Assembly (NCBI GenBank): GCA_014871385.1
Contig: CM026425.1
Location: 3,305,561 to 3,369,560 of the forward strand
Reading direction: 5' to 3'
Source: Ceratodon purpureus
Taxonomy: Eukaryota > Streptophyta > Bryopsida > Pseudoditrichales > Ditrichaceae
DNA: 64,000 nt
A program made the translations under genes and the position numbers. Numbering within the stretch: the stretch's first letter is position 1; every line of letters starts with the position of its first letter. Of the stretch, positions 1-64,000 are shown piece after piece. The notes under the pieces are model-generated. The model did no database searches. It worked only from the letters and a program-made list of their open reading frames with translations, and was not told the origin of the DNA.

Positions 1-3000
1 GGTTCTATATGTCGAACGACTTTCCATTCAGGATCGTTCGGGTCGTCCACAAAGTACACCTGAGTGATCGTCAGGAGTCGTCACAGTGGCACGTGGTATT
101 AGTGTCAGGTACATGGACTCCTTCCGCAAGCTATCCAGAACCTTCGAATAGAGTGCCTTACGATCAGCAAACGCTCGCAGTACATAGGATCGGGAAACAA
201 AGTAACCAATGATAGTACAGAAGTCACCTGCTTGGCGTGGCTGGGTAGTATAAACGGCTCCACGTTCAGAGGCATTCTCGCATTGAACTTAACTGACCAG
301 AAGCCATGCATGTCTTGGCGTATAGTCCGCTGCCCCTCGAGATCAGGGCGAATCCACGAGCACCTTAACACGTTGTATGTCCGGACGCCGTAGTCCACCT
401 CCATGATGTCGGATATAATGCCTACGTACAGGAGTGCGGCCTCGACGGGATGAAGGTCGGCCCTCGACGAACGACACTCCTGGGTGATGATCGCGGCAAC
501 ACCGGAGTCGTAACTCACGCTACTCCGTCCTTGTTCGCTATCTGTGCGAAAATGGTAGCCATAGGCGTACATGGAGTTATAGTGCTTCACGGTTGGATAC
601 GGCAGTCTCGACATGGATCTCAGATCGTTGCTAACTTCTTCCCCTTCTCCTTCTCTCTCTCGCACAGTGTCTTCCAACCACGTAGTGAATGGGGTGAAAC
701 GGCGGCCGGGTCTGTTTTCGTGACGTCTTCTTAAAACATCGTACTCCCTGCATAGAAGTCGCTGTCCACTGAATTTAAAACGTGCGACTTCGGTTGCCTT
801 AGACAAGGGGTTGCGGTTACAGATAGCTGGTGCAAGATTGGGATGGCAACCAGACGTCCCTCAAATCGGAGAAAACAAACCTGAACAGGGGTTCGGTGAT
901 GAGTGAATGTCGGATGACGTGGTCGTGAACTGCAACCAAGTCCCTCTCCTCCCAAACCACCTCCCGTGGATTGCCCTCGAATACCTCGCCGTTGTCCCTT
1001 TCGTCTTCCTCCAAGTCCCAGAGAACACGCGCAAGTCCTGGGTACAATCGAAAGTGCTCCGTGACAAATCCAAGTGTCTCTTCGAACATGTAACCCTCCG
1101 CAATTGAGCCCTCGGGCTTTGCTTTATTTCTGACCATGCCTTTTAGATGACCAAGGTACCTCTCGCCGCTGTACATCCATCGGGCATGTACAGGGCCGCA
1201 CCAGTAGAGCTCCCTCGGCAGGTGAAGCACGAGGTGACCCATGGAGTTCCAGAATGCAGGTGGAAAGTGAATCTCAAACAATGCCATTGTCTCTGCGACA
1301 TAGTCCATAAGTGCTGTAAGCTCTGACCTCTTGATAATCTTGTCGCAGATAAGCTTGAATGAATGGCCGAGTCGAATCATTGCTACACATGGCCCCGTCG
1401 GAAGCAGTCCACGAATGGCTGCTGGTATAATCTCCTGATTTAAGATATGCCAGTCGTGCGTTTTCATGAACTGCAGACGCCCTTTCTCGAGGTTGACCAG
1501 TTTCTCGAAACTTGCGCAATGGTCTGTCGGAGTCTGCACCGAACGTATGGTCCGTAACAGTTTGTCCTTTTGATCCGGTCTCATCACGTACGGCGCATGC
1601 GGCTTCACGTAGTTCGATGTCGTCCCTTCACGTACAAGGTGCAACTCGGGCATGACACCAACTTCTTGCATATCCTTACGTACTGCTATGGTGTCACTCT
1701 CGCCCAACACAAATCCCATGGCGGTCGCAATCACGTTCTTCTCAGTGTGCATCACGTCTATTGTATGTCGCACGGGCAATTCCTGCACATTTCCACATAC
1801 AAATCAGTACAAGAAAGTGGAGTATGCATCAAACCACTGTTCATGTACGTGGTTCCAGAACCCGGGCTACGAGACCATGGTTCGCAGTCTGTTTAAATCA
1901 CTGGTATCGCTAATAGCACCCAACGTGAACGGTATTATATACCTTTCAGTTCTACCACATTATCGCAACGAGGGCAATGTGGGATGGGGTGGGGAGGGGG
2001 AGGGTAAGGAATTAAACCGACAACTCAGTGATAAAGAACTGGAAGACACCAGTTCCAACACATCCTGTTCGGTGAACCACTACCTCACAGGTTTAATGTT
2101 CAGTGATAGGTTAGACGTTATGAGAAACCCATTGCGTCATCCACTCCAGCAAATGGTCCACCAAGATCCAGGTTCTCCTACCCCCGACACTCTATTCATG
2201 TATGATGATGAACTGCCATGTCGATATCCGTGGCCCACGGGTAACAGCGCATAAGGACTTAGAGAGCGCACTTATAATGCTCATTATGTTAACAATCAGA
2301 ACTTAAAGTGGAGCACTGTAGTGGCCATGGACCCAGGAAACGTCATTGCCACAAGAGATAGTAATGAGATTCACATGTCCTCTCTAGGTTGAGTACAATG
2401 CTAACCTGCCAGTATGGAAGCTTGTACAGTCCGGTGACCCGTTTGATCCCGTGTCGTCGTACAGGGTCGTTTTGGCTTGGTCTTCCCTCCTCCGCAAGCC
2501 AACGCTCACGTTCACGCCCCCAGCTGAGGACTTGGGCACCGGTGGCCGGTTGTGGGGCCGTCTCCCTCTCCTCTGTGCCAAAGTTTTGCACGTCAAGGCG
2601 CATGGGATGGTCCTCACTCAGAAACTTCCGTGCGCAATTACAATATATGTTCTTATGGAGGACTTTCGAGCGCCGTGACCGGTAACCGCCAGCGCATACC
2701 GGGCATCCTATGAAGCCCTTCGTCTGACAACCGGCCATTACCCCGTATGCCGGGAAGTCTCCGATGGTCCATATGACCATCGCCTTGAGCACAAAGTGGG
2801 AGGACTGCTTGTATGACGCCGCATCGAAGCAGTATATACCATACATCCAAAGCTCAAGCAACTCGTCAATTAGAGGGCCAATGAACTCGTCGAAATGGTC
2901 CTGCGTCACTGACCTTGGCCCGGGAATGAGGACTGCGAGCATTAGAAAGTACTTCTTTGTGGACAACCAAGGGGCCAAATTATAATTCAGCATCATGACA

Positions 3001-4160
3001 GCCCAGATCGAATATGTACTCCGCTTGTCTCCACTGGGGTTGAATCCATCTGCGATCATGGCCATTCGGATGTTTCTGTCCTCAAGACCGAACTCAGCGG
3101 AATATCGTGAGTTGATCCACTGCCACTGAGCTGAATCAGAGACGTGTTTCATAATCTCGTTATCATGCTGTTGAAGTGCATGCCAGGTCAACGCGGCAGC
3201 CTGGGTCGGGCTTCTGTACATCCTCTTGAACCGGGGCGTCAGAGGGAACACCCGGTTTACTTTCTGAGGTACCATGGACTTCCCCACCCGTTTCTTCCGT
3301 GGAGCACGGCATTTGGGGCAAACGGTGGCTCTCTTCAAATCACCTCGGAACAGGCGACAACCGTTCACACACGCATCATAGCTCTTGTAGCTATGACCTA
3401 GTCTCCTCAAATACTCAGAGGCCTCACGATAACTCGTAGGCAGTGAGTTAGGTTGAGGAAATAAGCTTGTACTGAGTAACCGGAATAACTCGTCAATGTA
3501 CACGTTTGTACATTTGTGTATCTTGGCACCGTTCAGTATCAAATAGGTTGTCGCCATACACGAATAATTTGAACCCCCAAATAAGGGAGTCTGAGCTGCC
3601 TCTTCTAATGCCGCGATGGATATGTCTGTCTCGTCATCCGAATCCCCCCACTCCATTTCCTCATCGTCAGTACTCCCTTCGCTATCCGACTCAGACGGAT
3701 GCGGTGGCGCTGGATGGGCACGTTCCGCGTCGCTGCTAGGTGCTTCGAAGTCCCTGTGCTGTCCTAGACCCCCGCGTCCATGCTCACCGGGAGAGGTCGG
3801 CGGTGGCAAATCTCCTTCCTCCGCCATGTCGGGAGGCTGAGCTGGAGAAAGAGGCCGCTCATAATTACCGTGTTCGGGAGAGAGTGGTGCAACCCTCGTC
3901 ACCCTCTCTCGCTGGGCTTCTGCTTCTACCCTAATACGATCCCCTAAATCGAAGGCCTCCATTACAATCCTGTTCATGTCCACTCCCGGGTCCAACGTTC
4001 CCCGCTGCAACTCACGCCTGCGTTCCTGTGCCTGGGCGCCATAGTAATAAGATATGTGCTCATCCCACTCGGTATCTGACTCATCAGCATCGTGCCCCTG
4101 CGAGAAGCAGACAACATCGGTCTCAGCGGGGGCTAAAAGAAATCGATCACATGGTGCCAA
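1..4160 (-). CDS. CACTA (En/Spm) transposase, Tnp2 type, C-terminus outside window
   Basis: This encodes the DDE-type transposase that would cut and paste a CACTA transposon. Four exons join in phase on the minus strand: 4160-2406, 1782-881, 747-228 and 59 to beyond base 1. Exon 1 carries an acidic Ser/Pro-rich N-terminus (about residues 20-190), a zinc-binding-like stretch with DACVNGC and CPKC (about 260-290), and the Tnp2 core with ADGFNPSGD (about 366), IPGP (about 410) and GCPVC (about 483). Exon 2 starts ELPVRHTIDVMHTEKN and holds the DUF4218 signature (GPVHARWMYSGERYLG, then RNKAKPEGSIAEGY). Exon 3 holds a DUF4216-like region (YNVLRCSWI, PFILPSHAKQ), continued in exon 4 by VYFVDDPNDPEWKVV. 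I see no stop or frame break. The usual transposase-associated domain before Tnp2 is not evident, so an upstream exon may exist. Start at 4160 is provisional. Confidence 0.9.
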
Positions 4161-5564
4161 AAGAAATCAACCACATGCATCAGAGGCTCCTGTTCGCACA
4201 GAATAGCGACTACGTGAACCTATAAGCAAGTCAAGAATAAATAACGGCAATGCACATCATTCTGGCGAAGAGGTCCCTCTGTGAAGCGCCACTTTATCAC
4301 TGCGAGAATGGGCCGAAGAGACTAAAAGCGCAGCCGCACAGCATAGAAGGGGAAATGCCAAGGATCACCTACACCCTGCTTAAATGGAAGCTGTAACGAC
4401 GCAACTCAGCCACAAGTACCATCTGAAACAGTAACTCACCTCTGTGCTGCCCATGAAGTAAGGATGCCTCCTGTTCTTTCTAACACATCGACGGTAAGTC
4501 GCCAGCGAGACATCCGTTTCGCGCATGTGCAATCTACAAGGGCAAGGCAGTCGCCTCCATCGTCCCCGTGTCGCGATTTCAATCTCCCGATTGAGGAGCT
4601 TCGTCTCCCTGGCCTCGATTCTGCGCTCAGAGGGGCGCATCTGACGAATGTTTTCCGCCATTCCACGGCACAAATGGAGTCCTTGATGTCCCCGCCACCT
4701 CGTAAATTCCTACTGAACGCATTCCAAACCACAGGCACGAACTGAGTCCTCGCGATTGGCACCCGCACATAGAGGAGGCAACGATAGACGGCAGTGCACT
4801 CCATAGCTTCATGGAAACCACTTGAACCCTAGACTCCCGCTGCTGCTCTTAGCACTGTCGTCTACAGTTAAAGAGCAATCCCACGCGAGATATCCCAAAG
4901 AGTAGGACGCAATCGCACATCTAAGTCGCCGCAATGCTTCTGGCGATCGTTACGAAGTCGTAGGGACTGGTATCCCAAGATTGTGTTGCCCAACCCATGA
5001 AACCCTACAAACAGTAGGACATAACTAAAGTGCACTCCAGGAGGAGTGCCCGGGATACGGTATACGGTGGGCACAGACCAGGTAGTGGACGGTATGATAG
5101 AGGGCACAAGTACGGTGTTGGTCTGAAACAGTACAACCATAATGTCCGAGAGGCCTGTCAGGGCCATCGCATCGACGGAACAGTCCTCCTGTTTCTCCTG
5201 GAATCCACCATCAACGTAAACTCGACACAGAAGATGGGATCCCACGTTGAGCCCAGCAATCCCGTAATGTCCGTACGGCAGTGGATATCAGCGTAGTTGG
5301 CCAGGTCCAGAATGGACTATCCTCCTCCCTCTACGTAGCCTGTGCCCGCTCTCTAACACGCTCCTCTGGAAGGTTGTACTCCGTGTCCGACGAAACACAA
5401 CTCTACCGTGGACATGGGCTAGAAGTGTCGAGCGGACTATTTGAATGTTCGCTAAGGAGACTTGGGCAAGACAATGTGCGGCACGTCTTCGTAACTTTCA
5501 TTTGTTGGGGCGATGGCGAAGGCCCGGAACAGGACGATTCAGAGAAGGAAGCAGATGTGTGCGG
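4161..5564. other. Central CACTA segment with no assigned gene
   Basis: This lies between the divergent Tnp2 and accessory genes. Minus-strand reading between about 4380 and 4820 is open in two frames, with stretches such as VVWNAFSRNLRGGGDIKDS and RRIEARETKLLNREIEIA, but I recognise no domain. It may hold a 5' exon of Tnp2, leader sequence, a captured fragment or nothing coding. Confidence 0.3.
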
Positions 5565-5570
5565 GGAAGG

Positions 5571-6148
5571 CAAACCGAGAGATGATGTGAAACGGAGGGA
5601 ACTCTTATGCAATTAACGCGAATTAGGGTTACTCAGGTATCACACTGCAAGAAGGACGGACTTACCCGAGCGTAAGTGAAGGTAGAGGCGGACAGTCGTT
5701 GCTGTGATTGCGTATCGCCCAGGATCGGGAGAGATTGAAATCACTTCTGAAACCTGGCAAAATATGGAAGGTATGATCTATACACGCATCTCTCCAGAGG
5801 CACACGACATTTTCAATTCATAGAGTACGAATATTCATAGGAAGGGGGCAGACTAAACCTAGGGAATGCCAAGCGAGACAGGATGTGAAATGGGTAGCAT
5901 CTATTGCAAGTAAAGAGAATTAGGGTTCTCAAGAGCATCACAATGCAAGAACGATGTACTTACCGGAGCGTACGCGAGGACAGAGCTGGACAGTTGTTGA
6001 CGTGATTGATAATCGCCCAGGCTCGGGGGAGTGTGCAATCCAATCGGTAATCCAGGCAAAATATTGAAGGTATTGGTTGTACGCGCTCTTCTCCTGAGGC
6101 AGAGGATGTTTTCAATTCTAGGAAAGATCCAATTCATTTTCCAGTATT
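5571..6148. repeat. Two-copy direct repeat, unit about 298 bp
   Basis: Copy 1 is about 5571-5850 and copy 2 about 5869-6148. Matching landmarks recur about 298 bp apart: GATGTGAAA (5584 and 5882), AATTAGGGTT (5621 and 5918), ATCGCCCAGG (5714 and 6012) and GGCAAAATAT (5756 and 6055). The copies are clearly diverged. They sit upstream of both divergent transposon genes and may be duplicated leader or promoter sequence. Confidence 0.8.
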
Positions 6149-6913
6149 GTCGCTATGTCGGAGAAAACTCCGGACCAGGCTCGATAGCCACGTCTATAAA
6201 CCAACACATGTCAAAACGGGACTGTCTAATGTACAAGGGCAGTGATATGTGCAGGCAGTGTACGCATGCGTGATGGAGGTGAAGAGGCCATGTGACTGGC
6301 CACTCCAGTTGTGGAGACATAGTAGCCGAACTTCTTGCAAAGGGGCGGCGCCCATGACTTTCCAATTCCATATTTGCAATGTACATCATAAATGTACTCT
6401 TGATAAGAATGCCTTTGGGATTGACACCTGAGGCTCTGGTTTGTCTCATGCTGGATTCAGAATCCACAGGTTGACTACGGAACAAAGGAAGCACCGAATG
6501 GAACCACGGCATCCACCACCCTGGGACCCCTGCGGCCGCTATGCGTATAATGGAGACTTCGCAGCCGGTGCAGCATTGCCCATTCTCATTCCGAAGGCAG
6601 AGGGAGTGACCAACCCTTATCAGGTATGTCCACTGATGCATAACGCAAATGGGTGGTGCTTGTGTTTAGTGTGACACTGAGAGAGTATTGCCCTAGTGTC
6701 ACGGTCAATTTCGAACTTAGCCTTCGTTGTCTCTAGAGAGTGAGAGCTTACGTATGTCGTCTCGGTGTGCCTTCTAAGTTCCCCCCTCCATTACAAAGGC
6801 GCCGTAGCCTCCGAACTCGTCAGTTGCAACGTCGTCTTACCCTTAACCGTAGCTTAACTAGCCCCAGCCATCCCTTTTTCGAGAATCATTTCTCAATCGA
6901 ACGCGCAGTAGCT
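6149..6913. other. Upstream region of the plus-strand CACTA gene
   Basis: No gene is supported here. The bases just before the proposed start at 6914 are open in the same frame from 6740 but contain no recognisable domain, and I read them as leader. A short pair TAGTGTGACAC and TAGTGTCAC occurs at about 6667-6700. Confidence 0.35.
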
Positions 6914-9900
6914 ATGGCCGAGCTTCGCCTGGAAGGGCAACGGACCCCGTCGGAGACGAGTCTCTCATCCCCTCTCGTATTGCCTGAAGTGTCTCTGCAA
7001 CCAGCGCAGTGCCCGAATCCAGTGCCACTTCAGCATGTGCAACGCGACACCGTACCTGACACACGGAGCGCTTTGCAACTCACGGCGCACACCCCGACTT
7101 TATTCGACGGCTTGCCTCTTGACATCGTAAAAGACGTTATCTGGCCCATGGTGATGTGGTCGGAGGTCTACCTCGACAATTTTAGAGTGTGCTGGGAGCT
7201 GCGATGGGTCTGTCGTGACTGGAGGGACTTCGTCGAGGCTCAGCGGGAGTGGTCACTTGGATGGCCTGCGTGGATAGCGTACCGAGACAGAATGTCGGAT
7301 GATTTCCTCGACAGCTGGGATTTGGCACCGGATGCGGATGATGACTGGGGATTGCCAATCCCAGAGGTCGTGGACGATGATGATGTGGAACCAGTAGCAG
7401 CGGTGTCGCAGGGGGTTTAGAGACCGTAGTTGATAGATAGCATTACAGGAACTTGCTGAACCAACTACGTTGTTGGCTATTGTACGAATCCGGGATTGTA
7501 GTAATACATTGAGCGTTCCTTTGAGCTCGAACCTTATTTCCATTTCTTGTTGGCAGTGTATGTTGTCTGTCAAGAATAATTGTCGCGTCGACGGTGGCAC
7601 CGGTATGGGTACTTTGTTCTGATTGTGTTGCCTCTGCCCATGCCATAAGCCAAACGCTTTAACGGGAATTTGTCTGTCATCACGCAGGTCGCAGCGCATT
7701 TCTTTGCTGGCGCAGTGGCTCTTTGCAATTTGAAGATAGCCGAAGACATGTCTTCGAACAGCTACAACTCGGTGGGCGCTACTCTAAACCCCAGACATAT
7801 CGCCCATCTCTCTGACGTATATAACCATATAATTCTCCACGGTCATTACACTCCCATTCAAAGTCCCAACAGTAGTCAGTCAGTCATCACTTTCTGCCAG
7901 TCCTAAGGATAGATCAGTGCAAGGACGATGAAGCGGTTTTACCACTAACACCATGGGCCTTTTTTGTTTTGCAGGGCGCGGTGAACAATGGAATTCCAAC
8001 GATGTCGCAGTACCAGCAGCGACCAATGTTTGTTTCACCCTGGGGGGGCACCATGATCTTCCCCGGGGCTCCTACGACCTCTATCGGGGGAGGAAACCAA
8101 ATGCAGATGTTGTTCCAAGGCTACCCTCAACAATCAGTTCAACCCCAAACTATCCCAGGGACGCATCAGCAAAATTCGGGTAACGGCAATCCGATGCCAG
8201 ACAATCGAGCCCAAACACAGACCCTCATGCATTACAACCCAACACAGCCGAACGTACCTGGCGGGAATGGAGGCGGCAATGTCACCCCAAGCACCACAGT
8301 CAGCAATGGCGTATCGAGCGTGTTCTCCTTCGACAGTAGCAGCGGACATACGAGAGGATCAAGCTCAATGGCCGGCCCACAGTCCTCTGTTCCATTCGGC
8401 CCATCCTTTGATGCGAATGGCGTGCAGGTACCTGTGGGCCCTCAATGTAATTATCCAGGACAGATAGCATGGACTCCGTGGGGAGAAGGATGTCAATTCA
8501 CGAGCATGAGCAGTGGTAATCAGGCAATGGTAGTTCCCGTGGGCGATCCGTTGACAATGACGCCGTCCCGACCTGAACCTCTTACAACCACCACACCAGC
8601 TCCGTCGCAGGTTGTTCCTTGGCAGGAGTCGAAAAAAACCATGCAGCGTCGCATACAGCGAGCGGTGAAGAAGAACTTCGAGAGGTCCAAGCAGTACCCA
8701 ATGGACATCGCATGCACAGAGAAGGGAGACATCGAGAAGGGCGTGCGCCTTCACGTACACAAGTATATAAGGGCGACTGCAAAACGCTTCCTCGATCTTT
8801 CGAAAATACATTTCCGGGACCACTCCTGCGCCGAGCTGAAGGTTGTCGAGGAGGATGTCACTAGGCAGTACAACTTCACGCCAGCCCTGAGGCCTGGGTA
8901 CATTACGTGGTACATAGAAGAGATATTGAGAACGTCACGGTACCAGTGGCGAAAATATTGGGTTGCCACTGGGCGAGGACAGAAGCACAGACAATGTCCG
9001 GAGCGATTCTTCCCTTCGTTGGTGAAGTACTGGAACACTGCGGAGTCAGAGGAGGAGAGTCGAAGAATGAAGTTGGCCCGAGCAGCAGCACGGAATGCAA
9101 AGGCGGCAACACAGGCGGGATCCGACGTAGATTCCATACTTTCGAATGAGTCGTGGGACGTAAGCAATATCCTCATCAGATTCTTACTGCTTTCCCTTTC
9201 GTACATTTGTCCGGCTCTGAAGTAGGCCATACCGTTAGCACTATCTCAACTGTCTAGGTATGGTGGCCCGTCGTATGACATACGCCCGTCACTAATACTC
9301 AACTGTGTTGTATTGACCATGATCCAGCCCCTACTGGAGACGGAGGACTCCCCGGAGTACCTCCAATGGGACGACGATGAATCGGGAGTGGATTCGGAAG
9401 AGCATGGAGTACGTGCAGACTCTTCGAATGATATTCCTCGAACAGAGGTGAGACACATTAATGGATAACGAATTTCACACAGTTTTTTGAATTTCCTCCA
9501 AGAAAGAGAAACTGATCTCTCCTTCAGTACTGTGCTGCTAGGTCCATTAGAGTAGATGTAGCTGCGGTTGTGTATGCCCAGAATCGTGGCTCCACTAGAG
9601 GTACTAAATTTGACTGTTTCGACGCACTGGGAGCAGATTGCAACATCTAAAACTCCCAACAAGGAAGGCGATGTAGAAGTCGCAAAAGAGGTAAGCGCGA
9701 TCCAGTCATAGTTATTGCACCAACCTGTGACCCTAAACCCTCAACCCGCATGCATTGAGTACAATATACCTGATTCACCTGCAGTACGTAAGAATGACAG
9801 GTCCAATAGTCACTTACATAGAGAAGTGCGTTGCAGAGGGATGAGACCATTGCTACGGCGAGCCCAGCATATGTTGAGAAATCGGTGGATCACAGGGACA

Positions 9901-11605
9901 TGGCCGGAGTGCATCCATTTGTCGCGCGTGAGCTAAACTCTCTCAAGTCCTCTATGTATCAGCACTCAGAATGGCGTCATGGCATGGAGAAGCAGATGTC
10001 CAAACAAACCGATGATATGACTGAAGTGAAGCGAAAATTAGACCTACTGTTGGAGCTTCAATTGAATGGTATGGGGAAGGGTGTGCCAAGTGCAGGCAGA
10101 GGGGACTTCCATGACAAGCCCCTTGTAAATTCGAGAGGGAATTCTGAGCACGTACCATCACCGGCCACAACTGATAACTCCATCGAGCACCTGCACACCC
10201 AGAAAACGTTCTCTACGTCCGGGTTATCCGACGATGGTCGCGACTCCGACTACGGTATAAAGAACAGAGGTACTGATTCCATCAGATCGATTGTTCTATG
10301 TAAATGACCTTGCCCTAACCCTTAGAGATCCGTGCCCATCAACATATGTTAGTTTCCCATTTTTACATCCAATACTACAATGGAAATGTGCGAGTGAGTA
10401 AGGGTTCTCCATACGTCGCAGATATGATTCCAGGAGGGGGTACAACCGGGAACCCAAGTTCCGATTCCGTTGGAGTCAATGGCAAGGGGAACTCACTCGA
10501 AGGAGGACAACACAATGATACCAACGCTCCATCAGGTAAGGCCGACGACCACTTCTGTCTTGCAGTGAACTCGCCGACCGAAGGAATGAGGGAAACCGCT
10601 GCTCCAACAGCGGCGCAGGCCGCCTTCGGAGCGTACAGTGATGAACTATTTGTCCAGACGACATCGAATCCCACACCAGCAGGTACAAACATGGAACATC
10701 TACCGCGCCCACTAAACGTCTCCCATGTATCCTGGTTATTATGAGGATCCCTCCGTTAATGTTCTCTGTCTTGACTAATGGAGGTTTCTGAAATGTGGTT
10801 TGTTCCACAGCGAAGGAAATCGTGCAGCCCCTTCCCGAGAAAGGAAAGAAACGTACCACCTTAACAAAGAAGACAGTACCTCCGAGTTCCGGCAACGGCA
10901 CTATGATAACTGTACCTGAATCAACCGAGAAAGATAGCACGGTTCAGCAGGAGCCGAAAAAACGACGCGTAACGAAACGACCATCCAAGTTCCTGGACTC
11001 TGTGCCCCCGAGCGACCTCAAGCCCCGATCAGACAAGGTGCCACATTACCTTAAAACTGGACCATTGCAAGTTTACTCATAATGCAAGGGAATATGGCAT
11101 GTTTGATGATGTGGATAACGTCGTAGCTATTGAGAGAATAATACATGTTTTCCGCAGGGTCCACTGTCACCTCGAAACGCGGTGTGGATCTTACATCCAG
11201 ACCATCCAAACGAAGCTGTCGCCCTTGGACGCAGCGGTCCTCATTGGCGATCCCAAAAGAAGAAGTTGATCCCCAGCGTACAAGGTATTCTATGGGAGTT
11301 TGGGATGCAGCAAGTGACAGTTGAGCACGTCTACCCGCAACATGCATCCACGAAGGTCCTGTATCCAGATCATCAACGAGAGGGGATTGAGACACTGTCC
11401 GACGCCATCAACGGGGCGTTTGCCGAAGATTCCACCATCGTCTGGCGCTCTACTCACCTCCGTTACGTTGAAGTAAGTAAAGTCAAGTAGCAAAAGTGTA
11501 ACTTTCATATTCTGCTTTCGATAGGTGACTACCGCATTGACATACAGGGAATCTACCCTGGCTTGTGCGAAGAGAAAGGACGATGACAGCGGACACTGTA
11601 CCTAA
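6914..11605 (+). CDS. CACTA accessory gene: F-box-like N-terminus, Transposase_24-like and DUF8039-like domains
   Basis: Ten exons join in phase with no stop, giving about 1059 residues: 6914-7414, 7975-9159, 9328-9447, 9637-9690, 9837-10269, 10422-10535, 10566-10682, 10811-11070, 11158-11472 and 11525-11605. Exon 1 has an F-box-like motif (FDGLPLDIVKDVIWPMV, then LRWVCRDWRDFV). Exon 2 starts with a Gln/Gly/Pro-rich stretch and ends with a Transposase_24 (Ptta/En/Spm)-like domain: RPGYITWYIEEIL, WRKYW, CPERFFPSLVKYWNT. A basic KKRRVTKRP stretch in exon 8 may be a nuclear signal. Exon 9 (AVWILHPDHPNEAVALG to DSTIVWRSTHLRYVE) resembles the C-terminal domain of En/Spm TNPA-type proteins (DUF8039-like), proteins that bind subterminal repeats in the studied En/Spm system. 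A poly(A) signal AATAAA lies near 11719. Joining exon 1 to exon 2 is phase-compatible but unproven; the gene could instead start at the ATG at 8002. Confidence 0.7.
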
Positions 11606-12099
11606 TGGTACAAGCGACTCTAGGCCGACACATTCGGCTTCAGAAGTTGACTTTAGAGGTCCCATTTTCAGCCCCGAGAGTGGTCACTGAACGTTAACTT
11701 CATGTGTTGCCATCCTGCAAATAAAGCTTTTTCTTTGGTTTAATTCACGCTGAGTCCGATAGTCTATAGATGTGTTCTCATTTTTTACATATGTATTGCG
11801 TTAACGGTATGCAATTAAACACAGCAGGCTCAGGAAACCATCTGTGGGAGAGACACCCATGCCGGGATAGGGAGAGAAGTTTTCCTTGCTGAATTCCCAT
11901 CGCTGAATGGGAAACAGGACGCACACTTGTTCGTGTTGTGGATCTCTTCTGAGCATTCCTACCATGAACGTATCTTATTATATTAAGTGGCAATGCAGTT
12001 TGTCCGAATCCATATTGTCCCGAATCACATACCTGGCAAATTTAGGGAATGACAGCAATGCAATTGCAACGTCTGAGCCGAAATCAGCAAATGCCTGGA
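11606..12099. other. 3' region of the CACTA accessory gene, non-coding
   Basis: It contains the AATAAA at about 11719 and otherwise no open frame with a recognisable domain. It is read as 3' UTR and subterminal transposon sequence. Confidence 0.4.
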
Positions 12100-12213
12100 C
12101 TAATGGGTCTGTACATTAATAATCGATTATTCATCAAAGGCGACGACTATCATCCACTAATTGGTCTGTACATTAGTAATACGTTATTCATCCAAGGCGA
12201 CGACTATCATCGA
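12100..12213. repeat. 57-bp tandem repeat, two copies
   Basis: Copy 1 is 12100-12156 and copy 2 is 12157-12213, sharing GGTCTGTACATTA and GGCGACGACTATCATC with a handful of changes. It lies within about 0.6 kb of the proposed right end, where CACTA elements usually carry subterminal repeats that bind the accessory protein. Confidence 0.85.
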
Positions 12214-12790
12214 ACCAGCAATGACAAAAACATTCATCATTTCGGACCGGTTCCATCGCAAGCCCTAATACTCAAGAAGAACTCGGATCTTACACCTGTC
12301 GCGTGGCTATAGGGGGTTCTCAGAAGATGTAAGTCCCAAGATGACATGGTGAACGACATGTTGGCATCTCAATGGCCAATACCGCGCAGCAGGCACGGGC
12401 CAGTATCCCGAAGTACGCGGTGATCTGGCTCCTCAAATGAAGGGCTCCCATTGGCTGGATAAAACATACGATTTCATTTACCCTAGCCTTACCGAAGTTA
12501 CGCTCTTCTGAAAAGTAACAATGTAACGCTCGCGGTTAGTTCAAGTTACCAACGGAGGGTAAGCCTCGACAGGGCCCACGCCGCGTCGTTTTGTGACCCG
12601 AACCACTGAGTAGATTTCGGAGTTCAGGCCCTCGCGTTTCCTTGTTGCCGAGTGGAAACCATGTCGCCAGGAGCTCTTTTTGCCTATTTCAGGGAATGAA
12701 AAACGACCACTTCGGTACTAGTGTTGCAGCTGTGTCGAAAAGGCAGAGGATTGGGAAAAACTTTGAAATAGAGGAACAGAGTCTTCTCAC

Positions 12791-13544
12791 AGGCCAATAA
12801 TGTAACCAGTGCAGTCGTTTGTTGTAGCGGTGCAATTGAGGCCCTGGTCCAGACACTGCACTCCTCGCCAGTTGGGTTCAGAGCGATTATACCACCCAAA
12901 CCATAAATTATTCTGCCAGCAGGGGATTCGTTGAGTGGAGTTCCAGCCTGCCAAGTTGATGTGAAGGTTGGGAGTGCTTTTGTTCCATGCTGCCCAAATG
13001 GCTTGCATAGCTTCCACTGGCAAGCCCCACAAGAGAAACAAACCTTGAAAATTTTAGAAATTAGATATAACCACCTGGGGTGCATCGTTCCGATCAAGTT
13101 AGCACCAGATTACGAACCAGTCAATAAACCAGGCCCCATGAGGTCTTCAAGACTCTTTTCTCTTAGTAACGTAGCAAGGCATTATGATGGCTGATGAAAT
13201 GTTGCTGGAATGGTTGTCAGAATGGTCGAGAGGTCCACCTCAGGTGAATTTACCATACAACATCACATGGCGTTCCTCACATCTCCCAGTACAGGCCTGA
13301 GGAGAATTCACCTAATCTATACAGACCAAATAAATTCCGAAGCTGGTATTACCCCAGCAAAGCGGCCATATCATTCATTCTAGAAAATAACGCAATGATC
13401 ATGATACTCACACTGGCCGATTTCATATGTGAGTGTGTTGTTCGCCTCGACAGGGAGAGGTGAAAGAAAGAGAATTAACGCCACCACTACAACGCACAGG
13501 CTATGTCGCTGACGCAGCGTCCATCTCTTGACCGTGACATACAT
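12791..13544 (-). CDS. N-terminal exons of an LRR receptor-like protein (fragment)
   Basis: Two exons join in phase: 13544-13412 (donor GTGAGT) and 13016-12791 (donor GTGAGA). Exon 1 encodes a short basic start, a hydrophobic signal-peptide core (CVVVVALILFLSPLPVEA) and a linker. Exon 2 continues LEAMQAIWAAWNKSTPN and ends EPNWRGVQC, then CTGYIIGL. This is the LRRNT_2 cap that precedes the leucine-rich repeats in plant receptor kinases and receptor-like proteins: a small helix, a tryptophan, then W-x-GV-x-C. No LRR or kinase exon follows to the left. The next sequence is the proposed CACTA end, 68 bases past the donor. The gene therefore looks interrupted, with the rest displaced beyond the transposon or lost. 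It would act at the plasma membrane if whole. The start at 13544 is chosen because the signal peptide follows directly. Confidence 0.65.
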
Positions 13545-16500
13545 GGAGCCTGTTACATGTGAGTCCGGAATTAGGAAAGTGAAGCCACATGTAAAATCCA
13601 TGCTCTTCTTCTCCGAAGTGTGCAGCTCGCAAGTAGATCCTGTGAGTGAATGAGGCAGTACCGAAATCGTTGATGGTGTAAGTTTGGAGGTGGCTTTTGC
13701 GATGTTAGCTCCGGCAGGCTCACTTTGCAGACAAGCTCAGATCCCATGGACAACAGCACAGATTCTCAACCTCATCAGGTAAGGCAGATAGGACCATATA
13801 AATGTATAAATATGTATATGTTGCGGAAAATGTGGCAATATGCTCAGTCTAAACCTTTGAGCCAGCTCCGAAAGCCCACTTGAAGGTGCATATGCCGACA
13901 ATCCACAGCAGCCATTACCTGGAGTAGTGGACCTTGTATATGCGTATTAGAGTTATCCTTAAAGTCATTTTGAGTTTTGAAGAGATGTTCTGAATCCTGC
14001 TTTTGTTTTTTTACTCCAAATAGTTGGGAGGTATGGAAAATCTTGGTGATCGCATTGTATTGGGTGTATAAGAGTTTGGTAGTCTCTAAAATCAAGGAAG
14101 ACTAGTTTTGTTGTTCTTAGTTTTCTTGAGTACGGAGACCACCAAGCTTTTTCACACCCAATGTAGAGAGACCATCAAGCTCTTCCACATCTATTAACTA
14201 TTTATAGTGAGCAAATAAAATCATGTTTAATCAAAATTCATGGTATCTAAATCAAATACTAGATGTATGTACAAATAACTCTATTACCCTTCTAACTTGG
14301 TTGAAACTTACATCAATCCAACATCTACTTCAACAAAGACGCTCTCACACATTCCCCCTCCAAATTCGGAATTTTAAACCGGAAGTCCCCCCACATAAAA
14401 CATGGATAGACTCTGCTCATTTCTAACCTAAATTTTGTGCCTTGTCTCCTCCTCTCTCCGAGCTTTCTTCCAATCCCATTACCACTCAAGCTACTTTTGA
14501 CCAATGAATGAAGTAACTTACTCTCTTCACCTGGGACTTCCCCTTTAAGTTAATATACCTTAACTCACAAAATATTTGTCCATGAACAGGTAACGTATCA
14601 GAATTCTCTAGTTCCCATGAGTGGCAAGTGGCCATACTTCGATTGGTGACTTCCTCTGAATTTGTCAGTGTGATGGCCTGGCTTGCAAATTGAGTTGTGG
14701 GATCACCACCGATTCCGAATTTAATAATTGTGCTCTGTGGGGTCGGTATGATGATTCAGAATCAACAGGGTTTTAAATGTTGTAATACTGTACCATGGTA
14801 AGACAAATCCTTAGTTGCCTCGCAATTGTACAGCTCTATCCAAGCAATTCAGTTGCCGAATTTGTATTACTTCATTTCGTATCCTGTATATGGTAATGAA
14901 AGTCTTTCGTATGCGGTGTACAGTTTAGTAATGAGATGAGAACTGTTGTTTTTGAGAATTTGTGCCTTATCAGTTCTCAAAAGAATGCCTTTGCTAGATA
15001 TTGGGACTTCTAGAACTTTTCTAAACTCCAATTATTGTGCATAAATTTGTGGCCATTTCTGTGGATGCTGCAATAGAGTTGCTTATTACTGTTGGCTAGA
15101 AACGGTCAGTGCGGTCACAATGAGCTCAATATTGGACCTGGATGCTCAAATGGAATAACCTGATCTTTGAAAACTCAATGATCTTTGAAAGATCATCTTA
15201 CTTCATCCACACTCAGTATCTTGTTCCCGAGTGTTGAACATGCATTTATCTGTTACCAACTTGAAAATGTGCTGTAGGGTAAAAATACCTATTCTGCTGG
15301 AATAAGCATATTCTAATATTAGAACACAATACATAGCCATGAAAATGACTTGTATGTGTTGGTATTTGAAATGGAATTCAACCCAAGTGATTTCATGATT
15401 TTTGGAGTTGATATGAATAAGTTACGAATCGTTGGAGTACAAAATAAAAGCGACAAGAATATGGATAGTAGGAGTAATCAAAGTGGACTTGACAATCTCA
15501 TACATCTAACGGTGAATGATCAAGATTGAAGGTTGTAGCAGCGATTGATTTAGATTTTATTGCAACGTCTACCGACCTGCTAAATTAAATACTTCTACCT
15601 CGATCTGGAATTGGATTTGGAATTGTGTAAGGCCTATCAACATTAGACTTTACTCAAATAATCATCGAGTACAAGAATAAATATGAGCAAATACCATGAA
15701 GCTATCATTTAGTAAAGTGCTAGCCTATTACCGGTTTAAAGCTTGACAATCAAATTTTTAACATAAATTTAACCTTTTTATACTAAGGCGCATAGTCAAA
15801 AAAATCATCAATGAGAAAATACATCAATCTCAGACGAATGTAACAGTGGAGAGAACTCTAAGGTAGACGGACTAATAACTAAGAAGGACCAACAAGTGAT
15901 GAAACCAAACATCCATTAAGTGATCATGATGATACTAATTTCACATTCCATTTTTGGTATTAGTGTCATTGTTTCATAAGCAACCATTCATTAGTTATTG
16001 GCACCCTTAAATTTTGGTCCTAAAAATTTCGCAAAAATTTCAATACAACTCCAAAAAAATTAATATTTTTTGTTAATATTTTCTAAGTTTGCCCAATCTT
16101 TATGTATTTTTATCCCACCTCCTGTGTCTACTTTCTGTCCCAATTTCGTCCAATTTCGTCCAATTTCGTCCAGTTTCTGGTTCCTGTACCTTGGTGTGAG
16201 ATGTAAGTATGAGGTGGCTAAAACTTCCCGAGCTCCACATTCAAGATGAGTTCATGGTAGTCAATGCTGCTAAGAAAGTTGAAGAGACTGACCTCCACAT
16301 CAACATGAGAATGTGCAATGTCACAGGTCAGAGGAGGGAAAACACACGCACTGGATATCAGAAATGCGGATCGACGAGGATGGGGAACTCTATCGTTCAA
16401 CTCCACAGAAGGACCTCGTAAACGATAGGTACTGAAGCGAAAATTCTTTCTGCAGTTATCATACATACTGCAAGGATTATAAGCTGACAAACATGACTTT

Positions 16501-16958
16501 CGCTTGATTCGAAAAAGAAGCTAGAGCAATCGAGGCATATGAAGTTGCGTTCGAACTGTTATTCAAACAATGAAAAATTAGTCAGAGTAATCTAAGGTCC
16601 AAAAACAATCTTGAAACAAACCGGGGAACCCGATTGTATTAAGTGGTAACCAGTACCGTGCAATACCCCAGCCAGTGGAGTCCAATAATTTGGCTTCGAC
16701 AAAAGCAGTTAAATGAGGGTCCTAGTCCAGACTCCAGACAGCACCGTTGTTACATGAGATGATAACGACGCGAAATGCAGCGTCGTAACGAAAGTATGGC
16801 CTCATACTTCGGTACAAAACGAACAGTATCTAAATTGGAAGAATTCGACTGTCAGTCTCTCCTTTCCAGCTGCAAGAAATATACTTGGAACGCTGAAAGA
16901 GCCATTGTTGGAACTCCTGAAGAATATGAAACAGTCTCTAGCTCACTAAGCCAAATTC
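13545..16958. other. 3.4 kb without a recognisable gene
   Basis: The first few hundred bases would be the upstream region of the LRR receptor fragment. The rest is AT-rich and stop-filled. There is a short imperfect repeat of GAGACCA-CAAGCT at about 14137-14185. I see no conserved domain in any frame. Confidence 0.5.
16141..16171. repeat. Short tandem repeat, 10-bp unit CAATTTCGTC
   Basis: Three exact copies of CAATTTCGTC stand in a row. It is an isolated microsatellite-like array. Confidence 0.9.
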
Positions 16959-19900
16959 TTACAGTGCTTTCTCCCAGTCATCATCATCGCCATCAGGTAA
17001 TAGAGCTGGCAATGGAGAAGGGGCTGGCAAAGGAGCTTGTTGACCTGATGTACTAACTTGACTACCAATCCTAATGGGTGCAGCAGAACTAGCTGAAGAA
17101 ACTACATTGTCCGTCCTTACAGTGTTACCAACAAGCATTGACGGTCTACTCCATGATGTATTCCCTTCTGAAGGTCCATTGCTCGAACTAGCACTACCAC
17201 CGGAAAGCGCGCCCCAAGGATTCTGAGAAGCTGAAAGAGGAAGAACTTTCGATTGCCAAGCACCAGTCACCTGTCTAGATTCTTTTTGATCATCCCAGGC
17301 ATCTTCCACCCAATTTGAGTCCTGTCTGCCCTTTCTGAATGCAGCAGTTTTAGACCCTGTTGGTAAAGAAGTTTGTATTCCCCAAGCCCCAGCCCGTGCA
17401 GAAGAACTTGCCTCCACTGGAACTGTTGTTGCACCTCTATACTCTGAAGCATGATCAACTCTCCTTAAGGCCGTAGCAGCTCGAGCACCATCCGCAAAAA
17501 TGGCTAAAGCGTTTTTGTCATTCAGCCACACCAGCTCACATTCACCACCAAAGCGTAAAACAAGAGTGCTCACATCTGCTTCTCGTGGAAGATCAAGCAG
17601 CCCTACCACAAGACCAGGTTCCATATCCACTTGTCCGTTGAACGGAGGAGCACGAACTGGTCCCGAAACACCTAGTGAAGGCGTTTTCGGCAACAACGAT
17701 CTGACTGGCACTTTAGATTTAGAGGTGACGTGTACGATGACGAATCTTCTAGGTTCGCGACCATGTCCAGCTACTGTTAGCCCCCATCTCTCAGCCATTT
17801 GATATATCACTTCTCTACGCTCCTTTATCATTGGACTAAAGACATGTAATCGAATACTGCCGCCCGGCCCGGTTCCGCTCTTTGGTCCTTGAACTAAGTA
17901 TTTAAAACGATCTTCTATTGCAGCTACCCACTGTGGATCTCTTCTTATCGTCTCAGCTAGTAACTCAGATCCCACCACCCCTCCTTCTAAGCCAGGAACT
18001 GCTTCGCCTGGTACAGTCGCCCCAAAAGCATCTGCCAGCAAACGCTTCTTCTCAAGTTTTGCACACTCATCGTCACATTGCATTTTTCTCTGCCCCAAAG
18101 GTATCTTGTCCCTATCCTTCCCTTCGACTGGTTGCAAAGGGGCAGGCAACCTGGCAGCGACCATAGAAGCCATATCACTTGCACCTCGTGAAGCGGATCC
18201 TCCAGCACCACATGATACTTCGGCTGTTAACCGCCCACATGAACAAGAGATAGTAACCATGACTTTACATGCAATTTCAGGGCACTGAGAAGTTGGATGG
18301 CAGGAAGCAGCGCAAGTGTGAGAACAGTGCCGACGAGGAGCTCCACACTGTTGGCCACATGAAAGACCTGTTTGTGTCTGACTAGAAGATCCAGCATCCA
18401 CGGTATCACATGGTGGAAGGTGACATGTTCTCTCGCAAGCATGGAGCCCACACTGTCTCGTCTTTCCACAAAGTTTGTTACACTTAATGTCCCGAGAGCC
18501 ACAAGGAATTCCCCTAAGAACTACATGATTACCAACACATTCTTTTGCAACAGGAATTGTGCAGGGCGGACAATCGCCAAAGTGGCAAAGATGGGTTGCT
18601 TCGTGGCCACAAACCTGTAGGAAAATTTTCAAACATGCGTTAACGTCAAAACTCAATTATTTAGAACTCAATCAGAACTAATAAAACCAAGAAGTGAAGT
18701 ATTTGAGCAAGTTCGGTGATAGAGAATAGCCACCTCGAGAGACAGAAAAGAACAGAAGCCCAAACCCAAATTCTAACTCCAGTTAATTCGCATGTTCGCT
18801 AGTAATAGGACCAATGATTCCTTACACCAAAATACAAAACAGAAAATGAATTCAGAAGTTTTTAATCCCTGAGAATTAGTTCCCGTGGGCCGAGAAATTA
18901 CCTGAGGAACCGAACAGGGAAACTGACAAGATGGCAATGGAGTCCCACAAGGAACCGGCGGAGGTATAGAAGTACGTCCACACGCGCAGGACAATTCGGT
19001 GAAAGTAGTCTCCATGCAAGGTGGACAATGTCCGGGATGGCAAAGCTCCTGACAGGCATGTTGTTTGCACCGCAATTTTTTCCCACAAGGTAATAAGCAA
19101 AGATGCGGATCGCGACTTTCAGGGCCATCCAACTGTGCCATACGCTTGTAGTTGGCGGCTGGGCAGCACCTGCGCACAGAAAACATTACAGGGGCATCAA
19201 TATACGCTACTCAAACGCTTTCATCAGATGGAAGATGAAAATTTTGATAAACCAACCTTCATAACAAAACATATTCAAACTGTAAGCAGCGGCTAGCATG
19301 ATTCAAACGATTTTTATACCAAAACAAATATCTCAAATACAAGGCATTAATTCACCTGTCGTTACACCTATGACGTCCGCAACTCCGCATCATCCCACAC
19401 TTTCTGTCGCACAAGAATAAACCTCCATCATTTCCTTCCGCCGCGCTTCCGCTAGCATCATCATTCGATTCAACCCTCCTTGTCAAATGGCATGCAGCTC
19501 TCCGAGTGGAGGCACCACATTGGCATTTCTGATCCACAACAACATCACAAGCAGGACATGGCCCAGTGTGACATGGGCTCCTGCATGGATGCTTCTTGCA
19601 GGAGACCAGTTTCCCACACATCTGCTGGCATGTGGGAATAGGATCAGTACAACTCTGCCGCTCACTCCCTGGGTCTAGTAGATCTGTCAGATTTTTCTTC
19701 CCGCACGGACAGGTGCGTACGACTGAAGGAGATAAATCACAATCTCCGCAGGCACCTGGATGACATTTATTCCCACACATATGGTTTCCGCATGGAAGCA
19801 TCTTTGGGCACTGCATCTCACAAGAGAATACACCTGCTCCTAAATCGATTTTACCAGGCGGTTCAACTTGCCAACACTGCAGACCCTCCTCGCGCCGTCC

Positions 19901-21618
19901 ACAGAAACATTTCGCCTCAAACAAGACACTGCACGGCTGACACGAACCTTCATGGCATGTCTGTGGACACTCGTGGCGACCACAAGATAACGGTCGGCCA
20001 CATTGCTGACCACAACTTTGTGCATCCTTTCCTTGTTCAGCGCAACGACGAGTCGTAATGCTTTTTCCACAAGGACAAGGCTGCGGGGGTGCAAGAGCTG
20101 TACAGGGTGGACACGGACCAGGGTGACACTGTAGAGTACAAGTATGTTTACAGTAACCATTCTTCGACTTATCTAAAGGCTTTTGGCAAGGTCCTCCACA
20201 ACTATGAGGAGTAATATAATAATCTAACGTAGGTTCCCTCACTTGCCCACAGAAACAGTAATACTGGAGCTCATTAGCAGTAGTCATTTGTACAGCTTGA
20301 CAACCTGGACACCTCCAATTCGCCTCTCCAGTACCGGAGTTAGAAACTGAGATGTCGGATGAGGTAGGAGCACGAGCCCATTTCCTTACACAAGGCATGT
20401 GAAAGATGGAATAACAGCTCGCACATGACCACACGGGAGCATTCCTACCCACATTATCATAACAGATCATGCACTCGATCTTTCCTGTTGTGAGCTTCAC
20501 TTCGAGCTCTTGCACCAACTGAGGTATATTAATCTTCTCCGTCATGTCTCTCTGACGTCCGAAATCCATCCTCCTCTCCTTCTCCTGACCAGCACCGCCG
20601 TGTCTACCATGGCCAGAATTTGGCACTTTCAAAGAAGATCTCCCATCAGAAAGTTGTTGATTCGAATCGGATATATTACTAGATTCATTGACGCGCCTCC
20701 AATTTCCATTATCACGACCTCTAAATTGACCTCCGGACCTATTACCACTGTTCCTTCTACCTCCACCTCGAATATCAAATGAATTATCATAGCCGCCACG
20801 TGATTCAACTCTCACATCACCAGAAACAGACTGCTGCTGTTCATAACCCTGGTTCTCTCTACTAAGAATACCATCTCTAGAAGGCAAAGAAACTCCACGC
20901 TCCGACACTTCCACTCTACTTTCCAAATCTTGTCGTTCAAATCCGTCCCTCCCTCTCCCCCTCCCTGCATCACTCCCTCGCCTGCCTCTCCTGATGTCAA
21001 ACCCCCGACGCGGAAATATCTGCGAGTCACTTCTAAGCTGCTCTGATACATTCGACTGATTCATAGGCTGCAAAGAATCACAAAAAACCAACATCAATGC
21101 CTGGATCAAACACTCCATAAATCTTCATATACAACCTTCACAAAACCTAATCACACCAACAAATCAAAACTGCAAAGATAGAGAAGCAACCCAATCAACC
21201 GAACTGTAAAAGAAAGTCCAAGATCACATGAACACATCAAAAGAAGAGGGACGCAACGAATTACCTCCACCCCATCACCACGACCACCAGGCTCCTGCAC
21301 AGGAATTCCCCGATCGAACACACGAACATCACCTGAAGCAGAATTCGGCCTCCGACCCCTTCCCCTACTGGACGCCACCGAACCGCCTCCCCGACCTCCT
21401 CTCCCCCTTCTCACCCCTCGATTCTCCTCATACTCCATCCCTCGCCCTCCACCTACATTGCTTGATTGCAGCAACGCAGGCTGATCCCCCACCGCGCTCA
21501 TACTCCCCAACTCCCCAAAATTGGAGTAAATCCCAACTCCCTCTATCCCAACCACTCCAAGACCAGACAGAGATCCCCCACCACCACCAAAACTACAAAA
21601 CCGATCCTCCACCTCCAA
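16959..21618 (-). CDS. NFXL1: NF-X1-type zinc-finger protein, NFXL1-like
   Basis: Four exons join in phase to 1329 residues: 21618-21265, 21067-19356, 19169-18902 and 18614-16959. The N-terminus is Gly/Arg-rich (RRGRGGRGG, GGGRRN, QFRGRDNG). At about residue 316 a RING/PHD-like finger begins (CMICYDNVGRNAPVWSC, then WRCPGCQ). About nine NF-X1 cysteine-rich repeats follow, such as CGRPLSCGRHECPQTCHEGSC and CGKKLRCKQHACQELCHPGHC. The C-terminal part (about 1000-1130) includes PQWVAAIEDRFKYLV and RFVIVHVTSKS, placed where NFXL1 proteins carry an R3H-like region. In Arabidopsis NFXL1 (about 1190 residues) is a nuclear regulator of stress and defence responses; this protein is somewhat longer because of its N-terminal extension. 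All splice sites are GT-AG and no break is seen. It is probably the only intact ordinary host gene wholly inside the window. The ATG at 21618 is the most upstream in-frame; MSAVGDQ at residue 39 is an alternative. Confidence 0.93.
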
Positions 21619-22208
21619 GACTAAACCACCCTAAAAAACCTCAACTAACCCTAAATCACGTCCGGTGAAAAAAATCCTCAAAACTTTACAAAGAAAATCT
21701 CCCTGGCACCAACTTCGAAATCCAGAGAAGACCAAAGACAACCGAAAGGAAACCAACGGCACCCGAATGGGAAACCGAAGGCGGCGGATGCAATCAACAG
21801 CAACAAAAACCCAACTGCCGAGTTCTCCACAAACCCAAATCCGAAGAGCGCTGCCAAAAAGGCTCCCTGAAGTGGCTGAAGTACCGATGTCTGAATCTAA
21901 AACGAGAATCTCCCAACCAACCCAAATTCTTGCACGAGAATGTGCGACCCACCAACCGACCCAGTGAGGGCGTCGTAACCCTAATCTAAGAGAGGTTGTA
22001 TTTCAACAGGGAAGTGGATTGGGGAGGTGTTATAAAGCCGCAGGGACGGGCGTGATGGCCACGGCAGGAGAATTCTCCGCCACGGCAAGGTGGAGAGATC
22101 AGAAAGTCTGTGATTCAATGGCTGGAAGTGCCACGAAATGCGATGCGCAGCGTGCGATGTGCATGAGCTTCCCCGTGTGTGCGCGCACTGACGAAGCCTG
22201 CGTCCACC
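21619..22208. promoter_or_regulatory. NFXL1 upstream and leader region
   Basis: This minus-strand upstream sequence begins with AACCCTAA-type leader motifs near 21605-21660. Open frames on the plus strand here (about 21665-21967) have no domain and mirror the purine-rich composition. No clear TATA box was found. Confidence 0.35.
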
Positions 22209-22535
22209 GGTCGCCCAAAACTCGTCCGAAATCCGTTGGACGAAGGAAGAAATTCGTTGAATAGAGGGAAGAGGTTCGTTGGACGAAGAGGGAAGATCGT
22301 TGGACGAAGAGGGAAGGTCGTTGGACGAAGAGGGAAGGTCGTTGGACGAAGAGGGAAGGTCGTTGGACGAAGAGGGAAGGTCGTTGGACGGGGATGAGCG
22401 TCCGTTGGAAGAAGGGGGAATTTCGTTGAAGAAAGGGTAAGCTCGTTGGAAGGAGGAGGGAGTTCGTTGGAAGGAAGGGGTAGTTCGTTGGAAGAAGGGA
22501 GGAGTTCGTTGGAAGGAGGGGGAGTTCGTCGGAAG
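22209..22535. repeat. Minisatellite, 21-bp unit GTTGGACGAAGAGGGAAGGTC
   Basis: From about 22277 to 22390 there are near-identical copies of a 21-bp unit built on GTTGGACGAAGAGGGAAGG. Flanking units (22209-22276 and 22390-22535) are diverged, with cores such as GTTGGAAGGAGGAGGGAGTTC. Because 21 is a multiple of three, long frames stay open on both strands (GRRGKVV on plus, SSSNDLP on minus); these are repeat by-products rather than supported genes. Confidence 0.9.
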
Positions 22536-22678
22536 TTTCGGGCTGAGGGGGGAGACGGAGCTTTGGCGGTGTTGTGGGCTCGGTTGAGTTCCAGAAGTTC
22601 GTGGATGTTTCGTTTGTTTTTTGATTCGTTTCGTAGGTTTTGGGTGTGTCATTGTTCGTTCTTGTGTTGTTGTATACG

Positions 22679-22797
22679 GTGAGTCCCCCCGGGAGGGGCT
22701 CACGCCATATAACGCCCGCCGTCGCAAAAGGGGAGGGCGTAGCCCGACCCGTGCGACAAGGGCGTTATATCGCGTGAGCCCCGACCGGGGGACTCAC
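22679..22797. repeat. GC-rich inverted repeat / hairpin with 38-39 bp arms
   Basis: The left arm is 22679-22717 and the right arm 22760-22797. Both arms read GTGAGTCCCCC, then GGGGCTCACGC and ATATAACGCCC from the outside in, with few mismatches. A short GTCGC match extends the pairing inward, leaving a loop of about 30 bases. It could be a small MITE or a structured RNA element. No target duplication was recognised. Confidence 0.85.
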
Positions 22798-22892
22798 CCG
22801 ACGTAACTGCCCGTTGGAATTTTTCCCCGACGCGTTCCCAGTGATATGAACTATCGTTCTCTTTAAATCCCAGCACAGTAGTCTGTTCCCAC

Positions 22893-23135
22893 CATGTCCG
22901 TGCGGTGCCCCACCATGCCCGAGCGATGTCCAGCCTGCCCGAGCGATGCCCAGCCTACCCAAGCAATGCCCAAGCCTGCCCGAGCGGTGCCCAAGCCTGC
23001 CCGAGCGGTGCCCCACCCTGCCCGAGCGATGCCCAGCCTGCCCCGAGCGAAGCCCCAGTCTGCCCGTGCGAGCCCCAGCTTACCCGCGCGTGGCCCAGCT
23101 TGCCCGAGCGAAGCCCAAGCCTGCCCGTACGAGGG
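22893..23135. repeat. Minisatellite, 20-21 bp unit related to GCCTGCCCGAGCGATGCCCA
   Basis: About eleven units with the core TGCCCGAGCG-TGCCCA run in direct orientation and become more diverged toward the right (CCCGTGCGAGCCCAGC forms). Open frames on both strands across it are Pro/Ala/Ser-rich and repeat-driven, so no gene is called. Confidence 0.85.
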
Positions 23136-23521
23136 GCTGACACAATATCCACGCTCACGCTACCCATGTGCGGATATCCACTGAAAGATACTCTGGCACC
23201 GAGTGATGTCTTACATGTCCACGCAGAATGATCGAGTATCAGCCGGTTAATCCGTCGCAGAGAATCTTCATTAATCAGAAAATACAAGTTTGCTTCTAAA
23301 AGCGGAAGTATAAATTTGGAGTAGTTTCAGCTTCTGCAAACGATATGGGTTATTTGCTCACATATTTTGCACGAATGGGTGCTTGACACGTCATCGACAT
23401 GGAGGATCAACGAACGGAGAAGGTTTAACGAACGATATTTTCCACTCGAACGGAACCACATCCCCGAACGGCTGAGATCTTCTGAATTTTGCTCGATACA
23501 TCCTGATCGTCGAAAAGGAAG
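23136..23521. other. Non-coding stretch between minisatellite and TATA box
   Basis: No supported gene. It is read as the upstream region of the recombinase-like gene that follows. Confidence 0.35.
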
Positions 23522-23527
23522 TATAAA
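23522..23527 (+). promoter_or_regulatory. TATA box of the recombinase-like gene
   Basis: TATAAA followed by GGCGGGGG, then CAAACCCTAGCTCA about 15-20 bases later, is a typical plant core promoter and leader start. Transcription would begin near 23550. A T-rich leader follows, with a likely leader intron starting GTATGTTTTC at 23998. Confidence 0.6.
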
Positions 23528-24202
23528 GGCGGGGGTCGACAAACCCTAGCTCATTTTCTTCGTCTCTTTCTGGGGACCTGTGCCTTGCGGGAGCCCTGCC
23601 GTTTTTGTGTTCGTTTTTTGTTTTTGTGTTTGTTTTCTTTGTGTAATCTGCTTAGCGTTGTGTTTTGCTTAGTTAGCGTTTACTCTTGTTTCTGTGTTGT
23701 TTGTTTAGGTTGCGGTTGTTTAGTCTGCGGTTTAGGTCCTTAGTCGCTGTGTTTGGAGTGTCCTTAGTCGATCGGAGTTTAGTTTTGTTTTGCAGTTCTT
23801 CTTTGAAGTGTTGTCGTTATGTTTTTGTCAGAGTTGAAGCTAATATCTCGTAGTTTTTAGGTTTACTTGTGTTTTGGTTGGAGGCAGCGGCGGCGGCGCT
23901 TAGTTTTTAAGTTGTGTTCAGGCGATTGTTAGAGAGTTTAGTTAGTTTAACTTCGTGTGTTTAGATTTCTGATAGCGTTGTCGACCTTTAAAATCAGGTA
24001 TGTTTTCTTATTCGTGTACAGTTCCTTTCTGTGTTCCTTGAGTCTGTTGTCGTTTTAATTAGGTTTGTTGTTTTAGTTCGAGTGCATTTTTAGTCTGCAA
24101 TGTTTCTTAGTAGTCGATGGTTCTTAGTCTAATAGTCTGTGATGTTTTGAGTTCAATATATGCCTGTTTTCTTATATGTGTTTGACAAGGTTCGTTGTCA
24201 AG

Positions 24203-27200
24203 ATGAAATCACCGCGCAATGTGGAAGACGAAGCGAGTGCTTCCAGGTCGAAACGTTCTTGGACAGACGATGGAGATCCAGATTGCGAGCCTGTTTAGAA
24301 GATTTACGTTCTTCCTTCGTTTAATTTGCGTCATCGGAACAGTTCTGGTGACATCGTCCACGACATTAAAGTGGAAATGGATCTTTCACTCGGTTAGTTC
24401 ATATTTTTTTATTCATTTATACATATAATTCTGAATTTGTTTTATCGTTATATCTGTGCTTTCCTTGTTCATTAATAATAATTGATTCTGCTATTGTTTT
24501 GCAGATATTCGGGTTACTCAAACTGGTGACACCAGCGTGCTGAAGTTTCCAGTCGAGGAAATGGATAGTGAACTACTCGAGAAGTTAGAGCGGGAACACG
24601 AGAATGAAGTAAAGGTTCAGGAGGAAATCGATGAGGTAGACAACGAGGAGTTCGACAATTTGTGCAATATTTCGTGGGACGCGTACATCTCTCAGACACA
24701 AGTAAGTGAATCTTCATTTAGACTGTAGAATCTGAATGCTTAATTCTTTATTTAAACTTCAGAAACTAAATCATCACTTAATTAAACCTTGATTTTATTA
24801 TATTATATACTAAAATGAATTTTTTAAATTCTAAGGGCGTAATCGAGGAAAACCTTAACGTCAGCGAGGGAGTGCAAGATGTCAACAATACTGTGGACAT
24901 AACTTGCACCGAAGGTAAGTTAATGTTCTTCTTAGCTTTTGTAATTGTAATTAAAAATTTGACGACCTAATTGTAGATGATTTTATTGTTAGTTCTCATA
25001 ATTAGAGGCCATGTTCGGCCGAAGGCCGCCGAAGCCGCGCGGCAGCGCAGTTTTGCTAATTAGATTTGCTTTTACTTTGCAGATGTTTCGACTTTCACGG
25101 GAATATCAAGCGATTCGTATTGCGATTCTGGTATCCTTCTTATTTTTAATTCATTTTTTAATTTTGATTAATGTACTGTTGCATCGTAGGATGATGAATT
25201 AATTACTGTTATTAATTTAATTTTTTGGTAAGTTTTTCCAGATTATGCCAGAATTAGCGGAGTTTATGGCTCGTCATCCGGAGTTGGGAACAATTGTTTC
25301 GATGCTGATGATGTCGTAATTCCTTGTACGATCCTTGTATTCTGTACTGTGATGTTATTGTTTTCTCGGTTTATTGTGTCGTGTTATACTTAGATTTAGG
25401 TTGTTCTTTTGTATTTTAAATGAGGGACCATGCGCGGCCGCAGGCCGCTGAAGCCGCGCTACAGCGCATGGTTGTGTATTTGGTATTTATTTTTATCACT
25501 TTTGCAGATGTGCCAGATAATCCTGACTCGGGCGTTCGTGGAGGCTCGGGGTCAGAGAGTACTCTTACTCGTAAGTTTTGTTGATTTGCCTTTTTGATTT
25601 GATTAGATATAGTGTTGTAGCATTCTAGTTTAGTTTTTTTTATGTCATTTGAATTTTTAGTCTGAAAAGGAGGGGCCATGCGCGGGCGCAGGCCGCTGAA
25701 GCCGCGCGGCAGCGCATGGTTTTGTGTAAACCACGATTTTCTTACTTGTTTGTTTTATTTTTGTGGATTTGTTTTCTTGATTTATTAGATTTAGTGCATT
25801 AAATTTTAGTTTAGATTTGTGTATGTTTGTTTATTTTAAGTCTGAAAAGGTGGGGCCATGCGCGGCCGCAGACCGCTGAAGCCACGCGGCAGCGCATGGT
25901 TTGTGTAAATTTCGATTTTCTTATTTTTGTGTTTTATCTGCTCATGCAATTGATTCTTCTTGTTCGGGCTCGGGGGTGGTCGCCGAGTTTGCGAGGGAGT
26001 TTTCTATTCCTAGATGTTTTCAATTGGTTCCTGCAGTTGCCGAAGACAATGTCACCGCAAATACTGAAGCAGGTAACCTGGCATGTTCAAGTTGTTTTAT
26101 TCTTTTTTGTTTGTTTTTCAGATTTTTTGTTATTCATTGCTTTATTCATTTTTTTCAGTGGTTGTTTAATAAATTCTATTCTACATGCAGGTTTTGCTCG
26201 TGATATCAGAGCTGGCGCTGATGGTCCTGGGGTGTTGGAGGAAAATGAAAACGGATACGTTGATTCAGGTTAGTTTTATTTGTCGAATATGGTTGTGAGT
26301 TTTTTTATTTATTATTTTAAGTCTAATAATGTGTTGTTTTACAGATTCTGGTGTAGTTTATAGCTTTAGTTGGAGGGAAGCTGAAGTTCGGAGGACTCTA
26401 GTGTACAATTACATACACGATCTTAGTGTAGCTAGATTCTACGGAGGTTAGTATAGCTATCGGATTTCTTAGTGTTCTGTATGTCTAGAGTATCTTTTTA
26501 GATCATAGATTTTGTGCTATCTGAATTTTTAATTTTTTTTTGTAGTTGCAGTGTCCGAAATTTCCAGAGAGGCTTCAATAGTTGTGAAAGTTGAAGATGG
26601 AGAAGAAGACGTTGTCGGTGTTGACATTCGGGAGGGAGTTGAAGAAGTGTGTCGTGGTGAAGAAAAAGTCCTTTCCGATGATGACGAAGACGATGATCCC
26701 GATAATATCTTTATCCCGCAATCCAATAATTTCCCTGAAGAAGAGGGTGATGAGGAGAGTTTTACTGATGGTGTGCAGAACGGTGTCTCGGAATCAAGTG
26801 GTCACCAAAATTCTGGTATGTATTATATTTGGTCACTTTTTTTTTATTTTGGTTATTTATAATTACTATGTTTCTGTTCTGTATTGTTTATTTATTATGT
26901 CTGGATTAGTTTTCTGATATAATTTCTTATTTTTGTTTTTGTAGGGGCACTGTGAAGGGATCTCGGTTTCGTGATCTTGACCCGACTGAGGTAAAAAATG
27001 CATCTATGAATGGTGAGCGAAGGGGTTGCCACTCCGAGCAATGGGCCTGAAACACGTTCGACGAGTGGCGTCGGTTCCGTGGTTATCCCACCGACAAAAC
27101 TATTGGTGAACTTTCTGAAGAGGAGGACATCCGGGGCTTTGTGGATCTTCTTTATGAATTCTTCTTACAAGTTACCAAACAGGACAGCAGTCTCTATGAA

Positions 27201-29460
27201 CCCGGATCGTGAGTTTTTGAACTGTAATATGATTCATTGTTTTTATTTTTATTTTGTTCGTTAGTTTTATGATATTGTTTTGAATGCCTTATTTCTTTCA
27301 ATTTATTTTCATCAATTTCAGTTGGTGAGCATAGTTTGTTTTATTTTTAACTGTTCGAATGTTGTGTTTTACAGGATTGCGAATATGATTCGGGCCGTTG
27401 GCCGAATCATCAGATTGCAACAGGACATACGTTTACAACAAACTTCTGCAGTTGAGCCCCCGTTCAATATTATGTTAGACCCCCGATATCGGCGAGTCAA
27501 ATCTGCTGGGACGGAGTCGGTGAAGCGATCTTTTTGACGTGGACTTGGAATCCAGACTTCGACATCAGATGTTTTAACTCGGGACGAGGAAGTGATGGTG
27601 CTTATGTCTGATGGTGCTTCTGTTGTTAACCCGAATGGCCTTATTCATCGTCTGATCTATTTTTTTTGTTGAAATTTTTTTATACGAGGTCAAGACGAAC
27701 TTCGGGCTACGCATGTGGGACAATTTCAGTTGCTGAAAGAGCGTGGAACTGATATTCTGAGGTATTTTTTCCTTTACTATGCTGTGTGTATTCTTTAGTC
27801 TTTGACTGTAGAAGTGTACTGTTTAGTGTTTGTTTGTAGAAGTTAGTTTTTCTCTCTTGATTTGTAATTCTTGAGTAGTGTTTAATACTCTGTTTGTTTA
27901 TTAGTCAATGCACATGAATATGTTTTGATATATTTCTTTTTCTTATTATTCTGACTAGGTACAATCCCAGCTTAAGCAAAACGTACAAAATGGACATAGA
28001 GCATTGCTCTAAGCACTCGATCCGCCATTCAATAGATTGTTCTGATCCTGACGTTGTCGATACCTTTAAGAGAATGATTTGTTGTTATCCTTCTTTTTCG
28101 GCAAAGGAATTGTTGGACAGGTTCGATGGGAATCCTCATCCGGTGTTTTTGAGGGCTAAGTCTAATTCAAGTTGAACGATGAAGTGTGGTTTCAAAAACG
28201 AGTTGTGGGAAAGAATACTCTTGGGAAAGCAATTAAACTTATGATTGAGTCTACTCCTGGTGAGATTTCTTACTTCGACTATTTTCTTTTTAATTCTGTT
28301 TTTTTTTTGTATACTTTTATGTTGTTGTTTAGTATTGAGTTTTGTAGGATATTGATTTGGATATCGTACTTATTTGTTGCGGTTTTTTAAGTTGAATTTA
28401 GGTCTTGTAATCGGAGATAGAAAGTTCACGAATAAGACACCACAGCGGATGGGTATTACACGAATGGCTGAGGCACAGATCTCAGTTGACAAGGCGATGT
28501 TAGTGACTGAACATCGTGATGTCAAGTCTTTCAATCAATATAATGCGAATCCAATCAAACTGCAAATGGACGCTTGTCAGCGTATTATCTCAGGCGATGG
28601 TAAGAAATTTTCGGAGGTATTGTCTCAAGAGTTGAGAAAGGCTAACGACGTGAAGGTAATTTTCGAGACTTAGTATTTCTACGTTTCTGTTGTTTTTATA
28701 TTTTCTTAGTGGAATTTTTAATAAGGGTTTCATTGTAATTTGTAGGATGTTGAAATGAGTAAGGCTGCGGCTCTAAAGGCAACAGGTCAAAAGGATGCTA
28801 AACGTATGATGGAGGTCATTGCGGTGAAGAATGAAGACGCTAAAACTGAGGCCGTGGCCGTGAAAGCTGAATCTTCTGTCAAAGTATTTAGTTTTATTAA
28901 TTTCAATTTATATTTTGAATTATTAATATCATTTTTTCGTTTTGTAATGTTTTTTGTGTTTGAATTTTGCAGATTACAACTCCTGATTTGAAGAATGTTT
29001 CTACGCTTCTTGCCACATCAAATATTCGTGAAGAGGTTAGTGTTTAAATGTATAATTTGATTACTTGAAGTCTTCTTTTTTGAGATGCTTTTCATTTGTC
29101 TTTATGAATGTAATCTATTTGTTGTTGCAGTCCTTTGTGAACCAGGTAATTTCATCAACAGCATTCGTGTTCGGGAGTTGTACTCTTATGTGAACCAGGG
29201 AAGTACAACAAGAGGATTCATGTTTGGAACAGCAACAAGTTGTAACTTCTTCAACTTTAACGCACCATTTGATCCTAGCCAGATGGCGTCATTCATCTCG
29301 AAGCTTCCAAAAGTATTTTATCTTTAGATGGATTTTGTTTTTTGGTCTTTTATTCTTGCGTTTTACAATTTTTTCTTGAATCTCAATGGTTTCTGACACT
29401 TGTTTTCCTTTTTGTTTTCAGGTTGACAATGCTCTTCCCGATCCCGTGAGCTCACAGTAG
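24203..29460 (+). pseudogene. Crypton-like (DUF3504-type) tyrosine recombinase gene, many exons, decayed
   Basis: At least fifteen exon-like segments with GT-AG borders run from an ATG at 24203 (MKSPRNVEDE) to a stop at 29460 (ALPDPVSSQ). Upstream exons (24505-24701, 24836-24914, 25083-25130, 25242-25325, 25508-25570, 26037-26072, 26191-26268, 26345-26446, 26546-26815) are mostly joined in phase 1 and encode an acidic region. The part from about 26945 onward resembles the tyrosine recombinase domain of Cryptons and of the animal KCTD1/ZMYM/QRICH1 relatives: NTFDEWRRFRG, LYEPGS, IANMIRAVGRII, LTRDEEV, VWFQKRVVGKNTLGK, then QRMGITRMAEA and TEHRDVKSFNQY (28506-28541), which supplies the His, Arg and candidate nucleophilic Tyr. 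A coiled, Lys/Glu-rich tail follows, then GFMFGTATSCNFFNFN. The core is interrupted by several stops and frame changes, so this copy is probably inactive, unless splicing avoids them. I see no reverse transcriptase, which argues against a DIRS-type element. Confidence 0.7.
25009..25899. repeat. Four copies of a GC-rich 44-bp hairpin in introns of the recombinase-like gene
   Basis: Copies lie at 25009-25050, 25428-25471, 25676-25719 and 25856-25899. Each begins CCATGCGCGGCCGC or a variant and ends GCGGCAGCGCATGG or a variant. The outer CCATGCGC and GCGCATGG pair, as do inner GGCC/GCGGC stretches, so each folds. They stand out from introns that are strongly AT-rich. Copies 3 and 4 share flanks (TCTGAAAAGG-GGGGCC before, GTGTAAA and GATTTTCTTA after) and are 180 bp apart, so that pair arose by tandem duplication of a longer unit. 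Confidence 0.9.
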
Positions 29461-29646
29461 TTCGTATGCAACAGTACTTTCGGTACAAAGTGTTATTTGT
29501 TTTCAAAAAAATAAAATTAGTACTTTCGCAACTAGTATAGATGTAATTAGATCAGAGTTAGATTAGAATGTACAAACAGAATCAAGCCTCTTTTGATCAA
29601 TTTTTTGTTGATAGGCTACATAGTATTCTACATTAGAGGACTTAGT
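29461..29646. other. 3' region of the recombinase-like gene
   Basis: AAATAAAATTAG at about 29507 is a likely poly(A) signal. The region ends at the AGT target-site copy of the next element. Confidence 0.4.
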
Positions 29647-31840
29647 CACTAGAGGAAAACAGGGATTTTGGTGACGCGTTTTGACGCGTTTTTTAAGAGC
29701 GTTTAACGCGTTTTGACGCGTTTTTTTTTTTGACGCAAAAAAATACCGCTACGTCTGGAGAGTCAAATCGATCTTGACGTGTCGCGTCATGGAGCGTCAT
29801 CAGCCTCTTTCCTGTGACGCTCATTGACGTGACACTGCTTCGTGAATTTACCTGCGGTCAGTAACTTAGAGAGTAACTTTTTTGCCACGTGGGCGTTTTC
29901 CGGTTTCGCGGGAGACACGGTGGATACCATGTCATGGATGAAAAATTTGCTGAAGTGGCACAAAATTCTGACATGGCAATCGGTTTTTCAACGGCTCATA
30001 TGTTGACACGTGGCATGATCGTGGACTGGACGTATATGTGTGATGCGTTTGTTAAAAGTGACGTTATTTTCTGTTACTTTTGACGCAGTGGGGTTTTTTG
30101 GAAGTACGTCACGGACGTCAGTTTTGACGCGTTTTTGAGGTTGTTTGACAGATGCGTCCCGGACGTTAAATTTGACGCTGTTTGACGCTGAAAACACAAG
30201 CGTCACTTATTTTAATGCGTTTACGGAAACGTCATTAGACGTAGGATCATGTTTGCCACGTCAAAAGTGACGCATTCAATTTGAATGTTGTGTAAAAAGA
30301 AACACAATGTAGTGTTCAACTTGACGCTGATAAACACATATGTCACATAATTTAACGCGTTTCGGGAAACGTCTTTAGACGTAGGATGACGTAACGTAAG
30401 GGGCTGCTCATGCTGGATCCTGCTTAATCTACACAACCCACATCATTGTGCTCATGGTGAGTTCATAGCAACACATCATTCAATCACACTTGAGTAAAGA
30501 TTTAGGTGGCATTTGATTACAAGGAAGTTAATGGAACAAGATCACGTGAAGAAAGGAACAAGAGAGGAATCGAGACAAGAAGAACATGGAGAACAAGAAA
30601 CCCCCTCCCCCCCCCCCCCCTCGGATTTTATTGAAGTACCTTTCAGATTATAGGTTGGCGTTACTCCATCCTAGCTTGGTTTAAGGTTTGCCTTAGATTT
30701 TTGGAAAGCTAACTTGATTGTACATCTACCCTCAAAATCTCAGAAGCATACGATAAAAATCCTAGGACTGATTGCTAAAAATCCGAGACCCTTCCTCCAG
30801 CCGCACTCCTTTGACAACCCTATCTTCGGGAGGCGATATCTCACTCCCTATAACTCGGAATTGGACGTGCTTACTACCATTGGAAAGCCCTACAAGAGAT
30901 CTACAATCTCCTCAAATCTCACTTTACTTGGACAAGAAACAAGGACTGACAGGGAAAACAATGAGAGACACTCCATGGAGTAGGAAGAAAACACAAAAAG
31001 CTTGAAAACAAGCCCTCAAATACAAGATAAGAAGCCGCCGAAGTGGCGGCTTACCCTAACCCTACCAAGGCTCAAAGCCCTAATCTAAGACCTTCATGGA
31101 TGAATGTTTCCGCACACGTGACACGTCAGCTGATTCAATATGTTTCTTGAAACACATATTTGACGCATTTTTGTGTCACTGGGAACGCGCGCGTCACTAT
31201 TGACACCCCTAGAATGTTGACTAGGTCAACCCTAGACGCCACGTCAGCCGTAGATTATCCGCACACGTGACACGTCAGCTGAGTTAATGTGTTTCCTGAA
31301 ACATATATGTGACGCGATTTTATGTCACTGGAAACAAACGCGTCACTAATGACACCCCCCGGGATGTTGACCAGGTCAAACCTTAGAGTCCATGTCAGCC
31401 ATAGCTTCCACGTCAGTGTGACACATCAGAAACGCATTCCACGTCGGATTCCTAATAACGTCACTTTTAACACAATTTAACATAGAAACACATCCGTGAC
31501 ACCCATCTATGTTAAAAGTGACGTGCGGACTTTGGATATTACTGTACTTAGCCATTTGAAAATCACTGCGAGGTAAAAATCCCCTTTAAAAGTTACTTTT
31601 CCACACTGCCCAATCTACCTTCTCTGTCTCTCTTGACGCTGCTACGTCACTCGTAACATCCAAGGTGACGTAAATTTATTTCGCGTCAAAGCCGCGTCAA
31701 ATGTGACATTTGCACGTTAACCCTACTTGACGTACACTACGTCACTTTGGACTAGATTTCTACACTAATTTCGTATAGTCTGGGCCCGTGTCATCTTTGA
31801 CGCGTTTTTACGTCCCCTAAGCCTCGGTTTTCCTCTAGTG
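29647..31840. mobile_element. Complete non-autonomous CACTA element, 2194 bp
   Basis: The ends are CACTAGAGGAAAAC (29647-29660) and its inverted copy GTTTTCCTCTAGTG (31827-31840). AGT flanks both sides (29644-29646 and 31841-31843), the 3-bp target duplication expected for CACTA. About 0.8 kb at each end is packed with TGACGCGTTT, its reverse AAACGCGTCA and shorter TGACG forms in both orientations, the layout of subterminal accessory-protein binding sites. No transposase frame is present, so it would depend on an autonomous relative. Its ends differ from the proposed end of the CACTA element at the window start after CACTAG, so the two are probably different families. Confidence 0.93.
30470..31090. 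other. Unrelated core inside the non-autonomous CACTA element
   Basis: This middle part lacks the TGACG motifs that fill both flanks. It holds a C-run at about 30603-30620 and ends with a GCCGCC-AAGTGGCGGC inverted repeat followed by AACCCTA motifs (31033-31075). It could be captured host sequence or an insertion of an older element. No coding domain is seen. Confidence 0.45.
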
Positions 31841-31843
31841 AGT

Positions 31844-32204
31844 GTTGTAAAGTTTGTAAATGACAACTTTTCCACTCATCATAATTGAGATGCGTTTTAC
31901 TTGTAATTCCGTGTTTTACTTGTAATTTTGTGTGTCGATTTATAGAATTTCAATGATTTGGAATTACTCGATTGGGCACTAGTGTGTCTGTTTGCATTTG
32001 CTTTAAGTGAGTGAATATGGATGTTTTCTTATTGAATCTTAATATAACCTGCCCAGAAAATGTCTGAGAAGAAAAAAGTCAAAAATACGTTTTAAAAAAA
32101 GTCTTAAAAAAAGTTTTGAAAAAGTTGGAAGTCCTCAAAAAAAAGTTCAAAAGAAAAAAAAAAACAGCACTGCCCGGGTTTTTGGGCGGGGCGGGAATTC
32201 TGCC
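31844..32204. other. Non-coding spacer, A-rich at its right side
   Basis: No gene. The A-rich stretch at about 32085-32165 makes a low-complexity Phe-rich frame on the minus strand that I do not accept as coding. Confidence 0.4.
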
Positions 32205-32210
32205 TATAAA
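32205..32210 (+). promoter_or_regulatory. Candidate TATA box upstream of a foldback
   Basis: TATAAA sits in CTGCCTATAAAACCGGG. Transcription starting near 32237 would place the foldback at 32422 about 185 bases into the transcript. This is suggestive only. Confidence 0.4.
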
Positions 32211-32421
32211 ACCGGGAGGCGAGCCATCGCGGGGCTCACGCCGCGGGAGGTACGTTGGATTCCCATAATAAAAATCCCAAAAGGGAGTTACCTTCGTCGT
32301 GTGAGGTTGCACTTGGCGGGTGGGAGGGTGGACAGCGGCGACGCTGCGGATTGGAAGGCGAGTGGTTTCGTGATCAGATTTGGGGTTTAACTTCTGAGCT
32401 TCTTTAACGCCTGCCATGGCT

Positions 32422-32552
32422 TGATAAGGTAGAGGGTCCTAGAACCGTCCCCTGTTTCCAAAACCAATCAGGCTGAAATGTTCAAATCAGGTACATTTCA
32501 GCCTGATCGGTTTTGGAAACAGGGGACGGTTCCAGGGCCCTCTACCTTATCA
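32422..32552. repeat. Near-perfect foldback, 60-bp arms with 11-base loop; possible small-RNA precursor
   Basis: The left arm is 32422-32481 and the right arm 32493-32552. The arms differ at only three positions, and one of these would be a G:U pair in RNA. The arms contain GAACCGTCCCCTGTTTCCAA and its complement. Arms of this length with a tiny loop fit either a young miRNA-like precursor or a small foldback MITE. No coding frame and no homologous host target were recognised. Confidence 0.85.
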
Positions 32553-34284
32553 TACTTCCCTGCCGTCGCCCGCTCCAGCACTTCCTTCGAACCCCAAAAC
32601 CCTAATATAGGGTTCCTCCCCGCTAAGCATACAGTGCACCGAATTGGCTTCAATCGGTCATAAAATGTAGAACGATCCGCTCCCACGGCGCATTGTGTGC
32701 CCAATTGCAGTAGCAACGATGGCGGGTCTAGTCTCCATCGATGGTTGATGATTCAGGGCCAAACCGGAAATCCCAGCGGCTTCTGCAATCGAAAATACCA
32801 GATATGTATTCTCTATAAATATAGGATTGGGGTTTTAGTTGGCTAGAGCAATTGGAGCTTCCGGTTGCAAGGTTACCTTCTGCTTCCAGTCATTCGAGAA
32901 TCGAGCGGCTCGAGCCAGCTGAAATTGCAGCCCTGTTTTTCTGGAGAATAGATGGAGCTGATATTATTCGTTGCTGGAGCTCTTGGGATTTCGATTGTGA
33001 CCCTTGTATTAACATAACCATAGAAAATCGGTTTTAAATGCTCGTTGTCTATGACAAATGCTCGTCGTTCTCCGCTCTTTGCTAAAAGTAAAAGCGTTTG
33101 CACAAGTGAGTTGAGTTGCAGTGTAAATAGTAACACACACTTTCATTTTTGTCCATTTGTTTCCAAGCTTGATGCTAGAGTTTGTAAGCATGCTTGTTGC
33201 AATAATTTGCGAGCATGCTTGTGATAGATGAAATTATTGCTTGAGATGTTGATGATTGTGATACATTAAAAGTCAAAAAAAATTCTATTCATAAATAACA
33301 TTCAAACATTAAGAATTACATATTGATCATTTCAACATGTGTCATTGATTGTGATGTATTAAAATTTAGTGATTGTGACATACTTAGAAGTGATTTATCG
33401 TGATTAAATTTCACTAGTTTTAACACATTAATAGTTCATTGACATGTCATAAATCTTTCTATAAGTAATAAGAAATATGAGCTTAAAAAAACCATTGACA
33501 AAGATGAATTTCCCATGGTCAAAATAGCAAAATTAATATACAGAATGTGGTAAATAGATTGAAAAGATTAAAAAAGAAACAATTAGGATGAAGCTAATTT
33601 AACCACCCCTGTACTAAACAATTCCTTGAAATAATGGTTAGTTTGACAAAACTTTATATTGTACATGAGTATGTGCCTACAAATATGTTTCTCAACAAGA
33701 TCAAGATCCATAAACTTTTTTAAAAACATGTAACAAAGAAATACTTATAATAAGTAATAAACTATGTTGGATATTGTCTTAACCTATAAATCTATCATAA
33801 TGATTTTAAGCAGAAGAATTTACCTATTGGTGCCAATGAAGATTTGAAGGTTGCCAATTTTGGCATAAACACATTTTGTCAATAATAAAAACCACACAGT
33901 TTCTTCAACTCAATGTGTAGAACTTTTGGTTGTGTTTCTCCAAATTTGGTCACAAGTAAAGACTACAATGGAATATTAGTAAATTTATGGTCATGTGGTC
34001 TTATCCTTTGACTAATTTGAAATCATTGACTAATTTGACTAATTGCTAATCATTGGAAAAAGAAAACATAATAACTTTAGTTGAAAATAAATTGAAGATA
34101 AAATTCACACATCCTTTTTGCATTTCATTAGGTATTACAAGGGTTATACTAAGAATTTTGAATCTAAATCTCAAAACTAAATTATCTCATAACTCACCAT
34201 ATTTTGAGTTTTGAAGAAAATACACACCTTGTAAGTCATCAAAGATACAATCATGAACAAGGACTATGTTGATGGAATTGTTTA
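32553..34284. other. Spacer with a second TATA-like site, then AT-rich sequence
   Basis: CTATAAATATAGG at 32812-32824 is TATA-like, and CCCTAATATAGGG occurs at about 32602. A plus-strand frame at about 32852-33037 lacks a domain and a convincing start. From about 33.2 kb the sequence is AT-rich and stop-filled. I see no gene. Confidence 0.4.
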
Positions 34285-35127
34285 ACCCCTAATTGGCCAA
34301 AGTCCTAGAATGGGCGTTTTTGAAATTTGGGCAGGTTCCTAAAAATTCAAATTTACTTGAAATTTTTTGAAATTTTTTGTGGAAAAATGTTTTTTCAAGA
34401 GGTTTATGGAGATATTTTTTTTATTTTTTTTGGATGAAGTGAGAAAAAGTTATGCTCCTCTGAGCATAAAACGCCCTTCCACGGGCAGGCTCTCAGCCAC
34501 TGTGAATGCAGCAATTTCTGCCCGAAACTGCCCAAAACTGCCCAAAACTGCCTAAAGACGAAACTTTGAAATTCCACCAAAAATTGAGATTTAGATATTT
34601 ATCAAAAATAAAAAATTTTATGTATAGAGAAAGTAGTAGAGCATGTTCCCACCGTTCGGATTTTTAATCCAAATTTTTTTCATATGCTATTTTTATTGTC
34701 AAAAAACGGCCTTTGTTTGTGAATTTCAGTATACCCCCTAGCGGAAAATGATTTATTTGGCAATCTTCCACAACTTTTTTGAATACAAATTTTTTAGCAC
34801 AAATAGTTAACTCAGTCTTCTTTGACGTGCATCAAAACCCCCAAATTCCATAATGCAAAAAAATGGTTTTTTGGGCCTTCAAAACTCTGCTGATCCCTTT
34901 TTGCGCAGGGAAAAAAAACTTGTTTTTCAACTTTGAACGTTATGATCTTGCAATTGGTAAGGAATCAGTGTGTAAGATTTCGTGCACATGTAGACATAGA
35001 AGTTAGCTACAAGATCTTACGGTTAGATGTACAAAGTAAGACCCCAAGTTTGCAAAATCCACCTTGCTTTGAAGAGGGGCTGTTTTCAGGCAGTTTTGAT
35101 GAAAAACACCCTTGGCCGTTTAGGGGT
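34285..35127. mobile_element. TA-flanked inverted-repeat element, copy 1 (843 bp)
   Basis: The left end is ACCCCTAATTGGCCAA and the right end TTGGCCGTTTAGGGGT, inverted copies of each other, with TA on both sides (34283-34284 and 35128-35129). It has no coding frame of note. Internally it shares blocks with the two other copies, for example CCACCGTTCG, AATTTCAG-A-ACCCCCT and AAGATCTTACGGTTA. A TA target suggests a Tc1/mariner-like (Stowaway-like) MITE. TTAA flanks both ends of this copy too, so piggyBac-like is the alternative. Confidence 0.8.
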
Positions 35128-35582
35128 TAAGAGACTAGTGGACATATGGTTGTGAAAAGAAGGAATAATTTCAAATATGAATAACTAGATGTAATTAAAA
35201 GGAAGTCTTTACCTGGTGGTCTTGATTACTCGAGCTTATTTGACAAACTCGATATAAAGAGCGTCAATTTAGAAAATTAAATTCAAGCAAATATCTGCCC
35301 AAAGAAATTGCTATAGGAATGAATTTTAAGTTGCAAAGGTAATGGACTTTATTGTAAAGTAGTTCAACAGCAAAATTTTGATCATGGCAGCTGACTCTAA
35401 ATTTTGTAACAATTCCAAGTATATTTTCACAAATGCTCATGAAAATTAATACAAAAAATAGCCTCAATTGTTGTAAATCACCTTATACTAAATTCTTAGT
35501 TTGCGGATGTTCATTGAAAGCATTTTTTGTTGTTCACCCTGCTAGGCATGGAAGCTTTCACTATCATTTTTCTTTGTGGTTA
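35128..35582. other. AT-rich stretch without a gene
   Basis: No recognisable frame or repeat; it links copy 1 of the TA-flanked element to the dispersed repeat that follows. Confidence 0.4.
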
Positions 35583-35860
35583 ATTTTTAGTTTTTGTTTA
35601 AGTGTGATGGAATAGTCATTTCATATTTTTACAATTCTTTACCAAGATTTAATTTACACTTGTTTGATTAAGGTATACTTCCATTTATATAGTTAAATAT
35701 CATAAATTAAATTATATATTTCATTACAAAGAGTTTTAAGAAAATAATTATCCAAACATTGTGGAATCTCTAGTATGCCTAAATAATGATTTTGAAGAGA
35801 ATATTGACAATCATAGGGTGAAACTTGTTGTGTTGGTGAAATATGATACTATATCTCCAA
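35583..35860. repeat. Dispersed AT-rich repeat, copy A
   Basis: This matches 49538-49812 in the same orientation over about 275 bp. Shared landmarks include TTTAGTTTTTGTT, TTTGATTAAGGT, ATCATAAATTAAAT, CCTAAATAATGAT, GAGAATAT-GACAAT and GTTGTGTTGG. The identity is moderate and the family is unknown. It is near the right edge of each AT-rich island. Confidence 0.8.
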
Positions 35861-36419
35861 AATTGCGAACCACCCGATTTGCATTAATTAATTAATGGTC
35901 CAGCGCAGGGGTCTGACGTGGCGGCATTTCCTGGCGTGAGGGGCCTGACGTAGAGGGGTGGAGACGTACACTGTAAACCACTAGTATCCCTTTATCAAAT
36001 AATGTGGATCTCAGATACGTAAATGTAGGCGCATGGTAGATATTCTTTGTTTTGTAAGCAGTAACGGGTTTAGGTGGAGGACTCTAGAGTGGTGGTGTCG
36101 ATGGTGTTTATTGTCTCTGTCCTCCAAGGCAGAGACTATGTGGAGACTTCCCCTATCAACTCCATCCGAAAGTCCAATGACCTACCCACAACCCTTTTCA
36201 CATTTTGAAACATGATAGGGTATATTTTGTATCCGTTTTCACACTTAGGGTTGTGGCTCCGATGGGTGGTGACGAGGCAGTTTTCATGTAGTTTGATGAA
36301 CAGTATTAGTATATGATGTACAGACTTCTCATCCACCTTCTCATCCGCCTCTCCGTAAACTCCAACAAAACTCATCCACGCCCTCCCCCACATCCATCTA
36401 AAGTGACCGCGAGCTCGGC
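35861..36419. other. Spacer at the edge of the AT-rich island
   Basis: Composition changes from AT-rich to GC-rich here. No supported gene. Confidence 0.35.
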
Positions 36420-37445
36420 CCAAGCTTGGAGCCCAGTCTGCGTTGCTCCGCAATGTGCATTGCAGACCGTCTCCTCGCGGCGTCGCCCTCCCTCGCCACT
36501 AAGGGCGGGGCAAAAACGGAGGATCGCGGATGCTGCCCCCGCCCTCGCCCTGCCCGTGGCCTCCCCGCTCCACCCCGACCCTCGCCCTTCCACGGCCTGC
36601 CCTGGGCCCTTCCCTCCCCGCCCCTCGCTGTCGGGCTGAGGAGATCCCCCAACGCCCATTTGAGTTGGCTCTCGCCCCCTTTGATAGCCCTTGCTGTTCC
36701 CGAATGTTCCCCACGTTCCCAAGCACCTAAAAAAATAAAAAAATAAACTGAATTCAATTGTACTATCCTGTCCTTGCGCCGTAGCCACAATAGTTCCCTA
36801 CGCCGGAACGACGTCTTAGGGTTGATGACTCCTTTGTCGAATTTTCTCCATCCTCTTTGGGTTTATGACATGTTTTGGTTAGTATTTTGGGAACTAAACC
36901 CTAAACACTAAACCCTAAACTTAAAACCCAAAACATGTTATAAACCCAAAGAGGATGAAGAATATTCGACAAGAGAGTCATCAATCCTAAGACGCCGTTC
37001 CGACGTAGGGAACTACTGCGGCGACGCCGCAGAGACAGGATAATACAATTGAATTCAGTATATTTTTTTATTTTTTTAAGTGCATGATATTTCCATTACA
37101 TGGAAGACGAAGACATGATGATAATGTTATATCCCTTTTTAATTATGACTCAACTTAGACGACTGAGTTTCAAACAATAGGAAACCTCTTTGCAGTAATT
37201 CTAGTACGATTACGTGTCTTAAAAAAAAAATTAAAAAAAAAATTAAAAAAAAATAAAAAAAAAAAAAAAAATAAAATAGGGAGGGAGTCGGGCCCATAAG
37301 AGCGGGGAGCGAGCCGGGCTGGCTGCAGGGACGGGCCCGCGGGGCGGGGCTGATGCGGTCAGGGCGAGGGCGGGGGCAGCATCCGCGCTACCCCGTTTCT
37401 GCCCCGCCCTTAGTGGCGAGGGTCGCCCTCCCGATTGCAGACCTT
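36420..37445. repeat. Nested inverted repeats around a telomere-like core
   Basis: Outer GC-rich arms, about 36430-36600 and 37330-37445, are inverted copies (CGCCACTAAGGGCGGGGC and GCAGCATCCGCG landmarks). Inner arms of about 160 bp, about 36725-36885 and 36920-37078, are inverted copies with landmarks ACTGAATTCAATTGTA, GACGTCTTAGG or near, and CATCCTCTTTGGGTTTAT. The core at 36893-36925 is AAACCCTAAACACTAAACCCTAAAC, degenerate plant telomere repeats. The right side also has long A-runs (37220-37280). Open frames on both strands are GC-driven Pro/Arg/Gly-rich artefacts. Confidence 0.85.
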
Positions 37446-38772
37446 GCTCCTCCCCGACCATCGCCCCCGCTCGCCTCGCGCCTCTGGTACGGCCTCAGAT
37501 CCGCCGCTCGCCTCGCGCCTCTGGTCCGGTGCTGGTGGAGGTTTCCTAGTTGCGGTGTGGTGGCGGTTGTTCTGGTTCTGTTTTCTGCGGGGTAGGGTTT
37601 TGGCTAGTTTTGGAGATCTAGATGTGGACTTTGGTGTGGTTCGGGGTTAGGTGCTCGATATTATCCCCTTCATCTTCTTTTTCATTCTCTCTCCAACACA
37701 AAGGTAACACTACAGAATGTGAATTGTGTCAACTTAGGGATGTCAAGATGTGGTGCAATTTGTGCACAGTTTGAGATTGCACTTGTTTCCTCAGACATGT
37801 TGTTCGTTGCACATTCTTCGCATCACCGCATCGCCATCGCCATCGCCACCTCCGGCACGACGCCACTTCTTCGATCGTTCTCAACCCCCATCTCCGGTAC
37901 GCCATACCCATATGCAACTTAGTTGTTCGTCTCTAGATTTTCTGGATTTTTCATCTAGGGTTCCCTCCAGCTTGGTAATTGAATCTCAGCTCAGCTCTAG
38001 AGTTCTAAGTTCGTGGATTGATTACTGTAGAGAGTGGTAGCAAGTGAAGTAGATTAGGTTTCAAAGGGCAGCTGGTTTCTAGGGTTGTGTTGGGAGTCTT
38101 CTGTTCTCTTAGAGGTGGGTTTGCTAATTGGTGATTCGTGATTAGGGTTCATGCGTGTGGTGAGTGAATTAGGTTGAGATGGTGATGATACTGCTTTTTA
38201 TTTCTGGTGTGTTTTGTAGAGGATTAGTGGGGTTTTTGTTTTGGTTCGTGAGTAGGTTCTTGTGACGAATACTTGACATTGATGAGTAAGGTTGGATTAG
38301 TATGCTAGATTAACTTATCAGGTTGCATCTAATGTTGGCAATCATCTTCTGGGAAGTCATTGATTCACGCACATAAGCTCCTTTCTTTGCTGGAAATGTT
38401 AATGTATTGCCTAGAAATTCAGGTTAATTTATTCGGCGTTGTGTTGTTTATCATCACCTGTTGCATGGCATTGCTGGAGTAGCTCAAGTACATGTGTTAT
38501 ATTAAGATGTAAATTCTCTTTGCAGCTAGAAGTTTCTGAATGGAGTTTGTGGGTTGTGTTGCTGAGCTTGGGTACGTGCTTTAACCCTAAACCCTGAAGC
38601 ACAGCGAATGTGCATTGTGCAGTTCAGCTTTTCTCTCGAGGTTTATTGGGCAATGTTGTGAGATGAGGTTTATGATAGTTGATATGCAGAAGAGGATCAG
38701 GAAGGTGTATTGTGTTGTAATTAGCTGTGCATTTTTGCAGATTTGAACTATGGTAATGATATATGTAAACGT
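37446..38772. other. Spacer with leader-like sequence, no assigned gene
   Basis: CGCTCGCCTCGCGCCTCTGGT is duplicated at about 37468-37530. Downstream text has leader-like and intron-like features (TAGGGTTTT, GTACGCC after CATCTCCG at 37895), but no exon chain with a domain could be built. It may be the 5' part of an unrecognised transcript. Confidence 0.35.
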
Positions 38773-38866
38773 CCCTCCTCCTCTCGACCAAGTTTGGGAC
38801 AGTGGACAGACCCTCCTCCTCTCGACCAAGTTTGGGACAGTGGACAGACCCTCCTCCTCTCGACTT
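38773..38866. repeat. 38-bp tandem repeat upstream of the first TNL gene
   Basis: CCCTCCTCCTCTCGACC starts at 38773 and 38811 with identical continuation (AAGTTTGGGACAGTGGACAGA); a third partial copy starts at 38849. It lies about 180 bp upstream of the duplicated TNL block and is absent upstream of the second copy. Confidence 0.9.
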
Positions 38867-39042
38867 CGGCCATAGTGGGAAGCGGCCCTTCGTACAGATC
38901 ATGTGCGTGCTGATCTGCGCGTGCACAGCCTACTGTACAGTTCTTGGCACCACAATAAACTTAGTCCAAGCTCAAGTTTTGCAGCACTCGGATCGCGGCA
39001 AGTCTGGTAGATCAGCGGGATAGCTCTAGAAGAATGAGCGAC

Positions 39043-42000
39043 AGACCTTGCTTCCGGGGCTGTCTGAGCCCTAATACCGACAAGGGTATTCGGTGGGTCT
39101 TCGATCGTCAGACTCATTTGAGGTTCTTCAAATCGAGGTCGTGTTTACGGGTATGTGTTTCCACTTTCTGCATCCTCTTCTATTGTGGAACTTGGCTGGG
39201 GAGATTTGGCAATATATTGGCAATTTCTTATTCCAATGGCAGTTTAGGGGGTTTGGTCTAGCAAATAGCATCTACATGTTGTGTTTTTAAGGATTCTTAA
39301 CCTCGCTTCGGCAGTTGTAAGACTGCGGCCATAGTGATGAATTTCCCCATTTGGAAAGAAGTTGACAGAAAGAGACGAAATTCGAGAGGAACCGCGGGAG
39401 TGTTCGCCGACCTCCTAATATGGTGCTATAGGAGCATACTAGGCATAACGAAGGCGTCTTTGAGTGTTGAAGCCCCAAGTTTGTGTGTTGAGTTGGCTTG
39501 GGGTATGCCCTCGATGGTTAGACATTCAGTTCGATGCCAAAGCACGGCAGTTTTTAGTATTTTCTTGCGACGTTGTCTAGATCGTTAGGATTCGCATTCG
39601 GCACTGTACTTATATGGTCATGATTGCTGCTGTGCGAGAGTGCTTGATTCTATCTCTTCGCGCGCATAACTGCATCGAAGACAATAGATTTTTGGTCATG
39701 TACTGCGCCATATCCTGTCTAGTTCTATCCATGACTGCTCATGCATTCTTGGATTGACATTTGTATTGGATTCTGTTTGTCGTGTTGTATTTCCTCTGAA
39801 ATTGTGCAATTGTGCTTCACTGAGGCGGGTGTGAGTGGGTCAGGTTTTGATGCTCTGCTGGATAAGCAGTTCCTCTCGCCAAATAGATGATTCAAAATTT
39901 CACACCAGAGATTGCTGGAGGTTGATAATAGATAGTCGAAACAGAGATTAATGATCAGATATACATCTGAAATCTGTGGCACTCCATATAGTATTAGCAT
40001 TTTCTTCGTTTACGGTGGCATTTCAAGATTCATGTGATGCCACTACATCATGTAGCAATATAAAGATGAGCACCTTCTTTGGCCATGGATTTGGAATGTT
40101 ATCTGACGACGACTGTGCACCTTGCGCTTATTGAACTTCTGCTTCAAGAAGCAATTGTTTACCTTGAATTGAATTCAGTGTGCAGATCTTGTTGGGGATT
40201 TTACAGTGACTGCCAAGAAAGGTGCGAGTTCGATATGACAAGGAAAAGGAAACGCTCTGGGGTCGAATCTTCGGACGAGGAGGCTCGGGATCCGCCGGAC
40301 CCCACAAGTTCAGATTCTAAAGGCGCCGACCCATTGAAGGTCGATTGTGATGCGTACAGGTGAGGTGTTCGATTATCATTGTACCAACGAAGGCAGGATG
40401 AGTATGCAATTTTGAAAAGTACCGTGCCAGATTCTACTGAATCTGGGGACATGTGTACTGCCACTTCCTTACATGTTACATGTTGATCTAGACCTCAATT
40501 TTGACAGATGCAACTCATGCCAAATACGTCCCAGCACGAGAGCCATAGAGATGATGAAAGTTGGAGAGAATATCTGGTGGCGGCATATGTGACAGTAGTG
40601 AGATATTCTACACCTCGATTGTCGTTTGTCTGTGGAACTGCTCACTGAGTACTATGTGACCGATGTCTCTCGCAGTGGTCCTAAGTTGATTTTTCTAAGT
40701 CACAGCGGGAAACAGAAAGGCTTCACGGAGCTCCTGTGCCAGGAACTGGTAGGCTGGTATCACACTCCATTCTTCGACGTACGTAATGATAGTATTCCGA
40801 GCGGGACGAGGTTTGCGGAGTGCATCTTCAGTGCTGCCAGTCGATGTGGCGTGGCAATATTGATTCTGTCCGAAGACTTCTTTACAAACTCAAAGTGGCC
40901 TATGCTGGAGTTGGCGGCTTTCGTGGAAGCACAGGACAAATCTCGAGAAATGGGCCTTCCGGAGCGCCCCTTTATCCTCCCGGTGTACTATCAGTTGACA
41001 TCGAAAGACTGTGAAGTAAATTCACCAAGACGGTCAAAGTGGCTATCTACATGGAAAGAGTGGGAAAAGCTGCCTGCAGAGATGGGCGTTCCGCCGATTA
41101 ATGTGCACAAGTGGGAGCTTGCTTTGGAGGTGCTCGGCAGTTCAAGTGGGATCGAATATAATGAATCATTACGCGAAGCTGGGTTGATAGTTAAGGTTGT
41201 GCAGGCTGTCCGCCATCTGCTTCCACCTCCGACTTTTGGCAGTGATGCAAGCATACAAGGGAAGCGACGCATATGCAAGGTGGGGATACTTCCAGCTAAC
41301 TCTGATCACTAATTTTATAGAAACCTGTATTTTGTGCTCCTCAGAAAACACCGGGAATCTGATGCTCTTTGAAAAGCCTTGCTTTCTTCCGACATATATA
41401 CTGACGATGTGGACTAATACGGACGCTCATTTCTATGGAGGGTTGACATATTTGACTTGATGGGCTGCAGACTATAATGGAAAAGATTTCACAGCTCAAA
41501 TCGCCACGGAAAGGTGCGCGTGTGGTGGGTGTGTACGGCATGGGAGGAATGGGAAAGACAACCATCTGCAAAGAGCTTCGCTGCTGGTATTACCATGAGT
41601 TTGAAGGAAGAGTTTGTCATGCGGAACTCGGAAGCGAGAGTAAAATTGATTTGCAGCGACATGTTGTGCGGAAGTTAGCAAACGTAAATCATAACTTACT
41701 GTCGGAACTCGACGACTTGATGGTACATGTGACTCGAATTCGAACCACATATCTTTGTGATGGTTGTATGTGTGTGATGCCCATGTATTTACGAGCCGTC
41801 AATTGTGAGCTTGAAGCGGTCCTTCTCATTCAACCTTCCATGATTATTTCCTTTGAGTGCAACTGTGCAGTCTTCCGTGGAGGTCTAATATGTGTACTGA
41901 TGCATGTTGATGAACAGAGCCTATTTTGATTTTATGGTTGTGCAGTGGTGGATGGCTCTTCAGGAAATATGCTGAATTTGACCATGCATTCTGCATTTGA

Positions 42001-43716
42001 TTCGTCTATTGAAGAAACTGCACGAATTAACTGTCAAGTATTGGGATGCTGTCAGGTTACCGAACACCTTCAGCATCGCATGGCCGGAGAGAAAGTGTTC
42101 CTAGCTTTGGACAACGTGTGGCAAGAGTCGATCGATGAAGCCATGGTTTATGTTGGAGCAAGTTACGGCGACGACAGCATTGTGCTGGTGACTGCGCGTT
42201 CTATCGACATATTGAAATCACTACAAATCAACGAAAGTGACTGCCTAGAAATGCCCGAGCTAGAGGAGGAAGATGCAAGGCAGTTGTTCCTTTCCAATGC
42301 TGCTCCCGGGATTCAACTGTCCCGATTGCAGAGCGACATTGAGATTGGTGGGATCATAGAATCTTGTATCAAGGAATGCCACTTTTCGAAAGTTGGAGGT
42401 AAGGGTGAGTGTTATCACCCTTTAGCACTGAAGGTTTTGGGCTCGCAATTGCAGTTAGGTGGATCGGTGAAGAACTGGGTGGAGAGTCTAAAGGATGGCA
42501 GCCATTTTTATCATCCTGATCGCTCTACAGAGGACGTTCTCTTTACGGTTCTGGGCCGAGGTTATTACCCAGGGGAGAGGTTTACAAGCAAGAAGGATCA
42601 GTTTCTTTTCTATGATGTGGCACTTTTCGAGGATGTGGTGTTTTTCAGTCCTGCTTCGAGATGTATTGAATCAGTGACTCGTTTCGAATGGTTACGCATG
42701 CTCTATGATACGTCTATGGCCACGATCATGAGGCGGGTGAGTGAGCATTCTCAACCCTTGTGAATTCTGTAGTGCTTTAGAATCCTTCTGAGTAAGCTTG
42801 GTTCTTTACTATGCTTTAATTGGACACCATCCATGTTGTGGTTTGCACAGTTTGTATGCTCGTCCCTGCAGGTCTAATTGTACATTCAGTTGGATTACTC
42901 TAGAGTATTTGAAACCATCAAACCTTTTGTGGGTTGATGGTGCGACATGCAAATGGTAGGATACTTGGTCGGTACAGTGGCTGGCAGTGCCTGGCTATGG
43001 GTCACATTCTGAGGTGGTCTTGGTGGGATTGTTGCAGTTGCAAGTGCTGAAAGCGAGGGCGGTGCTTGAGTTTGGTGCAGGACGTGTTTTTGTACATTAC
43101 CTGTATCGAGAGTTTGCCAGATTTGAGGCAAACGAAGGTAAATTGGGGAAACGAGGAGTGATGTGGCATGAAAGTCAGAGAGCTTTTAAATGGGACTTTG
43201 AGAAGACGCCTTCGGGCGGGCCTGATGGTTGTTGGTCTAAATTGAAAAGACTCGGCGTTGTTCTCAGAGATGGGAAGTCCTTCAACGTAGAAGGAGTAAA
43301 GTGGCAGAATTTTGCCAACGTCGTTGTACTCGTTTTGCGTTCGATAGAGAGGAATCAGGAGCTGCATCTCGAAGGTCTACGATGCTTGAGAAGTCTTACG
43401 CTTGTGGGATCCGTCATCAGAGTGATTGGACTTGGGGAGCTGCGGAATCTTAGATGGCTTGATTTGGATGGTATATGTTGTGGCCATCATGAATTTGGTC
43501 ACTTGACAGAGCTCAAGGTGTTGCGGGTGATTACAGAGTGCGATTGTGTGAGTAGGGCTTCGCCACCTTTAGAACTTGCGAACCTCGACAAGTGTAGCAA
43601 GCTACTTGAGCTTGTGGTGGAGAGTGCGTGTTTGAAGGCTTTGCCAGACCTGAGCGGGATGATTGCTTTGAGAAGGGCAATCTTTAAGTGCCCAAACGCG
43701 ACAGAGGGGCCAGTTT
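39043..43716 (+). repeat. Segmental duplication, copy 1 (TNL gene block)
   Basis: Sequence from 39043 onward matches 59315 onward at an offset of 20272, changing to 20287 after the first part of the TIR exon and to about 20275-20284 later. From 39043 to about 40675 I noticed only one difference, near 39322. Exon segments are patchily diverged. Sequence upstream of 39043 is only loosely similar to that upstream of 59315, so the breakpoint lies at the start of the probable leader. Confidence 0.95.
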
Positions 43717-43784
43717 TGGGCTCAGGGATGTGTTGCATTGCAGAAGCTGCACTTGGTGAATGGCACATCACTCGAAGGAATTGA
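40235..43784 (+). CDS. TIR-NBS-LRR immune receptor, copy 1, LRR end probably broken
   Basis: Five coding exons join in phase to 822 residues: 40235-40359, 40676-41279, 41471-41722, 42056-42736 and 42978-43784. A leader exon probably runs 39043-39148 (donor GTATGTG), and the first coding exon starts after TTTTACAG at 40206. Exon 1 is basic (RKRKRS). The TIR domain (about 43-185) has LIFLSHSG, FFDVRNDSIP, and LILSEDFFTNSKWPMLEL, whose Glu sits where TIR NADases keep their catalytic residue. NB-ARC follows: P-loop GMGGMGKTT (about 266), kinase-2 VFLALDNVW (about 343), IVLVTARS, and HPLALKVLG in place of GLPLA (about 448). The MHD-equivalent reads VHYLYREFA, where copy 2 has VHD. LRR-like sequence begins LRCLRSLTLVG. 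The frame ends early and LRR-like sequence continues in other frames downstream. TNLs are cytosolic or nuclear immune receptors. Confidence 0.85.
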
Positions 43785-44405
43785 GTCGTTTTCCATACGA
43801 TAAAGCAGTGAAACCGCGCCATTTTGATCGAAAGCAGGCAATTCGGTCCCAACAGACAAATATGCGGGCCCCTCTTCTTTGCGATGATTGGTTGTGTACT
43901 CACTCATCCGCGTTCTCAGGAATGAGAAACGACGGGTGTGCTACTAGTGCATCTCTATGTTGTCTTCCTTTCCTGGGCGAAGCGGCATCGTTGCAAGTTT
44001 TGAAGGTCGTTAACCCCCTCGATCGGACATCAGGTCGAGCAGTTTCCTGAGATTCGCAAGCTGTCACAGCTGCTAGAGTTGGGTGGGTTGGTGGCATTGG
44101 AAGTACTTGGGATCCATAGTTTACCGCAGCTGCGGCAGTTGGCGGAGATGTCCATGTTGACGAAGCTGCGAAGGCTTGTGTTAAGTGATATTGCTGAGCA
44201 TTTGTCGGAGCCAGGGTGGGTTGGTTTGCTACCATCGCAACTACGGTACGCAACAAATTCAGGTGACTTTTCATATGGCATCGATGTATATTCAGTGGAA
44301 CCCGTATTTACATCCGATCATGGTGAAAGTGACGATTTATCATTTATAGATCTTGGGGAGTCACCTGAGGGCAAGGAAAGTGCCATCCTGGGAGGAACGG
44401 AATAA
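43785..44405 (+). pseudogene. Downstream LRR remnant of TNL copy 1
   Basis: After the stop at 43784, another frame reads LQKLHLVNGTSLEGIESF, and from about 44031 a third reads QFPEIRKLSQLLELGG, ALEVLGIHSLPQLRQLAEM, LTKLRRLVLSDIAEHL and ends near 44405. These are leucine-rich repeats of the same kind as the upstream exon. Stops separate them, so the 3' end of this gene appears decayed, unless an unrecognised intron bridges them. Copy 2 is cut by the window edge before this point and cannot be compared. Confidence 0.6.
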
Positions 44406-44657
44406 CCACGAGGAGTGCCTTCCTGAGGTGGTAGGAGTCTCTGAGGAGGGTTGTCATATTCCTGACGTACGAGGACTCGGATTAAGCACGAGGAGTATTG
44501 ATTTTTCCACGAGGAAAGGCACTTTGACAGCCGAGAGTCGATGTCATCTTGATTGCCGATAATAGAATTTTCGTCGATGGCACCTTAAAACATGAACTCC
44601 GATTCTAGTTCATGTCATCTTGAAATTTGAAACATTCATACAGATTTTTCTTACATA
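44406..44657. other. 3' flank of TNL copy 1
   Basis: ACGAGGAGT recurs at 44409, 44488 (as ACGAGGAGT) and nearby, and TCATGTCATCTTGA is repeated at about 44540 and 44610. No gene. Confidence 0.35.
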
Positions 44658-45853
44658 ACCCCTAAAGGCCTTTGAGACCCGATTTGGGTCGCAGCACTTC
44701 GAGGCAGGCTATTCAAGGTTTCAGAATTTATTTATTTTATTAAAATTTTACTGCATGTAGCTATCAACAATAGTTTTCCAATGGAGCAAATTTCAAAGCA
44801 TTTGGAGTTACGATGCAAAAGTGTGAATTTTAAAAGAATCTGCCATAAATCTGGGCTGCCAATGACCAATGGAGATCTCCCATTTTTTGCCCAAGTTGCC
44901 GACAGTTAATAGGGCAGAGAGTGACAAGACAAATTTTAAAGAGCGGCACTTGCAAAACAATGATCCCAATATTTTTCATCCATATACATTTATGAATGTC
45001 ACATATGTGAAGATTTAATATATGAAGATCTAATGTTAAATCTTCATCTAACTAATCATTTCCAATCTAAAGAGGTTGCTGATTGGTTTCATCCAATTGA
45101 CAATTATCATTCAAAGCTTAGTTTTCATCCAAAATCCGATTTTCATCCATATACATTATTTAATCTCATCGCCATTTCTTATCCAAATTTAATAAATCTC
45201 ATCTAGTATCTATGATGTGACAGTGGGTCCATCCACATGACCCCCTCTTATCAAAACTGCCTTTTGAAATACCAGGGGAATATACAATCTACACTTCAAA
45301 AATATTTTGAAATTTGAGATCTATTTTGATTGCATTCAAATTTTTTGTGGTTCTTTTTTTCATTGATGTCAACATATCCACCGTTCGAATTTCCAATTGG
45401 ACATTTTAAGCCTACTCTTTAAGTAGTTTTAATTTTGGAGAATGTTAGGCAATTTCAGCACACCCCCTTTCACAAAATCAAGTATTTTTCGCCTTTCCAA
45501 GCTCGTATGAGGCTCAAATTTTGTGAGCTTATACCTAACTTCCATACCTAAAGGAATTGATGATCTTCCATGAATCAAATGTGTTTGCAAAGTATAAGTT
45601 TTGGGCATCAAAACTTAGGTATACTCACGGGGTAATGTCAAAAAACTTTTACAGTGACTTCAAGCGTTATTATTGTGCAATCAGTAGGTGAATTGTCCTT
45701 GAAATTGGCGCAAATCTTTTTGAATAAGTTAATTACAAGATCTTACATTTAAATATTCAGTTTGATATCTAAATTTAGAAAAAATCAGTTTCTATCAGTA
45801 AGGGTATGATTTTAGCAGTTTTGACTTCAGAAACACCAAAGGCCTTTAGGGGT
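44658..45853. mobile_element. TA-flanked inverted-repeat element, copy 2 (1196 bp)
   Basis: The ends are ACCCCTAAAGGCCTTTG and its inverted copy AAAGGCCTTTAGGGGT, with TA on both sides (44656-44657 and 45854-45855). Internal blocks CCACCGTTCGAATTTCC, AATTTCAGCACACCCCCT and CAAGATCTTACATTTAAAT correspond to those in copies 1 and 3. The left flank is ATAA and the right TTAA, so TA is the only flank consistent across all copies. Non-coding. Confidence 0.85.
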
Positions 45854-47734
45854 TAAAGAAAATCACTTTGACATTTTTTAAGTTTCTTTTTTCATGTAAG
45901 ATAATGATCTTTATATTGATATATTGGATCAAAGTTTGATGATAATTTTAGTATATCGTCATCAAACTTTGCAATGTGTGTTGGCAATGTTTTAGACCTC
46001 CTTCAGTTACTTTTTTTTTAATAGTCCATATTCGTTTTGTGGGTCTTAAATCGTATATGAAAGTAACCAGACTGTTGTTTCTAATATTCATAACTGAATC
46101 CAAATATAATGTTGCAAAATTGCATTTTACTGAAAATCAATGAATGGTTACATTGTGCTCCAGGTTTCCAATTAAGCTTTATCTTCACTTCAAATACTAT
46201 CGTCTTCCATTCTTTTTCTAAAAAAAATCTTTAAAAGTAGTTACATGTTTTCAGTCAGACTAACTTAATTTCAAATCTTCTCATTCATGACGAAACATCA
46301 TTTCACTTTATTTTTCACTAAGCACGACAGATGGCAGTTTTTAAGTAAAAGTTTTGTAATGCAGTATTACAACTTAATAGGTTTTATAAATTTTTCCATA
46401 TTTATTTAATTTATGATGAAAATGAAGATTACATTCAGTCAAATCAGCTTCTTTTCTACATTTTTTTAAAAATGTTGGTTATCTCTTTGATTAATTTAAA
46501 ATAAATTTTAAATTTTAACATACAATTGGATTGTTGAATATTTTTTTTGAAACTTTTGATTTGATGTTATAGAGAAAGACAATTCTTAATTTGCAATGCT
46601 TGTCTTTCGAAGAGAACTGAAAAAATTAAGTTTAGTATACAATTATGTACCTTATATTCTCAATTCATTTTTGGAAACTAGACTTGGTCTCCTTTAGCAC
46701 AGATTGCTTCCAACAAGTGCAAGATTTTTTCTGTTGAATAACTATCTGTTTTTCCATTTAATCATTCCACATGAAATCTATAATATAAACTTAGTTTACG
46801 TATCTTTCCAAAACATATAACCTCTTGTTTGTCCATTGAATTATTCCAAATGAAATCTTTAATGTAAATTTAATTTATATATCTTTTCAAAACACATAAC
46901 CTCTTGTAATCCTTAAAGGATTGTTTAAATGTCATTTGAGATTCTTTAATAATGTTTTATGTACTTAATGACACAATTTGCAATATATATGTTTATACAT
47001 GTCATTACACGTTGCATTTAAAAATTTCTTTTATAAACTTTGTAGATCTTCAAAATAAACCAATCAAAAATTGAATTTTCCATTTCAGTTTTTAAAAGCA
47101 ATAAGTTACTAAAAAATACCTATAGTGGTTCAAAATTAAGAGTATAAGAAAATACTCAATACTCATTTTTTTGTCTTTATAAAATTTTAATTTTAATTCT
47201 TCAATATTCAAAATATGTTTCTTTCAAGGTTGCTATTGTATTACAATTGGGTATATTCTATATTAAGAGTTAATCTTATAATTTCAAACAGAGAACCTTT
47301 TTTTTTTTTTTTTAATCTCTATTGCTATTTTCTATATATTTTCAGATCATAGTTATAATTTGGATAAGTGAATTCATTATAATCATTTTAAGCAATTGCA
47401 CAAATTTTCTATTATTTATTGGATTGGGAATAATTTTAGTAATACTTTTGATAGTTGGAAGAAGATTCTGATAAAGCTTAGCATTCAAATTTTAAGCATT
47501 ATATAAATTAGGTTCAAAATAATAAAAAAATTAAATAAAGATGTTGAAAATAATTTTGTATATGTTTTATTATAATTAGAAAATAAGGTGGTCTATCATG
47601 CCACTATAAACTACTATTGCCTACAACGTCAATCCATGATAATTTCTAAAAGTATACATGTATAAAATTTAAAAATCAAACTAAAATTAAACCTAAAATA
47701 AATTAAACATTAAATAAAATTAAAATTACCGGTA
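45854..47734. other. AT-rich island without genes; one 79-bp tandem duplication
   Basis: No conserved frame is seen on either strand. A diverged two-copy tandem repeat with 79-bp period lies at about 46754-46911 (landmarks ATTCCA-ATGAAATCT and AACCTCTTGT). A T-run lies at about 47300-47314. Confidence 0.55.
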
Positions 47735-48700
47735 ACCCCTAAAGGAGGAAGCAACAACTTTTTGGTTATGCCATGAATAGAAAGCAGAGTAAAATGCCCT
47801 AGAAGAGACGAATTTGAGTGTTTTTTGTTCTAAACCCTTTATTATCAAGTTGGCAATACGTATACGGTGAAATTTTACAAAGAAAGTGCATCTGTGATTT
47901 TAGAAAATAGAAAATAGTTGGGTGGTGACGGTGTTTCTACAGTGAAGTCAATGTTTCAACAATGACGGTGTCTCAATTGTACTTTAACACCTAAAATTCC
48001 ACAAAAATCAAAGTGGTTTGCAGTAACTTTGGCAAGCTACGACAATTAGGATTTTTAATATCCTTTGATAAGATTATTCTAGTGATTTTTAATATCCTTT
48101 GATAAGATTATTCTAGGGGTTAAGCACTTTATGCACTGAAATGAAGATCTCTACTTGTGAATTTTTGTTTTTAGCGGTTTTTTTAAATTTTAGAATGCTT
48201 GTATGACCACTACTTAATGACTTCACCGTTTTGGATTTATCAGAAACCCTTTTGAATTTGCTAAAAAGTGCAAGAACAACTCCATGTTGAATAAAATAAA
48301 ATTCAAAATGACACTTATGTCAAACCCATTTTCTCTAAATTGGTAACTCGGAAAAATCTAAAAAAAATTGTATGTGTTCCTAACATACTAGAGAAGAGAA
48401 TTAGCTATAGTTGCCAAGTCTTTATAAATTTCTGAAGTAGCAATTTTCATTCAAACACGGAAACTCATTGTTAGTATTTTAGAAATTCACTAATCTTCCA
48501 AACTTCGAATGTTATTATCTTCCAATGAGTTGCTTCCCTAAATCCAAAATTTGGTACAAATTTCGGTAGCCCACTACTTTCAAAGATCTTACGGTTAAAT
48601 TGCTTATGGTGATTCTCAAATCTATCTCACACTGTAAGATTCAAGTGTGGCACAGTTTGGACTCAAAAACCGTGTAAATACCCCTCCCTCTTTTAGGGGT
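47735..48700. mobile_element. TA-flanked inverted-repeat element, copy 3 (966 bp)
   Basis: The ends are ACCCCTAAAGGAGGAAG and the inverted CCCTCTTTTAGGGGT, with TA on both sides (47733-47734 and 48701-48702). Internally AAGATCTTACGGTTAAAT matches copy 1. A perfect 34-bp tandem duplication sits at 48050-48083 and 48084-48117, followed by an internal TAGGGGTTAA that resembles a right end, as if the duplication created or followed a nested terminus. Non-coding. Confidence 0.8.
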
Positions 48701-48702
48701 TA

Positions 48703-49537
48703 AAATCAAAATAATATTTAAATAAAAATAAAAATTTGGTTTTGATTTGGATGAAACTTACATAGTCACCCTCCAAAGGTATTTTGCTATTCACTAAGTA
48801 AAATATCAGAATTTATCATTAAGTTTTAAAGTTCTCTTCTATTTATATATTTATGTAATTTTGAAATTTTAAATACTTTTGTGATTTTTAGGATTTTCTA
48901 GATATTAAAAAAGAAATCATAAATGCATTATATGACACAAAGTATGCAATGATTTATATAAACTTACAATAAGTAGATTGTATTATAAGGTACATAGAAG
49001 TTATTGAAGAATTCCAGTAGTAAAAAGTTGTATGTTCTGAAAAGATACATGAATTAGGTATGGATTACGTTTCAAGCAACGGGTCTTGTGAAATTTTTGT
49101 ATGACATATGGATCAATTTTTAAAGAAATTCTGATTATGTATTTATTGTGCAAGATAATTGTTTGAAACATATGATCAAAAGATGGACTTTATGTGTAGT
49201 ATATTTATGATTCCTTACAAAAGTGGAGGTATGAAATGTATATGAATTGATTCTATAGTCTATTATACACCACATTATAAATAAAAATTTGACTTTTCAA
49301 AATAAGCAATTTGTATACATCTTGGACCTGGTAAACTTATATTTATGAATTTCTAGAAATGGATAAATTTGGCCAACAAATCATTTTCTAGACTACTCCA
49401 TTATTACTTGAAGATGATATGGTACAATGAGTGCATCATTTTTTAATAAACCGTGACATGATTGTGTAAATTTCTTAATGTTTGAATGGTCAAATCAAAA
49501 TTTAAAGGTTTTCACTATTACAATACTTTACAGCAAA
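48703..49537. other. AT-rich stretch without a gene
   Basis: Nothing recognisable. CTTAATGTTTGAATG at about 49480 occurs in reverse orientation near 33306, a weak hint that the two islands share more sequence. Confidence 0.35.
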
Positions 49538-49812
49538 TCTTTAGTTTTTGTTAAGGTGTGATGTAATAGTTGTTTGATAGATTAAGATTTATTTACCACA
49601 ATTTAATTAGCACTTATTTGATTAAGGTTTACTCACATCAGTAAGGTAAACTATCATAAATTAAATAATCTATCTCATTACAAAAAAATTTAAGAAAAAA
49701 ATTGCTCAAAATTCAATGAGGAATCTCCAGTACACCTAAATAATGATAATAAAGAGAATATCGACAATATTAGGGTGAAGTCTGTTGTGTTGGATTGAAA
49801 TATCACACTTTG
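49538..49812. repeat. Dispersed AT-rich repeat, copy B
   Basis: This is the partner of 35583-35860, in direct orientation with moderate identity. The shared order of landmarks is the same throughout. Confidence 0.8.
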
Positions 49813-50504
49813 ATTGTGGCAATTAATTCACACTATTGGCTACTTAATATTATGAGTTGAGTATCCAAGAACAATTTTAAATCAATATCTTAAGATTATT
49901 TGGTGAATCATTTCTACATAAAAAGAAGCCTTAACAATCCTCAAATCATCTCTTTATATAAATTAAAACCTACATGATCATAAAGCTAAATGAGCCATAG
50001 AAATTTTTGGAAATCCAATGAATATTATTTCTTACGGATAAACAAACTTTCAAAGTTTGTCTTCCTTTGAAAGTCAAAGAACATGTTGTTCATTGGATCT
50101 TGAAGTTTGAATGGTTTTTCTCATTTATTTTGGTCTTAAATGTTGTCATTGTAGTAAATTTGCTTGAATATTTGGGGCATTCTTCACATTCAATTTCAAG
50201 ATTGCTTAGACTGAGGGGAGTAGTTCTTTACTTCTATTCTTTTGTCATGTGGACTTAGGGTCAGGTGTGAATGAACGGACGCTTCAGTCATATCGATCTC
50301 CTTCAAGAGAGAGAGAAACTTCGGTTTCCGGAGGAGGTCGACATGAATTAAGTGTCTATTCAATTTACATTCAATTTAAAGCCCACAAAACAAAGGTATG
50401 GAAGTAAAGATCTACTCCTTCCTTTTGAGAGTAGACACTTTAGTCACAAGTAACTAGTAACAAGAAACCATTAAAATGGGCGTATATGATAGTTTGTAGT
50501 GAGA
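49813..50504. other. Non-coding stretch right of the AT-rich island
   Basis: A plus-strand frame at 50067-50258 is hydrophobic (VLNVVIVVNLLEYLG) but has no context or domain; I do not call it. Confidence 0.3.
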
Positions 50505-50519
50505 GTTTGGACACCAAGC

Positions 50520-50720
50520 CACGAGCTCATTGTTGGTTGGAGGTGAGCGCTTGTCTCATGTAACTGGTTCGGGTTCGAACCATGATGGACTCATTTGAGT
50601 AGATGTGGGAGATGAAGTGGCGTGGTACTGCTGAGTGAGCGATCGCAGGCAGGAAATGTGTTGTGCCAACCAACAGCCCCCTTGGCGAAAAATGACAAGA
50701 GACTTTACATCCGTGTCCTA
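50520..50720 (+). repeat. Possible tRNA-derived SINE head
   Basis: GAGCTCATTGTTGG at about 50523 could be a pol III A box, and GGTTCGAACC at 50570-50579 matches the B-box consensus. The spacing fits a tRNA-related promoter. The body and tail are not clearly delimited, and the adjacent T-rich tract more likely belongs to the LINE tail. Confidence 0.3.
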
Positions 50721-51155
50721 ACATCAAATAAAGTAGTTCTAGCTACTAAATTTTTTATTTTGTTTTATTTATTTTTATTTTATTTTGAAGTTTTGATTAT
50801 GAGAGATCTAATGTTTGAGGTATCGGTTGGTGGTTTTATATTCTTTTTTTGTGGAGTAGAATAGATATGGCATATTGTATGGCGATAGTGTTTATGTTTT
50901 TAAAGGTATTTTTGATGGTGGGCATTGGTATTTGGAATTTTCTTTTAAGTGATTTCATTGATGGAATGTGTGTAGTTGCTCTAGGGTCGGTTGTAATGAC
51001 AATAAGAGGGTCAACTTTCCATCCTAGAGCAATGATATTAGCGATTAGTGGATTGTATTTGTTAGTTTTGGCTTCAAATGTTTCTGGAGAGAATCTATCA
51101 TTGCAATATGTAAATTCAATAAATTGTACCGTGAGGTTGGGGTCTACTTCAAAAA

Positions 51156-51173
51156 GGGGGGGGGGGGGGGGGG
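51156..51173. repeat. G18 homopolymer
   Basis: Eighteen G in a row are followed by TGGGGTGGGGG. It lies inside the decayed LINE and reads as a proline run on the coding strand. Confidence 0.95.
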
Positions 51174-52081
51174 TGGGGTGGGGGTCACTTTGGTAGGATA
51201 AGCCTTTAACACATAAGATGTCTGGTCTAAATCTTGAGTTACAGTGGCATCTATGTGTGCCGCATGTGCAAGGGAGTAGCCAATTCGGAACGGTATTTTC
51301 TGGAGGTTTATCATTGAAGGTGCCAGCATTCATGAGATTAAAACAACGAGATTTTTCTCATGAGATTAGCAATTTTTGAATTTCCCAAACTGCTTTGTTG
51401 TGTCTTTTGACGCAAAGTGAATGTATATGTTGTTGTTGACATGTGAGTAGTACGTATAACCATGTATCTGGTTTATGTGATCTGCAAATGGGACATGTGA
51501 TAGATGGAAATCTTTCTCTTTTGAAGAACATTTGTTTTCTAGCAATGCAGCATGGCCCGTGTACGTTCGTGTACCGAATTTCATGAGGCATGATTTTTGT
51601 TTGTCTGTGATGATTGGATTTTTCCAAAATTCATTAGAGAGTTTGTTGTATATGTCTTCATTTTCCGACCATTTGCAAATATTGGGAGTTTGTATTTCTA
51701 AGTTTTTTTCTTTATCATATTTCTTGATTTGTTTTTCTAGATTTTTAACTAATCCTTTGTCTGGAACATCCACCATGGATGGCTATTCGTCTTTTTGGTA
51801 ATAGTACGGGGTAGCATGTGCATATTCGTATGGGTGTTTGGTAGTTCTATATGCTAGATCGACTCCAATTTTTGCTAATTTGTCCGCTTTCTCGTTACTA
51901 TCAATATTGGCGTGTACTTTGACTTTGTGTAATGTAATAGATTGTGTTCTTTTTTGGAGTAGTTCTACTATGGAGGCAAGTGTGATTTGGTCGGGATGAC
52001 TGTTGTGTAATGTAGGATGTTTAATTTGTGTGTTCAGTGAATATAATATGTTTAGGCAATCGGTAAATATATTTGCGAGTT

Positions 52082-52255
52082 CATTAGGAAATTGTGTGTT
52101 GATGATTCTTAGTGTTTTGTGTATAGCCATCATTTCTGCTCGTAGGATGTTTTGGTGTCCATGGAGTCCATTAGGAAATTGTGTGTTGATGATTCTTAGT
52201 GTTTTGTGTATAGCCATCATTTCTGCTCGTAGGATGTTTTGGTGTCCATGGAGTC
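52082..52255. repeat. 87-bp perfect-looking tandem duplication in the LINE RNase H region
   Basis: Copy 1 is 52082-52168 and copy 2 52169-52255. The unit is 29 codons, so the reading frame is kept, and the duplicated peptide includes AEMMAIHKTLRIINT, the part with the RNase H catalytic Glu. Confidence 0.92.
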
Positions 52256-53412
52256 TTTTATGGATGTTGAGCCCTTTAGGGCTGTAGATGCTAAATCCAG
52301 CTTTTTACTTCATCTATCTATTATTGGGACCGATTTCTTTTGGAGGTATAAAAGAGCCATCAATGTAATAACTGAATTGGGGTACAAATTTTAGTGACAA
52401 GTTTATATGGTGATTTGGGATTGGAGGGATATGTGTGAGGTTATTTATGGGTGTATTCGGGTACTCTAATTTGGACCATTTTTTACCGGGTTTGACAGGG
52501 ATATTTAAAAGAGTAGGAAGAGCAATTTGCGTGTAAATTTGTAATACTTTGAGGTTATTTATGATGGGAGTGAGTTGATTCATTTGTTCTTGGTTACCGA
52601 TATTGTTATCATGGTGATGGATGCAAAATATTAGTGGGATGGATAGTTCTTTTATCTCAGTATTGAAATCGGGAGGTATTATAGGTTCTATATATGTGAC
52701 GGTATCTACAACAAAGTGAGCAATAATATGTGTATCCGGGAAAGGGCCAATGTATGGGTTGAAATTTTGGTACCTGTTAGTGTCTCGGGATATGATTATA
52801 GTGATTGTGTTTGGATCGTTTTTAGCCGCAAGACGGGCCCAATGAATGGTTGTTGTAAGTCTCTTTCATTATGGAGGTGACCGTAGGCAATACCTTTTCA
52901 TTTGTGATCAAATGCTTTTAGGGAGCCAAAAATAATATCTCAAGAAAATGGTGAGTAGAATTGGCTAAATTGTGTGGGGCATGTAACTGGGGATGACAAA
53001 TATGATTGTTGAATGTTGAATGTTGCGATTAAAATGTCTAATATTTGAATTGGAATGGTCTATTGGGCACATTTCAGTGGGTAATTTTTTAGGATGCAGT
53101 ATTTATACCTTTGATAAAGCCATACAATTTCGGTTTCAAATGATTGGGTTGGGGATTCTAGGCCATGCGAGTCATTTTTTGCATGTTGATATCGTTTCCA
53201 TAACCATAGTAATCTTGTTTTTGAAATGGTGATGAGGTGTCGGCCATTGTCTTTGTATATATGTGGGACATTGAGACTTGTTTGTATTGTGTTTGTATTT
53301 GTTTGAATGTCGCTTTCTGGTTACATTCATTAATGGAGATGTGTGCTAATGGGATGGTTGTGGCTGGAATAACATAGTAGAGAGAATTTGCTGCTTTAGA
53401 TTGAATCAACAA

Positions 53413-54309
53413 GGAAGGAGAATAACGTTCGATAACTATCTACCTAAATTTTAATTATATTGACAAAGTGCCCAATTTTAGTGTAAATTATAAAAATCTT
53501 ACATAGATATGATCACACTTTATTAAATTATTTTATCAACCTCATATATTCTAAGCACGGTCAATGTGAAAAATTAAACGTCTATTTGCTTGGAACAACG
53601 AATCAAATCAAAAGCCCAAAGTTTCTACTCAAAACAACAAGAATTATGATCCAATCAGTATGATAAATTGTCCTCTTATGATTCTGCTTTTGCCACCTGA
53701 TTATATTATGGTAACCATGTAATATTGAAATTATATGATTTGTTTTATGAATAAGGGAAGGGTCAAAATACTGTAGTCGGAGGGCCGCTTCTCATGCCCC
53801 CTTTCCACTAGTAGAGAATGGGTTGTTATAGACTTCGTTAGTAGGGAGTTACGGAAGTGCGCATTCACACATTGGGGGGTTGACAAGTGTCGAACCTTCA
53901 TCAGGTACGCTGGCACAATTCTATCAACCAGTTATCTACGGTTGTAGTTGAGTTGTAAAGCGGTGGTACCATGTGGATATGGAAGGGTCAAAATTTCCAA
54001 ATTTAGTTAAAAATACAGAGTTACCGCAGAGGTATGGAGATGTAAAGGGAAGGAACACTTAAGTTTGCACTGCCTTCGGAGATATTTCGTTGGAACTGGA
54101 GTACAATGCGCAAAAAAGTTGCTGCCCGGGTTATTGCCCAGGTAAACTGCCATGCTCTACACCAGATGCCGAGGCGTTCATATTAGCTCTGGTATAAGAG
54201 AACATCCATTCTGCTCTATTCTATTTCCTGTTCTATTGTTGCCCATGCGCTCCGTTCAGGTCTGGAATCACCAGCGGCATCTTCTGCGAAGTGATTCCAA
54301 CTCGGTATC
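53413..54309. other. Spacer between LINE and Harbinger element
   Basis: AAGGGTCAAAAT occurs twice (53757 and 53983). CACTAGTAGAGAATGGG at 53807 looks like a CACTA terminus, but no partner end was found. The last part is the leader of the following gene. Confidence 0.35.
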
Positions 54310-56191
54310 ATGGCTGACCACGGTGTGCATCTGCAAGGGGAGGGTCACCAACCAGGTAAGTTACAGAATTTTGTTTTTTATTTTGAGTTCCAGGCAGATG
54401 TAGTTCTGAGTGAAACGCAGATTGGAATTGAACTCTGTGCATTGACAACGAAAGCTGGTGGCATTGTGCCAAAGTTTAACCTAATTTTGAATTACAAGGT
54501 AGTGAGTTCTGTAGCTTATCGCATGCCCACCGTTTTGAACCTTGTTTTAATTCTGCACAAAAAATCCGATGTTCAGTCTATCCAGTCCATTCCCAAGCTG
54601 GTGATCCCTCCTCCCAGTCTTGCGTTGTCCTCCTCAGTGTTCTGAACAGACCTGCACACCTCCCCAAACCCCCTCCGATGGTAAAGTCAGACCCTTTGAC
54701 TCAGTCATTTTTACAAAAACATAATAACAGTGGAAATATGCTGTGACTGTAGGCAGTACAGGTTCCGGTGCACCCTGCTGAGAAGAGTAGTATTGAGGGG
54801 GCCCCGAAAGGGGAGAGCTTTGGATGAAGAAGCTGGGCCATCAAGGAAAAAGGAAAGAGACCCCAACTGGAGCAAGTCCGAGATTCTATCATTGATAGAA
54901 GCAAAGAGACAAGAGTATGTGGAAGAGATGAGTGTGGATGATCCACGTGAACTCATGTGTCTAGAGTTAAGAAAATGGGGAAAGATTGCAAAGATCCTCA
55001 ATGCCAGTAAGGGTGAGGGAGATGTAGAAAGAGATAAGGATGCATGCAAGTATAAATGGTCCACACTTCTCTCTGATTTTAAGAAGATATGGGATTTCCA
55101 TTCAAGAACCGGGAGAAATAGTGAAGAATACTTCACCGAGACAACGGCTGAGCAGAAAAAGCTCCACAAGCTTCCGTAAGCTTTTTACGCTGCAGCCTAT
55201 CGTAACATGACACAGTGGCTGAAAGACAAGGCGACAATGAATCCCCCCCACTCCCGTGACACGATGAATTCCACTGACGGTAACTACCAGGCCCCCATCC
55301 CGGACATAGAGTTTGGACTTGACGATATTGACAGTCAAGGAAAGCCAGCTTGGCATCGCACCATCGGCAGAGTAATCCCCCCCATCGACCTCTCCGACTC
55401 GGAGAGCCTTGCTGTTTCCTCCCATCAGAGTCATGGAGGTGTTTTTGAAAATGCCCATGGATCAGGTACGGGGAATGTCAACCCACACACAGCCTTAGTG
55501 GCAGAGCTGCGTCGACATTGTGCTACATTCTAGTCACCGAGGCGTATAAATGAGGACTTCAACCTCAATACTCCCCTAAACCCCAGGCATCACTCCCCCC
55601 AGGTCCACCCCAGTACCCCCCCCACCTTCTCCGACATCTGCAGGGAACGAGCACAGGGCTGCACCATCGCCTAGATCAGGCTCTGTCCCTCCCGTTAACC
55701 TACAGGGTCGAAGGGCAGAGGAGGTGCCCATCTTATCGTCTACCCCCACCTCTGGAGCAGCAGAGTTACAGCGCACTATGGGCTCTACAAGTCATCGAAA
55801 AAAAAGAAGTGCGGAAGCTTCATCAATTGCAGATGGCGTAAACCAAAGCACAGATAAGATGGTAAGAGCTCTAAGCGACATCAACGAAACGCAGAAGACG
55901 ACTAAGAGGGAAAAGTTAGATGTCCAAACCAGACACTTCGAGGAGATGATATGGTACAAGAAGGAGAGGGATGTCATGGTGTTTGAGAATAGCCGCATTG
56001 CTTAGGAGCATGCCCGGCTGGGTTTAATGAACCAGTAAATGGTTGTTACAGCTCTTTTGAACCTAGCGAGTGCTATCACTTGTGTGGTGGCACCCCCTGC
56101 GGCCCCGCCCATTCCCCCCCAACCTACAGCTGCCCAAAATCCAAGTACTTCCACTTCAGAGGACCCAACCAAAGACACTAATCCCGCATGA
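54310..56191 (+). pseudogene. PIF/Harbinger Myb/SANT-like DNA-binding protein, decayed
   Basis: In Harbinger elements this partner protein binds DNA and recruits the transposase. The first exon is 54310-54355 (MADHGVHLQGEG, donor GTAAGT). The second, from about 54752 to 55466, holds a trihelix/Myb-SANT domain: RDPNWSKSEILSLIEAKR, LRKWGKIAKIL and YKWSTLLSDFKKIWDF, then AFYAAAYRNMTQWLKDKA. The third starts after AACCCCAG at about 55587 and encodes a Pro/Ser-rich linker and a coiled segment (MVRALSDINETQKTTKREK), then a Pro-rich end at 56191. Three in-frame stops (TAA or TAG) interrupt the second and third exons, each explicable by a C-to-T change, so this copy is probably inactive. It is divergent partner to the minus-strand transposase. 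Confidence 0.75.
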
Positions 56192-56902
56192 ATCAGGTCC
56201 GTAACCTGCATGCCACAAAGCAAATGTTAGAATCAATTCTAGATGGTTTACACAGTATTATAATTCGTTAAAAGCCAAGTTCGGTTCTTTCTCAATGAGG
56301 AGAGAGCTTACCGTTAGTGTCTTCTTATCGCTGTCTTCTTCAGTAGTCTCCTCCGCCACATTTCACCTACAACATGTGACAGTAGTGCTGTTATGATCAT
56401 GAGAGCTGCCTATTTATTCTATGTTTATGAGTCCCTAGGACTCAAAAAAAATAAAATTGTTATGTCCTCCAAGTCTCCTATACTCACGTTAAGTTTATTT
56501 TGAAATAAAACATAACCATCTAGCAAATGAAACAGTGCATTCAAAGTGTTGCGTTACCTATGCATGAAGTGTCCTAGGCAGTTGAGTACCCACCCACCCT
56601 CCCCTCCACCGCCAATGACTAATCGGATATTGAATACTGGAAGGACCTGCAATGCAGTGAGAGGTTCCTCTCCACAGGCCCAATGCATCACACATCCAGA
56701 CCCGTGAAAACGAGCACGTGAACACAGAGCTGTGCTTCCCCAGAAGATGGAAAAAAAAACTAGGTGACGTCCCTAAACCCCCCCCGACTGTTGCACAGAT
56801 ACATTGGTGAGGTTAAACCCTTTCCTCCACAAGAAAAGCCGAAAGCCTTTTGAGTTTATCTTCTCCCAGAACCTCGTCCCGGGGAGGGACCTCATCATCG
56901 GC
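56192..56902. other. Spacer between the two Harbinger genes
   Basis: No gene. It is read as the two facing 3' UTRs, with C-rich runs near 56590 and 56777. Confidence 0.4.
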
Positions 56903-58151
56903 CTAGTCAAGCTCAGGGTCGTTGTCTACAGCAGGCGCTAAGCCATCCCTTTGTAACATAGCCAATAGTCTATCAACTTTCTCAGCACTTTGTCCCAACA
57001 GCAAGTTGTGCAGAATTGCACAGCAGACAACCACATTTGGCAAGAGAGTAACATGGAGATCCGAGGCCCCGTGTCGTTCCCATAATGCTTGCTTGAGAAT
57101 GCCGAATGCATTCTCAACCACACTTCGGGCTCTTGGCAACTTACGGTTGAAAAAGTGTCTCCTGTACAGAGCGGCGACCTCCTGACATTTCTCGAAATGG
57201 AGTGATGAGCCAGGGCAAGATTGGATATTCCTTGTCGCCAATCAGGTATGGAACAAAGCCTTCAACCGAATCCGCAGGATCAAACAAGTTTGATGTCGTT
57301 GCCCTGTGGTATAGCATGGACCTCCTCAATTGATGAGCGTCGTTTGTGGAGCCAGGCATGCCCACAGTCAAATCAATGAACTTGGGGGACCTATCCACCA
57401 CCGCCTGACACTGCATGGTATAGCCACCGCTTTTAAAGTAGAAGTAATCCTCTGGGCTTTGGTTCCGCTTTCTCATGTGGAAATGAGTTCCGTCAATGGC
57501 TCCTACCACTCCAGGAAGCCCAGAGAATTCACGAAACTGCGCCATGGTTAGCTGTAAACGTTGCCCAGTGGGCCAAGAGATTTCATGTCGGAGTTCGTCA
57601 TTTATTGCTTTCACGACATCACGAATGATGCTGGAAGCTGTATTGGTTCCAATGGCAAAAAATTCCGAGCACAACAACAGACTAGCTCCTTGACCTAGCT
57701 TGAATAAGGTACATGCAACTCTGACAATGGGAGGTATGGCCATGCGGTAATGTGTATTCGCCTTCTCAATGTGAGGACGTAGCAGGTTAGTGAGACTAAA
57801 AACTACAGACTTGGTTAACTTAAAATTTTCGAGCCAACGACTGTCCTGATCATACTCCTACAGAATGAACCCACTAAACCAGGAGGTGGACCGTGGAAGG
57901 ACCCACCATCCAAGCTCCCTATCAAGCAAAGTAGTGGAATGGGCAATGCGGAAATCATGTAGGACCGATGCAAGAATGGATTGCATGTTCATGAGGGTTT
58001 CGTGAACCTGAGCCACGTTTACTGCAGCATCACACTCATCAGGGTGAATGATTTCCGCGGGTCTGAACATGGTATCTATGACATTTTGTAATAGCTGCAC
58101 CAGCGATGGGAGGAAAAAGGCTACGTTCTGTAGATCTAGTCTACGATCCAT
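56903..58151 (-). pseudogene. PIF/Harbinger (HARBI1-type) DDE transposase, decayed
   Basis: The reading order on the minus strand is: an N-terminal helical part (58151-57861), then EYDQDSRWLENFKLTKSVVF, RPHIEKANTHYRMAIPPIVRVAC and SEFFAIGTNTASSIIRDVV, the usual HARBI1 helix-turn-helix start. The DDE_4 core follows with GAIDGTHFHM (first Asp), YTMQCQAVVD, PGSTNDAH, LIGDKEYPILPWLITPF (second Asp) and, in another frame from about 57190, RRHFFNRKLPRARSVVENAFGILK (Glu), ending at 56903. All three acidic residues are present. One in-frame stop near 57858 and one frame change near 57190 interrupt it. The length if continuous would be about 410 residues, normal for the family. Confidence 0.88.
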
Positions 58152-59314
58152 CGGTGAATACAGATGACTCGAAGACGGAAGTAAACCCTAGGACACGGAC
58201 TACGGGACTCACGACCAGACCTGCTACTTCAATTCCAATGGTCAAGCCGGTGAGCTCAGTGCGGAAATCGCCAATTGAAACGGAGGAGCTACTGTGTACG
58301 TACCTTCTCGGTCGTTAGGCAAAGTTCGATATCTCACCAGCATATGCGACCACCGTCCAGCCCACCCGCCGCCTCATCAGCAGCCGATATAGGAACTTTC
58401 CTATCTACGACATGCATCAGAATGTGAAAGATTAGTTGCAACACTGGGCGGAACAACAGGAAACCAGCATAGAAAAAAGGAAAAGAACCGCATGTGCGTT
58501 GCAGAATTAACGAACGAAGCACACCTCTAGAATGGAAGGTGATTGGAAGCACGGCGTCGCTGAATGCAAACCTCCGAGCTGGAGTACTGCGCACTCTAAA
58601 CCCTCGCGCAACCTCTAGTACCAACTGAATCTGACAACAACTCAAGCGGAAGATCGGCCGAAAGTAATCACAATTCAGAGGATACAATGAACCAAGTACA
58701 ACGAAGGAGAAATCGATAGCGCACAAGGACCAAAGAGAGTTCCCGCAACAACAACGCAGACACTGAACACACATGAAAAAGCAGAAACAACAAGGATGTT
58801 GCGAAGGAAGGGGAGGGGGTTCGAATCTGCTCTCGGGCACCTGGGAAGACTGCCCGACCCTGCCCGCCTCTCCTCTCAGGGCAGAAACTCGAGTCCTGTC
58901 AAATTAGTCCCACTGGATCAAATCCAGTTCGTGGCATCATGGACAAGGGGTGGCTGCTGTCCACACCTCGGTCTGAACACTCGACCTCACTCCCCTACCT
59001 CACACATCCAAAATGCCCACTTCTTTCCATGCAGAGTGTGAACACAAACCAGAATTTTTGGTGGGCACAGAGTTCCAGGGTTGCATAACGTAGGTTTGCG
59101 TTAGGGGCGATGCAGATCATGTGCACACCCAACAACACAGTAACTTGGTCCAGGCTCTGTTGGGGTTTCTGCCGCGCTCGGATGTCTGCAGACTCTGCAC
59201 TTGGTGTGGAACTTTCAGATCAGATCGTGATCTGCGTTCCTCCCGTGCACTAAGTTAACGACTCTTCCTCGCAGCAACTCTGATCGATCAGCGGGAGAGC
59301 TCCGAGTCGGAGAG
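58152..59314. other. Spacer upstream of TNL copy 2
   Basis: GGTTCGAATC at about 58818 matches a pol III B box and could mark another SINE-like sequence. CCACTGGATCAAATCCAG at about 58910 is a small palindrome. The last 250 bp resemble the TNL copy 1 promoter only loosely (GATCAGCGGGA, ATCATGTGC). No gene was found. Confidence 0.4.
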
Positions 59315-62300
59315 AGACCTTGCTTCCGGGGCTGTCTGAGCCCTAATACCGACAAGGGTATTCGGTGGGTCTTCGATCGTCAGACTCATTTGAGGTTCTT
59401 CAAATCGAGGTCGTGTTTACGGGTATGTGTTTCCACTTTCTGCATCCTCTTCTATTGTGGAACTTGGCTGGGGAGATTTGGCAATATATTGGCAATTTCT
59501 TATTCCAATGGCAGTTTAGGGGGTTTGGTCTAGCAAATAGCATCTACATGTTGTGTTTTTAAGGATTCTTAACCTCGCTTCGGCAGTTGTAAGGCTGCGG
59601 CCATAGTGATGAATTTCCCCATTTGGAAAGAAGTTGACAGAAAGAGACGAAATTCGAGAGGAACCGCGGGAGTGTTCGCCGACCTCCTAATATGGTGCTA
59701 TAGGAGCATACTAGGCATAACGAAGGCGTCTTTGAGTGTTGAAGCCCCAAGTTTGTGTGTTGAGTTGGCTTGGGGTATGCCCTCGATGGTTAGACATTCA
59801 GTTCGATGCCAAAGCACGGCAGTTTTTAGTATTTTCTTGCGACGTTGTCTAGATCGTTAGGATTCGCATTCGGCACTGTACTTATATGGTCATGATTGCT
59901 GCTGTGCGAGAGTGCTTGATTCTATCTCTTCGCGCGCATAACTGCATCGAAGACAATAGATTTTTGGTCATGTACTGCGCCATATCCTGTCTAGTTCTAT
60001 CCATGACTGCTCATGCATTCTTGGATTGACATTTGTATTGGATTCTGTTTGTCGTGTTGTATTTCCTCTGAAATTGTGCAATTGTGCTTCACTGAGGCGG
60101 GTGTGAGTGGGTCAGGTTTTGATGCTCTGCTGGATAAGCAGTTCCTCTCGCCAAATAGATGATTCAAAATTTCACACCAGAGATTGCTGGAGGTTGATAA
60201 TAGATAGTCGAAACAGAGATTAATGATCAGATATACATCTGAAATCTGTGGCACTCCATATAGTATTAGCATTTTCTTCGTTTACGGTGGCATTTCAAGA
60301 TTCATGTGATGCCACTACATCATGTAGCAATATAAAGATGAGCACCTTCTTTGGCCATGGATTTGGAATGTTATCTGACGACGACTGTGCACCTTGCGCT
60401 TATTGAACTTCTGCTTCAAGAAGCAATTGTTTACCTTGAATTGAATTCAGTGTGCAGATCTTGTTGGGGATTTTACAGTGACTGCCAAGAAAGGTGCGAG
60501 TTCGATATGACAAGGAAAAGGAAACGCTCTGGGGTCGAATCTTCGGACGAGGAGGCTCGGGATCCGCCGGACCCCACAAGTTCAGATTCTAAAGGCGCCG
60601 ACCCATTGAAGGTCGATTGTGATGCGTACAGGTGAGGTGTTCGATTATCATTGTACCAACGAAGGCAGGATGAGTATGCAATTTTGAAAAGTACCGTGCC
60701 AGATTCTACTGAATCTGGGGACATGTGTACTGCCACTTCCTTACATGTTACATGTTGATCTAGACCTCAATTTTGACAGATGCAACTCATGCCAAATACG
60801 TCCCAGCACGAGAGCCATAGAGATGATGAAAGTTGGAGAGAATATCTGGTGGCGGCATATGTGACAGTAGTGAGATATTCTACACCTCGATTGTCGTTTG
60901 TCTGTGGAACTGCTCACTGAGTACTATGTGACCGATGTCTCTCGCAGTGGTCCTAAGTTGCTACCCGAACACGATATATTTATTTGTCACAGCGGGATAC
61001 AGAAAAACTTCACGGAGCGCCTGGAGATTGAACTGAAACGCTGTGATTACACTCCATTCTTCGACGTACGTGATGATAGTATACCGAAGGGGGAGAGCTT
61101 TGCGGAGCTCATCGTCAGTGCCGCCAGTCAATGTCCCGTGGCAGTATTGATTCTGTCCGAAGACTTCTTTACAAACTCAAAGTGGCCCATGCTGGAGCTG
61201 GCGGCTTTCGTGGATGCACAGAACAAATCCCGAGAAATGGGCCTTCTGGAGCGCCCCGTTATCCTCCCGGTGTACTATCGGTTGACATCGAAAGACTGTG
61301 AAGTAAATTCACCAAGACGGTCAAAGTGGCTATCTACATGGAAAGAGTGGGGAAAGCTGCCTGCAGAGAAGGGCGTTCCGCCGATTAATGTGAAGAACTG
61401 GAAGCTTGCTTTGGAGGTGCTCGGCAGTTCAAGTGGGATCGAATATAATGAATCATCACGCGAAGCTGGGTTGATAGTTAGGGTTGTGCAGGCTGTCCGC
61501 CATCTGCTTCCACCTCCGACTTTTGGCAGTGATGCAAGCATACACGTGAAGCGACGCATATGCAAGGTGGGGATACTTCCAGCTAACTCTGATCACTAAT
61601 TTTATAGAAACCTGTATTTTGTGCTCCTCAGAAAACACCGGGAATCTGATGCTCTTTGAAAAGCCTTGCTTTCTTCCGACATATATACTGACGATGTGGA
61701 CTAATACGGGCGCTCATTTCTATGGAGGGTTGACATATTTGACTTGATGGGCTGCAGACTATAATGGAAAAGATTTCACAGCCCAAATCGCCACGGAAAG
61801 GTGCGCGTGTGGTGGGTGTGTACGGCATGGGAGGAATGGGAAAGACAACCTTCTGCAAAGAGCTTTGCTGGCGGTATTACAAAGAGTTTGAAGGAAAAGT
61901 CTGTCATGCGGAACTCGGAAGCAAGAGTGAAATTGAGCTGCAGATAGATGTTGTGCGGAAGTTGACAAACGTAAATCATGGCTTATTGTCGAAAGTCGAC
62001 GACTTGACGGTACATGTGACTCGAATTCGAACCACATATCTTTGTGATGGTTGTATGTGTGTGATGCCCATGTATTTACGAGCCGTCAATTGTGAGCTTG
62101 AAGCGGTCCTTCTCATTCAACCTTCCATGATTATTTCCTTTGAGTGCAACTGTGCAGTCTTCCGTGGAGGTCTAATATGTGTACTGATGCATGTTGATGA
62201 ACAGAGCCTATTTTGATTTTATGGTTGTGCAGTGGTGGATGGCTCTTCAGGAAATATGCTGAATTTGACCATGCATTCTGCATTTGATTCGTCTATTGAA

Positions 62301-64000
62301 GAAACTGCACGAATTAACTGTCAAGTATTGGGATGCTGTCAGGTTACCGAACACCTTCAGCATCGCATGGCCGGAGAGAAAGTGTTCCTAGCTTTGGACA
62401 ACGTGTGGCAAGAGTCGATCGATGAAGCCATGGTTTATGTTGGAGCAAGTTACGGCGACGACAGCATTGTGCTGGTGACTGCGCGTTCTATCGACATATT
62501 GAAATCACTACAAATCAACGAAAGTGACTGCCTAGAAATGCCCGAGCTAGAGGAGGAAGATGCAAGGCAGTTGTTCCTTTCCTATGCTGCTCCCGGGATT
62601 CAACTGTCTCAATTCCAAAGCGACAAGGAGATTGAGGGGAGCATAGAGGATCATATCAAGGAATGCTACTTTTCGAAATGTGGAAGTCGGGGTATGTATT
62701 TCCATCCATTAGCAGTGCAGGTTTTGGGCTCGAAATTGAAGGGTACTGGATGTAATCCCGAGGACTGGGTGGAGAGTCTAAAGGATGGCAGCAAGTTTGA
62801 TCAGGAGCGCCAGAGAGAACATCCTATATTTACCATCATGGGCCGAGTTTATGACATGCTAAGGGAGGAGGATCAGTTTCTTTTGTATGATGTGGCACTT
62901 TTCAAGGATGTGGTGTTTTTCAGTCCTGCTTCGAGATGTATTGAATCAGTGACTCATTTCGAATGGTTAAGTATGGTACATGATACGGATATGGCCGCGA
63001 TCAAGAAGCGGGTGAGTGAGCATTCTCAACCCTTGTGAATTCTGTAGTGCTTTAGAATCCTTCTGAGTAAGCTTGCTTCTTTACTATGCTTTAATTGGAC
63101 ACCATCCATGTTGTGGTTTGCACAGTTTGTATGCTCGTCCCTGCAGGTCTAATTGTACATTCAGTTGGATTACTCTAGAGTATTTGAAACCATCAAACCT
63201 TTTGTGGGTTGATGGTGCGACATGCAAATGGTAGGATACTTGGTCGGTACAGTGGCTGGCAGTGCCTGGCTATGGGTCACATTCTGAGGTGGTCTTGGTG
63301 GGATTGTTGCAGTTGCAAGTCCTGAAAGAGAGGGCGCTGCTCGAGGACGTTGAATTTGATGTAGGAAGTGTTACTGTACATGACTTGTATCGAGAGTTTG
63401 CCAGATTTGAGGCAAGCAGGGTTAAAATGGAGGACAGAAGCGTGATGTGGCATGAAAGACTTGAAACCATTACAGAGGACTTTGAGAAGACGCCTCCGGC
63501 TGGTCCTGAAGGTTGTTGGTCTAACGTGGAAAGACTCGGCGTTGTTCTCAATGGTGAGAAGTCCTTCTACGTAAAAGGAGTAAAGTGGCAGAATTTTGCC
63601 AACGTCGTTGTACTCGTTTTGCGTTCGATAGAGAGGAATCAGGAGCTGCATCTCGAAGGTCTACGATGCTTGAGAAGTCTTACGCTTGTGGGATCCGTCA
63701 TCAGAGTGATTGGACTTGGGGAGCTGCGGAATCTTAGATGGCTTGATTTGGATGGTATATGTTGTGGCCATCATGAATTTGGTCACTTGACAGAGCTCAA
63801 GGTGTTGCGGGTGATTACAGAGTGCGATTGTGTGAGGAGGGCTACTCCACCTTTAGAACTTGCGAACCTCGACAAGTGTATCAAGGTACTTGAGCTTGTG
63901 GTGGAGAGTGCGTGTTTGGAGGCTTTGCCAGACCTGAGCGGGATGACAGCTTTGAGAAGGGCAATCTTTAAGTGCCCAAACGCGACAGAGGGGCCAGTTT
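59315..64000 (+). repeat. Segmental duplication, copy 2 (TNL gene block), cut by window end
   Basis: This is the partner of 39043-43716. It includes the leader exon, the long leader intron and all TNL exons seen in copy 1 as far as the window edge. Confidence 0.95.
60507..64000 (+). CDS. TIR-NBS-LRR immune receptor, copy 2, 3' end outside window
   Basis: Exons match copy 1: 60507-60631, 60948-61566, 61758-62009, 62343-63011 and 63253 to beyond 64000. The TIR domain is canonical: LPEHDIFICHSGIQKNF, FFDVRDDSIPKGESFAEL and SEDFFTNSKWPMLEL with the catalytic-position Glu. NB-ARC has P-loop GMGGMGKTT, kinase-2 VFLALDNVW, IVLVTARS and HPLAVQVLG. The MHD-equivalent is intact, VHDLYREFA. LRR-like text (LRCLRSLTLVG, LGELRNLRWLDLDG) runs to the window end. 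The leader exon is about 59315-59420. Compared with copy 1 the TIR start has five more residues, and the ARC2 and winged-helix parts differ strongly. Nothing visible is broken, so this is the better candidate for a working receptor. Confidence 0.9.

Follow-up and report, generated by a model that had tools for sequence, protein, structure and literature searches.

A decayed 18-exon gene, probably for a Crypton/DUF3504-type tyrosine recombinase, in a plant genome

Introduction

Crypton DNA transposons are known from fungi, animals, oomycetes and one diatom, and the hosts given for groups F, S, A and I in Table 1 of Kojima and Jurka are fungi, animals and stramenopiles (PMC3212892). In that paper, movement through a circle is proposed and independent origins of the Crypton groups are not ruled out (PMC3212892). 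The same source provides the precedents for Crypton-derived domesticated genes in animals; according to its account, all vertebrate DUF3504 proteins have lost the catalytic tyrosine, and the vertebrate domesticated genes have also lost the second arginine and, in nearly all cases, the histidine (PMC3212892). Tyrosine recombinases are carried by certain retrotransposons as well: Dirs1-like and Kangaroo elements have been recorded from green plants or algae (PMC4157794), and a dinoflagellate DIRS recombinase has been named under Phage_integrase (PMC5890265).

An earlier note on the locus presented here knew of no well-described land-plant family of this kind. The literature searched, which took in few subscription papers, yielded no description of a land-plant Crypton, although some tables of plant transposable elements use the name, without sequence analysis in the portions of text examined. 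The locus lies in a 64,000-nt stretch of Ceratodon purpureus DNA (the window), whose content is plant-like and whose numbering is used throughout.

Results

Gene model and exon layout

The gene was modelled at 24203-29460 on the forward strand as 18 exons separated by 17 GT-AG introns, with boundaries picked at AG and GT. Exons measure 36-387 nt (GC 0.45) and introns 76-466 nt (GC 0.17-0.41). The candidate features are the following:

23522..23527, + strand: TATAAA motif, possible core promoter
24203..24392, + strand: candidate exon 1, with ATG start and an in-frame TAG at 24296
24505-24701, 24836-24914, 25083-25130, 25242-25325, + strand: candidate exons 2-5, acidic N-terminal region
25508-25570, 26037-26072, 26191-26268, 26345-26446, 26546-26815, + strand: candidate exons 6-10, acidic N-terminal region
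26945..27208, + strand: candidate exon 11, where the recombinase region begins by motif (NTFDEWRRFRG ... YEPGS)
27375..27761, + strand: candidate exon 12, containing RGQDELR and the opening portion of the DUF3504 match
27959..28259, + strand: candidate exon 13, in which the DUF3504 match continues (HPVFLRA ... NDEVWFQKRVVGKNTLGK)
28402..28655, + strand: candidate exon 14, putative C-terminal catalytic segment, assigned from motif and spacing (KTPQ ... EH ... Y)
28746-28883, 28973-29035, 29131-29312, 29422-29460, + strand: candidate exons 15-18, C-terminal tail and stop codon
29510..29515, + strand: AATAAA motif, possible poly(A) signal

The residues ahead of the recombinase part are acidic (D+E 23.6% versus K+R 7.1%, n = 382 residues), and in the two exons of this tail that were scanned against Pfam no known domain was matched. 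The introns after exons 1-10 are in phase 1 in nine of ten cases, and exons 2-10 (24505..26815) are mostly symmetrical phase-1 exons. The acidic 5' part in about ten small phase-1 exons, as originally described, is borne out save for one intron in phase 0. The TATA box and poly(A) signal ascribed to the gene correspond to the candidate TATAAA and AATAAA motifs at 23522 and 29510. Eighteen exons accompanied by promoter-like and poly(A) motifs would be equally suited to a host gene.

Coding signal and damage

Over exons 1-17, the codon score reaches +75.9 bits in the coding frame, against -77.3 and -32.7 bits in the other frames, whereas 1000 base shuffles gave a mean of -58.7 and a maximum of -10.8 bits. 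In-frame stops number four in the coding frame versus 43 and 82 in the other two, and shuffles always contained at least 37. Because openness partly guided the choice of exons, the stop counts are less independent than the codon score.

The four stops fall in exon 1 (TAG 24296), exon 11 (TGA 27048) and exon 12 (TGA 27535 and TGA 27670). Exon 13 is frameshifted near 28166-28175, the phases of exons 10 and 11 do not agree at their joint, and exon 17 is either frameshifted or begins at a later acceptor, all of which is in keeping with the initial description of the gene as decayed. Interrupted by four stops and one or more frameshifts, this copy has no intact recombinase open frame and cannot make the protein; as a Crypton it is a relic at best. 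The four stops would correspond to about 5% random substitution since the end of constraint, a value that depends on one assumed model and has a wide error.

DUF3504 profile match

Joined in splice order, with stops entered as X, exons 12-14 match Pfam DUF3504 (PF12012) at profile positions 2-160 of 162 (E 1.4e-4, 22.4 bits). The match is a single stretch covering 159 of the 162 positions and running across the exon joint. Although this significant match supports the DUF3504/Crypton assignment made from the sequence, the score stays below the curated cut-off of 29.7 bits, as it does with a longer (21.2 bits) or shorter (23.7 bits) piece; a trimmed piece gives E 5.7e-5. Exon 12 by itself reaches E 0.12 (profile 2-57), and exon 13 by itself has no match to the profile. 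When the exon order is swapped, the match weakens (E 0.0015, 19.0 bits) and splits into two stretches. None of six controls (one reversed and five shuffled copies) matched DUF3504, and one of them reached E 0.0098 for another family. Searches of the joined region against PHROGs, NCBIfam and the Pfam family Phage_integrase (PF00589) gave no match. The gene probably encoded a Crypton/DUF3504-type recombinase.

Catalytic residues

The segments NTFDEWRRFRG, LYEPGS, VWFQKRVVGKNTLGK, QRMGITRMAEA and TEHRDVKSFNQY, cited earlier as the signature of the domain, do occur in the claimed order on the + strand, at 27051-28560 in exons 11-14. RGQDELR in exon 12 presumably represents the box I arginine, by resemblance. 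In exon 14 a Y stands 9 residues after an H, a spacing shared by 12 of 15 bacterial recombinase segments; at 23 before H, where 12 of the 15 have the arginine of H-x-x-R, there is a Q, and K-x-x-Q takes the place of the expected H-x-x-R. Two members of the R-H-R-Y tetrad (H and the second R) are absent from their places, and the catalytic set of correctly spaced R, H-x-x-R and Y is incomplete in this copy. A tyrosine at the catalytic place, unlike the situation in vertebrate DUF3504 proteins, leans towards a recombinase that was working until recently.

The lack of any recombinase profile match in the C-terminal exons had been named beforehand as a refuting result; exons 12-14 match DUF3504 when joined, but exon 14 alone matched no recombinase family in Pfam. 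Eight of nine exon pieces searched against Pfam, exon 11 among those without a profile match, returned nothing, and exon 14 returned two weak matches taken as chance, Imm49 (E 0.045) and YabP (E 0.13). With a profile built from the 15 bacterial C-terminal segments, exon 14 was not among the best 12 of 1270 six-frame pieces.

Surroundings and element ends

A CACTA-like insertion lies about 130 bp beyond the AATAAA motif, so the locus is regarded as transposon-rich. Terminal inverted repeats are absent from Cryptons, and short terminal direct repeats, which at 4-6 bp would need an empty site for their recognition, are present in the fungal and stramenopile groups and lacking in the animal groups. 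Twelve inverted pairs were found at 18000-36000. The two that enclose the gene, 23118/34474 and 23621/30982, are each 18 nt long with 83% identity and chance-like, so no convincing element ends were found around the gene by inverted pairs in this interval. Introns 3, 5 and 6 hold GC-rich palindromes, which were rejected as ends, being located inside the gene. No second copy was found by tblastn within the window (remaining matches E >=2.5).

A reverse transcriptase, which if adjacent in relatives along with DIRS-type ends had been named beforehand as a sign against a Crypton, had no Pfam match at E 0.01 or better in 30 open frames of the window, a set covering the small frames near the gene in part. 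The sole RNase H among these frames lies at 51786-52304 (51.8 kb), 22 kb from the gene. DIRS or Ngaro elements would be expected to have both a reverse transcriptase and an RNase H next to the recombinase, a combination not seen in the 30 frames scanned.

Other searches

The best PDB sequence matches (E 0.24 and 0.27, TRAF2) were attributed to chance. In viral contigs, a protein pattern gave five matches, none confirmed, and DNA patterns of the recombinase motifs gave 1, 6, 1 and 3 loci, considered chance by eye from the long frames of L001 and elsewhere from the frame at the match. Eight recombinase-motif loci in genome contigs were likewise inspected by eye, and none was a recombinase. PF12012 was not detected in one bacterial genome and 14 control genomes, a result uninformative for this gene. 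Structure models had mean pLDDT values of 55.3 (exon 14) and 45.4 (exon 12), too poor for use.

Discussion

The locus is somewhat better explained than not as the decayed remains of a plant gene with many exons that encoded a Crypton/DUF3504-type tyrosine recombinase, with a spliced mobile element a likelier source of the relic than a domesticated gene. The choice between these two origins, in which the mobile element is likelier, rests on weak evidence. In the ancestor, small exons, mostly of phase 1, would have been spliced into an acidic N-terminal tail ahead of the recombinase, with exon 11 supplying the putative DNA-clamping domain and exons 12-14 the catalytic domain. DNA would have been cut and rejoined by the catalytic tyrosine via a covalent intermediate, and the element may have moved in circular form, in line with the proposal made for Cryptons (PMC3212892).

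The strongest competing explanation, possible though unlikely, is that a Crypton-derived gene was domesticated in plants and that this copy is a pseudogene of it. Such a host regulator would have had an acidic region and a DUF3504 domain that bound DNA or proteins. The many small, mostly symmetrical exons, the acidic N-terminal part and the TATA and poly(A) motifs would fit such a gene, as would the failure to find convincing element ends, K-x-x-Q where H-x-x-R is expected, and the animal precedents (PMC3212892). On the other hand, the tyrosine, the last-box histidine and the box I arginine remain by motif, whereas the vertebrate genes, as surveyed by Kojima and Jurka, have all lost the tyrosine. 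It is improbable that an unrelated decayed plant gene matches DUF3504 by chance once its exons are joined; the sub-threshold score, the control at E 0.0098 and an exon 14 devoid of profile support are compatible with this, but a single stretch over nearly the whole profile and across an exon joint, a splice order that outperforms the swapped one, a family named from the sequence before any profile search and motif spacing that agrees in part all argue against it. Least probable is that the gene is what is left of the tyrosine recombinase of a DIRS- or Ngaro-type retrotransposon: such elements do carry these enzymes, with Dirs1-like and Kangaroo representatives in green plants or algae (PMC4157794), but reverse transcriptase was unmatched in the 30 frames, RNase H is 22 kb off, and the match is to DUF3504 rather than to Phage_integrase PF00589, the family under which the dinoflagellate DIRS recombinase was named (PMC5890265).

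It is possible, though somewhat less likely than not, that the gene belongs to an undescribed plant Crypton-type lineage, with heavily spliced genes and a long acidic tail of small exons, persisting either as a mobile element or as a plant domestication. In the latter version, domestication may have been independent of, and parallel to, the animal WOC/ZMYM event. A plant lineage, if true, would widen the host range of Cryptons and be relevant to the question of their ancestral presence in eukaryotes. If the plant copy was domesticated, plants would have repeated independently what happened very long ago in animals; either claim would call for relatives.

Compared with known systems, the gene shares its enzyme class with DIRS, PAT and Ngaro retrotransposons and differs from them in having no reverse transcriptase matched nearby and in matching DUF3504, not Phage_integrase. 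Crypton DNA transposons have the kind of recombinase that gave rise to DUF3504; here too no reverse transcriptase was matched and no convincing terminal inverted repeats were found. The host lineage of the gene, however, lies outside Table 1 for groups F, S, A and I (PMC3212892), and 18 exons and a long acidic part set it apart, in a gene known from one copy. With the animal genes KCTD1, KIAA1958, ZMYM2-4, QRICH1 and WOC it has in common a DUF3504-like domain, additional sequence on the N-terminal side and the lack of H and the second R, which are missing in most or all of them. It departs from those genes in its plant host, broken state and acidic tail, and in a tyrosine that, by spacing, is kept at the catalytic place.

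Architecture and decay of the probable recombinase gene

The broken Crypton/DUF3504-like recombinase gene was modelled as 18 exons spanning 24203-29460 (+ strand), separated by introns of 76-466 nt (n = 17) with a GC content of 0.17-0.41 versus 0.45 in the exons. As exon boundaries were placed at AG and GT by choice, the GT...AG ends of 17/17 introns are expected. The reading frame is the one that joins the exons, with tolerance for an interruption inside exon 13 and for mismatched phases where exons 10 and 11 meet. Scored with a codon table trained on the NFXL1-type and TIR-NB-ARC-LRR genes nearby (six open frames), and without exon 18, the joined frame reaches +75.9 bits versus -77.3 and -32.7 in the other two; 1000 base shuffles gave a mean of -58.7 and a maximum of -10.8 bits. 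It holds 4 stops versus 43 and 82 in the other frames (also without exon 18), a count biased by the partial choice of exons for openness; the codon score is less so. The many-intron structure with an acidic 5' part, described earlier as about ten tiny phase-1 exons, is borne out in its acidity (D+E 23.6% versus K+R 7.1%) and in the ten exons of 36-270 nt upstream of the recombinase part, with phase 1 in 9/10 of the introns that follow them.

Features within the gene

24296, 27048, 27535, 27670, +, in-frame stops
near 28166-28175, +, frameshift in exon 13
exon 10/11 joint, +, phase mismatch
25006-25055, 25428-25471, 25676-25719, 25856-25899, GC-rich intronic repeats (introns 3, 5 and 6)

The four in-frame stops and the exon 13 frameshift confirm the earlier description of the gene as decayed. 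Exon 17 is either frameshifted or uses a later acceptor, and its sequence region includes a 51-nt direct repeat (76%). The four stops correspond to roughly 135 random substitutions across 907 codons, or near 5% per base, an estimate with wide error under an assumed substitution model. Splice sites are findable at every joint, though chosen when modelling, which suggests that the decay is recent. Three of the four GC-rich intron repeats have palindromic ends (CCATGCGC ... GCGCATGG), and no further copies were found in the window; intron 6 also contains a stretch of about 180 nt duplicated in tandem (82.5% identity).

Putative recombinase domain and candidate catalytic segment

The DUF3504 resemblance first read from short motifs appears when exons 12, 13 and 14 are joined in order with X at stops: they match PF12012 (DUF3504) over profile positions 2-160 of 162 (E 1.4e-4), yet at 22.4 bits, under the curated cut-off of 29.7, and nine exon pieces searched one by one against Pfam gave no match of note. 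The whole C-terminal half (527 residues) matches at E 3.3e-4 and 21.2 bits, a trimmed piece of the joined region at E 5.7e-5 and 23.7 bits, and exon 12 by itself at E 0.12 (positions 2-57), while exon 13 by itself has no PF12012 match. Swapping the exon order gave E 0.0015 and 19.0 bits, split into two separate stretches. The match is absent from one reversed and five shuffled control copies, whose best E for any family was 0.0098. Exon 12 contains RGQDELR, which we take to resemble box I. Searches of PHROGs, NCBIfam and PDB returned no meaningful match, and structure models of exons 14 and 12 were both too poor for a fold search.

The tyrosine recombinase tetrad is R-H-R-Y according to Kojima and Jurka (PMC3212892). 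Spacing was referred to bacterial recombinases from four genomes (20 loci, the sought motif segment in 15/20): the H-x-x-R arginine lies 23 residues ahead of the next-box histidine in 12/15 segments, the tyrosine 9 residues past it in 12/15, and both spacings occur together in 9/15. Exon 14 has a tyrosine 9 residues past a histidine and, 23 residues ahead of that histidine, a Q within K-T-P-Q; the putative tyrosine and last-box histidine are at their expected places and H-x-x-R is missing. A profile from the 15 segments left exon 14 outside the best 12 of 1270 six-frame pieces, and its assignment as a candidate catalytic segment therefore draws solely on motif and spacing.

Genomic neighbourhood

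The window is plant-like, judged by its gene and transposon content, which includes an NFXL1-type gene and TIR and NB-ARC genes beside the following.

105-4166, -, tnp2-type CACTA transposase parts with DUF4218 and weak DUF4216 (under its cut-off)
29647-31840, non-autonomous CACTA-like element, 2194 bp, starting ~130 bp past the poly(A) motif
51786-52304, -, RNase H domain, the sole one in the 30 open frames searched, 22 kb downstream of the gene, possibly from a LINE

The CACTA-like element has ends CACTAGAGGAAAAC and GTTTTCCTCTAGTG, AGT on either flank as a 3-bp target duplication, and internal TGACGC motifs. A reverse transcriptase, which the earlier note would count against its reading if adjacent in relatives together with DIRS-type ends, was not matched in the 30 open frames searched out of 62 of at least 120 residues in the window; two of the 41 frames of at least 70 residues listed between 29461 and 40000 were searched. 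Of the twelve inverted repeat pairs listed in 18000-36000, two enclose the gene; each is 18 nt long (83%) and looks like a chance pairing. A search of the window for another copy of the recombinase part was negative.

Elsewhere, two TIR-NB-ARC-type gene copies (38993-43716 and 59269-64000, the latter running to the window's end) share 94.2% identity over 4755 aligned bases. Two minisatellites of ~21-nt period (22229-22539 and 22885-23127) lie between the NFXL1-type and recombinase genes. Hairpin-like inverted repeats occur at 22686-22791 (32-nt arms, 91%) and 32422-32552 (60-nt arms, 95%), and a hairpin-like 367-nt stretch at 36720-37086 aligns with its reverse complement (82.6%). A Myb/SANT-like frame (54700-55179) and a DDE_Tnp_4 nuclease frame (57141-57857) form a pair typical of PIF/Harbinger elements.

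Origin and relation to known Cryptons

In the literature surveyed, as far as its consulted parts extend, no description of a land-plant Crypton was found. In Kojima and Jurka, Table 1 gives Cryptons of fungi, animals and stramenopiles, and the Figure 2 legend, for a wider eukaryotic recombinase tree, has a single plant species, Chlamydomonas reinhardtii (PMC3212892). The label Crypton is already used in plant transposable element tables, such as that of sour cherry, and in a plant-element atlas; what is new here is therefore not the label but the gene architecture and, plausibly, a plant lineage.

Of the two origins raised in the earlier note, the relic of a mobile element is the somewhat likelier, by a weak preference, given the transposon-rich neighbourhood and the tyrosine kept at the catalytic place. 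A former host gene, the less probable reading, is favoured by the many, mostly symmetrical exons, by the putative promoter-like (TATAAA, 23522-23527) and poly(A) (AATAAA, 29510-29515) motifs, and by the missing H-x-x-R; convincing element ends were not found, which also speaks for it. The mobile-element reading gains from the comparison with vertebrate DUF3504 proteins, all of which have lost the catalytic tyrosine according to the same survey (PMC3212892), whereas the moss gene has one at that place by spacing. The vertebrate genes have also all lost the H-x-x-R arginine, and all but KCTD1 the histidine of that motif; both are likewise absent from the moss gene.
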